NCBI GenBank assembly: GCA_026120185.1
Contig: JANUWF010001192.1
Span: 1 to 64,000 of the forward strand
Reading direction: 5' to 3'
DNA from: Voacanga thouarsii
Lineage: Eukaryota; Streptophyta; Magnoliopsida; Gentianales; Apocynaceae
DNA: 64,000 bases
Shown here: positions 1-64,000 of the stretch, piece by piece
How the letters are laid out: the number at the start of each line of letters is the position of its first letter
Position numbering within the stretch: the first letter of the stretch is position 1
Program-made: the position numbers and the translations under genes
Notes under the pieces: model-generated
Databases searched by the model: none
What the model was told of the DNA's origin: nothing
The model's input: the letters and a program-made list of their open reading frames with translations, nothing else

Positions 1-2663
1 TGTAAAATCTTTTTAGCACTTTTGCTTGTATATGTTGATTGATGAATAAATGTTCCACTCTCCGGATGTTCAATTTGTAAACCAAGGCAAAATTTGGTTT
101 TACCAAAATCCTTGATTTCAAATTCTCTTTTTAAATAATCAATTGTTTCTTGGAGCTCTTCAAGAGTTCTAATAAGATTAATATCATCAACATATATAGC
201 TAATATCACAAATTTAGAACCAGATATTTTAATAAAAACACATGGACATACCTGGTCATTTTTAAAGCCCGCTTTTAATAAATATTCACTAAGACGTGTG
301 AACCACATGCGCCCAGATTGCTTTAGGCCATATAATGATTTCTGTAACTTGATAGAGTAATTTTCACGAGGATAATGTTTATATGCTTCAGGCATATGAA
401 ATCCTTCGGGGATTTTCATGTAAACATCATTTTCTAAATTTTCATACAAGTAAGCAGTGACAACATCTAATAGACGCATATCTATCTTTTCATGTACTGC
501 CAAACTGATAAGATATCGAAGTGTAATAGCATCAACAACAGGAGAATAAGTTTCATCATAATCAATACCTGGTCTTTGTGAAAAAACTTGGGCTACTAAT
601 CTCGCTTTATATCGAACGATTTCACTCTTTTCATTGCACTTTCGCACAAATATCCATTTGTAGCCAACAAGTTTTACACCTTCTAGTGTTCGGACTGCAG
701 GTCTGAAGACTTCACGTTTTGTCAGTGCATTTAACTTCGATTGAATCGCATCTTTCCATTGCAGCCAATATTTTCTATGCCGACATTCATCAACTGATAT
801 TGGTTCAGGATCATCATTATCATGTGTAACATCAAGAGATATATTGTATGCAAATATATTATCAATAACAGTTTCTATCCGATTCCAACTTCTACCGGAA
901 GTGGTATAATTGATAGAAATTTCAGTGTTATTTTCATCAACTTCTGGTTCTTTGTCATCAGTTCTCTCTTGGTCTTTATCATTCTTTTCTTCAATATGAT
1001 CTTCTGGATCATTTAATCCTCTTTTCTTTCGAGGATTTTTTTCTTTAGAACCAAGAGGTCGGCCACGCTTCTGGCGTGTTTTTGACTCAGCAGCTATAAG
1101 TATAATATTTTGTTCTGCTGGAACTTCAATTCGAATAAAAGTATTTATAACTGGAATATGCGATTTTGTAACTCTTCTGGAGTCAACAAAAGCGTCTGGC
1201 ATTTGATTTGCAATACTTTGCAAATGAATTATCTTTTGAACTTCAAGTTCACATGCGCTTGTGAGCGGATCAAGATAATTTAATGATATTGTCCAAGCAA
1301 GATTCTTTTTATACTGTTTTGGTTCTCCCCCTAATTTAGGGAATAATGATTCATCAAAATGACAATCAGCAAATCTTGTTGTGAATACATCTCCTGTCAG
1401 GGGTTCGACATACCTGATAATAGATGAAGAATCATATCCAACGTATATCCCCTTTCTTCTTTGAGAACCCATCTTTATACGTTGGTTTGGTACAATTGGA
1501 ACATATACAGTACACCCAAAAATTCTTAAATGAACAATATTTGGTTCGGACCCAAAAGTCAATTGTAAAGGAAAGAATTTATGATAACTAGCTGGTCTTA
1601 TGCGTACAAGTGTTGCAGCATGTAAAATATCATGTCCCCAGGCAGATGTTGGGAGATTTGTTTTCATTAATAATGGTCTAACAATTAATTGTAATCGTTT
1701 AATCAAAGATTCAGCAAGACCATTTTGTGTGTGAACATGAGCTACAGGATGTTCAACATTAATCCCAATTGACATGCAATATGCATCAAAAGCATGTGAT
1801 AAAAATTCACCAACATTATCCAAACGGATATTTTTAATATGATGGTCAGGAAATTGTGCTCGTAATTTAATTATTTGAGCAAGTAATCTCGCAAACGCCA
1901 GGTTGCGAGTAGATAATAAACATACATGTGACCATCAGGATGATGCATCAATTAAGACCATAAAATATTTGAACGGTCCACATGGTGGATCAATAGGTCC
2001 ACAAATATCTCCGTGAATCCGTTCGAGAAATGTAGGACTTTCAACTCCTACTTTTACTGGTGATGGCTTAACAATTAATTTTCCTAGGGAACATGCAGTA
2101 CATGCGAATTTTTCTGATGTTAATATCCTTTTATTTTTTAAAGGATGACCATATGTATTCTCAATGATTCTTCTCATCATGGTAGATCCCGGATGACCCA
2201 ACCGGTCATGCTAAATACTAAAAGTAATAGGATCAGTAAACTTCTGGTTTACTAGATGATGAATTTCAATTGTACGTATTTTTACAAAATATAGGCCAGT
2301 AGAAAAAGACGACAGTTTTTCTAATACAGATTTCTTACCCAAATGTATTTGAGTAATATAAAGATATTCAATCCCATTTTCCTCATTTGTTTCAACATGA
2401 TACCCATTTCTGCGGATATCTTTAAAACTCAATAAATTTCTTCTGAATTTTAAGGAAAATAGTGCCTTATCAATAATAATTGTTGTTCCTTTAGGCAACA
2501 ATATACTAGCTCTTCCGGAGCCCTCAATCACATTTGCACTACCATTTATCGTATAAATATTTTATTTCTCCCATTTTGAGATCAGAAAAATATTTCTCAT
2601 TTTTTAGTATGGTGTGTGTAGTTCCACTATCAATAATGCATACATCATCATTAACAACAGCCA
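1..2663 (-). pseudogene. Copia-I pol: protease, integrase, reverse transcriptase
   Basis: Pol region of Copia-I. Protease motif DSGTTHT lies near 2630. The pre-integrase zinc region (LGHPGST, then CTAC) lies at about 2205-2090. The integrase core shows HGDICGP near 2015, RLDNVGEF near 1820 and the following acidic residue near 1717. A basic linker (RPLGSK, then a KKRG run) follows at about 1070-1020. RT shows YKARLVAQ near 615 and the catalytic YVDD at about 185-196. At 1935 a CGA arginine codon of the integrase (seen as CGA in the other copies) has become a TGA stop, and another stop lies near 2211. The copy is therefore not competent for autonomous movement as written. Confidence 0.9.
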
Positions 2664-2784
2664 TCTGAACACAAATATATATATGCAAACGTAAATATTA
2701 TTAGAATAGAATGAAAATGAAAATACAAAAATATCAGGGTGAGGCTTTAGTTCTTCTGGACACTGCCATCACCAATTAAATGGT

Positions 2785-3824
2785 CTATCCTACCGTCCGG
2801 GTGTTCAAAAAATCCGATACATCCATATGGGTAATATTGATATTAAGATCTTCGAGATCAATATCATCATCATCGGCATCATTTATTGGATGTTGAAAAA
2901 AATTTGCTTCTACATTTTTATTTTTCAATGAAGCTTGATATAATTCAACTAAATGCTTAGCCGTACGACAGTTTCGTGACCAATGACCTTTCATGCCACA
3001 TCTATAACATATATCCTCATGTTTTTCTTCAATTTCTTTTTCTTTTCCCTTATGATCTTTTTTGTTCCACTTCAGGTGGCCAGTATTTCTCACAGTTTGA
3101 TTATGATTGTGATAAGGGAAATATCAAGCGTGTCTACGACCATAACCACGACCACGGCCACGGCCATGGCCACGACCACGACTATAACGATGGCTTCTGC
3201 TAGAGCCAACAGACATTCACTTCGGGAGTCGTTGTTGAGCCGATTGATCCAGCTTCATGATTTCTCAATAATAACTCATTATTCTTCTCTCGCAATGAGG
3301 AGGGCAGTAATTAAATTTGTAAATTTTGTATACCCATTTTCTCGATATTGTTGCTGCAGGATAATATTCGAGGCATGAAAGGTGGAGAATGTCTTCTCCA
3401 ACATATCTTCATCAGTCACTTTTTCTCCACATAATTTTAATCGAGATGTAATTTTATACATTGCGGAGCTATATTCATTCACGGTTTTAAAATCTTGCAA
3501 CCTCAGGTGCAACCATTCATACCGTGCAGTGGGTAGTACGACCATCTTCAGGTGGTCAAATCTATCTTTTAAATTTACCCACAGGACATATGAATCTTTT
3601 TCGGTAAGATATTCCATTTTCAAATTTTTATCGAGATGACGACGAATAAAAATCAAAACTTTAGTCTTGTGTTGTGCAGATGCACTATTATTTGCTTGAA
3701 TAGTTTCACTAAGGCCTTCAGCATTTAGATGCATTTCTGCATCGAGAACCCATGACATATAATTTTTTCCAGAAATATCAAGGGCTACAAATTCGAATTT
3801 AGCGAGATTAGCCATAGAGATCAA
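2785..3824 (-). pseudogene. Copia-I gag (UBN2-type) with CCHC zinc knuckle
   Basis: Capsid gene of Copia-I. The longest frame starts at 3824 (MISMANLAKFEF), though the second Met at 3815 may be the true start. The N-terminal part (GKNYMSWVLDAEMHL) is the gag-polypeptide of copia type (UBN2/DUF4219 family). After an Arg/Gly/His-rich stretch, the zinc knuckle CYRCGMKGHWSRNC (CX2CX4HX4C) lies near 3000, read in a different frame. The gene is therefore interrupted by frameshifts between about 3290 and 3095. It would form virus-like particles in the cytoplasm if intact. Confidence 0.85.
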
Positions 3825-3914
3825 TAAAAGCGTACTTGTCTTCTGACTTTAATAACGGCAGAGACTCGTGCTGTCTTCTGGCTTTAATAACGGCAAAGAC
3901 TCGTGCTGATAACA

Positions 3915-4272
3915 TGTTATAAAATTTGGGTAGTGTTAGAATAAAACCTTCACACTATACACTAATAAAATTCTAACTATTCTTTACACAAGAATTTCTC
4001 TCTCTTTCTTTTCTCTCACAATTTTCTCTAATCTTTCTTTCACTAATCTTTCTTTCACAAAATAATGGTGTATTACAAGCTTAGAGAATAGCTCTATTTA
4101 TAGAGCTCTAATTAGTGGAATACATCATGGCATACATCATTTTCCACTAATCTCAATTAGTGGTGTCTCCACTAAATGGTAGACATCCATAAAAATCTTC
4201 TATAATAATTCACATAAATTCATAATTAGTGGAGCTTCCACTAATTAATGGAGATTTCAATAATTCATAACA
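3915..4272 (-). repeat. 5' LTR of Copia-I (358 bp)
   Basis: On the minus strand it begins TGTTATGAATTATTG and ends in ATAACA, the same boundaries as the other LTRs of this family in the window. It contains the palindromic TATA region (AGCTCTATAAATAGAGCT on the minus strand). The primer-binding site lies immediately to its left. It differs from the 5.8-20.9 kb LTRs by many substitutions, so this is an older insertion. Confidence 0.92.
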
Positions 4273-4277
4273 AAATT

Positions 4278-5209
4278 ATTTAAATTGAATTTATTGTGAC
4301 TATTAAATTCAGACTTTTTATGTTTTGCTAAAACAAAAAAAAGATAGTCTACAAAATTTATATTTCATCATATTATAAGACAAACATTTCTTAACTTTGA
4401 ACAAATTTTAGAGATGTTACACCCATATTCATCTAAATTTTCTACAAAAAAAAAGGAAAAAAGAAAAAATCACCAAGAAATGCTAATCTTACTGTGGAAC
4501 GCCATCTGAAATATGTTAAAGAAGAGGAAAATAGTGTAAAAAGAGATGCAAAAATTTTTTTTTATAATAACTTTATTCCTTTTCATTTTTTTTTCATTTT
4601 TGTAAGTAGAGGATATGCCCTCATAGGTATTAGGTCTCCCAGTAATCTGCTAATGATTCTGATACCTCAAGGGGCCAAAAGAAGATCAAAGATGTCGCAG
4701 GCTGTATTCCATGAACCATGGTATTTGTTGGGATAGAGCAAATAGCATCGCCACTATGTATTGCATAGGCAGCAGATGCTTTTGTAGGCATGCACGGAAT
4801 AGTTATTAGATTCGCTATTTTTACCGTCGAATCACAAATCGATTCGGACGTACTAATTCGTAGTTCTGAAACGCTTGGATTCTTTCGATTCGCGTTTCCG
4901 TTTGGTGCCATAAGCGAATCGAGAAACCAAAGAGCTAACTAAGGTGAGAGGAAGGGAACAAAGCAGGGAGATTTCGGCGGTGGAACTGAATAAGAGTAAG
5001 AGAGTTTGGCAGTGATGGAGATGGACAAGATGATAGGGATGGAACTTGTTGCAGCAACCAGGAAGGAACAAATTGTTTAATTTATAAAATTATCAACATA
5101 TCCTTCCTTTTTGTCAAATTTTTGTTTAGTCCAATTTTATTAACTTTCTATTCCTCCGACAACATAAGTATCAAATTGAGATTTCCTTTAAAATTATATG
5201 TAATTAATT
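4278..5209. other. Host intergenic segment, no clear gene
   Basis: No convincing gene. The part at about 4615-4800 has diverged relatives elsewhere in the window: 4615-4670 resembles 54965-55035, and 4690-4800 resembles 59355-59465. It therefore belongs to the duplicated flanks of the receptor-kinase genes. A 93-codon minus-strand frame (4630-4911) lies here but has no recognisable domain. The rest is AT-rich. Confidence 0.5.
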
Positions 5210-5722
5210 GCTACCCTTATAAAATTATAGACTCTCCTCCCTTTGCATATATTTAAAAAAAATCTTTAAGGACAAATAAATATTAATTTTTTATTGTATT
5301 AAAAAAGATACTTTACTTATATTTTACATTAAAAAACTTTTTCATATTCTTATGTATAATATTTCATATTATGATTTTATATCATAACATATCGAATGAA
5401 TCTAAAATCTTAGTAAATTCAATTTTTTTAAATTAAAAAATTACGTATTCGTACTCATATCGTATATTAAAACCTACTATGTTTCTAATAATTATTGAAA
5501 CAATGAAAGAGTTCACACTATAAATTAAAACGAAATAGAGAAGATGTTCCAATTTCAGCCAGCAATCAACCCCTCTTTCCTCTCTACTTGTTATGACATG
5601 ATGCTACGGATGAATCATGGAAAGCCTTTGTAGGTGCAGCCGGCAGGAGAATCCAAATGCAAATGCCCCCACAGATTGGATGACAACCCTAGCCATTATT
5701 CTCAATCATGTTATCAGCAATT
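5210..5722. repeat. Host tandem duplication, unit 1 (513 bp)
   Basis: The stretch from TTGCTACCCTTATAAAATTA at about 5208 recurs from about 5721, giving a period of 513 bp. The unit ends in a relic (about 5555-5690) of the 3' end of an LRK10L kinase gene: its sequence parallels 50085-50185 around the stop codon of the intact gene. The second unit is interrupted by the 15-kb copia insertion and resumes at 20879. Confidence 0.85.
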
Positions 5723-5804
5723 GCTACTCCTATAAAATTATAAACTCTCATCACTTTGCATATATTTTTTATTAAAAAAAAATCTTTAAGGACAAATGAA
5801 TATC
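5723..5804. repeat. Host tandem duplication, unit 2, left piece
   Basis: First 82 bp of the second tandem unit, ending in ATATC, the target duplication of the composite copia insertion. The empty site can be read from unit 1, where the same sequence continues without interruption. Confidence 0.85.
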
Positions 5805-6171
5805 TGTTATAAAATTAGGGTAGTGTTAGAATAAAATCTACACACTACACACTAAGAAAATTCTAACTATTCTTTGCACAAGAATTTCTCTTCAAACTTC
5901 TCTCTTTCTTTTTCTCACAATTCTTTCTCTAATCTTTCTTTCACTAATCTTTCTTTCACAAAATGATGGTGTATTACAAGCTTAGAGAATAGCTCTATTT
6001 ATAGAGCTCTAATTAGTGAAATACATCATGGCATACATCATCTTCAACTAATCTCAATTAATGGTGTCTCCACTAAATGGTGGACATCCATAAAAATCTT
6101 CTAATAATTCACATAAATCCATAATTAGTGGAGCCTCCACTAATTAATGGAGATTCCAATAATTCATAACA
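5805..6171 (-). repeat. Left (3') LTR of composite element (367 bp)
   Basis: Reads TGTTATAAAATTAGGG on the plus strand and ends in CATAACA. It is the same length as the LTRs at 9797 and 10165. By eye the three differ by about one base, so all are recent. A polypurine tract (CCAAGGGGAGTG on the minus strand) sits directly to the right. Confidence 0.93.
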
Positions 6172-6778
6172 CTCCCCTTGGATGTCCATCCATACATAAA
6201 GAATATGCCTCGTTAAAACCTTACTAGATAAAAACCCAGTGGGAAAAAAAATCTAGTGAAGGAAAAAGAGTACACTATTCTATATGCATGTTTATTACTC
6301 CCCCTGATGAGATGATTCCTTTAAATCTTTAAACCGACGCATACCGATTTTATATCTCAACTTTTCAAATGTTGCCGTCGGTAAAGTCTTCGTGAAAATA
6401 TCTGCGAGGTTGTCACATGACCGAATTTGTAGCACATCAATTTCACATTTCTTCTGGAGTTCATGAGTAAAGAAGAATTTTGGTGAAATATGTTTTGTCT
6501 GATCTCCTTTAATATATCCTCCTCGTAATTGATCTATGCAAGCTGCATTGTCTTCATAAAGAGGAGTTGGAATACATTTGATTAATGATAATCCACAACT
6601 TTCTCGGATATAATGAATCATGGATCTTAGCCATACACATTCTCGACTTGCTTCATGAATGGCTATAATTTCAGCATGATTTGAAGAAGTAGCTGCTATA
6701 GATTGTTTCGTAGAACGCCATGATATAGCAGTATTTCCACATGTAAATAGATAGCCCGTTTGAGAACGTGCTTTAAGA
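6172..6778 (-). pseudogene. Copia RNase H 3' fragment
   Basis: 3' end of a copia pol gene: the C-terminal RNase H domain with ISWRSTKQSIAATSSNHAE, the acidic YEDNAAC motif and the tail FTKTLPTATFEKLRYKIGM. It breaks off at 6778, where RKD sequence begins. The same segment, from 10 bp inside the LTR to this point, recurs at 12203-12815, flanking the permuted insertion as a direct repeat of about 615 bp. Confidence 0.85.
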
Positions 6779-6828
6779 GGAACAGTATCAAAAGCAGTCT
6801 CTTGTAGGAGCAGATCAACTTGGTCCAA
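6295..6828 (-). CDS. Chimeric ORF: RKD exon 2 fused to copia RNase H
   Basis: Open frame of 177 codons. Residues 1-18 (MDQVDLLLQETAFDTVPL) are RKD exon-2 sequence, matching DFQFELLIQQISFDTVPL in the RKD gene at 46.3 kb. From residue 19 (KARSQTGYLF) it is copia RNase H. The join at 6778/6779 keeps both native frames. Upstream on the same strand lie the RKD splice acceptor (6851-6852), exon 1 and the RKD promoter, so a spliced chimeric transcript is conceivable. Whether it is expressed cannot be seen. It is most simply a by-product of the rearrangement. Confidence 0.6.
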   Translation of the reverse strand: MDQVDLLLQETAFDTVPLKARSQTGYLFTCGNTAISWRSTKQSIAATSSNHAEIIAIHEASRECVWLRSMIHYIRESCGLSLIKCIPTPLYEDNAACIDQLRGGYIKGDQTKHISPKFFFTHELQKKCEIDVLQIRSCDNLADIFTKTLPTATFEKLRYKIGMRRFKDLKESSHQGE

Positions 6829-7278
6829 AGCAGTATGTTCAAAACTTCCACTGATTTACATAAAAAAACAAACCAAAAGAGAGTTTAATTTCATTATCAA
6901 GCACACTAAAAACAAATGGAAGCCATCAAAGGTATCTCACCCGAAATTAGGAGGAAGTGGTTGGTTTGGAAAGGAAAACATATCAAAATCTTCTCGCGTT
7001 CGAATTAGACGAAGCGGTTGGTTTGAAAAGGAAAACATATCAAAATCTTCCGCGTTCGAATTAGGCGAAGCGGTTGGTTTGGAAAGGAAAACATATCAAA
7101 ATCTTCTGTGTTCGAATTAGGCAGAAGCGGTTGGTTTGGAAATGAAAATACATCAACATCTGCTGCAGAAACTAAGTTAAAATTTGACCATGTCTCAAAT
7201 GAATTACGAGTCTCCATATCTGCTTTGTGATTTTTGTTTTTGATGTTTACTAATGACTGATAACTGATATATATATCG

Positions 7279-7316
<38 letters not shown>

Positions 7317-7496
7317 TTATGAGGAAGAAGAAGAGGTAGATGGTAGGTAGAGGGTCTGGAGGAGAAGAAAAGACAAGAGAGGAAGAGGAAAAGTTCAGTA
7401 CGGGAAGAGTGAAAAAAAAAAAAAGGAGATATTTTTCTTGGCATTTCCTACTTGTCATCATTGTCTTATATTTCTTTTCTTATTCTCTTGTGAAAT
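6779..7496 (-). pseudogene. RKD-a promoter, exon 1 and start of exon 2 (captured)
   Basis: 5' half of a captured RWP-RK (RKD-type) gene. Exon 1 runs 7217-6941 (METRNSFETWSNFNLVSAAD) and ends at a good donor (G|GTGAGATACC). The intron runs 6940-6851 and exon 2 starts at 6850. Upstream are a (TA)n tract and a CT/GA-rich leader (7266-7440) shared with the other copies. The gene is antisense to the surrounding pol sequence, which begins at about 7497. Acidic/aromatic FSFPNQPL repeats fill exon 1. The gene is broken at 6779. Confidence 0.75.
6952..7160 (-). repeat. Exonic minisatellite, about 57-bp unit, about 4 copies
   Basis: Tandem units each encoding a version of EDFDMFSFPNQPLPPNSNT in RKD-a exon 1. 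The same array occurs at 18443-18655 in the other copy. The units differ mainly at CAG and CTG positions. Repeated acidic/aromatic patches are typical of activation domains, but that role is inferred. Confidence 0.75.
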
Positions 7497-9690
7497 CATT
7501 ATTCCCTAAATTAGGGGGAATAAAAACAAGTACAAGAAAGATCGTGATTGGACAACATCATTAAATTATCTTGATCCACATACAAGCGCGTGTGAACTTG
7601 AAGTTCAAAAGATAATTCATTTGTAAAGCATTGCAAATCAAATGCCGTACACTTTTGTTGACTCTAGAAGAGTAACAAAATCGCATATGCCGCTTATAAA
7701 TGCTCCTATTCTAATTGAAGTTCCAACAGAACAAAAGATTTTACATATAGTCGCTGAGCCAAAAGCACGCCGTAAGCGTGGCCGACCTCTTGGTTCTAAA
7801 GATAAAAATCCTCGAAAGAAAAGAGGATTAAATGATCCGAAGATCATATTGAAGAAAAGAATGATAAAGACCAAGAGAGAACCGATGACAAAGAACCGTA
7901 AGTTGATGAAAGTAACACCGAAATTTCTATCAATTATACCACTTCCGTAGAAGTTGGAATCGGATAGAAACTCGTTATTGATAATATATTTGCATACAAT
8001 ATATCTCTTGATGTTACACAGATAATGATGATCCCGAACCAATATCGCTTGATGAATGTCGGCATAGAAAAGATTGGCTGCAATGGAAAGATGCGATTCA
8101 ATCGGAGTTAAATGCACCGGCAAAACGTGAAGTCTTCGGACTCGCAGTCCGAACACCGTAAGGTATAAAACCCGTTGGCTACAAATGGATATTTGTGCGA
8201 AAGCGCAATGAAAAGAGTGAAATCGTTCGATATAAAGCGCGATTAGTAGCCCAAGGTTTTTCACAAAGACCAGGTATTGATTATGATGAAACTTATTCTC
8301 CCGTTGTTGATGCTATTACACTCCGATATCTTATCGCTTAGCAAGACATGAAAAGATAGATATGCGCCTATTAGATGTTGTCACCGCTACTTGTATGGAA
8401 ATTTAGAAAATGATGTTTACATGAAAATCCCCGAAGGATTTCATATGCCCGAAGCATATAAACATTATCCTCGTGAAAATTACTCCATCAAGTTGCGTAA
8501 ATCATTATATGGCCTCGAAGCAACTGGGCGCATGTGGTTTACACGTCTTAGTGAATATTTATTGAAAGCGGGATTTAAAAATGACCAGGTATGTCCATGC
8601 GTTTTTATTAAGAAATCTGGTTCTAAATTTGTGATATTAGCTATATATGTTGATGATATTAATCTTATTGGAACTCCCGAAGAGCTCCAAGAAACAATTG
8701 ATTATTTAAAAAGAGAATTCGAAATCAAGGATTTTGGTAAAACCAAATTTTGCCTTGGTTTACAAATTGAACATTTGGAGAGTGGAACATTTATTCATCA
8801 ATCAACATATACAAAGAAAAGTGCTAAAAAGATTTTACATGGACAAAGCACATCCATTGAGTATTCCAATGATCGTGCGATCATTAAATGTGGATAAAGA
8901 TCCTTTCCGACCTCAAGAAAATGATGAAGAACTCCTTGGTCCTCGAAGTACCATATCTCAAGTGCAATTGGTGCATTGATGTATCTTGCTAATAACACAC
9001 GACCCGATATTGCTTTTGTCGTCAATTTATTAGCAAGATTTAGTTCTTCACCAACACGACGACATTGGAATGGAATTAAACAAGTCCTTCGATATCTCCA
9101 AGGTACAATTGATCTCGGATTATTTTATTCAAATAAAACCAATCCAACATTGATAGGTTATGCAGATGTCGGTTATTTATCTCGATCCACATAAAGCACG
9201 TTCTCAAACGGGCTATCTATTTACATGTGGAAATACTGCTATATCATGGCGTTCTACGAAACAATCTATAGCAGCTACTTCTTCAAATCATGCTAAAATT
9301 ATAGCCATTCATGAAGCAAGTCGAGAATGTGTATGGCTAAGATCCATGATTCATTATATCCGAGAAAGTTGTGGATTATCATCAATCAAAGGTATTCCAA
9401 CTCCTCTTTATGAAGACAATGCAGCTTGCATAGCTCAATTACGAGGAGGATATATTAAAGGAGATCGGACAAAACATATTTCACCAAAATTCTTCTTTAC
9501 TCATGAACTCCAGAAGAAATGTGAAATTGATGTGCTACAAATTCGGTCATGTGACAACCTCGCAGATATTTTCACGAAGACTTTACCGACGGCAACATTT
9601 GAAAAGTTGAGATATAAAATCGGTATGCGTCGGTTTAAAGATTTAAAGGAATCATCTCATCAGGGGGGAGTAATAAACATACATATAGAA
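7497..9690 (+). pseudogene. RKD-copia pol' (integrase C-terminus, RT, RNase H)
   Basis: Plus-strand pol remnant beginning in the integrase C-terminal region (SLFPKL). It continues through the basic linker (RPLGSKDKNPRKKRG), RT with YKARLVAQGFSQRPGIDYDETY near 8230-8290 and YVDD at about 8648-8659, and RNase H (NTAISWRSTKQSI to FTKTLPTATFEKL) at about 9190-9660. Gag C-terminus, protease and the integrase catalytic core are absent, replaced by the RKD gene, so the element is non-autonomous. Several 1-2 bp indels break the frame, many of them at CTG/CAG. Confidence 0.85.
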
Positions 9691-9783
9691 TAGTGTACTC
9701 TTTTTCCTTCACTAGATTTTTTTCCCACTGGGTTTTTATCTAGTAAGGTTTTAACGAGGCATATTCTTTATGTATGGATGGAC

Positions 9784-9796
9784 ATCCAAGGGGGAG
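9784..9796 (+). promoter_or_regulatory. Polypurine tract
   Basis: Purine-rich stretch ending in AAGGGGGAGTG immediately before the LTR; it primes plus-strand DNA synthesis. The same tract precedes the other 3' LTRs of the family (as CTCCCCCTTGG on the plus strand in minus copies). Confidence 0.85.
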
Positions 9797-10163
9797 TGTT
9801 ATGAATTATTGGAATCTCCATTAATTAGTGGAGGCTCCACTAATTATGGATTTATGTGAATTATTAGAAGATTTTTATGGATGTCCACCATTTAGTGGAG
9901 ACACCATTAATTGAGATTAGTTGAAGATGATGTATGCCATGATGTATTTCACTAATTAGAGCTCTATAAATAGAGCTATTCTCTAAGCTTGTAATACACC
10001 ATCATTTTGTGAAAGAAAGATTAGTGAAAGAAAGATTAGAGAAAGAATTGTGAGAGAAAGAAAGAGAGAAGTTTGAAGAGAAATTCTTGTGCAAAGAATA
10101 GTTAGAATTTTCTTAGTGTGTAGTGTGTAGATTTTATTCTAACACTACCCTAATTTTATAACA
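9797..10163 (+). repeat. LTR, first of the head-to-tail pair (367 bp)
   Basis: Begins TGTTATGAATTATTGG after the polypurine tract and ends TTTTATAACA. By eye it is identical to the next LTR. It is in the position of a 3' LTR. Confidence 0.95.
9965..9972 (+). promoter_or_regulatory. LTR TATA box in a palindrome
   Basis: TATAAATA centred in AGCTCTATAAATAGAGCT, an inverted repeat. The same site is at 10333-10340 and in every LTR of the family. It lies about 169 bp into the LTR and is the likely start-site element for the genomic RNA. Its symmetry would place a TATA-like sequence on both strands. Confidence 0.7.
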
Positions 10164-10164
10164 A

Positions 10165-10531
10165 TGTTATGAATTATTGGAATCTCCATTAATTAGTGGA
10201 GGCTCCACTAATTATGGATTTATGTGAATTATTAGAAGATTTTTATGGATGTCCACCATTTAGTGGAGACACCATTAATTGAGATTAGTTGAAGATGATG
10301 TATGCCATGATGTATTTCACTAATTAGAGCTCTATAAATAGAGCTATTCTCTAAGCTTGTAATACACCATCATTTTGTGAAAGAAAGATTAGTGAAAGAA
10401 AGATTAGAGAAAGAATTGTGAGAGAAAGAAAGAGAGAAGTTTGAAGAGAAATTCTTGTGCAAAGAATAGTTAGAATTTTCTTAGTGTGTAGTGTGTAGAT
10501 TTTATTCTAACACTACCCTAATTTTATAACA
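10165..10531 (+). repeat. LTR, second of the head-to-tail pair (367 bp)
   Basis: Separated from the previous LTR by one A (10164), with no 5-bp target duplication between them. It is followed directly by the primer-binding site, so it is in the position of a 5' LTR. The order PPT-LTR-A-LTR-PBS is a two-LTR junction. Confidence 0.95.
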
Positions 10532-10547
10532 CGTTATCAGCACGAGT
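10532..10547 (+). promoter_or_regulatory. Primer-binding site (tRNA-Ile anticodon-arm type)
   Basis: CGTTATCAGCACGAG directly abuts the LTR end. It is not the usual plant copia site TGGTATCAGAGC (tRNA-iMet 3' end). Its complement, CTCGTGCTGATAACG, matches the anticodon arm of eukaryotic tRNA-Ile (recalled as TCGTGCTAATAACG) except for a C opposite wobble position 34, which is inosine in that tRNA. The same site follows the LTRs at 20517 and 44272 and, with changes, 3915. Confidence 0.6.
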
Positions 10548-11172
10548 CTCTCGCCGTTATTAAAGCCAGAAGACAGGTACGCATTTATTGATCTCGCTAA
10601 ATTCGAATTTGTAACTCTTGATATTTCTGAAAAAAAATTTTTTATATGTCATACAAAAATGCATCTAAATGCTAAAAAAAAAGGAGATCCATATGTCATG
10701 TGGATAAAAAGAAAGATGTGACCACCTGAAGATGGTAGTACTACCCACTCGCACGGTATGAATGGTTGCACCTGAAGTTGCAAGATTGTAAAACCGTGAA
10801 CTCCGTGATGTATAAAACTACATCTTAGTTAAAAATTTTACGGAGAAAAAGTTACTGATGAAGTTATATTGGAGAAGACATTCTCCACTTTTCATACCTC
10901 GAATATTGTCCTGCAAGAATAATATCGAGAAAAATGGTATCCAAAATTGACAAATTTAACATGAGTTATTATTGAGAAATCATGAAGCTGCATGAATCGG
11001 CTCAACAAAGACTCCTAAGTGAATGTTGTTGGCTCCAGCAGAAGCTCATCGTTATAGTCGTAGTTGTGGCAAGTGGCCGTGGTTATGGTCATGGACACAC
11101 TCGATATTTCCCTTATCACGGAGAAATACGGCCACCTGAAGTGGAACAGAAAAGATAATAAGGGAAAAAGAT
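10548..11172 (+). pseudogene. RKD-copia gag' remnant
   Basis: Degenerate plus-strand gag. Pieces of LDISGKNYMSWVLDAKMHL and of the RG-rich and PFHNYNQ regions can be followed, but there are internal deletions and many stops. It corresponds to 19885-20516 in the other copy, including the same deletions, so the decay preceded duplication. It ends where RKD 3' flanking sequence begins. Confidence 0.75.
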
Positions 11173-12202
11173 ATTTCCATTAATAATAAGCATCACATCT
11201 TTTATTCATAGCACTAGTGTTCATATGAACTTGATGATACATGCTTATAGTTGCTCTTTTGTAATTGAGCTGACAAATGTAAGATGAAGGTTTGTAATTG
11301 TTCTTTTTCAATATTTACATTAGAGGACGACAAACAATTAGTAATTATGGACTTCAGCTCCTCTTTTTCGACATCCTCCTCCTTTTCTTTCCCTTTGAGC
11401 CAAAGATCGAGACTAGCAGACAGAAGTAGCCGTAAAATTATCTGCGAAATGAGTCTTGAGATTTTATGATCTCCTTAAGTTTATTATATTTCTTATTATA
11501 TTTGGCCTTGAAGCATGCTTGTCTCAATTTCGTGTTTGGTCCTCTAACCGCGTATTAGGACTTTCTTCCACCAACCGTTTTTCACATTCCAAGCATCGCA
11601 ATGGCTTCTTGTAATTTCTTCTCACCCATATGTCCTCCTTCTTCTTTATTTTGCATATCCCGTAAATCGAAGTGATATCATCGGTTATTTACTTATAAAT
11701 CTTTCATAGTTTCATACTTACAAATTATAAGTATGTATGAGAGAGAACCTGAACATTCTTGATTATGGTCTCCAAGCTCACCAATTTCCTGTGAGGCCAT
11801 CGACGAATTCCTAACTCCCTACATCTTTTCTTGAGACGGGTTATGCCAATATTCAGCTTCTTTGGTCGCGCTCATGATTGGTAGGTAAAAGTACCGCGAA
11901 ATTGTTTCTCTTGATAGTGTTTGAGAGTTATTGCCCTTCTTCTCTCTCTCGCTCTTAATCATCTTCTTCTCCCCGAGAATTTTGTCTCGCAATAATATCT
12001 TGAACTTCGATATTATGCATTTCATGAGTACTTACTCCGACTTCGTTGCCAAGACCACTCATTATTTCTCCTAGAAAAAGAAAATAATATCGCAAAGGTA
12101 ATACCATTCAAAATCCATGTTTAAATGTATAATAACTCGGAAACATATTCTGCTTTGTTCAAAATCCATTAGAGAGTAGAAAGGATCATGCACAAGCATA
12201 TT
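11173..12202 (-). pseudogene. RKD-a 3' half (RWP-RK domain and coiled coil)
   Basis: Antisense to the element. From right to left: end of exon 2 (from 12202), intron, exon 3 with the RWP-RK domain (about 12053-11765; [18 protein letters not shown], then the RRWPHRK region), intron, and exon 4 (about 11658-11230) encoding the coiled-coil and Glu/Lys-rich tail. Compared with the plus copy at 19.0-19.8 kb it keeps the correct CAGGAAATTGG after RRWPH. It shows CGG instead of CAG at the exon-4 acceptor (11659) and frameshifts at other CAG/CTG sites. Confidence 0.75.
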
Positions 12203-15200
12203 CATAACACTCCCCCTTGGATGTCCATCCATTACATAAAGAATATGCCTCGTTAAAACCTTACTAGATAAAAACCCAAAGGGGAAAAAAATCTAGTGAA
12301 GGAAAAAGAGTACACTATTCTATATGTCCATTTATTACTCCCCCGATGAGATGATTCCTTTAAATCTTTAAACCGACGCATACCGATTTTATATCTCAAC
12401 TTTTCAAATGTTGCAGTCGGTAAAGTCTTCGTGAAAATATCTCGCGAGGTTATCACATGACCGAATTTGTAGCACATCAATTTCACCTTTCTTCCGGAGT
12501 TCATGAGTAAAGAAGAATTTTGGTGAAATATGTTTTGTCCGATCTCCTTTAATATATCCTCCTCGTAATTGAGCTATGCAAGCCGCATTGTCTTCATAAA
12601 GAGGAGTTGGAATACCTTTGATTGATGATAATCCACAACTTTCTCTGACATAATGAATCATGGATCTTAGCCATACACATTCTCGACTTGCTTCATGAAT
12701 GGCTATAATTTCAAGATGATTTGAAGAAGTAGTCGCTATAGATTGTTTCGTAGAACGCCATGATATAGCAAAGATTTCCACATGTAAATAGATAGCCCGT
12801 TTGAGAACGTGCTTTATGTGGATCGATAAATAACCAAAGATCTCGCATAACCTATCAATGTTGGACTGGTTTTATTTGAATAAAATAATCCGAGATCAAT
12901 TGTACCTTGGAGATATCGAAGGACTTGTTTAATTCCATTCCAATGTCGTCGTGTTGGTGAAGAACTAAATCTTGCTAATAAATTGACAACAAAAGCAATA
13001 TCAGTGCCGTGTGTTATTAGCAAGATACATCAATGCACCAATTGCACCGAGATATGGTACTTCAGACCAAGGAGTTCTTCATCATTTTCTTGAGGTCTGA
13101 AAGGATCTTTATCCACATTTAATGATCTGCACGATCATTGGAATACTCAATGGATGTGCTTTGTCCATGTAAAATCTTTTAGCACTTTTGTCGTATATGT
13201 TGATTGATGAATAAATGTTCCACTCTCCAAATGTTCAATTTGTAAACCAAGGCAAAATTTGGTTTTACCAAAATCCTTGATTTCGAATTCTCTTTTAAAT
13301 AATCAATTGTTTCTTGGAGCTCTTCAGAGTTCCAATAAGATTAATATCATCAACATATATAGCTAATATCACAAATTTAGAACCAGCATTTCTTAATAAA
13401 AACGCATGGACATACCCGGTCATTTTTAAATCCCGCTTTCAATAAATATTCACTAAGACGTGTGAACCACATGCGCCCGCATTGCTTCAGTGCCATATAA
13501 TGATTTCGCAACTTGATGGAGTAATTTTCACGAGGATAATGTTTATATGCTTCGTGCATATGAAATCCTTCTGGGATTTTCATGTAAACATCATTTTCTA
13601 AATTTCCATACAAGTAAGCAAAGTGACAACATCTAATAGGCGCATATCTATCTTTTCATGTACCGCCAAACCGATAAGATATCGGAGTGTAATAGCATCA
13701 ACAACAGGAGAATAAGTTTCATCATAATCAATACCTGGTCTTTGTGAAAAACCTTGGGCTACTAATCGCGCTTTATATCGAACGATTTCACTCTTTTCAT
13801 TGCGCTTTCGCACAAATATCCATTTGTAGCCAACAGGTTTTATACCTTCCGGTGTTCGGACCGCAGTCCGAAGACTTCACGTTTTGCCGCTGCATTTAAC
13901 TCCGATTGAATCGCATCTTTCCATTGCAGCCAATCTTTTCTATGCCGACATTCATCAATCGATATTGGTTCAGGATCATCATTATCCCGTGTAACATCAA
14001 GAGATATATTGTATGCAAATATATTATCAATAACAGCTTTCTATCCGATTCCAACTTCTACCTGAAGTGGTATAATTGATAGAAATTTCAGTGTTACTTT
14101 CATCAACTTCTCGGTTCTTTGTCATCAGCTCTCTCTTGGTCTTTATCATTCTTTTCTTCAATATGATCTTCTGGATCATTTAATCCTCTTTTCTTTCGAG
14201 GATTTTTATCTTTAGAACCAAGAGGTCGGCCACGCTTCCGGCGTGTTTTTGACTCAAGCAGCTATAGGTATAATATTTTGTTCTCGCTGGAACTTCAATT
14301 CGAATAGGAGCATTTATAGTCGGAATATGCGATTTTGTAACTCTTCTCGGAGTCAACAAAAGCTGCCTCGGCATTTGATTTGCAATGCTTTGCAAATGAA
14401 TTATCTTTTGAACTTCAAGTTCACATGCGCTTGTGCGCGGATCAAGATAATTTAATGATGTTGTCCAATCAAGATCCTTTTTATACCGTTTTGGGTTCTC
14501 CCCTAATTTAGGGAATAATGATTCATCAAAATGACAATCAGCAAATCTTGCCGTGAATACATCTCCCGTCGTGGGTTCAACATACCCGATAATAGAGGGA
14601 GAATCATATCCAACGTATATCCCCTTTCTTCTTTGAGGACCCATCTTTGTACGTTGGTTTGGTGCAATTGGAATATATACAAGACACCCAAAAATTCTTA
14701 AATGAGCAATATTTGGTTCTCGACCCAAAAGCCAATTGCAAAGGAGAGAATTTATGATAACTAGCCGGTCTTATACGTACAAGTGTTGCAAAGCATGTAG
14801 AATAGCATGTCCTCAGTGCAGATGTTGGGAGATTTGTTTTCATTAATAATGGTCTAGCAATTAATTGTAATCGTTTAATCAAAGATTCAAGAAGACCATT
14901 CTGTGTGTGAACATGAGCTACAGGATGTTCAACATTAATCCCAATTGACATGCAATATGCATCAAAAGCATGTGATGAAAATTCACCAAACATTATCCAA
15001 ACGGATATTTTTAATGTGATGGTCCGGAAATTGTGCTCGTAATTTAATTATTTGAGCAAGTAATCTCGCAAACGCCAAAGTTGCGAGTAGATAATAAACA
15101 TACATGTGACCATCGGGATGATGCATCAATTAAGACCATAAAATATTTGAACGGTCCACATGGTGGATCAATAGGTCCACAAATATCTCCGTGAACTGCT

Positions 15201-15850
15201 TCGAGAAATGTAGGACTTTCAGCTCCTACTTTTACCGGTGATGGTTTAACAATTAATTTTCCTAGGGAACATGCAAGACATGCGAATTTTTCTCGATGTT
15301 AATATCCTTTTATTTTTTAAAGGATGACCATGTGTATTCTCAATGATTCTTCTCATCATGGTAGATCCCGATGACCCAACCGGTCATGCCAAATGCTAAA
15401 AGTAATAGGATCAAGAAACTTCTGGTTTACTAGATGATGAATTTCAATTGTACGTATTTTTACAAAATATAGACCAAGAGAAAAAGACGGCAGCTTTTTC
15501 TAATACCGATTTCTTACCCAAATGCATTTGAGTAATAAAAAGATGCTCAATCCCATTTTCCTCATTTGTTTCAACATGATACCCATTTCTCGCTGATATC
15601 TTTAAAACTCAATAAATTTCTTCTCGGATTTTGAGGAAAATAGTGCCTTATCAATAATAATTGTTGTTCCTTTAGGCAACAATATACTAGCTCTTCCGGA
15701 GCCCTCAATTACATTTGCACTACCGTTTATCGTATAAATATTTATTTCTCCCATTTTGAGATCGTAAAAATATTTCTCATTTTTTAGTATGGTGTGTGTA
15801 GTTCCACTATCAATAATGCATACATCATCATTAATAACAGCCATCCGAAC
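12203..15850 (-). pseudogene. Copia-III pol body, ordinary family member
   Basis: Minus-strand copia from PPT to protease. A 10-bp stub of the LTR (ATTCATAACA) is followed by PPT, RNase H (12253-12815), RT (about 12830-13830, YVDD near 13350), linker, integrase (about 14400-15420) and protease (15602-15844, IDSGTTHTILKNEKYF). The reading frame is broken repeatedly by 1-2 bp changes, mostly at CTG/CAG. Its own 3' LTR is lost except for the stub, which joins RKD sequence at 12202/12203. Confidence 0.85.
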
Positions 15851-15950
15851 ACAAATATATATATGTAAACGTAAATATTATTAGAATAGAATGAAAATGA
15901 AAATACAAAAATATCGTGGTGAGGCTTTAGTTCTTTTGGACACCGCCATC

Positions 15951-16350
15951 ACCAATTAAATGGTCTATCCTACCGTCCGGGTGTTCAAAAATCCGATACA
16001 TCCATATGGGTAATATTGATATTAAGATCTTCGTGATCACTATCGTCATCCTCAACATTATTTATTGGATGTTGAGAAAAATTTGCTTCCACATTTTTAT
16101 TTTTCAATGAAGCTTGATACAATTCAACTAAATGCTTAGCCGTACGTACGCTTTCGTGACCAATGACCTTTCATGCCACATCTATAACATATATCCTCAT
16201 GCTTTTCTTCAATTTCTTTTTCTTTTCCCTTTTGATCTTTTCTCGCTCCACTTCAGTGGCCGTATTTCTCACAGCTTGATTATAATTGTGATAAGGGAAA
16301 TATCGAGCGTGACTACGACCATAACCACGACCACGGCCACGGCCACATAC
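15951..16350 (-). pseudogene. Copia-III gag C-terminal fragment
   Basis: Minus-strand gag piece with the CCHC knuckle region near 16180 and the start of the RG-rich stretch. It stops abruptly at about 16350 inside the repetitive CCACGGCCACGG tract, where an inverted pol fragment begins. The N-terminal gag and 5' LTR of this body are missing. Confidence 0.75.
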
Positions 16351-16545
16351 AAGCGCGTGTGAACTTGAAGTTCAAAAGATAATTCATTTGTAAAGCATTG
16401 CAAATCAAATGCCAGACCCTTTTGTTGACTCTAGAAGAGTAACAAAATCACATATGCCAGTTATAAATGCTCATATTCTAATTGAAGTTCCAACAGAACA
16501 AAAGATTTTACATATAGTCACTGAGCTAAAAGCACGCCGTAAGCG
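16351..16545 (+). other. Inverted integrase-C fragment (rearrangement joint)
   Basis: A 195-bp plus-strand piece equivalent to about 7577-7782 (integrase C-terminus to basic linker). It is wedged between minus-strand gag on the left and minus-strand RNase H start on the right. Both ends are abrupt. It marks a complex joint, consistent with template switching during repair. Confidence 0.75.
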
Positions 16546-18116
16546 TGGCGTAAATAACCAAAGATCTCGCATAACCTATCAATGTTGGACTGGTTTTATT
16601 TGAATAAAATAATCCGAGATCAATTGTACCTTGGAGATATCGAAGGACTTGTTTAATTCCATTCCAATGTCGTCGTGTTGGTGAAGAACTAAATCTTGCT
16701 AATAAATTGACAAAGAAAAGCAATATCAGTGTCGTGTGTTATTAGCAAGATACATCAATGCACCAATTGCACTCGAGATATGGTACTGCAGACCAAGGAG
16801 TTCTTCATCATTTTCTTGAGGTCTGAAAGGATCTTTATCCACATTTAATGATCGCACGATCATTGGAATACTCAATGGATGTGCTTTGTCCATGTAAAAT
16901 CTTTTTAGCACTTTTGCTGTATATGTTGATTGATGAATAAATGTTCCACTCTCCAAATGTTCAATTTGTAAACCAAGGCAAAATTTGGTTTTACCAAAAT
17001 CCTTGATTTCGAATTCTCTTTTTAAATAATCAATTGTTTCTTGGAGCTCTTCAGAGTTCCAATAAGATTAATATCATCAACATATATAGCTAATATCACA
17101 AATTTAGAACCAGCATTTCTTAATAAAAACGCATGGACATACCCGGTCATTTTTAAATCCCGCTTTCAATAAATATTCACTAAGACGTGTAAACCACATG
17201 CGCCCGTATTGCTTCAGGCCATATAATGATTTCTCGCAACTTGATGGAGTAATTTTCACGAGGATAATGTTTATATGCTTCGTGCATATGAAATCCTTCG
17301 GGATTTTCATGTAAACATCATTTTCTAAATTTCCATACAAGTAAGCAAAGTGACAACATCTAATAGGCGCATATCTATCTTTTCATGTACCGCCAAACCG
17401 ATAAGATATCGGAGTGTAATAGCATCAACAGAGTTTTATACTCTTTTGGTGTTCGGACCTGCAGTCCGAAGACTTCACGTTTTGCCGCTGCATTTAACTC
17501 CGATTGAATCGCATCTTTCCATTGCAGCCAATCTTTTCTATGCCGACATTCATCAACTGATATTGGTTCAGGATCATCATTATCCCGTGTAACATCAAGA
17601 GATATATTGTATGCAAATATATTATCAATAACAGCTTTCTATCCGATTCCAACTTCTACCTGAAGTGGTATAATTGATAGAAATTTCAGTGTTACTTTCA
17701 TCAACTTCTGGTTCTTTGTCATCGTTCTCTCTTGGTCTTTATCATTCTTTTCTTCAATATGATCTTCTCGGATCATTTAATCCTCTTTTCTTTCGAGGAT
17801 TTTTATCTTTAGAACCAAGAGGTCGGCCACGCTTCCGCATGCTTTTGGCTCACAGCACTATATGTAAAATCTTTTGTTCCGTTGGAACTTCAATTAGAAT
17901 AGGAGCATTTATAATCGGCATATGCGATTTTGTTACTCTTCTAGAGTCAACAAAAGTGTCTCGGCATTTGATTTGCAATGCTTTACAAATGAATTATCTT
18001 TTGAACTTCAAGTTCACACGCGCTTGTATGTGGATCAAGATAATTTAATGATGTTGTCCAATCACGATCTTTCTTGTACTCGTTTCTATTCTCCCCTAAT
18101 TTAGGGAATAATGATT
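16546..18116 (-). pseudogene. RKD-copia pol' of the unpermuted copy
   Basis: Minus-strand pol' from the start of RNase H (16546) through RT (YVDD near 17070), linker and integrase C-terminus. It ends at about 18116 in the sequence TTAGGGAATAATGATT, where the RKD promoter region begins. The junction is the same as at about 7497 in the permuted copy. Frameshifts are frequent. It lacks about 130 bp of RT around 17430 relative to the other copies. Confidence 0.8.
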
Positions 18117-18288
18117 TCACAAGAGAATAAGAAAAGAAATATAAGAAAATGATGACAAGTAGGAAATGCCAAGAAAAATATCTCCTTTTTTTTTTTTTTC
18201 ACTCTTCCCTGCACCGACTTTTCCTCTTCCTCTCTTGTCTTTTCTTCTCCTCCGACCCTCTACCTACCATCTACCTCTTCTTCTTCCT

Positions 18289-18289
<1 letters not shown>

Positions 18290-18323
<34 letters not shown>

Positions 18324-18335
18324 ATCGATATATAT
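18290..18335 (+). repeat. (TA)n tract in RKD-a promoter
   Basis: ATACATG(TA)n tract about 55-95 bp upstream of the RKD-a start codon at 18388. It matches the tract at 7266-7312 in the permuted copy and the shorter GGGATATATATATC near 46420 in RKD-b. It may supply the TATA box. Confidence 0.5.
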
Positions 18336-18387
18336 ATCAGCTTATCGATCATTAGTAAACATCAAAAACAAAAATCACAAAGCGTAT

Positions 18388-19840
18388 ATGGAGACTCGTA
18401 ATTCATTTGAGACATGGTCAAATTTTGACTTAGTTTCTGCAGCAGATGTTGATGTATTTTCATTTCCAAACCAACCGCTTCGCCTAATTCGAACACGTAA
18501 GATTTTGATATGTTTTCCTTTCCAAACCAACCGCTTCGCCTAATTCGAACGCAGTAAGATTTTGATATGTTTTCCTTTTCAAACCAACCGCTTCGTCTAA
18601 TTCGAACGCAGAAGATTTTGATATGTTTTCCTTTCCAAACCAACCACTTCCTCCTAATTTCGTGTGAGATACCTTTGATGGCTTCCATTTGTTTTTAGTG
18701 TGCTTGATAATGAAATTAAACTCTCTTTTGGTTTGTTTTTTTATGTAAATCAATGGAAGTTTTGAACATACCGCTTTGGACCAAGTTGATCCGCTCCTAC
18801 AAGAGACTCGCTTTTGATACTCGTTCCTCTTGATACTATTCCTTTGAATGAGGATATGCTTGTGCATGATCCTTTCTACTCTCTAATGGATTTTGAACAA
18901 AGCCGTAATATGTTTCCAGTGTTATTATACATTTAAACATGGATTTTGAATGGTATTACCTTTATCGATATTATTTTCTTTTTCTAGGAGAAATAATGAG
19001 TGGTCTTGGCAATGAAGTCGGAGTAAGTACTCATGAAATGCATAATATCGAAGTTCAAGATATTATTGCAGTACAAAATTCCCGGGGAGAAGAAGATGAT
19101 TAAGAGGCAGAGAGAGAAGAAGGGCAATAACTCTCAAACACTATCAAGAGAAACAATTTCGCAGTACTTTTACCTACCAATCATGAGCGCAGCCAAAGAA
19201 CTGAATATTGGCATAACCCGTCTCAAGAAAAGATGTAGGGAGTTAGGAATTCGTCGATGGCCTCACAGAAATTGGTGAGCTTGGAGACCATAATCAAGAA
19301 TGTTCAGGTTCTCTCTCATACATACTTATAATTTGTAAGTATGAAACTATGAAAGATTTATAAGTAAATAACCGATGATATCACTTCGATTTACAGGATA
19401 TGCAAAATAAAGAAGAAGGAGGACATATGGCTGAGAAGAAATTACAAGAAGCCATTGCGATACTGGAATGTGAAAAACAGTTGGTGGAAGAAAGTCCTAA
19501 TACGCAGTTAGAGGACCAAACACAGAAATTGAGACAAGCATGCTTCAAGGCCAAATATAATAAGAAATATAATAAACTTAAGGAGATCATAAAATCTCAA
19601 GACTCATTTCGCAGTAATTTTACGGCTACTTCTGCTGCTAGTCTCGATGCTGGCTCAAAAGGGAAAGAAAAGGAGGAGGATGTCGAAAAAGAGGAGTTGA
19701 AGTCCATAATTACTAATTGTTTGTCGTCCTCTAATGTAAATATTGAAAAAGAACAATTACAAACCTTCATCTTACATTTGTCGACTCAATTACAAAAGAG
19801 CAACTATAAGCATGTATCATCAAGTTCATATGAACACTAG
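18388..19840 (+). pseudogene. RKD-like: RKD-a: RWP-RK transcription factor gene captured by copia
   Basis: Complete captured gene, antisense to its host retrotransposon, with promoter (from about 18117) and 3' flank (to about 19884). Exon 1: 18388-about 18665, with FSFPNQPL repeats. Exon 2: from about 18754. Exon 3: 18988-19307, containing the RWP-RK domain ([20 protein letters not shown], then the RRWPHR region), the DNA-binding signature of RKD proteins. Exon 4: 19397-19840, a coiled coil (AEKKLQEAIAILECEKQLVE) and acidic tail. An AATAAA lies near 19849. The exon-2 acceptor reads CAA instead of CAG, and a G is missing after RRWPHR, giving a frameshift. Both are correct in the other copy, so the damage may be sequencing error. 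RKD factors act in the nucleus in egg cell and early embryo. Confidence 0.8.
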
Positions 19841-19884
19841 TGCTATGAATAAAAGATGTGATGCTTATTATTAATGGAAATATC

Positions 19885-20516
19885 TTTTTCCCTTATTATC
19901 TTTTCTGTTCCACTTCAGGTGGCCAGTATTTCTCTGTGATAAGGGAAATATCGAGTGTGTCCATGACCATAACCACGGCCACTGCCACAACTACGACTAT
20001 AACGATGGCTTCTACTGGAGCCAACAGCATTCACTTCGGGAGTGCTTGTTGAGCCAGTTCATCTGGCTTCATGATTTCTCAATAATAACTCATGTTAAAT
20101 TTGTCAATTTGGGATACCATTTTTCTCGATATTGTTACTGCAGGACAATATTCGAGGTATGAAAAGTGGAGAATGTCTTCTCCAATATAACTTCATCAGT
20201 AACTTTTTCTCCGCAAAATTTTTAACTAAGATGTAGTTTTATACATCACGGAGTTCACGGTTTTACAATCTTGCAACTTCAGGTGCAACCATTCATACCG
20301 TGCAGTGGGTAGTACGACCATCTTCAGGTGGTCAAATCTTTCTTTTTATCCACATGACATATGGATCTCCTTTTTTTTAGCATTTAGATGCATTTTTGTA
20401 TGACATATAAATTTTTTTTCAGAAATATCAAGGGCTACAAATTCGAATTTAGCGAGATCAATAAATGCGTACTGTCTTCCGGCTTTAATAACGAGCAGAG
20501 ACTCGTGCTGATAACG
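19885..20516 (-). pseudogene. RKD-copia gag' of the unpermuted copy
   Basis: Minus-strand decayed gag between the RKD 3' flank and the primer site. It contains the recognisable CCACTTCAGGTGGCC and TCATGATTTCTCAATAATAA blocks but no open frame. It shares deletions with 10548-11172. The primer site lies at its right edge (about 20501-20516). Confidence 0.75.
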
Positions 20517-20873
20517 TGTTATAAAATTAGGGTAGTGTTAGAATAAAATCTACACACTACACACTAAGAAAATTCTAACTATTCTTTGCACAAGAATTTC
20601 TCTTCAAACTTCTCTCTTTCTTTCTCTCACAATTCTTTCTCTAATCTTTCTTTCACTAATCTTTCTTTCACAAAATGATGGTGTATTACAAGCTTAGAGA
20701 ATAGCTCTATTTATAGAGCTCTAATTAGTGAAATACATCATGGCATACATCATCTTCAATTAATGGTGTCTCCACTAAATGGTGGACATCCATAAAAATC
20801 TTCTAATAATTCACATAAATCCATAATTAGTGGAGCCTCCACTAATTAATGGAGATTCCAATAATTCATAACA
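20517..20873 (-). repeat. Right (5') LTR of composite element (357 bp)
   Basis: Reads TGTTATAAAATTAGGG at its left and ends CATAACA, followed by ATATC. It is 10 bp shorter than its partners through loss of CTAATCTCAA near 20757. It closes the composite insertion. Confidence 0.93.
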
Positions 20874-20878
20874 ATATC

Positions 20879-21312
20879 AATTTTCTAGTGTATTAAAAAA
20901 GATAATTTTACTTATATTTTACATAAAAAGCTCCTTCATATTCTTATGCATAATATTTTATATTATGATTTTGTACCGTAACATATCGAATGAGTCCATC
21001 TTTTAGTGAATTTGATTCTTTCAAACTAAAAAATTACGTATTCATACTTGTATTGCATTCGAAATCTACTGCGTTTCTAGTAACTATTGAAAGAATGAGA
21101 AAGCTCAAACTACAAACCAAAACGAAACGGAGAAAATGTTCCAATTTCAGCCAGCAATCAACCCCTCTTTCCTCTCTTCTTGTTATGACATGATGCTACG
21201 GATGAATCACGGAAAGGCCTTGTAGGTGCAGCCGGCAGGAGAATCCAAATGCAAATGCCCGCACAGATTGGATGACAATCCTAGCCATTATTCTCAATCA
21301 TGTTATCAGCAA
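20879..21312. repeat. Host tandem duplication, unit 2, right piece
   Basis: Continuation of the tandem unit after the target duplication. It includes a second copy of the LRK10L 3'-end relic (about 21140-21240) parallel to 5555-5690. Confidence 0.85.
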
Positions 21313-21620
21313 TTGCGAGAGTGCCTATGGATGATATCTGCATCCCAAAAGGTATGAACATGGAAAAATAAAACATACCTCAGAATAGTACCTGCTCTAC
21401 TCAGATACTCTGTAATCCATTGAGCATCTCTTCTTGCTGAATCTACTCCTTAAAAGCTCTTACAAACATTTACTAAGTCTTTTTGGTCCACAATCCTGTA
21501 GACCTCCAATGAAGTAAATAAAGAAAAAGATTACTAAAGAAAAAGCAGCTCTTTGCACTGTAGATATATTAAATATTCACTACAAGTTGTAGCTTATGGT
21601 AGTTAATCGCCTATACTGAT
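21200..21620. other. Segmental duplication shared with 60.0-60.4 kb
   Basis: From GCACAGATTGGATGACAATC to GTTGTAGCTTATGGTAGTTA this parallels 60030-60395 with scattered substitutions and small indels. Each copy lies next to LRK10L relics. I see no coding potential. The remaining 21620-21967 stretch has no feature I can support. Confidence 0.75.
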
Positions 21621-21967
21621 TCAAATAGACAAAGGAAAACTAAAGAGGAGAACGTATCCAGTTTGTACATACATAGAGACGTGTGACAGCCGAAACTACA
21701 AGATTTTTAGATGAAAATCACACAATTGATTTTACAGAGGAGGAAAACAATGCAAAGGGAGATGCAGAAATTCTTATTTACTCTGCTGCACCTTGGTTCA
21801 TTCAGATGGTAACAAATGGTGATATTCAATTCGATACTTGACATCGGAGGTCATCGGTAGACGCAAAAGCAAGGATATTTCATGTAGTTAATAGTGAATA
21901 AGTTAACCAAAGGTCTCTCACAAAATCACCTTTCTTCTCCAAAAACTATCAACACGATCTTTTCTCA

Positions 21968-22319
21968 TTAAAGATTTCTCCGCCTTGTTTGACTTCTTGG
22001 ACTTTTTTTAACCCGACTATCTAAGCTGTTTCTAGAAATTTGGGGAAGGTCAGAATGCAGTTCAAATGCATCTGTTGAAACAGCTTCAGCTGCTTTTGTT
22101 CTTGTTTTCAGTGTTTACTGATGCTTTTTCAGTACCATTTGTGGCTGGCTTTGATTTGTTAAGACTCAATACAAACTTTTTCAAATGCTTTATATACTCT
22201 GGATAAAGTTCCAGATTGCAGTGCCCACCCCCATTTACCCATACGGGTTCATACTTTTGTTTGCAAAGCTCCCAAAGCTGCTTTCCATGGGAAGAATCAA
22301 CAACTTCATCTGCCGTACC
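21968..22319 (-). pseudogene. Orphan last exon of ABHD17-like alpha/beta hydrolase
   Basis: After an AG acceptor (22321-22320) the exon reads [20 protein letters not shown], then a stretch with [20 protein letters not shown]. This is the C-terminal part of plant ABHD17-type serine hydrolases (depalmitoylase-like); HCNLE holds the catalytic His. The tail (ISRNSLDSRV, then a basic KKSPRSQTRRR stretch) also fits that family. It is in another frame because of one extra A in the T-run at 22094-22097. Without that base the exon ends at 21968-21970. No upstream exons (nucleophile Ser, Asp) are found on either side of the CACTA insertion at 22711, so this is a fragment. Confidence 0.8.
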
Positions 22320-22707
22320 CTAAACATCAAAATGAATATTGTAAAGGATGTGTTTATTGAAGCTAATCAAATTTAAACAGAAAATCAGATATTGTATGGA
22401 TCAAAGGAAAATGCATGAAACTCTTCTATTTTTCCCTACAAAAGGTGTCTGTTTATAAGGAAAGCAGTGGGATAAATTTTCCTGCATTTTGTGTCCTGTA
22501 AAATTTGCAGAATTCTGAGGGGAATTTTGTCTACTAAATTACTTTTGTAAAAGACCAAAGCGTATATATAATATGATTTGTTTATAACATAAGTTATACT
22601 ATAAAATAATGAATATAATTCAATTTTTTTCCAATAATTGAGTATTTATTATTTTTTAAATGTAAACTAGATTCATATTTTGATCACCCACCCAATACAA
22701 ACACCAC
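22320..22707. other. AT-rich spacer before CACTA-1
   Basis: Would be intron of the ABHD17-like gene if that gene were whole. I see no exon. It becomes strongly AT-rich after 22560 and ends in CAA (22708-22710), the CACTA target duplication. Confidence 0.5.
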
Positions 22708-22710
22708 CAA

Positions 22711-23560
22711 CACTACAAAAAAAATGCTATTTGTGACGGCCAAATCCGTCGCAAATCAAGTGCTGCAACGGATTAGGCCGTCGCAAATAAGAGCGTCGTA
22801 AACAGCGACAGAAAAATAAATCTGTCGCAAATAGCGACGGCCAAATCTCTAGTCAACCAAATTACATTTTACTACGAATTTACGACGGAATAATTGAACA
22901 ATAAAATAAAATGTGAAAAAAAATCCGTCGCAAAATCGTAGCAAGTTGCGACGAATTTGAAACGGAATATTTTCATGGATAAAAATAAACTGGAAAAATA
23001 TCCGTCGCAAATCCGTAGCAGATTGTGACGGATTTGCGACGGATAATATACAATGGAAAATAATTCCGTCGCAAATCCCTAGCAAAGAGCTACGGATTTG
23101 CAACGGCATAATTACATATTTAAAATAAACGAAAAAATATCTGTCGCAAATCCGTTACAACTTAAGAGGGATTTTTCAAAATTAAAATAAATGTGGAAGA
23201 AGCCGTCGCAAATCTGTAGCAATTGGCTACGGATTTGCGACGGATTAATTACAATGTAAAAAAATAAAAAAATCCGTTGCAAATCCATAGCAAGTTGCTA
23301 CGGATTTGCGACGGAATAATTGCAATAAAAAATTAAAAAAAATTCGTCGCAAATCCGTAGCATCGCAAATCCATAGCAACTTGCTATGGATTTGCGACGG
23401 AATAATTACAATGGAAAAAAATTAAAAAATTCGTCGCAAATCTGTAGCACGTCACAAATCTGTAGCAAGTTATTACGGATTTGCGACGGAATAATTGCAA
23501 TTTCAAAAAAATAAAAAAAAATCGTCGCAAATCCGTAGCAACTTGTGACAAATATTTGTC
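22711..23560. repeat. CACTA-1 left terminus and subterminal repeats
   Basis: Terminal CACTA followed by many copies of TCCGTCGCAAATCCGTAGCA in both orientations, often as hairpin pairs separated by AAGTTGCTACGG-type loops. Such arrays bind the TNPA protein in En/Spm. Spacers are AT-rich (ATTACAATGGAAAA). Confidence 0.9.
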
Positions 23561-23796
23561 AAAATTAATTTTAAATAAATTAATTTTAGAAAACCTGTGA
23601 CAAATATTTAAGCAATTTTTCTCATAAATATCAAATCTGTAATGTAAAACTAATAAAACAAATAAAATCTAATAAAACGAATAAAATTTCGAAACCAATA
23701 ATAAATTGCAATCCAAATCATAAAGTAAAACTACAATAATCCAAACATGTGTATACACATAAGTATCACAATAGATAAATAATGTTCAGAATACAA

Positions 23797-25536
23797 TCAT
23801 GTAGCTAAAGGATTAGGAGCACTAACTGAAGGAGGAGCGGGAGGACCATCAAACCCAGTACTAGGACCGGAGTGATGATTAGGTGGGGAAACAAATAAAT
23901 CATCGTCATCGTCTTCGTCCTCATCCTCATCCATGTCCTCGTCCTCAAATACCGAAGGCAGCCGTAGCATAGCAACCCCCATCTTCTCAAACATAACTGC
24001 CATCCAAGAAGTGATTCTCGTAACTTTATATTCAAAATTCTTTTTAATCCTCTCCTCACGACGCTTGTACTTATCCTCGCGACTCCTCTTTCGATGCCTC
24101 CATCGATCCTCAACCTCCTGAATCCTCTGTTGAATCCTAATCTCAACTATCTGGTTAACATCAATAGGAGTGGATGAAGATGATCCTAATAAATGAGACG
24201 TATGCATCTGCTCCTTAATGCGAGTAGCCTCTGATCCCAATCCGTAGACACGACCCTTGTTGAATCCGTCAGCTGCCTCAATGATAATGGCCTTGTCATT
24301 TGGCATAGCAACGGAGTCGACGAACCCGCTAGACTCCATTTGAGAGTAGCACTCCTTTGTGACATTTGCCTCCTCCTAAAATAACGTGAGTTTATAAAAA
24401 TTAAAAGAAGACCTATTACAATAAGTAATGTAAAAATAAATTATTTTTACCAATATCTTCTGCGGACGCTCGCCCACAAACTGACCTTGTATTTCCCCGT
24501 TCTAGAACATATGTAGTTTTTTTAACATGTTTAGATAGCTAAATGTGTCACATTCACGTCTCCTCTGTAGTTAAATTAATAGAAAAAAATATTATTTCGA
24601 ATGCGAGTGCATGATTCTGACAATTTTGAAATATACAAAAGTTAATAAAATTGAATTTACCATGCGTCCCTCATGCTCAATGAAACAGATGGAACCTCCT
24701 GTGTGAGTGACACCGGTACAAGACCGATTTTGCTTTGCAGACTGCACGACTCGTTGATATTTAGGATTCAACCAATGTTTGTTCATCTCCGACCAATTAG
24801 TTGGATCAATCCAAGTTGGACATGAATTAGCAAGCGTGCTCTTTCGGGTCTTCGACAAAGTATCGGAAAGCCTTTTTGCACACTTCCTTTTCCGATTTTT
24901 CCGTATCTGGGGACCATGCTCAAGAGCCCAACAAAATAACTTCTACAAGTATAGTAAACCATCGCCGTTAAAGTTTAAATTAACAGTTTAAAGTAAATTT
25001 GTTTGCAAATATAACAAATGACACCTGAGCATATAAGTTTCAATAACATATACATGAGATTAAATTTGTAAGAAAGTAAAAGAAACATACTCCCCACTCC
25101 TTGAACCACATGTCCCGAACGTGTATCGGGACATGTGAGTATGTAGCGTACGAACCATTGAATTGTTTCTTGAATATGCCTTGAATCTCTCTCACACATT
25201 TATCTGAACCAGCAAACCTATTTTGTATAACCAAAAAAGAAAGTAATATGATTATTAAAGAAGATATACTGAATTGGAAATCAATCAATAATTATAAATT
25301 ACACACCCATCTCCTCGAGGAATAATCATAGGTCGGCCGTCTGTGGCCTGTGATCCTATATGGTGTGATGCAGAAGTAGGAACGTCTGCTGAAGAAGCAC
25401 CTCTTGATTGCGAAGGTGAACCAGAAATCGTTCGTGATACGGAGAGACGCCGTGCGTGTGATGGTGATGAGGTGTCAAGAGGATGGGTATGTTGGTCCGT
25501 TCCAGCACCTCCAGAAGATTGTCCATCGCCAGACAT
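23797..25536 (-). CDS. TNPA-like protein (Transposase_24, Ptta/En/Spm family)
   Basis: Five exons give an uninterrupted frame of about 422 codons: 25536-25307, 25217-25091, 24942-24661, 24501-24451, 24375-23797. All introns are GT-AG and the phases agree. The N-terminus is Ser/Gly-rich (MSGDGQSSGGAGTDQHTHPL). Exon 2 carries VREIQGIFKKQFNG, exon 3 WSEMNKHWLNPKYQRVVQSA and HTGGSICFIEHEGRM, and exon 4 GEIQGQFVGERPQKI. These are the conserved blocks of PF03004. The C-terminus has a basic coiled coil (VEDRWRHRKRSREDKYKRRE) and an acidic run (about 15 Asp/Glu). It should bind the subterminal repeats in the nucleus and pair the ends for excision. It appears intact. Confidence 0.85.
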
Positions 25537-26585
25537 TCTAATTTTGAAATAAATTTATTTAAATTTCAAATATATTTGTAATATATATGTAGAACAAGTT
25601 ATAAATGCAAATTTATAAAAAAAATTGATAGTCTTCCCTATAAAATGGTCATTTTCCAGGCATTAATGCCACATTCAAACATATTCCAAGTATCATCAAC
25701 ACATTAAACACATAAAACATGTACAACAAAACCTGTATCAAAGAACACATTCTCCATAACAAAAAATTAACTTCCAATAGATAAACTGGAATATGTAGAA
25801 ACTTGGCCATTTATACAACTTGAGAAAGAAAATGTTTGTTATTTTTGTTTTCTTTCAAAATGGCTTCATTCTTGCACATAAGTCTGTAACCTTTTCTAAG
25901 CATTTTGAAGGGCGAGTGCATGATTCTTCCTTTGTCAATGGATCAAAGCCATTAGATAATGAAATGCGTGTTCTTTTATACAGGTTTTATACCCTAACAA
26001 AGAAGACATCTATAATAAAAAGTCAATGTCAACAATAACAATTAACTTAAGGGTAATACCCATTACTCAGGAAGAGTGATCACCCATCACTCACGGGGAA
26101 TGATCACCCATCATTCATAGGGAGTGATCACCTATCACTCACGGGGATCCAGTTCATATATTAGACAAAAAAAAATATACCTTTGGAAAAGCAAAGAACA
26201 CCTGTTGAGCTAAAAATAATTAGCATTAACTCATGCTTAATTGTATTTTTTTTTAAAAAAAAGTATACCTGTGGAAAGGCAAAGAACACATGTGGAAAAG
26301 AAAATAGTTAGAGTCTCCCCTAACACTTAACTATATTTTAAAAAAAAAAGAAAAGGAAGCATACCTATGGAAAGGCAAAGAACACCTGTGGAAAAGAAAA
26401 TAATTAGCATTGACTCATACTTAACTATATTTAAGCTAATAAAAAGGACAAAAAATGGTATAATAATTGATCATCCAATAAATTAGTAAAATATGAAATT
26501 TTAACATAGACTATTGATCAACAATATAAGCAACCATCATGAATTATTTAAAATTTACATCACAAACGTATTATAAATGTACTTT
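25537..26585. other. Spacer between CACTA-1 genes with short repeats
   Basis: Contains three copies of a 25-bp unit (GTGATCACCCATCACTCACG-type) at 26045-26150. It also has three tandem copies of a roughly 95-bp unit containing TATACCTGTGGAAAGGCAAAG at 26175-26400. The first motif recurs, inverted or direct, at 32820-32900 and at 38890-38940 in CACTA-2. No gene seen. Confidence 0.7.
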
Positions 26586-29500
26586 AATCACTCGAGTCAT
26601 CCTCTGATATATATTCTTCTTCTTCCATCTCTGTCCTGCTATCTGTATTCCAGTTACATTCGTCTTCGTCTTTATCCTCATCTTTGAGTTCATTTGTATC
26701 CCTAAGTAATCATTCTTCTTGAACATCCAACAAATCACTTGTGCCCGTTTCATGAGCTAAGGGACCAAGATCAACAACTAAGGAAATGCTCATTGCATTG
26801 TGAATATCCACCTCTTCTTGGTAAGCTTTATCAATCACAGGTGCATCAATCGCATGTCGAGCTTTTACTTTATACACAGCTAACCAATCAGATCTTGGTC
26901 TTTTGCATCCTGGATATGAGGCATAGTACACCTGAGATGCCCGTTGAGCTAATACAAACGGACCATATTTTGGATAGCTCCTCTTGCAATTAATATCAAC
27001 AATCTTATACTCCTTATGTATTCTAACACCGCGATTTGTTGTTTGATCAAACCAATCACATTTAAAAAGGACAACTTTTTGTGATGGATTACCAGGAAAT
27101 TCTACTTCAACAATCTCTTTAAGAACCCCATAATAATCACTCACTACTGAGTCCTTTTCACCCCCCCTTAACACAAACTCCAGAATTCACTGTTTTCTTT
27201 CCTTCGGCGTGTTCGTGGGTGTGAAATCTATAGCCATTAATAATGTACCCAGTATATGTTTTTACTTTTCTCGAAGGTCCCCAAGCAAGATTCTTCAAAC
27301 ATATATTTGACACATGGTTTTGTGAATCATTCACCTATAAAGCATATGAAATGTTCAGGTGGACATACATTAACTAACAACATATGTTTACGTGTAAAGA
27401 AATTTAACTGATTTTTTAAGAGCATGCATAATCTGTAAATCATCCTACGAACTCATTCTCTATCCTTCTTTGTACATCTAATTTCGAAATGTTTGGGATT
27501 GAAGATTGTAAACAAGACGTGAACTCACTGTAGAAAAGAAAATGACACAATTAGCAATGGATCTTACTTCTAATATCAACCAAAGGGGCAAGCATCTCAC
27601 CTAATATATGGTTGGACCTCTTCACAGTTAAGTAATATATAATTTCTTGTCACTTTGTATTCTTCATGAGAGAGGAATCGGTTTTGAATATTTCCTAATA
27701 TCTTCTCATAAATATTGCATATTGACAACGAAGCTTCATCTACTTCTCGCCTGACTACACCTTCATCATTGCGAGCCATGGATACATGTTTTGTTCGCAC
27801 ATGTGCCTCAAAATAATAGGAGAAGAATGTAGATGTTTCCTCAACAAGATAAGCATTGTAAATTGACCCTTCTACTCGTGCCTTGTTTTTCACCTTTTTC
27901 ACCTTTAACTTTAAACGAAACAAAAACTTGGCATAATTCGAAGTATGATAATAAGTATTATGCAATGACTACAGCTAACCGTAGCATAATTTGGAAAATG
28001 ACAACTATCTCTCAAAAGAATACATCTATCTATATTGTACAGGACCACAAACCCTTGCTTTGTAAGGCAAATGAACCAAGAGATGTTCCATAACATCGAA
28101 AAAACCTGGAGGAAAAATCTTCTCTAACTTACATAGAAGAACCGGTATCTCTTGCTCCAACTTCATCATATGAGATACAGACAATTTAGGAGCACAAATG
28201 TCCCGAAAAACAGACTTAATTCTGTCAAAATTCTCCAAACATTAGCTGGAAGGAATTCTCTAAAGGCAATCGGAAGTAATCTTTCCATGAAGATGTGACA
28301 ATCATGGCTTTTCATGTCGGACAGCTTCAATTCATTAAAATCAACACATCTACAAAGATTCGATGCGTATCCATCTGGAAGAGTTAATCCTTTCAACCAC
28401 TCAAGCAACATTTTCTTTTATTCTACCGTCAACGTGTATTATGCTTTAGATATTGCTATCCTGCCTTCTCCGACGTTACACACATGTAGTTCTGGCCTAT
28501 TGCAATATACTTCAACGTCACGACGGGCCTTCAGATTGTCTTTAGTCTTGCCCTTCACATCCATAACTGTATTGAAGACATTATCGAACACATTCTTTTT
28601 ATTATGCATTACGTCAACATTATGACGAACCAAATGCATTCGCCAATAGGGCAAATTCCAAAAAATACTCCGTTTAGCCCAATTATGACTCACATATCTA
28701 CCTTTCGATCTCCCAAGTTCTCTTCCCGACTCTGTTATTTTCGAATACTGACAAACACTGCTCCACAAGTCATCCCCAGTGGGACGTAGAATAGGTTGTA
28801 ACATATCAGATCTCTTATCTCTCTTAAATGATGTTGTATCCCGTCAAAATGGGTGATCCATGGGTAAGAAGCGGCGGTGGCAGTCAAACCATGAGTGTTT
28901 ACCACCATGTTGTAGATGAAAAGACTTTGACCTCTCCATACAAATGGACACGCTAATCTTCCAGCTGTGCTCCATCCACTCATCATTCCATAGGCAGGAA
29001 AGTCGTTAATAGTCCACATTAGTGCAGCACATATCTAGAAGTTTTGTTTCTTTGCTATGTCATATGTAGCAACACCTTCAGTCCACAAATGATTCAATTC
29101 TTCTATTAATGGTTGAAGATAAACATCAATTTTATGTTTCGGATTCTTTGGTCCCTGTACAATGATTATTAAAAACCTCACAGGATCTTTCATGCACAAC
29201 CATGGTGGAAGGTTATAAGAAGTGACAATAACTGGCCAACATGAATACTGCTTTCCTGACATGCCAAACGGCGAGAAACCATCAGTACAAAGTCCCAATC
29301 TCACATTTTGAACTTCCTTTGCAAAATCTAGATGAATCCGGTCAAAGTGTTGCCAAGGTTCGCCATCTCTCGGATGGCTCATGTTTCCATCTTCAACCTT
29401 AGCCTTTGCATGCCAACTCCTGTGTTCAGCTGTAGTTTTAGATACATACAACCTCCTGTAGCCTTGGTGTAATCGGGAAGTAGTACATTTTTTTTATAGG

Positions 29501-30282
29501 GATCTCGAGCCTAACCCTTTTTTTTTCCGGCATTTTCTAGGCACGTACCGAGCATGTCTGCAAATTTTGCATTCTTTCAAATTGATATCATTCTTCCAAT
29601 AAAGCATGCATCCATTACTGCATACATCTATCTTTTGAATAGGCAACCCCAACCCAGATACTAACTTCTTCATTTGATAAAAGTCATCAGGTATCTTGTT
29701 GCTACTTGGAACCACCTCTTTCATAAGCTGCACAACTTAGTTAAAAGCTTTATCAGATACTTTATTTTCAGACTTAACATTTAGTAGCCTTGAAACTAAC
29801 GAAAGCACCGAGTGGTTCGTACACCCTTCCCATATGGGAGTGTCTACTGCCCCTAACATATCATAAAACTTATGCACTTCCGTGTTAGGAGGTTCTTCAA
29901 CTTGCTCATCCGACGGTCTTTCCAAATTAAAATTAGGACCCACCGCATTAATGATCATTTCCAGATACGGATTTCTAGAACCTGAATCAACTTGAACTGT
30001 ACTAGATATTGAGGTAGACATGCTTTGATTTACATAGTAAGGTTCACCGTGACAAATCCACCGATGGTAGTTGCTAACAAACTCATATCTGTACAAATAG
30101 ATCTCAACTTGGTCCGGAGAGTCAAATTTCATGTTCTTGCATTTTGTGCAAGGACATCTGATTTTACCAGACTTAGAATTTGATAAAGCGAACGCAATAA
30201 ATCCCTGCACCCCCTGCTCAAATTCAGTAGTAAACCCTTTACCGGGCAATCGCCTTCTATACATCCAACCACGATCTTCCAT
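26586..30282 (-). pseudogene. TNP2-like CACTA transposase, broken
   Basis: Catalytic transposase gene. Order from the N-terminus: transposase-associated domain (30282-29737; GRWM-like start, PCTKCKN and WICHGE motifs); TNP2/Transposase_21 core (29733-28440; CSNGCMLYWKN, GMSGKQYSCWPV and DFPAYGMMSGW, the last two near the catalytic region); DUF4218-like (28411-28026; SHDCHIFMERLLPIAFR); linker (27965-27597); DUF4216-like (27174-26710; VVLFKCDWFD); acidic tail ending at 26586. The frame is broken: stop at about 29734 (Q codon), frameshift near 29465 in CTACAGGAGG, stop at 26710 (W to TGA), and others between blocks. It cannot encode a full transposase as written. Confidence 0.85.
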
Positions 30283-30771
30283 CTATATATTCAACATATT
30301 ATGCGACAAAAAGGTTTAACTGTGAGTTTATGCATGTACGCAATAAAAGGTTTAGGAAAGCTTAAGTGTAATAATCTTCATGTTACTTTAAACAACAATT
30401 ATAATACCTGAATAGCCAACTATATGTTTCATGAAATACTTTTTTAATAATTTATATATACTTCTTTATCGTGCATCATATGTGGGCTTGTGATGGCGAA
30501 CCATCGTCGCAAAACACCAATCGGTTTCCCAATCATGTTTATATAGACATCCAATATACTTAGCACAGAATTAAAACTATTAACTTCTCTGACAATACCT
30601 CAATAAGCAACTAGATTTAAACCATGAAGCATCAACCAACTCAGCCACCAACTAACAATCAAAATTAATGTTAAACCAACAACCATAAACACAACCACCA
30701 GTACAAAATTCATTAGAAATTTCGGCAGAATTTCCTCTATATACTAGACGTTTCTAGGCACCAAGCCACTG

Positions 30772-32754
30772 AGGGGCAGAAAACAGAGGAAGCATGCACC
30801 AATGAAAAGAGGGAAAAAACGCAAGCCTTAAAGGCCACACGGAAGCGTAAAGATCATACATTTGCGTGCTTTAAGCCTACTAGGTTGAATAGGAGTGACT
30901 TGAACGACAGGAATCGCTTCACCTTGCCCACTTGAAGAAACTTCCAGTTGAAAACCCGCTAGCCTCCTACTTCGCATTGTTTGCATGAACGCCAAGTCTT
31001 TCAGCTCTCAGAATATACCACAACCCAACCTCTAGTCGGTGAATACAACGGTGAAGAGGAACGGTCTCAAAACTCCTTGGTTCTCTTGCTATTGATTAGC
31101 AAAGCTCCAAGAAGAAGACACAGAGAATGAAGGAGACCTTTGACAGAGAGAGCTGCATGAGTTTTTCTTAGGCTAGGGAGATAAGGGTTTTTTTCTTTTT
31201 CCAGAGACTTGTTTATTAGTCAGCCAAAACTAGGTCTCTTATTATCTGATAAACATATCCCCGGGATATCATATTTCAAACACCCGAATGTTATCCTGAG
31301 AATAAGTTTGGCTTAACCCTAAACTCTTCTTAATCGTATCTAGAAAAAACCCTACGGTCCAAGCTATTGAGCAGAAATAATATTTATTATTTCTCTTGGA
31401 CCCAAAAGGCCCAAAATAATAAACATTAATTATTTATTTTCTGGATTTATATAAATAACCCAATAAATAATTAATGAGCCCAAATGAACCAAAATAATTA
31501 ATCTTTAATTATTTATTTCTTGGGCTTATATAAATAACCCAATAAATAATTAAGTATTAATTATTTCCGTAATTTAAGCCCAGGTTAGTTTCCTAATTAT
31601 TCATACTGGACCTAGGCCCTAAATAATTAATTAACCAATTAAACCAGATAATTAATTTCTCTCAACTCCTATTTTTATTTTATTTATTTTATTCCAGTCT
31701 AATAATAAATTAGACATCCTGAATAAAACAAAATAAAATAAAATCCTCTTGAACTGAGACCAATTCCTCAACCCAAAATTAGTTAGGACTTACGGGCTAT
31801 TCCGAGGACCAAAAAGACATATCTCCTTGGCTGCTAAAATGACCAAAATACCCCTGCTATATAAATAGCTGTATTTTGCATTTTAAATATTTTCTAATAT
31901 CACCATAAGGAAATATTGACCCCAAGAACAATGTTGCATTAGCAAAGTCTCCGACCTACAGGTGAAATGACTAAAATACCCCTCTACACATCGCCGTACA
32001 TTTAGAGAGGAAGAAGTGTACTAACACCCCTCTAAATGATATCTACCATCCTTAGACTTCTAGTCCAATGATCCACGAGTTCCTGGAGTGTTTCCGCTTT
32101 CCAACGGAGCTACCCTAAAGCAAACATTCAAGTCATGTTTCCCAAGGCCCTGAACATTTTAGACATTCGGACAACCACAAGGGGCAATATAGTGCAAAAA
32201 CTTTCTTGTACAAGTTTGTCTTAACTAACTAGTTACATATACCCAATACACAAGTATATTGGTTCTACTATAGAACCTCAACTATAGCATATCAAAGCAT
32301 ATGCTTCCAACTTCGTCAGACCGCCAGCTCATACTCAAGTTGTAGAGTACTAGTCCACGCTATAGCGGTAGTAGTCTAGGTTTCTATCATATAGTACTTT
32401 TAGAAACCACTACTACAGGTCCTGTCCTACGTATTCGAAATACGCTTATATCATAAAGTGAGTGGACTACTCACTGGCTAAAGGTAAGTCATTCCCCTTT
32501 TAGAATTCATAACATAATAACCTAAACATGATGAGATTCACATCTCATCAATAGGTTAAGAACAACTATTTATGTGTTAAATAACCCGTGATCCATACCT
32601 TACTGTGAAATACCACCATTCACATGGATCACTTATTTAAACATAATGGGTCTGTTCCAAACGAAAATTGTACACAAACAAAAAGTAAATTCACAAACAA
32701 GACACATTCGATTTTACAACAAAAACCTAGTCTAAGAGGGCATACAATCCAACA
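30772..32754 (-). repeat. Solo LTR of a long-LTR copia element
   Basis: About 1983 bp. On the minus strand it begins TGTTGGATTGTATGCC and ends TGCCCCTCA. It is homologous over its length to 60849-62853. The uninterrupted target can be read in CACTA-2 at 38941-39044: AAGCCAC and CACAAAATCAACAAC are contiguous there. Flanks (GCCAC / ATCAC) are an imperfect target duplication. No internal sequence accompanies it, so it is a solo LTR. Confidence 0.8.
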
Positions 32755-33659
32755 ATCACCACAAAATCAACAACATTAAAAAAAAATATTAACTGTCAAA
32801 ACAGTTATTCAATATGACTAATGTAAGGGTAATCACCCATTACCTATGGGGAATGATCACCCATCACTTACGAGGAATGATAACCCATCACTCACGGAGA
32901 TTCATTCATATAAGTTTTAAAAAAAAAAGAAAAAAAAAGATGCAGTTGGTATCTGTTGGTAGCCAACTTACCATTAACAAATAGTAAGTACTAATTATTG
33001 ATATGCAATATACTACTAAACGTTAAATAGTAATTATTATCAAATAATTTTATATTAAAAAATATTAGTAGTAATGCTAATATAATATTGAAAATAATTT
33101 TTTGCCCCCCTAATATTTAATAAATAGCAATTCCAATAAACAATCAATAATAATATTAGATAAACATATGAATAAAAGTATTAATATTATGGAATAGAAG
33201 TTTTATTAGTCAACAAGTAATAAGAACTAATAATTATCATAGTAGTAAATACTATTAATAGTGAGCATAGTAGTTAACAATCAACAAAATTCACTGCTTG
33301 TAATATACATCACATACCACATAAAAAATTCACTACTAAGCACATAAACATGTCCTATATCACGTTGAACTACTTATTATACCAAATATATCTCCACATT
33401 ACAATTTTTATCCCATCCTTGTACGAAAACAAACCAATGTAATATATTCTTCCATTCTCCATCACAAAATATCACCTGCTACTAGCGTTCTAAAAATCAA
33501 AGACGATGTAAGAGTTTAAAAAAAGAATGATATTTACTTGTTTTGGAGACTGATGTTGAATGATGACTAAGGCCTCTGATATGCTATGAGGATTCAACCT
33601 TAGTCTCCTCTGGTTGAATTTCTTGATTCTCTAATTCGTGGAGAATGCTCCAAATTTGG
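32755..33659. other. CACTA-1 5' region upstream of transposase
   Basis: AT-rich with no gene. It holds the ATCACCCATCACT-type short repeats (32825-32895). A moderately complex 120-bp stretch at 33540-33660 (GAGACTGATGTTGAATGATG onward) may be the transposase leader or promoter on the minus strand. Confidence 0.5.
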
Positions 33660-34075
33660 AGTGTGAAGAAGAAGGTTTTAAGTGTTGTGGGCAAAAATTG
33701 AAAATAATATAGGAGAAGGGGGGTTGTCGGCAGATGGGGTGGAGGGGGAACGGAGAAGGGGGCCGGGGGTGGTTGGCGAGAAGGCGGAGAGGGGGGGGAG
33801 AAGGGGGCCGGGGTGGAGAGGGGATAGCTGCGAGGATGGGGGGAGAGCCGGCCGGTCGATCGCGGGGGAGGGGAGAGAGCTGGCCGGGGGGAGAGGGGGA
33901 GGGGAGACAGCCGGGGGTGGGGGTTGCACGGGCAGGGGGCGGCGGGTGGTGGGGGGTAGTGCTGGCGAGGGGTGGCGGCAGGAAGAGAGGTGGCTGCAGG
34001 GGAGGGTGGTGCGCGGTGAACTTGCAGATCTGGGTAGGGGAGGGAAGAAGGAGGGAGGGGGAAGAAGAAAAGTGA
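33660..34075. other. CACTA-1 G-rich/GC-rich domain
   Basis: About 400 bp with extreme G content on the plus strand (runs of 4-8 G) inside very AT-rich DNA. An inverted counterpart lies at 37100-37480 in CACTA-2 in the equivalent place. The setting, internal to the subterminal repeats and at the promoter end of the transposase genes, recalls the GC-rich downstream control region of maize Spm, a methylation target. The Gly/Arg frames here are composition artefacts. Confidence 0.75.
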
Positions 34076-34474
34076 TTGAAAATTTATTTTATTTTTTTTT
34101 TGGGTAGATTATCTTAAAAAATTGGAAAAAAATTTAATAAAATGTCACGAATTTGTCAGGAATTAATAGTAATTTTATGATTTCGTGACAAATAATCACA
34201 GATTAACCACGGAATACACAACACAAATTAGTATATTTATATTCAATATAAAATTATATTATTCAAAATAAAAAATATATTGTTGTATATTTATATACTA
34301 TCTTTTTTATTAAATGATTTTTACATATATATGTATATATATAAATAAATATATGCATAAATTCATACACAATATAACCCATACACACATATACAAATAT
34401 AATCACAAATATATATGAACAAATGTATATGTATGTGTGTGTGTGTATATAAATATATGTATGTATGTACATGA

Positions 34475-34560
<86 letters not shown>

Positions 34561-34795
34561 TTTCTTAATAATTAATGAAACTCCGTATTACTCAATTTGT
34601 AAAATTATTTATAAAGAACATGTAAGAATATTTTATACAATAAGCAATATTAGTAAGAAAATCATGGACATATTCTATGATAAGAACACTCATGTGTATA
34701 TAGTATACAAAATTATACAAAACAAGGTAACTTTAAATGTTTTAAATTAAAATTATTTACCGTGATAATTTTTTTTAAACTTCATTTTATAGAAA
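34076..34795. repeat. AT-rich flank with (TG)n(TA)n microsatellite
   Basis: Contains GATTTCGTGACAAATAATCA near 34175, shared with CACTA-2 (about 36970, inverted), then a (TG)n-(TA)n microsatellite at about 34430-34552. No gene. Confidence 0.85.
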
Positions 34796-35241
34796 ACACT
34801 AATCCGTCGCAAATCCGTCGCAACTTTAAAGAAAACACCAATTTGTCGCAAATCCGTCTCTAATTTTACGACGGATTAGCTAGAGCAATTTTTTAAATTT
34901 TTTTTAAAAATAATTTCCGTCACAAATCCGTCTCTAATTTTGCGATGAATTTGCAACGGAATCTCTAAATTCGTCGCAAATAATTTTCGTCGAAAATCCC
35001 TCGCTAATTTTGCGACGAATTAGCTAGAGCATTTTTTTAAAATTTTTTTACTAAAAAATAATTTCCGTCGCTAATTTTGCTACAGATTAGCTAGAGCATT
35101 TTTTAAAAATTTTTTTCTTCAAATTTTTTATTAAAAAAATAATTTTCGTTGCTAATTTTGAGACGAATTTGCGACAGAATATCTAAATCCGTCGCTAATT
35201 TTGAGATGGATTTGCGACGGAATTTCTAAATCCGTCGCAAA
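34796..35241. repeat. CACTA-1 right subterminal repeats (interrupted)
   Basis: Copies of AATCCGTCGCAAATCCGTCG and TTTTGCGACGGATTAGCTAG. The array is split by CACTA-2 and finishes at 48101-48246. The motif core is CCGTCGC, as at the left end. Confidence 0.88.
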
Positions 35242-35244
35242 TAA

Positions 35245-36560
35245 CACTACAAGAAAATTGTGAATTTGCCACGGAATTGTGATGGAAATAGTAGCAAATA
35301 ACAATGCAAATATATTTCGTCGCAAATCGGTAGCAAAAAAAGGCGCCAAAAAATTATGCCAAATATTAGCCACCGATTTGCGATGAAAACATTTTCGTGG
35401 CAAAATTATGTCAAACATTAGCCACGGAATCACAAAATAGTGATAAAAAGAAAGGGTTAAATATTTGTTGTATTTTCCGTGGTAAATCCGTGGCTATTTG
35501 CCACGAAATTACAAAATTGTCACTAATTCGTGGCAAATCCGTAGCAGATTGCCACAGATTTGCGACGGTATTTTTTTATTCTAATTTATTAATTATATTA
35601 GTTTGTATTAATTTTTGTTCTATGCATTTTAAATAACAACGATAAAATATTTTGTAAGTATCTTAATTTATTTATTTTCTAATGTGTTCATTCTTGAAAT
35701 AAAATTGAAAATAAGATGTATTTTTTTTTTAGTATCAAAATATACGTTTGTATTAAAATTATAAATTTTAAAGAAACAATATAATTTTATTTTATTTCGA
35801 CTGTAAAGGTCATTAAAAATTATTTTGAAGAACTACATTATCATTGAGAATACACCAAAAAAATATGTTACGTAAAGTAATGATAAAAAGAAATGACTAA
35901 ATTCTTGTTGTGTGTTCCGTGACAAATCCATGGCTATTTGCCACATAATCATTAAATTGCCACTAATCCGTGGCAATTCCGTGGCAGATTGTCACGGATT
36001 TGCCACGGAATTTTTTTTCCATTTTTTCTGATTTATTAGTTATATTAGTTAGTATTAATTTTTGTTCCATACCTTTTAAATAATAATGACGAAATATTTT
36101 GTAAGTATCTTGATTTATTTATTTTCTAATGCGTTCATTCTTGAAATGAAATTGAAAATAAAATGTATTATTTTTTAGTATCGAAATATACGTTTATATT
36201 AAAATTATAAATTTTAAAAAAATGATATAATTTTATTTTATTTCGACTGTAAAAGTCATTGAAATTTATTTTGATGAACTATAGTATCATTGAGAGTACA
36301 CAAAAAAGTATGTTACGTAAAGTAATAATAAAAAGAAATGACTAAATTCTTGTTGTGTATTCCGTGGCAAATTCGTGGCTATTTGTCATGGATTTGCCAC
36401 AAAATCACTAAATTGCCACTAATCCATGGCAATTCCGTAGCAGATTGCCACAGAATTTTTCCCCCATTTTTTCTAAGTTATATTAGTTTGCATTAATTTT
36501 TATTCCATACTTTTTAAATAACAACGACAAAATATTTTATAAGTATCTTGATTTATTTAT
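35245..36560. repeat. CACTA-2 left terminus and roughly 443-bp tandem subterminal units
   Basis: After the terminus, units beginning AAAAGAAATGACTAAATTC start at about 35440, 35884 and 36328 (period about 443 bp). Each contains hairpin-forming CCGTGGCAAATCCGTGGC and its complement plus an AT-rich tail (TATTAGTTTGTATTAATTTT). The core CCGTGGC differs from the CCGTCGC core of CACTA-1. Confidence 0.88.
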
Positions 36561-36658
36561 TTTCTAATATGTGTATATGAGTGTGTGTATATATTTGTGT
36601 TTGTATATGTACTTCAATATGTATGGTGAGTGTGTGTGTGTGTGTGTCTATATATAAA

Positions 36659-36743
<85 letters not shown>

Positions 36744-37099
36744 TTGTTCATGTATATTTATGATTATGATTGTATATGTGTGTGTGGGTTATATTATGTA
36801 TCAATTTATGCACATACATATATATATATATATATAAATCATTTAATAAAAAAGATAATATAATTGATATTATATAAAATTTTAAAATTATATAAATATA
36901 CAACATATTTTTTATGTTGAATATAAATATATAAATTTTTTTGGTATGTTTTGTGATTAATCCGTGATTATTTGTCACGAAATCACAAAAATTACTATTA
37001 ATCCCTGATAAATTTGTGATAGATTTATCGTGATATTTTTTTTATTTTTTTTCCATTTTTCTGAAATAATCTAAAAAAAAAATCATTTTTTTTCAAACA
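36561..37099. repeat. Compound microsatellite and AT-rich flank
   Basis: (TG)n, (TC)n, (TA)n, (TG)n compound tract at about 36590-36840, then AT-rich sequence homologous (inverted) to 34080-34250. No gene. Confidence 0.9.
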
Positions 37100-37485
37100 C
37101 TTCGAAAATTTCTTCTTCTTAAATTTCCCAATTTCTTCTTCTTCTTCCTATTCCCTCTTCCTCCTATCGCCCTTCCGCCCTGCTGAACCCCGCCGCGTAC
37201 CCCCCCGCCCGGCCCCTTCACCACCTCCACTTCTCCCCCGCAACCCCTCGCTCCTCCCGCCCCCGGCAGCCCCCCGCTCCTCCCTCCATCCCTTGCCCAC
37301 TCTCCCCCTCCCCCGCAGCTCCTCCCCCCCTCCCACACAACCCAACGTAGCCCCTTCCCCCTCCTGCCGTCCCTTTCCCGCTCTCCCCCTCCCCCTCCCC
37401 CGCAGCCCCTTCCCCCTCGAGTCCCGGCAACGGAAAGTCTTTTTGCCCCACTTCCGCCTTTTCATTTTGTTTCCTACGAAGGTCA
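37100..37485. other. CACTA-2 C-rich domain
   Basis: About 390 bp dominated by C runs on the plus strand, that is, G-rich on minus. It is the inverted counterpart of 33660-34075. The Arg/Gly frames on the minus strand are not regarded as genes. Confidence 0.75.
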
Positions 37486-39083
37486 TAAATGTAATCTGAC
37501 ATACTCTTTACTCCTAGTGCCAAAACCTAACTCCATTTTTAACTTCAGGTCCTCCATCCTCGTGGCGGCACTTCCAGTTTCAGCTCCCTTTCTCGCTCGC
37601 AGTTATGGTACTCCCCTCCCTCTCTTCTTGAATTTTCTTTTCACGCGCACTTACTCACGGAAGCACTCTGTTTATGGATATTATTAGCTTATTGTGTGTT
37701 TGGAGTTTAAATTCATCTGTGCTGAGTGATTTACCAAATTTTGGGGGGAAAAATGAACAGGCTTCCGAAAAGAAATTGAACAATCCACACAAAAGTACCG
37801 ATATATGCATCATAAGCATGGCTAGTCGGCGACAACTGCATTAATGTGGTGATCACAGCTCTTTTCCTAGCTATTTAGTTTTGAGACTGATGATTGTATA
37901 AATGGGCAGATGTGAGATGCGAGCTCAGGGTAAATTGAATAAAGGAAGCATCTTTACATGACTGGATTAGAAAGTAAATTTGTTAACAATTATTATATTT
38001 TTGTTCTTGATTTTAATGTCAATGATTGGTCTAGATATATTTTTGTGGTTTCAATCAATCTGTCTCCTTTTACTTTTGGGCAGTGTTGAGGAAAGAACTT
38101 TTAGCGCTTGTTCAGGAATCTGTCTCATTTGTGAACAATCTTTGGTCATTTACAGCAAGAAAAATGGTTTATTAGTCATAAGATTGTAGATTTCGACACG
38201 AGGAAAAACCCCTTTGACTTCTTTGAAGTTTCAAGGTGCATACTATAGGACATTACTTTTGTCCTGCTCTTTTTGTTGATGAGCTGGGAAATTTCATTTG
38301 CCTGTAGATGGGTTTTTCATGAATGAACAGGATGAGGTATTTTCCGTGTGTCATGCACATGAGGTATTTTCTGTGTCATGCACATGTGGTATTTTCTGCG
38401 ATGGTAACATTTAATATTCTGATTCACATGTGGTGAGATTGTTAAATTCTCTGCTTAGCTAGTATAAAACAGTAGCAGATTAAGCTTTAGATTGACTGCT
38501 TGGGTTCTTTTTTTCTTCATATTAGGCTTTACTCTGCTTTTTAGCTAATTTGAGTTTTGCAGTTAGGACTATTGGATTCTTTTATTTTGAAAATTTGAGC
38601 TTGAAGTTGCTTTTTCCTGTTTCCTACTTTAATGGGAAAAAAAAAGTTTTAAATGACTTCTGCTTAGCAATACAGGTTGAATTTAAAGTATATATGGTTA
38701 ATTATATTATTTTTGAGAATTCTAGATGCTAAGTGAAGCATGGGTCAATTTTTCTCCAATTTTTCTCCACTTTGTAGTACATGCTAAGTGAAGCATATAT
38801 GATTACCCTTCCATTAGTTCTCAGTATTTTTCTTTTTTTCTCTTTTTTTAACTTATAAGAATGGATATTCGTGCGTGATAGGTTATCATTCTTCGTGAGT
38901 GATGGGTGATCATTCCCTATGGGTAATGTGTGATTACCTTTTATTGTTGTAACAGTTAATGTTTTTTTTTTCAAATGTTGTTGATTTTGTGGTGGCTTTG
39001 TGCTTAGAAACGTCCAGTATAAAGGGAAAACTTTGTCGATTTTTTTTTTTTTACCATCTTGATACTCCAAATAAGTTGATTAC
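37486..39083. other. CACTA-2 unrecognised cargo
   Basis: Less AT-rich than its surroundings. The start (about 37540-37640) resembles a plant 5' leader: a C/T-rich stretch, GGCGGCAC, then GCAGTTATGGTACTCC, an ATG followed directly by a possible donor, as in some housekeeping genes. No continuing exon is recognisable. At 38341-38403 a short GAGGTATTTTCTGTGTCATG unit is repeated. 38870-39060 is CACTA-family sequence also found at 46785-46890 and in CACTA-1. Confidence 0.45.
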
Positions 39084-39424
39084 TATTATAAAATTAGGAT
39101 AGTATTAGAATAAAATCTACATACTACACACTAAGAAAATTCTAACTATTCTTTGCACAAGAATTTTTCTCTTTCTTTTCTCTCACAATTTTCTCTAATC
39201 TTTCTTTCACAAAATAATGGTGTATTACAAGTTTAGAGAATAGCTCTATTTATAGAGCTCTAATTAATGGATTACATCATGGCATACATCATCTTCCACT
39301 AATCTTAATTAGTGGTGTCTCCACTAAATAGTGGACATCCATAAAAATCATCTATAATAATTCACATAAATCCATAATTAGTGGAGCCTCCACTAATTAA
39401 TAAAGATTCCAATAATTCATAACA
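39084..39424 (-). repeat. 3' LTR of Copia-IV (341 bp)
   Basis: Starts TATTATAAAATTAGG (TG changed to TA at the terminus) and ends CATAACA before the PPT complement CTCCCCCTTGG. The terminal change would impair integration of further copies. Confidence 0.93.
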
Positions 39425-39559
39425 CTCCCCCTTGGATGTCCATCCATTACATAAAGAATATGCCTCGTTAAAACCTTACTAGATAAAAACTCAGTGGGAA
39501 AAAAAATCTAGTGAAGGAAAAATAGTACACTATTCTATATGTCTGTTTATTACTCCCCC

Positions 39560-42500
39560 TGATGAGATGATTCCTTTAAATCTTTAAACCGACGCATACC
39601 GATTTTATATCTCAACTTTTCAAATATTGCATCGGTAAAGTCTTCGTGAAAATATCTACGAGGTTATCACATGACCGAATTTGTAACACATCAATTTCAC
39701 CTTTCTTCTGGAGTTCATGAGTAAAGAAAAATTTTGGTGAAATAGGTTTTGTCCGATCTCCTTTAATATATCCTCCTCGTAATTGAGCTATGCAAGCTGC
39801 ATTGTCTTCATAAAGAGGAGTTGGAATATCTTTGATTGATGATAATCCACAATTTTCTCGGATATAATGAATCATGGATCTTAGCCATACACATTCTCGA
39901 CTTGCTTCAAGAATGGCTATAATTTCAGCATGATTTGAAGAAGTAGCTGCTATAGATTGTTTCGTAGAACGCCATGATATAGCAAGTATTTCCACATGTA
40001 AATAGATAGCCCGTTTGAGAACGTGCTTTATGTGGATAAGATAAATAACCAGTATCTGCATAACCTATCAATGTTGGACTGATTTTATTTGAATAAAATA
40101 ATCCGAGATCAATTGTACCTTAGAGATATCGAAGGACTTGTTTAATTCTATTCCAATGTCGTCGTGTTGGTGAAGAACTAAATTTTGCTAATAAATTGAC
40201 AGCAAAAGCAATATCAGGTCGTATATTATTAGCAAGATACATCAACGCACAAATTGCACTGAAATATGGTACTTCAGGACCAAGAAGTTCTTCAATATCT
40301 TCTTGAGGTCGAAAATGACCGGACGATCATTGGAATACTCAATGGATGTGCTTTGTCCATGTAAAATCTTTTTAGAACTTTTGCTGTATATGTTGAATAA
40401 ATGTTCTACTTGTCAAATATTCAATTTGTAAACCAAGGCAAAGTATACTTTTATGACCATCCTTGATGTCGAATAATCAATTGTTTCTTGGAGCTCTTCA
40501 GGAGTTCCAATAAGATTAATATCATCAACATATATAGCTAATATCACAAATTTAGAACCAAATTTCTTAATAAAAACACGTGGACATACCTGGTCATTTT
40601 TAAATTCTGCTTTCAATAAATATTCACTAAGACGTGTGCACCACATGCGCCCAGATTGCTTCAGGCAATATAAAGATTTCTGCAACTTGATGGAGTAATT
40701 TTCACGAGAATAATGTTTATATGCTTCAGGCATATGAAATCCTTTGGGGATTTTCATGTAAACATCATTTTCTAAATTTCCATACAAGTAAGCAGTGACA
40801 ACATCTAATAGGCGCATATCTATCTTTTCATGTACTACCAAACTGATAATATATCGGAGTGTAATAGCATCAACAACAAGAGAATAAGTTTCATCATAAT
40901 CAATACCTGGTCTTTGTAAAAAACCTTAGGCTACTAATCGCGCTTTATATCGAACGATTTCACTGTTTTCATTGCGCTTTCGCACAAATATCCATTTGTA
41001 GCCAACAGGTTTTACACCTTCTGGTGTTCGGATTGCGAGTTCGAAGACTTCACGTTTTGTCGGTGCATTTAACTCCGATTGAATCGCATCTTTCCATTGC
41101 GACCAATCTTTTCTATGCCGACATTCATCAAGCGATATTGGTTCGGGATCATCATTATCTGTGTAACATCAAGAGATATATTGTATGCAAATATATTATC
41201 AATAACGGTTTCTATCCGATTCCAACTTCTATCGGAAGTGGTATAATTGATAGAAATTTCGAGTGTTACTTTCATCAACTTACGGTTCTTTGTCATCGAG
41301 TTCTCTCTTGGTCTTTATCATTCTTTTCTTCAATATGATCTTCGGATCATTTAATCCTCTTTTCTTTCGAGGATTTTTATCTTTAGAACCAAGAGGTCGG
41401 CCACGCTTACAGCGTGTTTTTGACTCAGCGACTATAGGTATAATATTTTGTTCTGCTTGGAACTTCAATTCGAATAGGAGCATTTATAGGCTGGAATATG
41501 CGATTTTGTAACTCTTACGGAGTCAACAAAAGCGTCGGCATTTGATTTGCAATGCTTTGCAAATGAATTATCTTTTGAACTTCAAGTTCACATGCGCTTG
41601 TGCGTGGATCAAGATAATTTAATGATGTTGTCCAAGCAAGATCCTTTTTATCTTTGTTTTGGTTCTCCCCCTAATTTAGGGAATAATGATTCATCAAAAT
41701 GACAATCGACAAATCTTCTTTGTGAATACATCTCTGTCGGGGGTTCAACATACACGATAATAGAGGGAGAATCATATCCAACGTATATCCCATTTCTTCT
41801 TTGAGGACCCATCTTTGTACGTTGGTTTGGTGCAATTGGAATATATCTGACACACCCAAAAATTCTTAAATGAGCAATATTTGGTTACGACCCAAAAGTC
41901 AATTGCAAAGGAGAGAATTTATGATAACTAGGCTGGTCTTATACGTACAAGTGTTGCGGCATGTAGAATAGCATGTCCCCGAGCGAGATGTTGGGAGATT
42001 TGTTTTCATTAATAATGGTCTAGCAATTAATTGTAATCGTTTAATCAAAGATTGACAAGACCATTTTGTGTGTGAACATGAGCTACAGGATGTTCAACAT
42101 TAATCCCAATTGACATGCAATATGCATCAAAAGCATGTGATGAAAATTCACCGACATTATCCAAACGGATATTTTTAATGTGATGGTCAGGAAATTGTGC
42201 TCGTAATTTAATTATTTGAGCAAGTAATCTCATAAACGCCAGGTTGCGAGTAGATAATAAACATACATGTGACCATCGGGATGATGCATCAATTAAGACC
42301 ATAAAATATTTGAGCGGTCCACATGGTGGATCAATAGGTCCACAAATATCTCCAGTGAATCCGTTCGAGAAATGTAGGACTTTCAGCTCCTACTTTTCTT
42401 GGTGATGGTTTAACAATTAATTTTCCTAGGGAACATACGGTACATGCGAATTTTTACGATGTTAATATCCTTTTATTTTTTAAAGGATGACCATGTGTAT

Positions 42501-43010
42501 TCTCAATGATTCTTCTCATCATGGTAGATCCAGGATGACCCAACCGGTCATGCCAAATGCTAAAAGTAATAGGATCAGTAAACTTACGGTTTACTAGATG
42601 ATGAATTTCAATTGTACGTATTTTTACAAAATATAGACCAGGTAGAAAAAGACGGCAGTTTTTCTAATACCGATTTCTTACCCAAATGCATTTGAGTAAT
42701 AAAAAGATGCTCAATCCCATTTTCCTCATTTGTTTCAACATGATACCCATTTACTGCGGATATCTTTAAAACTCAATAAATTTCTTACGGATTTTGAGGA
42801 AAATAGTGCCTTATCAATAATAATTGTTGTTCCTTTAGGCAACAATATACTAGCTCTTCAGGAGCCCTCAATTACATTTGCACTACCGTTTATCGTATAA
42901 ATATTTATTTCTCCCATTTTGAGATCGAGAAAAATATTTCTCATTTTTTAGTATGGTGTGTGTAGTTCCACTATCAATAATGCATACATCATCATTAATA
43001 ACGACCATCT
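39560..43010 (-). pseudogene. Copia-IV pol
   Basis: RNase H 39560-40061, RT about 40080-40990 (YVDD near 40525), linker, integrase about 41500-42560 (HVCLLSTRN, RLDNVGEF, AHVHTQNGL), protease 42880-43010 (IDSGTTHTILKNEKYF). There are repeated frameshifts. A block of RT near 40310-40450 is shortened relative to Copia-I. Characteristic TTACGG replaces TTCTGG of Copia-I at several places (41511, 42583, 42785). Confidence 0.88.
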
Positions 43011-43130
43011 GAACACAATATATATATATATATATATATGTAAACGTAAATATTATTAGAATAGAATGAAAATGAAAATACAAAAATATCGAGGTGAGGC
43101 TTTAGTTCTTACGGACACTTGCCATCACCA

Positions 43131-44179
43131 ATTAAATGGTCTATCCTACCGATCCGGGTGTTCAAAAAAATCCGATACATCCATATGGGTAATATTGATA
43201 TTAAGATCTTCAGGATCAATATCGTCATCCTCGACATTATTTATTGGATGTTGAGAAAAATTTGCTTCCACATTTTTATTTTTCAATGAAGCTTGATACA
43301 ATTCAACTAAATGCTTAGCCGTACTGACAGTTTCGTGACCAATGACCTTTCATGCCACATCTATAACATATATCCTCATGCTTTTCTTCAATTTCTTTTT
43401 CTTTTCCCTTATGATCTTTTCTGTTCCACTTGGTGGCTGATATTTCTCACGGTTTGATTATAATTGTGATAAGGGAAATATCGAGCGTGTCTACGACCAT
43501 AACCACGACCACGGTCACGGCCATGGCCACGACTACGACTATAACGATGGCTTCTGCTGGAGCCAACGGCATTCACTTCAGGAGTCTTTGTAGAGCCGAT
43601 TGATGCAGCTTCATGATTTCTCAATAATAACTCATTATTTTTCTCTGCAATGAGGAGGCGATAATTAAATCTGTAAATTTTGTATACCCCTTTTCTCGAT
43701 ATTGTTCTTTGCAGGACAATATTCGAGGCATGAAAGGTGGAGAATGTCTTCTCCAACATATCTTCATCAGTCACTTTTTTTCCGCATAATTTTAATTGAG
43801 ATGTAATTTTATACATTGCGGAGCTATATTCATTCACGGTTTTAAAATCTTGCAACCTCAGGTGCAACCATTCGTACCGTGCAGTAGGTAATACGACCAT
43901 CTTCAAGTGGTCAAATCTTTCTTTTAAATTTATCCACAGGCCATATGGATCTTTTTCGGTAAGATATTCCATTTTCAAATTTTTATCGAGATGATGACGA
44001 ATAAAAATCAAAGCTTTAGCCTTGTGTTGTGCAGATGCATTATTATTTGCTTGTATAGTTTCACTAAGGCCTTCAGTATTTAGATGCATTTTTGCATCGA
44101 GAACCCATGACATATAATTTTTTCCAGAAATATCAAGTGCTACAAATTCGAGTTTAGCGATGTTAGCCATAGAGATCAA
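43131..44179 (-). pseudogene. Copia-IV gag
   Basis: The frame 44179-43409 (256 codons) is the longest gag frame in the window: UBN2-type N-terminus (KLEFVALDISGKNYMSWVLD), then an Arg/Gly/Ser-rich stretch (SRGHGRDRGRGYGRRHARYF) likely to bind RNA. The CCHC knuckle follows near 43355 in another frame. Confidence 0.85.
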
Positions 44180-44271
44180 TAAATGCGTACCTGTCTTTTG
44201 GCTTTGGTAACGGCAGAAACTCGTGCTTAGTCTTCTGGCTTTTGTACCGGTAGAGACTCGTGCTGATAACG

Positions 44272-44627
44272 TGTTATAAAATTAGGGTAGTATTAGAATA
44301 AAATCTACATACTACACACTAAGAAAATTCTAACTATTCTTTGCACAAGAATTTTTCTCTTTCTTTTCTCTCACAATTTTCTTTAATATTTCTTTCACTA
44401 ATCTTTCTTTCACAAAATAATGGTGTATTACAAGCTTAGAGAATAACTCTATTTATAGAGCTCTAATTAGTGGATTACATCATGGCATACATCATCTTCC
44501 ACTAATCTTAATTAGTGGTGTCTCCACTAAATGGTGGACATCCATAAAAATCTTCTATAATAATTCACATAAATCAATAATTAGTGGAGCCTCCACTAAT
44601 TAATAAAGATTCCAATAATTCATAACA
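44272..44627 (-). repeat. 5' LTR of Copia-IV (356 bp)
   Basis: TGTTATAAAATTAGGG to CATAACA. The primer site (CTCGTGCTGATAACG, minus-element complement) is directly to its left at about 44256-44271. Confidence 0.94.
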
Positions 44628-44741
44628 ATTACCCTTAAGTTTAATTTTATATAATAGATTTTAATGCCTAAACATCTTCTCAATGTAAAGAAAATTTGAG
44701 AAACATCATAAACTTGACCTTATCTAACCAAAGCAATTAGA

Positions 44742-46354
44742 CTAACATCTGTCTCTCAAAATTTTTTCCAGATCCCTGAGTTTTCTCTTATCATATTTGG
44801 CTTTAAAACATGCTTGTCTTAGCCTCTTTGTTTGATCTTCCAACTTCGCATCAGGGATTTCTTCCATCAACTTATTCTCACATTTCAGTATCTCAATGGC
44901 CATTCTCTTCTCAAGTGTGTGTGAGAAAGAACTTGAACAAGTCTTGATTAGGGTCTCCAAGCTCCTAAACTTTCTGTAAGGCCATCTACGAATTCCCGAC
45001 TCCTTACATATTTTTTTGAGATTGGTTCGGCAAACATTCAGTTTTTTGGCCGCTCGAGTCATTGACATGTAAAAATATTTCGAAATGGTTGCTCTTGATA
45101 GTGTCTTGGAGTTCCTAATTGTCTTCTTCTCCACAGGAACTTCGTTTGAAGTGATACCTTCCATAGGCATTTCCTCCATAGTAGCATGTTCATAACTTTC
45201 ACTGATTCATAACACAACAATCCAAACCAGATGAAGAAGATGAATGAAAACTCCCTTAAAAAAAAAAAAGCTTTAGAAGTATCTCACCTTAAATCAAGAG
45301 GAAGTGGTAGGCTCAGAAAGGAGAACATATCAAAATCTTCTTGATTGGAAGCTATTTCAAAATTTGATCACATCTTAAACGAATTACAATTATCCATCAG
45401 AGGAACAACATAAAAAATAATCTTTTGAATAGGTTGATCAAATTGGAAATCCAAAGCAGCATGTTCATAACTTTCACTGATTCATAACATAACAAACCAA
45501 ACCAGATTAAGAAGACAAGTGAAAACTCCATTAAAAAAAAAAAATAGCCTTAAAGGTATCTCACCTTAAATCAAGAGGGAGTGGTAGGCTCGGAAAGGAG
45601 AACACATCAAAATCTTCTTGATTGGAAGTTATTTCAAAATTTGATCACATCTCAAACGAATTATAATTATCCATCAGAGGAACAAGATAAAAAATAGTCT
45701 CTTGAATAGGTTAATCAAATTGGAAATTCAAAGCAGCATGTTCATAACTTTCATTGATTCAAAACACAACAAACCAAACTAGATGAAGAAGACGAGTGAA
45801 AACTCCCTTAAAAAAAAATAGCCTTAAAAGTATCTCACTTAAAATCAAAAGGAAGTGGTAGGCTCAGAAAGGAGAACATATCAAAATCTTCTTGATTGGA
45901 AGTTATTTCAAAATTTGACCACATCTCAAACGAATTATAATTATCCATCATAGGAACAGCATAAAAAATAGTCTCTTGAATAGGTTGATCAAATTGAAAA
46001 TCTAAAACAACATATTCATAACTTTCATTGATTCATAACACAACAAACCAAACCAGATAAAAAAGACGAGTGAAAATTCCCTTAAAAAAAAATAGCCTTA
46101 AAAGTATCTCAGATTAAATCAAGAGGAAGTGGTAGGCTCGGAAAGGAGAACACATCAAAATCTTCTTGATTGGAAGCTATTTCAAAATTTGACCACATCT
46201 CAAATGAATTACAATTATCCATTAGAGGAACAGTATCAAAACTAATCTGTTGAATAAGTAGTTCAAATTGAAAATCCAAAGCAGCATGTTCATAACTTTG
46301 ATTGGAAACTATTTCAAAATTTGACCACCTCTCAAATGAATTACAACTATCCAT
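44742..46354 (-). CDS. RKD-like: RKD-b: RWP-RK transcription factor gene inside CACTA-2
   Basis: First exon from ATG at 46354 (MDSCNSFERWSNFEIVSNQ). The last exon, 45201-44742, follows acceptor AATCAG and encodes the RWP-RK domain (LSRATISKYFYMSMTRAAKK, then GIRRWPYRKF) and a coiled coil (EKRMAIEILKCENKLMEEIP) ending LRDRC. It lacks the intron and the acidic tail seen in RKD-a, and it is diverged in the domain (KKICKESG for KKRCRELG). Between the two lie four tandem exon-intron units (45185-46284). Two of these have TGA for TGG in the MWSNF motif and one has lost its donor, so the true splice form is unclear. A TATA-like tract lies near 46420. It is probably a nuclear regulator, if functional. 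Confidence 0.7.
45185..46284 (-). repeat. Four tandem units of about 275 bp in RKD-b
   Basis: The motif ATGTTCATAACTTTC starts at 45185, 45461, 45738, 46012 (as ATATTC) and 46285: periods 276, 277, 274 and 273 bp. Each unit holds an exon of about 180 bp (SYEHAALDFQFD, then VPLMDNCNSFEMWSNFEIAS, then FSFPSLPLPLDL) and an intron of about 95 bp with its own acceptor and donor (GGTGAGATAC). It is a tandem amplification of a spliceable N-terminal exon. Confidence 0.88.
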
Positions 46355-47270
46355 CTTTGTGGTGCTGAATAAGAAATCTTTGTGCTTTTGTGGTTTCCAC
46401 TAATGCCTAATGATTAAGGGATATATATATCTGTACGGGAAGAGGGGAGGGAGGGCTGAGAAGGAGAGAAAAAGACAAGGAATCATTGACAGAAGAGACA
46501 AGGAGAGAAAGAGATAAGGAAGAAGATGAAAGGTTAATTGTTTAGAAAGAGATAAGGAGAGAAAGAGTCAATGAAGAAGGGGAAAAGTCAAATTTTGAGT
46601 CTTATCGTGCTTGGAGGTTTTGCTTGTTTCAGTCCAAACTATCTTTATAAGTTGCTTGTTTACTTTGCACAGAGTACTGCAATTATTGTTAACATTGTGG
46701 ATGACAATTGTGGGTGTATGTTAGATATGTAGTCATTTCTGTGGCTTTTCAAATTGTGTATTTCATTTATTGAATAATTATTGTGACAATTAATGTTTTG
46801 TTTTTTTTAATGTTATTGATATTGTGGTGGCTTTGTGCCTAGAAACGTCCAGTATATAGGAAAAATTCTTTCGACTTTTTTTTTCAAGTCATTTTCGTAT
46901 TGCTTTTCTTTACGTAACTCGTTGATAATGTATTTCCTTTTCTTCTTGCAGTATTTTTTCCTGCGAAACTCAAGTGGCGAAGTAAATTGTGAGGAACACA
47001 AAGATATTGGGAAGTTTGCATGTTTTACGAGATTAATGAATGTAGATATAAGGGCTTGTAGATTAGTCAAGTAGTTTTATAGGAAAAGTAGTTGTATACA
47101 ATTGTGGGTATATGTTAGATATATAGTCAAATGATATGTAGTCAATTGACTTCAGTAATTGACTTCAAATGAGAAAATTGTGTTTTATTATATTTGGTAT
47201 TGAATGAGTCAATTATATTGTATTTGATAGGAAATTATACGTGTGTAGCGTCAAATTCAAAAAAATTTAA
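46355..47270. other. RKD-b upstream region and CACTA-2 right interior
   Basis: RKD-b leader and promoter (GA-rich, 46430-46600), then a second copy (46785-46890) of the CACTA block found at 38941-39044 (GTGGCTTTGTGCCTAGAAAC). A related block continues to 47060. Nothing else recognised. Confidence 0.55.
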
Positions 47271-48097
47271 ATTTTAATAATCCATGGCAAATTTGTTACA
47301 ATTTAATATGAAAAAAATAACGTTTTCGTGACAAATTTGTTTCCGTGGCAAATTTATGGCAATTTACTACGGATTTGTCACGGACGGTATCTGCTTGAAA
47401 AATATCTATGGCAATTTCGTGACAAATTACCACGGATGGTACCTGCTTGAGAAATGTCCGTGGCAGATTGTCACGGATTTGTTACGGATGGTACTTGCTT
47501 GAGAAGCATTCATGACAATCTGTCACGGATTTGTCACGGACTATACTTACTTGAGAAATGTTCGTAATAAATCCGTCGTAAATTGTCACGGATTTGCCAC
47601 AGACAACTTATATTTCATATTGTTTCCGTGACAAATTTGTCACGGACTGTACTTGCTTGAGAAATAGTCCGTGACAAATTCATGACAGATTGCCATGGAT
47701 TTGCCACGGACAACCTATATTCCATATTGTTTCCGTGACAAATCTATGGCAATCTACCACGGATTTGCCACGGACCATACCTGCTTGAGAAACAGTCCGT
47801 GGCAAATCCGTGGTAGATTTTCACGAATTTATCACGGGCGATACCTGCTTGAGAATCTTCCGTGGCAAATCTGTGACAGATTGCCACGGATTTGTCACGA
47901 TTTTCTCGCAATCTTTCCCCCCAAATCTGATACCAAGTTGAACAATCTATGGTAAATTGCTACGGAAAATATTTCCGTGGCAAAAAAATACTTAATGACG
48001 AAGTTATTTGTCACGGATCCTTTCCGTGGCAGATTCGTGATAAATTCCAGTTTAGTCACGAATTTGTCCGTAGTAAATTGATAGATTTCTTGTAGTG
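47271..48097. repeat. CACTA-2 right subterminal repeats and terminus
   Basis: Tandem units combining ACCTGCTTGAGAAA with CCGTGGCAAATCCGTGGCAG and its inverted partner GCCACGGATTTGCCACGGAC. It ends TTTCTTGTAGTG. Core CCGTGGC, as on the left of CACTA-2. Confidence 0.9.
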
Positions 48098-48100
48098 TAA

Positions 48101-48246
48101 TTTCCGTCGCTAATTTTGCGACGGATTTACGAGAGTTGGTCAACTACATTCCTTATCCTTTTTTTCCGTCGGTGAGTCGTCGTAAATTTATGACGAATTT
48201 TGTCCGTCGCAAAAATCCGTTACAATTTACTGACTTTCTTATAGTG
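48101..48246. repeat. CACTA-1 right terminus
   Basis: Resumes TTTCCGTCGCTAATTTTGCG after the TAA duplication, contains two more CCGTCG repeats and ends TTTCTTATAGTG, followed by CAA. Confidence 0.9.
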
Positions 48247-48394
48247 CAACTAGAACACATGTGGATTGTAATTGTTAATTTGTTACATTTGGGTTGCGCA
48301 ATTGCTATCTATGTTGGTCCTCAATTTCAACAACACCATTGAATGTTGTAAATCACTCTTCTGTCCCGTTCCGTTCCATTTAATATCTTTATTA

Positions 48395-48728
48395 CTCCCT
48401 CCATCTTAAATTATCTATATAATTTAACTGATTATACAGGTATTAAGATAAATAAATTTTTTTAGTTAATTAAATATTTTTTTTACATTTTTATCCTTAA
48501 ATTTTAATTTATTCTCTCTCTCACGCTCTCTTTGTTAAAAAGTACTCAAATTTCAATTTTTTTTATATATTCCAAATTGCAATTTTCTCATATTATTTAA
48601 ATAGGATCAATTTATCAGGAAAGAAATTATTTAATATGTTTGAAAATTAAAGAATTATTAAATAGAGATAAATTTGAAATATTAAATCTTAATTTTTAAA
48701 AAAACAAATAATTTAGAATGGAACAAAT
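48395..48728. mobile_element. Degenerate Stowaway-like MITE
   Basis: Left CTCCCTCCATCTTAAATTAT preceded by TA. The right end reads AAATAATTTAGAATGGAAC followed near TA. The ends are imperfect inverted repeats of the CTCCCTCC Stowaway type. It is AT-rich with no coding. Confidence 0.5.
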
Positions 48729-50144
48729 ATTCTAGATGATTTTAATAAGATAAATAAAATTTTTTTATAATGATTTATATTCCTCAAAATTAGTTAGTTT
48801 TATTATATATTACTTTCATACCTTTACATTTAACATAAAGTATATTGACTTTTTAATATATTATATTTTAATAATTTTTTAACTTTTGGATAAAAATATC
48901 TCAAATACTTCCAAGTAATCGTATGTCCAATTTTTTTTCAATAAAATGACATTATCTTTACTGTACAAATCATGACTGCGATTATTGTTTATTCTGTTAT
49001 GAGTGATGTTCACACAATGTGAACTATTTTCATCAAATTATGACTATTAATCATCATATTATGATTATTGTTTATAATTAGTCATGCAATTTCTATACAT
49101 AAATTGCGCAACCATGACTGCAGGCCGGACACAAGATCAAAAAATTAAGGGAACTAAAATTTTATTCATGTGTATGAAAGCTAGAAAGGTATAGATGCAT
49201 AGTGCCAATCGTATTTACGCGGAGACAAAAATAAAAATATTTCAATCTCAATTAGGGATTTAAGTATTTTGGTAAGCTAATAACCTAATAGCATATAATA
49301 CAATCCTCTAAAACTGTTGGTGTACTTGGATCAGGTCCATATTAGAATTTTCGCTAATAGATGCTAAAAGTTTAGAATTTAGTAAATATAGAAAAAATGA
49401 ACTAATGTACTTGAGAGAAGCCTAGTAATATAAAATAATATAAATATTCTTTAATCCATAATTTAATATACTACTATTAATATGAATTTTAGAAAAATAA
49501 GAAGGGTCTTATATACAAATATGTTATAATTTCTAATTCAATAACCTATTATTAATAGGGAGTTCAAAAAAATGGGTGCCCCTTGGCTTCAATATGCATC
49601 CACCCTGCCTAACTCCCTTTTAAGGTTAGAGAAATTTTTAGGTGCACCCATTACACATGCATCGTGCCTAAAACGGTTGTATCACATATAGATAAAATTA
49701 TGCATAATATTTATTGTACAATTTTTATTACATGTAATACAATCACTTAAAGCATCCGTGTACACTTAAAAATTTTCCTTTTTAAGTGTGTTTCCCTTTC
49801 TTTCTTCTCTCTTCCAATGGAGACCTGTCATTGTAGTAATAAAAACTACTATTCCAAAAGCCATGCCTAGAGATACACCTGAATTGGGTTGGAGATTTAG
49901 GGCAAAAACTCAATACCACAGTTAGTGGAGATGGTTACATCCTAAAGCTACATGGGACTCGATAGGAGAGTCTCTTTACAGAAACTAACCGCGCTTATAT
50001 ACATTTATACGTTTTCTGTTCAAATTCAGAACTGAAACAATGTGAAGATTTCTAACTGGCAACCAAAAGGAAATGGAGAAAGAGTTCAATTGCAATCAGC
50101 AAGGAATCTTTCCTTCCCATTTTACTTGTCATAGCAATGATGTT
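48729..50144. other. Intergenic, downstream of the receptor kinase
   Basis: AT-rich host DNA. 49560-49780 contains two loosely related GGTGCACCCATTACACATGC-type stretches. 50040-50144 is the kinase 3' untranslated region. No gene seen. Confidence 0.55.
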
Positions 50145-53100
50145 TCAGATTGATTCTTGCATGGACCTTATAGCTGCAGGAGAATCCAACAAATAAGGCT
50201 TAGGAGGGATTTCTAGAGACTGGACACATCCCTCCAGCATCTCTACCACCTTACTCATGGATGGACGGTCAGATGGCTTGGTCTGGATGCACCATAGTCC
50301 CACTAATAACATCTTCCTTGCTGCCTCTTCGTCCTCTGCAGTCATGACACCTTCAAATCCAAGGTCCTGTTCGAGCTCAAGACGCTCATACATCCAGTTT
50401 GGAAAAAATGTTTCGCTAATTTTCTCCGTGTCAACTTGGATTTTACTTTTTAATCCAACCATTTCAAGAACCATCATTCCATAACTATAAACATCGGATC
50501 TGTGAGAGATGCCCCCCAAGCCCCTGAAAAAAACTTCTGGCGCTATGTACCCAGCTGTCCCTCGGGCACCCATCGTGGATAAAACACTCTCTTTCTTCTT
50601 GCATAGTTTTGCTAGTCCAAAATCAGATATCTTAGGGCAGAAATCTTTGTCCAGAAGGATGTTCTGAGGTTTTATGTCGAAGTGGACAATTCTTGTGTTG
50701 CAACCTTGGTGCAGATATTCCAGTCCCCGAGCAGTGCCCACTGCAATTTTGTATAGTACTTTCCATTCAAGGCGACAATCTGCATCCTGAGACTCCCTCT
50801 TAAATATAAACTTGTCTAAGGATCCATTTGACATGAACTCATAGATCAAAGCTCTTTTATTAGCCTTGTAACAGAAGCCTAAAAGACTGACCACATTGAC
50901 ATGCGATGTTCTGCTAATGCTAGCAACTTCATTCATGAATTCGTCTCCATTACCCTTGTTATCCCTCAAAGACTTTGACAGCTACTTCACGACCATCAGA
51001 TAGCTTACCTTTGTACACAAAACCATAACCACCCTGTCCTAATCGGTGGGCAAATGAATCAGTCATTCTCTTTATTTCTGAAAAGCCGTAGCACTTTGGA
51101 GCAATGGATCCACAATTTCTTATGAATGCTTCAACATGCTGGTTGTTTTCCTTGTCCGGCTTCGACCAGATCATTCCTTCAAACGACGGGAACCCTTTGA
51201 CGAGGTAGTGCATTCCCGCTACTGATAATATCAACCCGACGGTGCCAAACGAAATGCCTGCAAAAATTTTGCAGTAATTCTGCACTATTAAATTAGTTTA
51301 ACAGATTCTTGGAGGCTATAGATGAGTGCAAGATTCTATACAAACTCATGATCTCTTAGTTTTCTACTTTTCTTTCATGTCCTATGTTATACAAAGCATG
51401 TATAGGTTTTGAAGGCTTCAGTTTCTTTTACCTAATGCCAATATTTTCCGATCAGATTGGCCCCTTGGTGCTGCATTGAACGTTCCTGCAACATACAACA
51501 TTCCCAGATGTAAAATTTCACGGTGACATAAGATTGTGTAAAAATACTGAAGAAACAATATTCTGCAGAGTAAGTTGGGGAAGTCCTTAAAGAACCGAAA
51601 GTGTTGTGCTTTGTCAGAAAGATAAGAGGATCCATAATCTCAAGCCTGAACTTCGATTTTCAAGAGTGTTTTTAGAATGACCTGATTGAGTAAGCGAGCG
51701 AGTGTAACTTTGGTCTTTGTTAAATGGGAAGAGAATGAAAGATTAGGGGACTGGATTGCTTTGTAACTTGATCAAAAGGGAAATTTCCACGTGAGTTCGT
51801 AGATAGTATATATTGAAAAATTATCTCATACAATTTATTTTGTATATAACATAATTTTTTAATGTATGTGGTTTACATGAATCGGATACATACTAAAATT
51901 TCCGTAATAAAAGAGGCCTAATCTGATTGGGTTGTGACATGAAATTCAAAAGGATACGAGAAGAAGTAAATGATCTATCCACCTTGTTTCGTTATAATGG
52001 AAAAACTATTTATGGGAGCAAATAAATTAAGATGTACTTCCTCCACTTCTACATAGAATTGCTTTCAATTCCCTAGCGAAGAAAAAATTTGGAAGGATAT
52101 GAATTTGAAAGACTTTAATGACGTCACCTTCTTAATTTATATATATATGTTAAGAGAGAAAAAATGATTAAAAGAAGTAAATTAAGTAAATATGACTCAC
52201 CTCCCTTTGTTTAATCTCCTTCTAGTACCAAAAGAAGTACAAGATAAGGGGGGAAAATGTAAAAAGCTACCAATACTAAAATATTTATAACTATACCCAT
52301 CGAGTCACAAAAAAATATAAATATACCTAACGCACAATTAGCGAGAGAGAAATATGGTCAAACCAACGACGTTTCAAAATTTGAGTTAACAACACTATGC
52401 TAAGATTAAAGTTGTAAACGAATTGAATATTCGCAAATAAAAATTCGTTCAAACTTATTCGTATTCGAATAAAACTCATTCGTATTCGAACAAAATATTA
52501 CGTTTGTTTATTAATCAAATGAATTTGAACATATTCGCGAATATACTCGAACATGTTCGCGAATATATTCGAACGTTTGCAAACATATAATATGTTTTTA
52601 AAAATTAATTATATTATATTTATTATATATTTTTTAAATATTAGTTAGGGTTACTATTACACCACTTCGACATTTCTTTTTATTAGTTAGGGTTTATATT
52701 TAATTTTTTAATGAATTTTTTATTTTTTTATTTTTATTTGAATGAAAAATGCAAAATAAACAAATTAAACTAACAATTCGAATTCGAACATTAATCGAGT
52801 TTTTCAAACTCAAAGACACATGAATATTATTAAATAATAAACAAATAAACTCGAATACGAATATGAATTTGAATTCAATTAATAAACAAATGAACTCAAA
52901 TAATGTTATATTTGAACTTGAACTCGAAAATTTAATACTCGATTCGTTCGTATTTAAATACACCTCTAGCTAAGATGGTGAGAAAGACTGAAACATGGCT
53001 GCAACATATGGCAAAATGACAAAAAATAAGTTTGTAGATGACTATATCTTTATAAAATCATCAAGTTTAATTTTTAATTTTAAATTATATATTTTGCTAT

Positions 53101-54310
53101 TTATATTCTTTAAATTTAGAAAAAGGGTTGGTGACAATGTTCATGATGCGACGTCATCAGGGCGGGGGGGGGGGGGGGGGGAATGAAACGTTGGACAAAA
53201 AGTAAAACCCACGCGACCGGGCGTTACCAGAAAAAGAGTGAAATGTTGAACAAAAGGCAAAATATGATGCATCCAGAAGCGGGATGGGAAATTTTTTTTC
53301 TAAGAGAGTTAATGCTTGACAGAAACGCCTTACGGCACAGCCCGCGACGAGCGATGGCCCCTCGTGTGGTCCTGAATTCTCCGGAAGTCTAGCACTCCGC
53401 AAAGATGGCTTGTCAACTCAAAGCCATGGCAATACAGATACCTCTACGTTGACTACCATCTCGAAAACTGAATTAACACTAAAGAAGAAAACATCAGGAT
53501 TCAGGAGCACTTACCGATACCATTGCCACTTCTACTTCTAGCGTCATTGCACGTTAGATCATATGGTCGACCAGAACAGTAGCAGGCAAATGAACTGGTA
53601 TTCGAGTTGTATCCACATCTTCCCCCTGATCTACTGCATTCGTCACAAATTGAGTTATTTGCTTCCCACTGTATACCAAAACCACCATTAACAGCTGCTT
53701 GTAAAGCTGAAGAATTTTCTAAATTTCGAAACTTAGCCCCATTAACTGGAACTGAGATAGCACTGCCGCATCCAGTTATGTTATTCGGGTTGATGGGAAG
53801 TGCATCAGTTTGATAAAAATTGGTGGTGCTGGTGGTACTGTTCACCGTGCAATCAAACTGATTTGCTAATTGTCTTGGGAAACTAGCAATGAGAACAGTA
53901 CAACCATAGATCAGAGTCACGTTCCGGTAGCCTGAAGAGTAGCGGAAGATGTTGTAATCGAATGTGGTGTTGTGCACAAATCTAGGACAAAGACTGCTGT
54001 CCCAGAGATCCTCTCTAGCGACAGTAAGACTCTGTTGCGACCCATCAACAGACAGAACACGGTAACTTACAGCTTCATATGTAAGCAAAGGAATACTATT
54101 GTTTGCGCAAGTAAGCTCGAAGCCTGGATGGCCACAACTGCTAGGCCGATTCCCTCCCCAGAAAGGATAACTAAAGGTATGGTTTCCACACAAAAACGGC
54201 TCACCGCAGGTGGCAAATTGCTGATCCTGACAAAAAGACTTTGGGATGTGAATCAAAGTGAGGCTTGCAATCACCAGGAGGGAAAAGGTCGGAAGCAGAT
54301 TTCGATTCAT
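50145..54310 (-). CDS. LRK10L-like: LRK10L-type receptor-like serine/threonine kinase (1-bp frameshift)
   Basis: Three exons: 54310-53515, 51485-51432, 51257-50145, GT-AG, phases consistent. Start chosen at 54310 because [20 protein letters not shown] is a signal peptide; upstream in-frame sequence lacks one. Ectodomain: GUB_WAK_bind ([19 protein letters not shown]) and a Cys-rich C-terminal part ([14 protein letters not shown]). Exon 3 opens with a TM segment ([16 protein letters not shown]). Kinase: [16 protein letters not shown] Lys, [17 protein letters not shown]. It is about 653 aa if whole, normal for the family. One extra G near 50963 (GAGGGATAAC), just after the ATP-binding Lys, shifts the frame; every other kinase motif is intact. 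It is either a very young pseudogene or a homopolymer error. It would act at the plasma membrane. Confidence 0.88.
52407..52968. mobile_element. hAT-type MITE in LRK10L intron 1
   Basis: 562 bp flanked by an exact 8-bp duplication GCTAAGAT (52399-52406 and 52969-52976). Ends TAAAGTTGTA and, inverted, TAGAGGTGTA match at 8 of 10 and resemble hAT termini. The interior is rich in ATTCGAATATTCG-type palindromes with no coding. Confidence 0.8.
53164..53181 (+). repeat. 18-bp poly(G) run
   Basis: Uninterrupted G tract in intron 1 of the kinase gene. Length is likely unstable and hard to sequence; it could form a G-quadruplex. The flanking 53183-53400 is less AT-rich than the rest of the intron but shows no recognisable exon. 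Confidence 0.9.
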
Positions 54311-54517
54311 CTTTTGCAGAGAGTCGAGGAGAAGGAAAAGATTGGAACTGGCAGCTGTTGGGAGCAGTTCAAGGTTGAGGGTAGTAGGTCGGAGGTGGCT
54401 TTGGTTGACAACGTAAGGTCCGCTTGCAGTCCATGCATGAGACACCGGCATCAGTAATTGTGGGGGGATTGGACAAGGCTCTTTGCTAATTTTAATTATT
54501 TTGAACATCTTTCAATG

Positions 54518-54530
54518 TTTATATATAAAT
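54518..54530 (-). promoter_or_regulatory. Candidate TATA box of LRK10L gene
   Basis: ATTTATATATAAA on the minus strand, about 210 bp upstream of the chosen start codon. Nothing in the intervening leader argues against it. Inferred from position and sequence only. Confidence 0.45.
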
Positions 54531-55399
54531 ATATTATTTTGATAGTAATTATATTTCACAGTTTTAAACTATGACTTTAAATAGAAGAGATAATTATTAA
54601 AGTAAATTTTTTATTGTAAAAAATATTATAAATAAATTATAATTATTTAGATTATTAGTAACCGTCACATGTTAATATAATTAAAATATTAAAAAAATCA
54701 ATGTTATTAAAATGGAAAATGAACCATTCCCGTGGAGACTGGTTGATTATGTCGGCAAGTCAAGAAGTAGTTCAGTGGAGGGTATTTTATTCATAATGTT
54801 AATCTAGGAGGCCCACAACTTTGACATATTCGAAATTGCATCCAATGACTTTTTTATTATGTCCATTTTTTGGATGAAAATACCGGCATTGGGACGGGTT
54901 TATTTTTTATTTTAAAAATAGAAGGAATTTAATTTTTTAAAAAAATATTTGGAAAATAATATAATGTCCTTATAAGATTGCAGGCATTAGCTCTCTCAGT
55001 AACTTGCTAATGATTTTGATACTTTAAGGTGCTGAGACCGATTTGTGACAATCTGCTAGCATGGACAAGGCTTTACCCACGCCCAATCCAAGTACCCGAA
55101 GTGCCAACGGAATGCTTATTTGTCTTCAGACTTATTTAGAAAACCGAAAGGATTGAACATTCCAAAGCATACTTAGCCACATCGCACAGTTAGGCTAAGT
55201 ATGCCTAGGAACGTTTGTAATCTTGCCAAGGATGTCCTATGCAAGTTTAAGAACACCCGAACGTCCCTAGTCGAAGCCCAAGACGGAGGATTCAAGTCGA
55301 CACAGAACGACTTGAGGACCAGCCGGTGCGTCGTGTCTCATGCCTGCGCCTAATGCTCAGTCGAGGTAACTGAGACCAACTGATGGTGCTAGAGCCGTG
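54531..55399. other. Upstream region of the kinase gene
   Basis: AT-rich to 54900. 54965-55035 resembles 4615-4670 (GCTAATGATTTTGATACTTT block). 55040-55390 is more balanced in composition (CCCGAAGTGCCAACGGAATG onward), possibly part of an old LTR, but no boundary or coding is visible. Confidence 0.4.
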
Positions 55400-58300
55400 C
55401 GCTAGCCCAACATGTCATGCCTAGCATTGACATGTGGGCCGGCCCGCACGGTTTCGGGCCTGTAGGTCGTGCAGGTCAATCCCACGATTATGCGGGCCGG
55501 TCCGTGTCAGGCCATTAGCCCGCAGACCAGACAAGTGGGGCCTAGGCCTTCCTCTCTTCTTCTTTATTTTTTTCCCACTTAATTTGATTACAAATTTTGA
55601 TGTTTAATTGTTTTGTAATTTTATTATTACTTAACTAATACGATTGTTTAAAATTATAAAAAAGCCACCTTGAAGTGGTGGAGGGTTTGGCTTGAACCCC
55701 TGCCTATTTTATTAATTAATAAAATAAAAATTACATAAAAGGAAAATTTGATACCTAAACCTCTTAAAAATATTACAATGATCAAATTTTAAAAATAAAA
55801 TAAATATCCTAAAAAAAAATTAAATACATTACATTACTTATTCTAAGTTTCTAATTATTCGAATACTAAACTAACTATTAGGCTCACCCCATTCATCATT
55901 TGAGTCATCATCAACAATTCACAAATTAGTCGTCCTATCTTCGGCAACAAACTAACTAGTGCAACACATTAACATCTCCAAAGTATGAGGAGCCAATCAA
56001 GATCTTCTTTCATCGATTGTTCGAACGCTCTCACTAAAGATGCTTTTCGATGGCAACGTGGAGACAGGTGGTATTAAAAGATCACGTATTATTTTAGATA
56101 AAATGAGGTATTGACTAACATGAGCCTTCCACCAACCACAAATATCAAAATGTTGATCCTTATCTTCTACCAAATGCTGCATCTCGTAAATTACCATCTC
56201 ATTATACGTGGTAGATGATCTTTTTTTATGCTTCATGATATCCCATGGATTAAATACTAATGAAATCGAAGAGGTAGATCTTCATGGTGGTTGAAATTGA
56301 CTGCTAGATAATAATGAAACTTACCTACTTAAAGTAGCAGAATCAGAATAAGAAGACTCAAACTCATATAAATTATACATGTCAGATAGAGTTTTAGCCG
56401 TTTTATCTTTTATATTTTTTATCATACATTGCCTAAATGTTTGAGATTCATCAAAATCTAATGTTTCATATAGATATTCAATAATACTATGAAATCCAAC
56501 CATTTTTACTTGAGGATCTATACACAATGCCATACAATATAAAATATGAATATCTTCATAATATTTTTTATATTTTTCAAATATACTTCTCATAAAATAA
56601 CCATATTGGGAATGGTCCATATACTCACAAAAAATATGTGCTACCTTAGCAAGTGTTGGAAGAATATGATGAGTAATGGATAATAAGATTCCAATAAAAG
56701 TTCAGTTGCTTCTTTGAAAGTAAATAAAAATTTCAAAATGAGTTTAAGTTAGTTGAGGTCAAAAATTGTTACTTTTACAAAATTCAATAAGTTGATTTTG
56801 AAAAGGTATAATACTTGAGTTCCATCTAATTTTACAATCTAATCTAATTTTTTTAAAAGATACACCTTATTTTGGCATAAAGTTTTAAAATTTTGTTACC
56901 AAGTTGGAGAAGTTTTAATAAATAAAATAATATTTCTAATTATATTAACAATATATCATCAACATATTTATATCCTTCCTTAACACACAAATTAAGTATA
57001 TGACAAGCACACCTAGTATAAAATAAAATAACATCTAACATATGATTCATAATATTTTTCAAAATTGCTATGGCAAAATCATTATTTGAAGCGTTTTCTA
57101 TAGAATTATAAATTATTTTATTTAAAATCCTATATTCACAACATGTTTGAGTAATTATTCTAGCAATACCAGTACCTACATGAGGATATTCAAATAATTT
57201 AAAACAAATAGTTCTTTTTTGTACTAACCAATCATGATCTATTCAATGACATGTAATGCACAAAAAAGACTCATTATTAATTGCAATCCAACCATCACAA
57301 GTAAGAGCAAATTTTCAATTACAAGAATCAAATATAGCAATTAGATACTATTTCATTTCTTTATATATCTTTATTATATCATTTTTAAATATTGTTATAG
57401 GAATCCTTTTCCATGCAGGTTGATAATTGTTTTGCATGTATTGTTCATAATATGATTTTTTTGCAAAATTAAAAAGTAATTTAGTTTGAACAATCATTTT
57501 AGCAAATTCACTTCTATTTTTTTTATGATCATATTAAAAATTATCAATAATTTGACCTCTTGTAATATGAATTTGTTGTTGTTTAAGTAAGTTTTCTAAC
57601 CAATCATTATGTGATATTTTCATATGGCTAACTAATGTTTCTGTCCCTCCTCCTTTCTTATGTGCATATATCACCCTACAAATTTTACATGTTGCCCTAT
57701 CATCATCCTTTTCCAAAAAATTCCAAATCATAAATGTTTTTTATTTAACTACAACTTTTGAAGTTTCACCATCAACCTGACCTATATTAGATTCATCGGG
57801 ATTAATATTTGGAGTTAGTTGTGATTGTGAAACACTAATTCTAGGCCTACTAGGGTCTTTATTTTCATTACCTATTTCATTATTTATTAAATGTAATGCT
57901 GGATCTATATTAAAATCAAAATGTGCAGATGATTGTGATGAAGAAAAATGATGATATTGATTTGGATCCATTATTTCTATAAAAAAAAATAATCAATCAA
58001 AATTCAAATAAAAGTTCAAAAAAATAAAATAAAGTATTAACAAATAATGAAATAAAAGAATTGAAAATTATAAATAACAAATTAACTTAAAAATTAAATA
58101 AATAAACAATTAATAAAGTTAAAAAATAAGAATGTAAGATTAAGAAACACTAACTAGTTGATGGCTAAGAATAATAACACTTTGTGAAGCTTTACTTCTT
58201 GTATCTAATATTCTATCACTCAATAATCTTCCAAAATATGAAGACTTTATTAAAGAATTGAAAAAATATATTAAAAAATAAGTTCTATTTTAATACTTTT

Positions 58301-58790
58301 TGTAGAGAAAATGAAGAGATTTGAGGATTATGAGAGAAAGATGAATGAAAATAAGAAAGTTGGAGAGAATTGGAGAGAGTTGAAGAGAGTTAGAGATTGT
58401 TTGGTGAGTTTTGGGGGTGAATTGGGGGTATTTATAGAGTTTTAGGGGTTAGGGGGGAGAATATAGCCATTATAGGTCTAAAAGCAAAAAAAAAAAAAAA
58501 GTTTTGGCCATTAAAGGGACCAAATTGAAAGAAAAAAAAGTGGAGAGTCGTTGGTGCAATGGTTCTCCAATGTGGGTTGGCCCGAGGACAGGCCCTCCCT
58601 ATAGTGGCCGGTCCGGCTCTTGGGCCAGGCCCGACCTGTCTGACGAGTCAAAGCAGCCCAGTTGTCAATGTTAGTCGTGCCTGTACTGTGCGCCTGAATC
58701 GAGCCCAGCACCGTGCCCGTACCGTGCTCCCAGCGACCGATCAGTGACCATGCCCAGCAGCAAGCCGACGGCCAACCCACGACCAAAAAT
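55400..58790 (-). mobile_element. Decayed zf-BED hAT transposon
   Basis: GC-rich arrays of GGGCCGG/CCGGCCC-type words at 55400-55560 and 58560-58760 enclose an AT-rich body with hAT transposase remnants. Such contrasts are typical of hAT subterminal regions. Exact termini and the 8-bp duplication could not be fixed, so the limits are approximate. Confidence 0.65.
55985..57971 (-). pseudogene. hAT transposase (RICESLEEPER-like), broken
   Basis: N-terminal Ser/Asp-rich segment from 57971 (MDPNQYHHFSSSQSSAHFDF). BED zinc finger at 57731-57640 (CKICRVIYAHKKGG, then HMKISH). Core region 57530-56640 has recognisable INNESFLCITCH but many stops. DUF4413-like block 56620-56321 (YYEDIHILYCMALCIDPQVK). 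hAT dimerisation domain 56236-55997 (FDICGWWKAHVSQYLILSKI, then FSESVRTIDERRS). There are several frameshifts and stops; it is not functional. Confidence 0.88.
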
Positions 58791-59479
58791 ATTGGCCTCT
58801 CCGTTTTCTTGTGTAAACATATAGATATGCTTTTGTAATATTTTTGTAATTTTCCTAAGATCATGCGTGTAAATTTTCATACTTAGATTCTTTATACTCA
58901 AGTCTAGAGAAAATCGGCAAACTTTTCTCACATTCTAAAAAAAAACGGTATCTACTATTATACTTTGGGAAAACTTTATCACGTCTATTATAGGAGGCGA
59001 AGAAAAACGAGATCGATTAGAAGCAAATGAAGTCAGTTGTAAATATTAGTTTTTTCTCTCACCAATACTTGTTGTAAATACTTTGTAATCACTTTCAATT
59101 CAATAAAATGACTACTTCTATGCAATCGGGTACCGGTTAACTTCTGTTTAAGTGCCATTTTATGTTATTTTCATTTTGTTCATTTCCGTTTCAATCGTTT
59201 TCATTGTGATCTACTGCGAAATCACTCAAACTCACTTGCAAGTGTCCGAACGAGTTCGAAAGAGGCCGATAAGATATTGACTTGGGCCTAGCCAAGTTAC
59301 AGACATCATAGTTAGTCAGTTTATGGGAAAACGACCTGTAACAATGCCAAAAAAAGGTCAAATATGGCACAGGCCTACATGAGCCATGGTATTGGTTGAA
59401 ATAGAGCAAATTGCTTCACCATTATGTATCACTTAAATAGTAGGATGCTTTTGTAGGCATGTATAGAAATAATGAGAGA
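58791..59479. other. Intergenic with kinase-flank homology
   Basis: No gene seen. 59355-59465 (GAGCCATGGTATTGGTTGAA onward) is a diverged copy of 4710-4800. The section 58800-59340 has no feature I recognise. Confidence 0.45.
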
Positions 59480-59960
59480 GTTCAAACAACGAACCAAAAC
59501 GAAATGGAAAAAAAGTTCTAAATTCAGCCAGCAATCAACCCGCTATTCCCCTCGACTTGTTATAACATGATGCTACTGATGAATCATGGAAAGGCCTTAT
59601 AGGTGCAACTGGCAAGAGAATCCAAAACAGAAGGCTTAGAGGGGATTTGCAGAAATAGAAGGCTTAAGCCTTATACTAGATTGCTTGGGTTGAATGCATA
59701 CCATAATCCCACTAAAACCATCTTTCTTGCATCCTTTTCCTCCTCTGCATTTGTGACACCTTCAAGTCCATGTTCCTTTTCAACCTCAAAACATACATAT
59801 GTGAGAAATCAATAGTGAGAGCATAGTATCTCACAAGTCCAAATTGAAGAAAAGCTATATTGCTTGAGCAACTAAGCTCATATCCTAGATAGCCACAGTT
59901 GTTGTGTCGAATCCAAGGCCTTATGTGAGGCTACACAGCAATCATCATCGTAGACAAAAT
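59480..59960 (-). pseudogene. LRK10L relic with kinase and ectodomain pieces fused
   Basis: 59560-59800 matches the kinase C-terminus and 3' end of the intact gene (region equivalent to 50145-50400). 59845-59925 matches the ectodomain region around [10 protein letters not shown] (equivalent to about 54095-54155). The kinase core, TM segment and introns between them are missing, so this is a deletion derivative. No useful frame remains. Confidence 0.75.
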
Positions 59961-60029
59961 TCTAGCAAGCTACAGATGGAACAGGACATAACTAGGCTCT
60001 TAATGAGAATATCAACAAATGCAAATACT

Positions 60030-60395
60030 CGCACATATTGGATGATAATCTTAGCTATTATTCTCAATCATGTCATAAGCAATTGCAAAGAGTGCCTATA
60101 GATGATATTTCCATCCCAAAAGATATGGACATGGAAAAATGAAACATATCTCAGAATGGTACCTGCTCTACCCGGAGACATTGTAATCCATTAAGCATCT
60201 CTTCTTGCTTAATCTACTCCAAGTGCTCTTACAAACATTTATTGATTCTTTTTAGTCCACAATCCTATAGACCTCCAATAAAGTAAATAAAGTAACATAT
60301 TACTAATTAAGAAAAAGATACAAGTATAAGAGAAATCTTTGCACTACAAATACATTAAATATTCACTACAAATTGTAGCTTATGGTTGTTAATCA
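60030..60395. other. Segmental duplication shared with 21.2-21.6 kb
   Basis: Partner of the 21200-21620 segment; see that entry. It follows the kinase relic directly, so the duplicated unit is kinase 3' end plus this flank. Confidence 0.75.
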
Positions 60396-60833
60396 CCCAA
60401 TTGCATGCAAATTGCTTCAATTTCATGCGCCGGCTCCGCCCCAACACTCACGGACAGCGGCTCTAGGCATAGCACAGTGGTGGCTCGGCGGCTTAGGAAT
60501 AGTGCCTTCTTCTTCGTTTTTTTTTCTTCCGCGCGAAAACTTCACAAACTCTTGTTTTTCTGTTGCTTCTATCTGCGGCCTCTTTGGACATTTTTACTTA
60601 CAAAAACCTCATCCAAACCAAAACCACATTCGTCTATACCCTTCAAATTGGGTTTACACGATATTCTAGCAAAGCAAAAAAAATTTACAGTAGCATATAC
60701 TTCCATTGTGAAGCTTACAAATCCACCTATCACATACCAAAACAGTGAAGGATCATAGGTTTAAGCACCAAACAATGATCTTCTCCATTTTTTATTAACT
60801 AACATGCTCCCTAAGTTGATCAAAACACATGGC
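60396..60833. other. Unassigned segment before the LTR
   Basis: 60405-60500 is unusually GC-rich for the region (CCGGCTCCGCCCC). Two overlapping plus frames occur (60382-60669, 60405-60758) without recognisable domains. 60750-60833 is probably the 5' leader of the retrotransposon whose primer site follows. Confidence 0.4.
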
Positions 60834-60845
60834 TCTGATACCACT
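60834..60845 (-). promoter_or_regulatory. tRNA-iMet primer-binding site
   Basis: Minus strand TGGTATCAGAGC, the standard plant copia primer site, 3 bp from the end of the LTR at 60849. It shows that this LTR once served as a 5' LTR with its interior to the left. Confidence 0.85.
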
Positions 60846-60848
60846 TTG

Positions 60849-62853
60849 ATGGTTTAAAAAAATAGGGGAGCATGCTCACGGGAGGTAAAAAAACAAGCGT
60901 TTAATGGCAGCGCTGAAATGTTAAGATCATACCTTTACGTGCTTTAAACCTCTTAGGTTGTGTAGGAGTGGATTGAACCACGGGAATAGCTTCGCCTTGC
61001 CTGCTTGAAGAAGCTACCGATTGTAATCCTTCCAATCTCCTACTTCTCCTCAAGTGCATTAATGCCAAGCTTTTTAGCTCTCAGAATATGCCACTACCCA
61101 ACTTCTTGTTGATGAACACAACAATGAAGAAGAGTAATCTCAATCCTTCTTGGTTCTACTGCTATTGGTTAGCAAAGCACCAAGAACAAGAGGGTAAAAA
61201 GAGGCTCACAAGAGAGAGCTGCATGAGGGAGAGAGGAAAAACTAGGGAGAATTAGGGTTTTTTTTTTCCAGAGTCTTATTTTTGTTAGCCAAAACTAGGT
61301 CTCCAATATCTGATAAACATATTCCTCGGGATATCATATTTCAAATACCCGGATGTTATCAAGAAAATAAGTTTGGCTTAACCCTAAACTTATCTGATCC
61401 ACACCTAAAAAAAATCCTACGGTCTAAGCTATTGGGCCAAAATAATATTTATTATTTTCTTGGACCCAAAAGGCCTAAAATAATAAACATTAATTATTTA
61501 TTTTCTGGACTTATAGAAATAACTCAATAAATAATTAATGAACTCAAATGAACCAAAATAATTAAACTTTAATTATTTATTTCTTGGGCTTATATAAATA
61601 ATCCAATAAATAATTAAGCATTAATTATTTCCCTCTAATTTAAACCCAGGTTAATTTTCTAATTATTCAAACTGGACCTAAGCCCTGAATAATTAATTAA
61701 CCAATTAAACCAGATAATTAATTTCTCTCAACTCCTATTTTTTATTTATTTATTTATTTATTTTATTCCAATCCAATAATAAATTAGACTTCCTGAATAA
61801 AATAAAATAAAATAAAATCCTGTTTAACTGAGACCAATTCCTCAACCCAAAATTAGTTAGGACTTACGGGCTATTCTGAGGACCAAAAAGACACATCGCC
61901 TTGGCTGCTAAAATGACCAAAATACCCCTACTATATAATAGCGGTATTTTGCATTTTAAATATTTCCTAATATCACCATAAGGAAATATTGACCCCAAGG
62001 ATAATGCTGTATTAGCAAAGTTTCCGACCTACAGGTGAAATGACTAAAATACCCTCCACACATCGCCGTACATTTAGAGAGGAAAAAGTGTACTAACACC
62101 TCTCTAAATGACATCTACCATCTTTAGACTTCTAATCCAATGATCCACGACTTCCTGGAATGTTTCCGCTTTCCAAGGGAGCTATCCTAAAACAAACATC
62201 TAAGTCATGTTTCCCGAGGCCCTGAACACTTTAGATCATTCAGACAATCACAAGGGACGATATTGTGTAAAAACTTTCTTGTACAAGTCTGTCGTAACTA
62301 ACTAGTTACATATACCAAAAATACAAGTATATTGGTTCTATCATAGAACCTCAACTATAGCATATCAAAGTATATGCTTCCAGCTTCGTCAGACCACCAA
62401 CTCATACTCAAGTCGTAGAGTACTAGTTCACGTTGTAGCGGTAGTAGTCTAGGTTTCTATCATATACAACTTTTAGAAACCACTACTACAGGTCATATCC
62501 TACATATTCAAAATACGCATATGTCATGAAGTGAGTGGACTACTCACTGACTAAAGGTAAGCCATTCCCCATTTGGAATTCATAAAATAATAACCTAAAC
62601 ATAATGAGATTCCCATTCTCATCAATAGGTTAAGCACAAATGTTTATGTGTTTAAATAACCTATGATCCATACCTTACTGTGAAAGACCACCATTCACAT
62701 GAATCATTTATTTAAACATAATGGGTCTGTTCTAAACGAAATTGTGCACAAATAAAAAGTAAATTCACAAACAATTTCTGAAAATAAATTCTTTTATTAA
62801 AATATTCGATATTTACATCAGAAACTTAGTCTAAGAGAGCATACTATCCAACA
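60849..62853 (-). repeat. Long copia LTR (about 2.0 kb)
   Basis: Minus strand TGTTGGATAGTATGC to AAACCATCA. Homologous to the solo LTR at 30772-32754 throughout. Its right edge abuts pol sequence of the same polarity and its left edge abuts a primer site, so internal sequence lies on both sides. Confidence 0.82.
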
Positions 62854-64000
62854 GAAGTGAGCTACAATGGATAGGAGAATTCTTATAGACTTTAGTATAG
62901 CCACAGGCGAGAAGATTTCCTCATAGTCAATACCTTCTCGTTGGGTATAACTCTTAGCAACCAATCTAGCTTTGAAAGTTTCTACTTTCCCGTCTACTCC
63001 TTTCTTTCTTTTGTGGACTCATTTGCACCCAATAGGTTTTACCCCATTAGGCAGGTCCACAAGTTCCCAGACGGAGTTAGTGTACATAGATTTTATTTCT
63101 GAATCCATTACACTCTTCCAATGGTCTACGTCTATGTCCTCTACAACTTCTTTATACGTAGTGGGATCCTCTTCTTCCTCAAAAGAGATTGCTTGAAAAG
63201 GTTCTTCATAGATAAGTATCTAGAGGGACGTCGAATGACTCTCCCACTACGTCTAAGCTATGGAGGATCTTGGATGATTGGACTTTCCTCCTCCTCGTTG
63301 ACTGGAACTAGATATGTTGATTTCTCAACGACTAGATTTTGAACAGGGGCAGGAGGTTCTTCCACTCTATGTGCCGAAGAACCAGTAGGTATAGAAGGTG
63401 TAACATCTATTTCTCTCCTACTGGAATCTGGTATGTTAAGTGGCATAGATACGAATCCTCCACGTGAATCTTGAGTATGGGATTCTGTAACCATTTGCTT
63501 AGGATTATCTCCCTTGGTTTCTTCCAAAATAACCCTACTCTTAGATCCTCGTTCTTTTATGTACTTGTCCTCTAAGAAAATTGCATTTGTGCTTACAAAT
63601 ATTTTCTTATCTTGAGGACTATAGAAGTAGTATCCCCTTGTTCCTTTTGGATACCCAACAAACAAACATAAATTTGATCTTGATTCCATTTTATCCATCT
63701 TTCCCTTTAGCACATATGCAGGACAACCCTAAATACAGATATGTGTCAAATTAGGCTTCCGTCCATTCCACAATTCCAATAGAGTTTTAGTGATAGACTT
63801 TGATGGAAACATATTCAATATATATATCGCAGTTTGTATAACATATCCCCAAAAGGATGTACTGAGTGTAGAGAAGCCTAGCATTGTTCTGACCATATCT
63901 AACAAGGTCTTGTTTCTCCTTTCTGCCACTCCATTTTGTTGAGGAGTGCCAGGTGCACTTAGTTGGGATAAAATCATATTTTTGACAAGTATGATCTAAA
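62854..64000 (-). pseudogene. Copia-V integrase to early RT, truncated
   Basis: Minus-strand pol of a different copia lineage. From the right edge: integrase (SAPGTPQQNGVAERRNKTLL), C-terminal part (GCPAYVLKGKMDKMESRSNL), linker, then RT start ([20 protein letters not shown], then [12 protein letters not shown]). Stops: a TGG-to-TAG at about 63725 and another at about 63256. RT is cut at about 62860, directly against the LTR; the YADD region, RNase H and polypurine tract are deleted. It continues beyond the window. Confidence 0.88.

Follow-up and report, generated by a model that had tools for sequence, protein, structure and literature searches.

A probable two-LTR circle from a copia element that carries RKD, opened and captured inside a sister element in Voacanga thouarsii

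In a 64-kb stretch of DNA from Voacanga thouarsii (64,000 nucleotides, here referred to as the window) we found a complete unit of a copia retrotransposon which is rotated and carries two full LTRs in direct succession. As far as can be told from the assembled sequence alone, the unit is probably a two-LTR circle of an element that carries an RKD gene. A single cut within RKD would have opened this circle, after which end joining would have inserted it, along with two fragments from the same family, at a broken site in pol of a sister element, here named E. The rotated unit consists of the following parts:

6775-12201, plus strand: putative opened two-LTR circle, comprising a rotated RKD-copia unit that is complete but for 22 bp (from inverse matches and joints)
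6776-7493, minus strand, antisense to the element: RKD 5' half with upstream region, exon 1, intron 1 and part of exon 2 (matches 18831-18117 of E; exons delimited by eye)
7494-9787, plus strand: pol', from the C-terminal part of the integrase to RNase H (RVT_2; match to copy F from 7494; limits by comparison and by eye)
9788-9796, plus strand: PPT AAGGGGGAG, directly before the LTR (from the sequence)
9797-10163, plus strand: LTR 1, corresponding to the 3' LTR of the cDNA (identical to 10165-10531)
10164, plus strand: single A at the LTR-LTR joint
10165-10531, plus strand: LTR 2, corresponding to the 5' LTR of the cDNA (identical to 9797-10163)
10532-10546, plus strand: candidate primer site, assigned by its position directly after the LTR (from the sequence)
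10547-11168, plus strand: gag' remnant (matches to gag of copies A and F; the end is the last match to A)
11169-12201, minus strand: RKD 3' half with part of RWP-RK (profile match)

On the plus strand the order is thus RKD 5' half, pol', PPT, LTR, A, LTR, primer-site position, gag' and RKD 3' half. Within-window comparison with E confirmed the rotation, since 6775-8177, 8305-9179 and 10165-12201 matched 18831-17426, 17430-16551 and 20873-18854, respectively, each inversely. These inverse matches to 16.5-20.9 kb bear out the circularly permuted order that an earlier note on this DNA had described, while the start of the segment, placed there at 6779, had to be corrected to 6775/6776.

The two LTRs of the unit were identical over their full length (367/367) and were recovered by a tandem-repeat scan as a 368-bp tandem of 2.0 copies with 100% matches. 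They are complete and lie tail to head with a gain of one base, as expected for a two-LTR circle, and the junction with one A noted earlier was thereby confirmed. The A is best seen as a non-templated base because it differs from both bases that adjoin the LTRs, G at the end of the PPT side and C at the start of the primer side. The 27-base LTR-A-LTR joint occurred once in the window when up to 3 mismatches were allowed and in 0 of 100 shuffles. A comparison of the joint with viral_contigs yielded 0 matches, which says little for a plant element.

The unit comprises one complete element, once round. On the sister RKD its two outer ends are separated by 22 bp, and the absent bases are 18832-18853 of E, in agreement with the earlier statement that both ends fall in the same RKD exon with about 22 bp missing. 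For two independent breaks this near to each other the probability is about 0.008 (2 x 22 / 5,449-bp unit), a figure computed after the fact. A single break in a circle directly explains this spacing.

The rotated unit is enclosed by the outer element E, for which the following features were found:

5800-5804, no strand: left target-site duplication, ATATC (equals 20874-20878; from the empty-site alignment with the host tandem copy 5206-5370)
5805-6171, minus strand: 3' LTR (1 substitution in 367 compared with the circle LTRs)
6172-6775, minus strand: RNase H end of pol with the PPT, as far as the break point (match to the circle; joint J1)
16551-18116, minus strand: pol' (within-window matches)
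18117-19885, plus strand, antisense to E: captured RKD with introns (introns by eye; limits set by the gap in the matches to A and F)
19886-20516, minus strand: gag' and primer-site position (within-window matches)
20517-20873, minus strand: 5' LTR with a 10-bp deletion, otherwise as the circle LTRs (LTR comparison)
20874-20878, no strand: right target-site duplication, ATATC (equals 5800-5804)

E (5805-20873, minus strand) is therefore present in two parts, namely 5805-6775 (3') and 16551-20873 (5'). The region 5805-6781, LTR included, was 98.8% identical (raw) to the inverted 9186-10163. When the flanks of E were joined to give the empty site, they aligned with the neighbouring host tandem copy with 86.9% identity over 527 bp and without a gap at the insertion point. 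Together with the 5-bp duplication at the TG...CA ends of the LTRs this points to an integrase-mediated insertion of E as a whole. The pol of E is broken between 6775 and 16551, with 10 bp lost according to the comparison with the copy here named D. The filler within this break amounts to 9,775 bp and consists of the opened circle (plus strand), D (minus strand) and a short piece of pol (plus strand). The latter two are:

12200-16346, minus strand: D, the body of a copia element, which extends from the zinc-finger region of gag (by eye) to the PPT and 10 bp of LTR, hence without a complete LTR (12200-16345 matches 39415-43523)
16343-16549, plus strand: captured 207-bp pol piece of the RKD-copia subfamily (matches 7576-7782 and, inversely, 18033-17826)

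The four joints of the filler overlap by 0-4 bp. At J1 (E to circle) the overlap is A (1 bp) and at J2 (circle to D) AT (2 bp). J3 (D to pol piece) has CCA or CCAC, depending on how D itself continued, and J4 (pol piece to E) has no overlap and one extra G. With the 10 bp lost in E, such joints fit filler inserted by non-homologous end joining (NHEJ) or by microhomology, and all five joints, i.e. J1 to J4 and the LTR-LTR joint, look like end joining. The earlier proposal of a two-LTR circle with a single opening in RKD exon 2 and capture by end joining is thereby supported, as it fits all five joints examined. Its view of a capture at a break in another copia copy holds for the break, whereas the recipient turned out to be the RKD-carrying sister E, and two more captured pieces (D and the 207-bp pol piece) accompany the circle.

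The region at 16.5-20.9 kb had been taken for the unpermuted parental unit. However, it represents the 5' part of E only. E is a sister of the circle, and not its source as it stands, because a pol stretch of 132 bp in the circle (8178-8309) has no counterpart in E; a role as source was rejected for E in its present form, unless the loss occurred later. D is a mosaic when judged by differences away from CAG/CTG. In RT-RNase H it had 3 and 4 differences from E and the circle, respectively, and 20 from F; in the C-terminal part of the integrase 4 from F and 8 from E; in the stretch that corresponds to the 207-bp piece 0 and 7 from F and E, respectively; and in RNase H-PPT a nearly equal number from E, circle and F (8, 6 and 9), all counted by a wider definition (any aligned row) so that they differ from the per-event counts given below.

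The differences between E and the circle were concentrated at one trinucleotide. CAG/CTG was touched by 70 of the 111 difference events (18.9 expected), which is rank 1 of 32 trinucleotide classes, with shares of 31/44, 26/40, 10/17 and 3/10 in the individual segments and often as small indels. The copia pair A-F gave 60/135 events at CAG/CTG (rank 1), and a small same-strand comparison of D and E 5/13 (rank 2). No enrichment was found in three control duplications outside the family with 1/25, 25/122 and 7/34 events (ranks 32, 29 and 18), the second of which gave no match by blastn when compared with F, A or the 5' part of E. CCG/CGG, GCA/TGC and ACG/CGT were likewise enriched in the E-circle set, perhaps partly through overlap with CAG/CTG sites. 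The LTRs of the circle and of E contain no CAG/CTG and are nearly identical.

This excess suggests a base-calling error linked to methylation. Such errors would be expected if the CHG-methylated repeats of a plant were sequenced by nanopore reads. The internal divergence between E and the circle (2-6% of columns) would therefore be overstated and the frameshifts in these elements unreliable, and dating by internal divergence was dropped in view of the CAG/CTG excess. Nevertheless, some of the divergence is real, namely in the last 610 bp of pol, where 6-7 of the 10 events lie away from CAG/CTG; we rest this on the low share (3/10) of events there that touch CAG/CTG.

A two-LTR circle is the simplest reading we found that accounts at once for the LTR-A-LTR joint and for outer ends only 22 bp from each other. 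According to this reading a linear cDNA would have been circularised by non-homologous end joining with the untemplated addition of an A. The circle would then have been opened by one break in RKD exon 2 with slight resection. Its insertion into E as filler, along with D and the pol piece, would have occurred by microhomology-assisted end joining. A weaker part of the proposal is that the break struck E after its integration into the chromosome. Against the whole speak the need for three separate fragments in one repair, or for a series of repairs, the many small error-like differences in these elements of the assembly, and the genuine difference between E and the circle at the end of pol.

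Within the same general reading, the order of events could also have been the reverse, a possibility we regard as doubtful though not negligible. Here, a broken linear cDNA of E would have taken up the circle, D and the pol piece extrachromosomally, and the resulting 15-kb chimera would have integrated via the intact LTR ends of E. All four partners come from one family, and both LTR ends of E are intact with a 5-bp duplication, so that the sequence fits both orders of capture and integration equally well. Additionally, a study of Arabidopsis describes truncated copia insertions that have two LTRs, with clear duplications in two cases (PMC10462705). On the other hand, copies of the family fill 24.9 of the 64 kb of the window (sum of match coordinates), so a chromosomal break inside one of its members is not improbable, and we found no positive mark of a joining before integration.

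It is unlikely that the joints were made by a chimeric assembly or chimeric reads. The window does hold young, nearly identical copies in both orientations, and the sequence seems rich in errors. However, assemblers normally switch within long identical stretches, and overlaps of 0-4 bp at the joints therefore count against such an origin. The outer duplication, the 10-bp loss and the 22-bp spacing furthermore make biological sense.

We consider it very unlikely that the pieces were copied serially by replication-based template switching of the MMBIR/FoSTeS type, in which no ligation would be involved. Short overlaps, alternating orientations and the number of pieces would suit this process, but with linear copies as templates it must jump exactly from an LTR end to an LTR start and add an A. 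Copying round a two-LTR circle and halting 22 bp short would be possible, yet the circle would still be required.

Two insertions side by side, each truncated later within RKD, are extremely improbable: although AACAA at the LTR end (10160-10164) could conceivably be a target duplication with the far end of the second element absent, the second element must have inserted 1 bp from the LTR end, the LTRs are identical, and independent truncations 22 bp apart have the above probability of about 0.008. The earlier note had argued against adjacent insertions from the lack of a 5-bp duplication between the LTRs. This argument is not decisive by itself, because AACAA overlaps the LTR end and could be a hidden duplication. 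Since that is conceivable, the case for the circle rests on the 22-bp coincidence and the 1-base spacing.

Two further origins were ruled out. Autointegration does not apply, as the LTR termini are joined to each other and no LTR terminus lies at an internal site; J1, J3 and J4 touch no LTR, and J2 lies 10 bp inside the LTR of D. A tandem with a shared LTR would have one common internal LTR, whereas here two full LTRs with an A between them are present.

The capture of an opened two-LTR circle, which we favour, combines steps that have each been published or proposed already: two-LTR circles in free form, indels left by NHEJ at the joints of such circles, breaks that take up Ty cDNA, filler derived from caulimovirids and a proposed reuse of HIV circles. 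Two-LTR circles in plant eccDNA (HOPPLA, carrot Alex1/Alex3 and EVD; PMC10959353, PMC9324142, PMC10462705) have the same tail-to-head LTR-LTR joint, attributed to NHEJ and with small indels in carrot (PMC9324142). In contrast to the present case these circles are free; the joint described here is part of a genome assembly, and its circle would have been opened at another point. For the copia element EVD of Arabidopsis chimeric and truncated circles are also described (PMC10462705). According to a review, two-LTR circles of Ty1 require DNA ligase IV (PMC12786077). In yeast, breaks can take up fragments of Ty cDNA through NHEJ (PMC10802722). Retrotransposon cDNA thus serves there too as NHEJ filler with microhomology, but what is described are fragments and incomplete cDNA and not a complete opened two-LTR circle.

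One yeast eccDNA study reports no sign of two-LTR circles (PMC4751563), and a study on the rice blast fungus describes several families that circularise mainly by autointegration (PMC9694575). Two-LTR circles are therefore not universal. Caulimovirids are viral genomes without LTRs, unlike the circle described here. Endogenous caulimovirids resemble it in being reverse-transcribing circular genomes with a proposed entry into plant chromosomes by NHEJ or microhomology (PMC10377300). HIV-1 two-LTR circles were proposed as an integration reserve that re-enters the chromosome (PMC4372172). There, however, the integrase would open the LTR-LTR joint and restore the linear form, whereas here the joint is intact and the opening internal. 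Tandem arrays of LTR retrotransposons (PMC11899658) are likewise complex structures of several units of one family inside a target duplication, with recombination or the insertion of tandem products as proposed causes. They share one internal LTR, while the present unit has a rotated order and contains two full LTRs next to each other. In the literature searched, the scope of which excluded most subscription journals and bioRxiv, no integrated rotated two-LTR copy was found; the term 'circularly permuted' is used in a different sense in PMC9258317.

Frequently, two-LTR circles are regarded as by-products and serve as an indicator of activity. If a copy of such a circle, opened away from its LTR joint, is indeed inherited, this would show a return to the chromosome without the integrase acting at that joint. 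Tentatively, the family may even build multi-part chimeras outside the chromosome, in which broken cDNA, an opened circle and stray fragments are ligated into a 15-kb molecule that integrates as a single provirus via its outer LTRs. If this were true, the 'dead-end' circles would be a route for stacking and re-inserting captured host genes, here two copies of RKD. The structure makes a genome scan possible for LTR-LTR joints with 0 to few bp between them that are flanked by rotated internal parts.

The assignment of the family to Ty1/copia is based on Retrotran_gag_2 in F and A and on RVT_2 in F and the circle, where the profile search placed it at 8391-8897 (1.2e-24). The family to which E and the circle belong is a gene carrier. 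RWP-RK was found in E (19027-19275, 8.3e-21) and partially in the circle (11728-11871, 2.9e-13, profile 20-49 of 49), as expected for a gene-transducing LTR retrotransposon. In both, the RKD gene occupies the same place, runs antisense to the element and has kept its introns (exon limits by eye). The matches of E to A and F end at 18116 and resume at 19886 in the case of A and at 19935 in that of F. RKD exon 1 contains repeats of about 57 bp in the circle (6945-7161) and in E (18444-18659).

RKD factors are linked to egg-cell and embryo identity. No paper combining RKD, RWP-RK, retrotransposon and Copia was found in the literature search. The C-terminal part of the captured RKD matched 0 of 122 candidates at E 0.001. 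A receptor ectodomain gave 30 matches among 1,196 candidates; 18 of them, from named species, were 35-54% identical, and of these 16 belong to asterids and 2 (Vitis and Euphorbia) do not, which would at best hint at an asterid-like eudicot. In the protein comparison, relatives of RKD were 39-81% identical (11 matches among 20 candidates).

A host RKD (RWP-RK) gene was found inside the copia element E (5805-20873, minus strand), in antisense orientation and together with introns and upstream sequence. At least two copies of the captured gene were present, the second one being split in the circle, a rotated unit of a sister element read as an opened two-LTR circle. When compared with the copia element F, the captured gene replaces a stretch spanning from the end of gag into integrase.

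Features of the window
5206-5804 and 20874-21316: host tandem duplication, ~87% alike
6776-7493 and 11169-12201: captured RKD, circle copy in two parts, antisense to the element (sequence matches, RWP-RK domain)
18117-19885: captured RKD, E copy, antisense to the element (sequence matches, RWP-RK domain)
26710-30282: ORFs with DUF4216 and Transpos_assoc (domain matches)
39084-44627: copia element F, same strand as the RKD-like ORF, target duplication ATTAC
44742-46400: RKD-like gene, separate from the captured RKD (RWP-RK 3.9e-21)
50145-54508: one or more LRK10L-like genes for receptor-like kinases (domains: kinase, WAK_assoc, GUB_WAK_bind)

The separate RKD-like gene was 76-80% alike to the captured RKD, considering the longer matches only, and contained a tandem repeat of 274 bp in 4.1 copies. 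F lies ~115 bp downstream of its stop codon.

E is inserted in the second copy of the host tandem duplication. Sequence comparison revealed a mosaic structure in the captured copia body D (12200-16346, minus strand), with some parts resembling E and others F. D ends just 10 bp past the border between PPT and LTR, close to where plus-strand synthesis is expected to start during reverse transcription.

Differences between the copia copies (1-4272, 5805-20873 and 39084-44627) were concentrated at CAG/CTG sites and included numerous indels. The same comparison found no such concentration in three control duplications outside the copia family. These differences are likely methylation-linked sequencing errors, and many frameshifts in the window's copia elements may therefore be false.

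The ORFs at 26710-30282 presumably represent a decayed CACTA-type DNA transposon.
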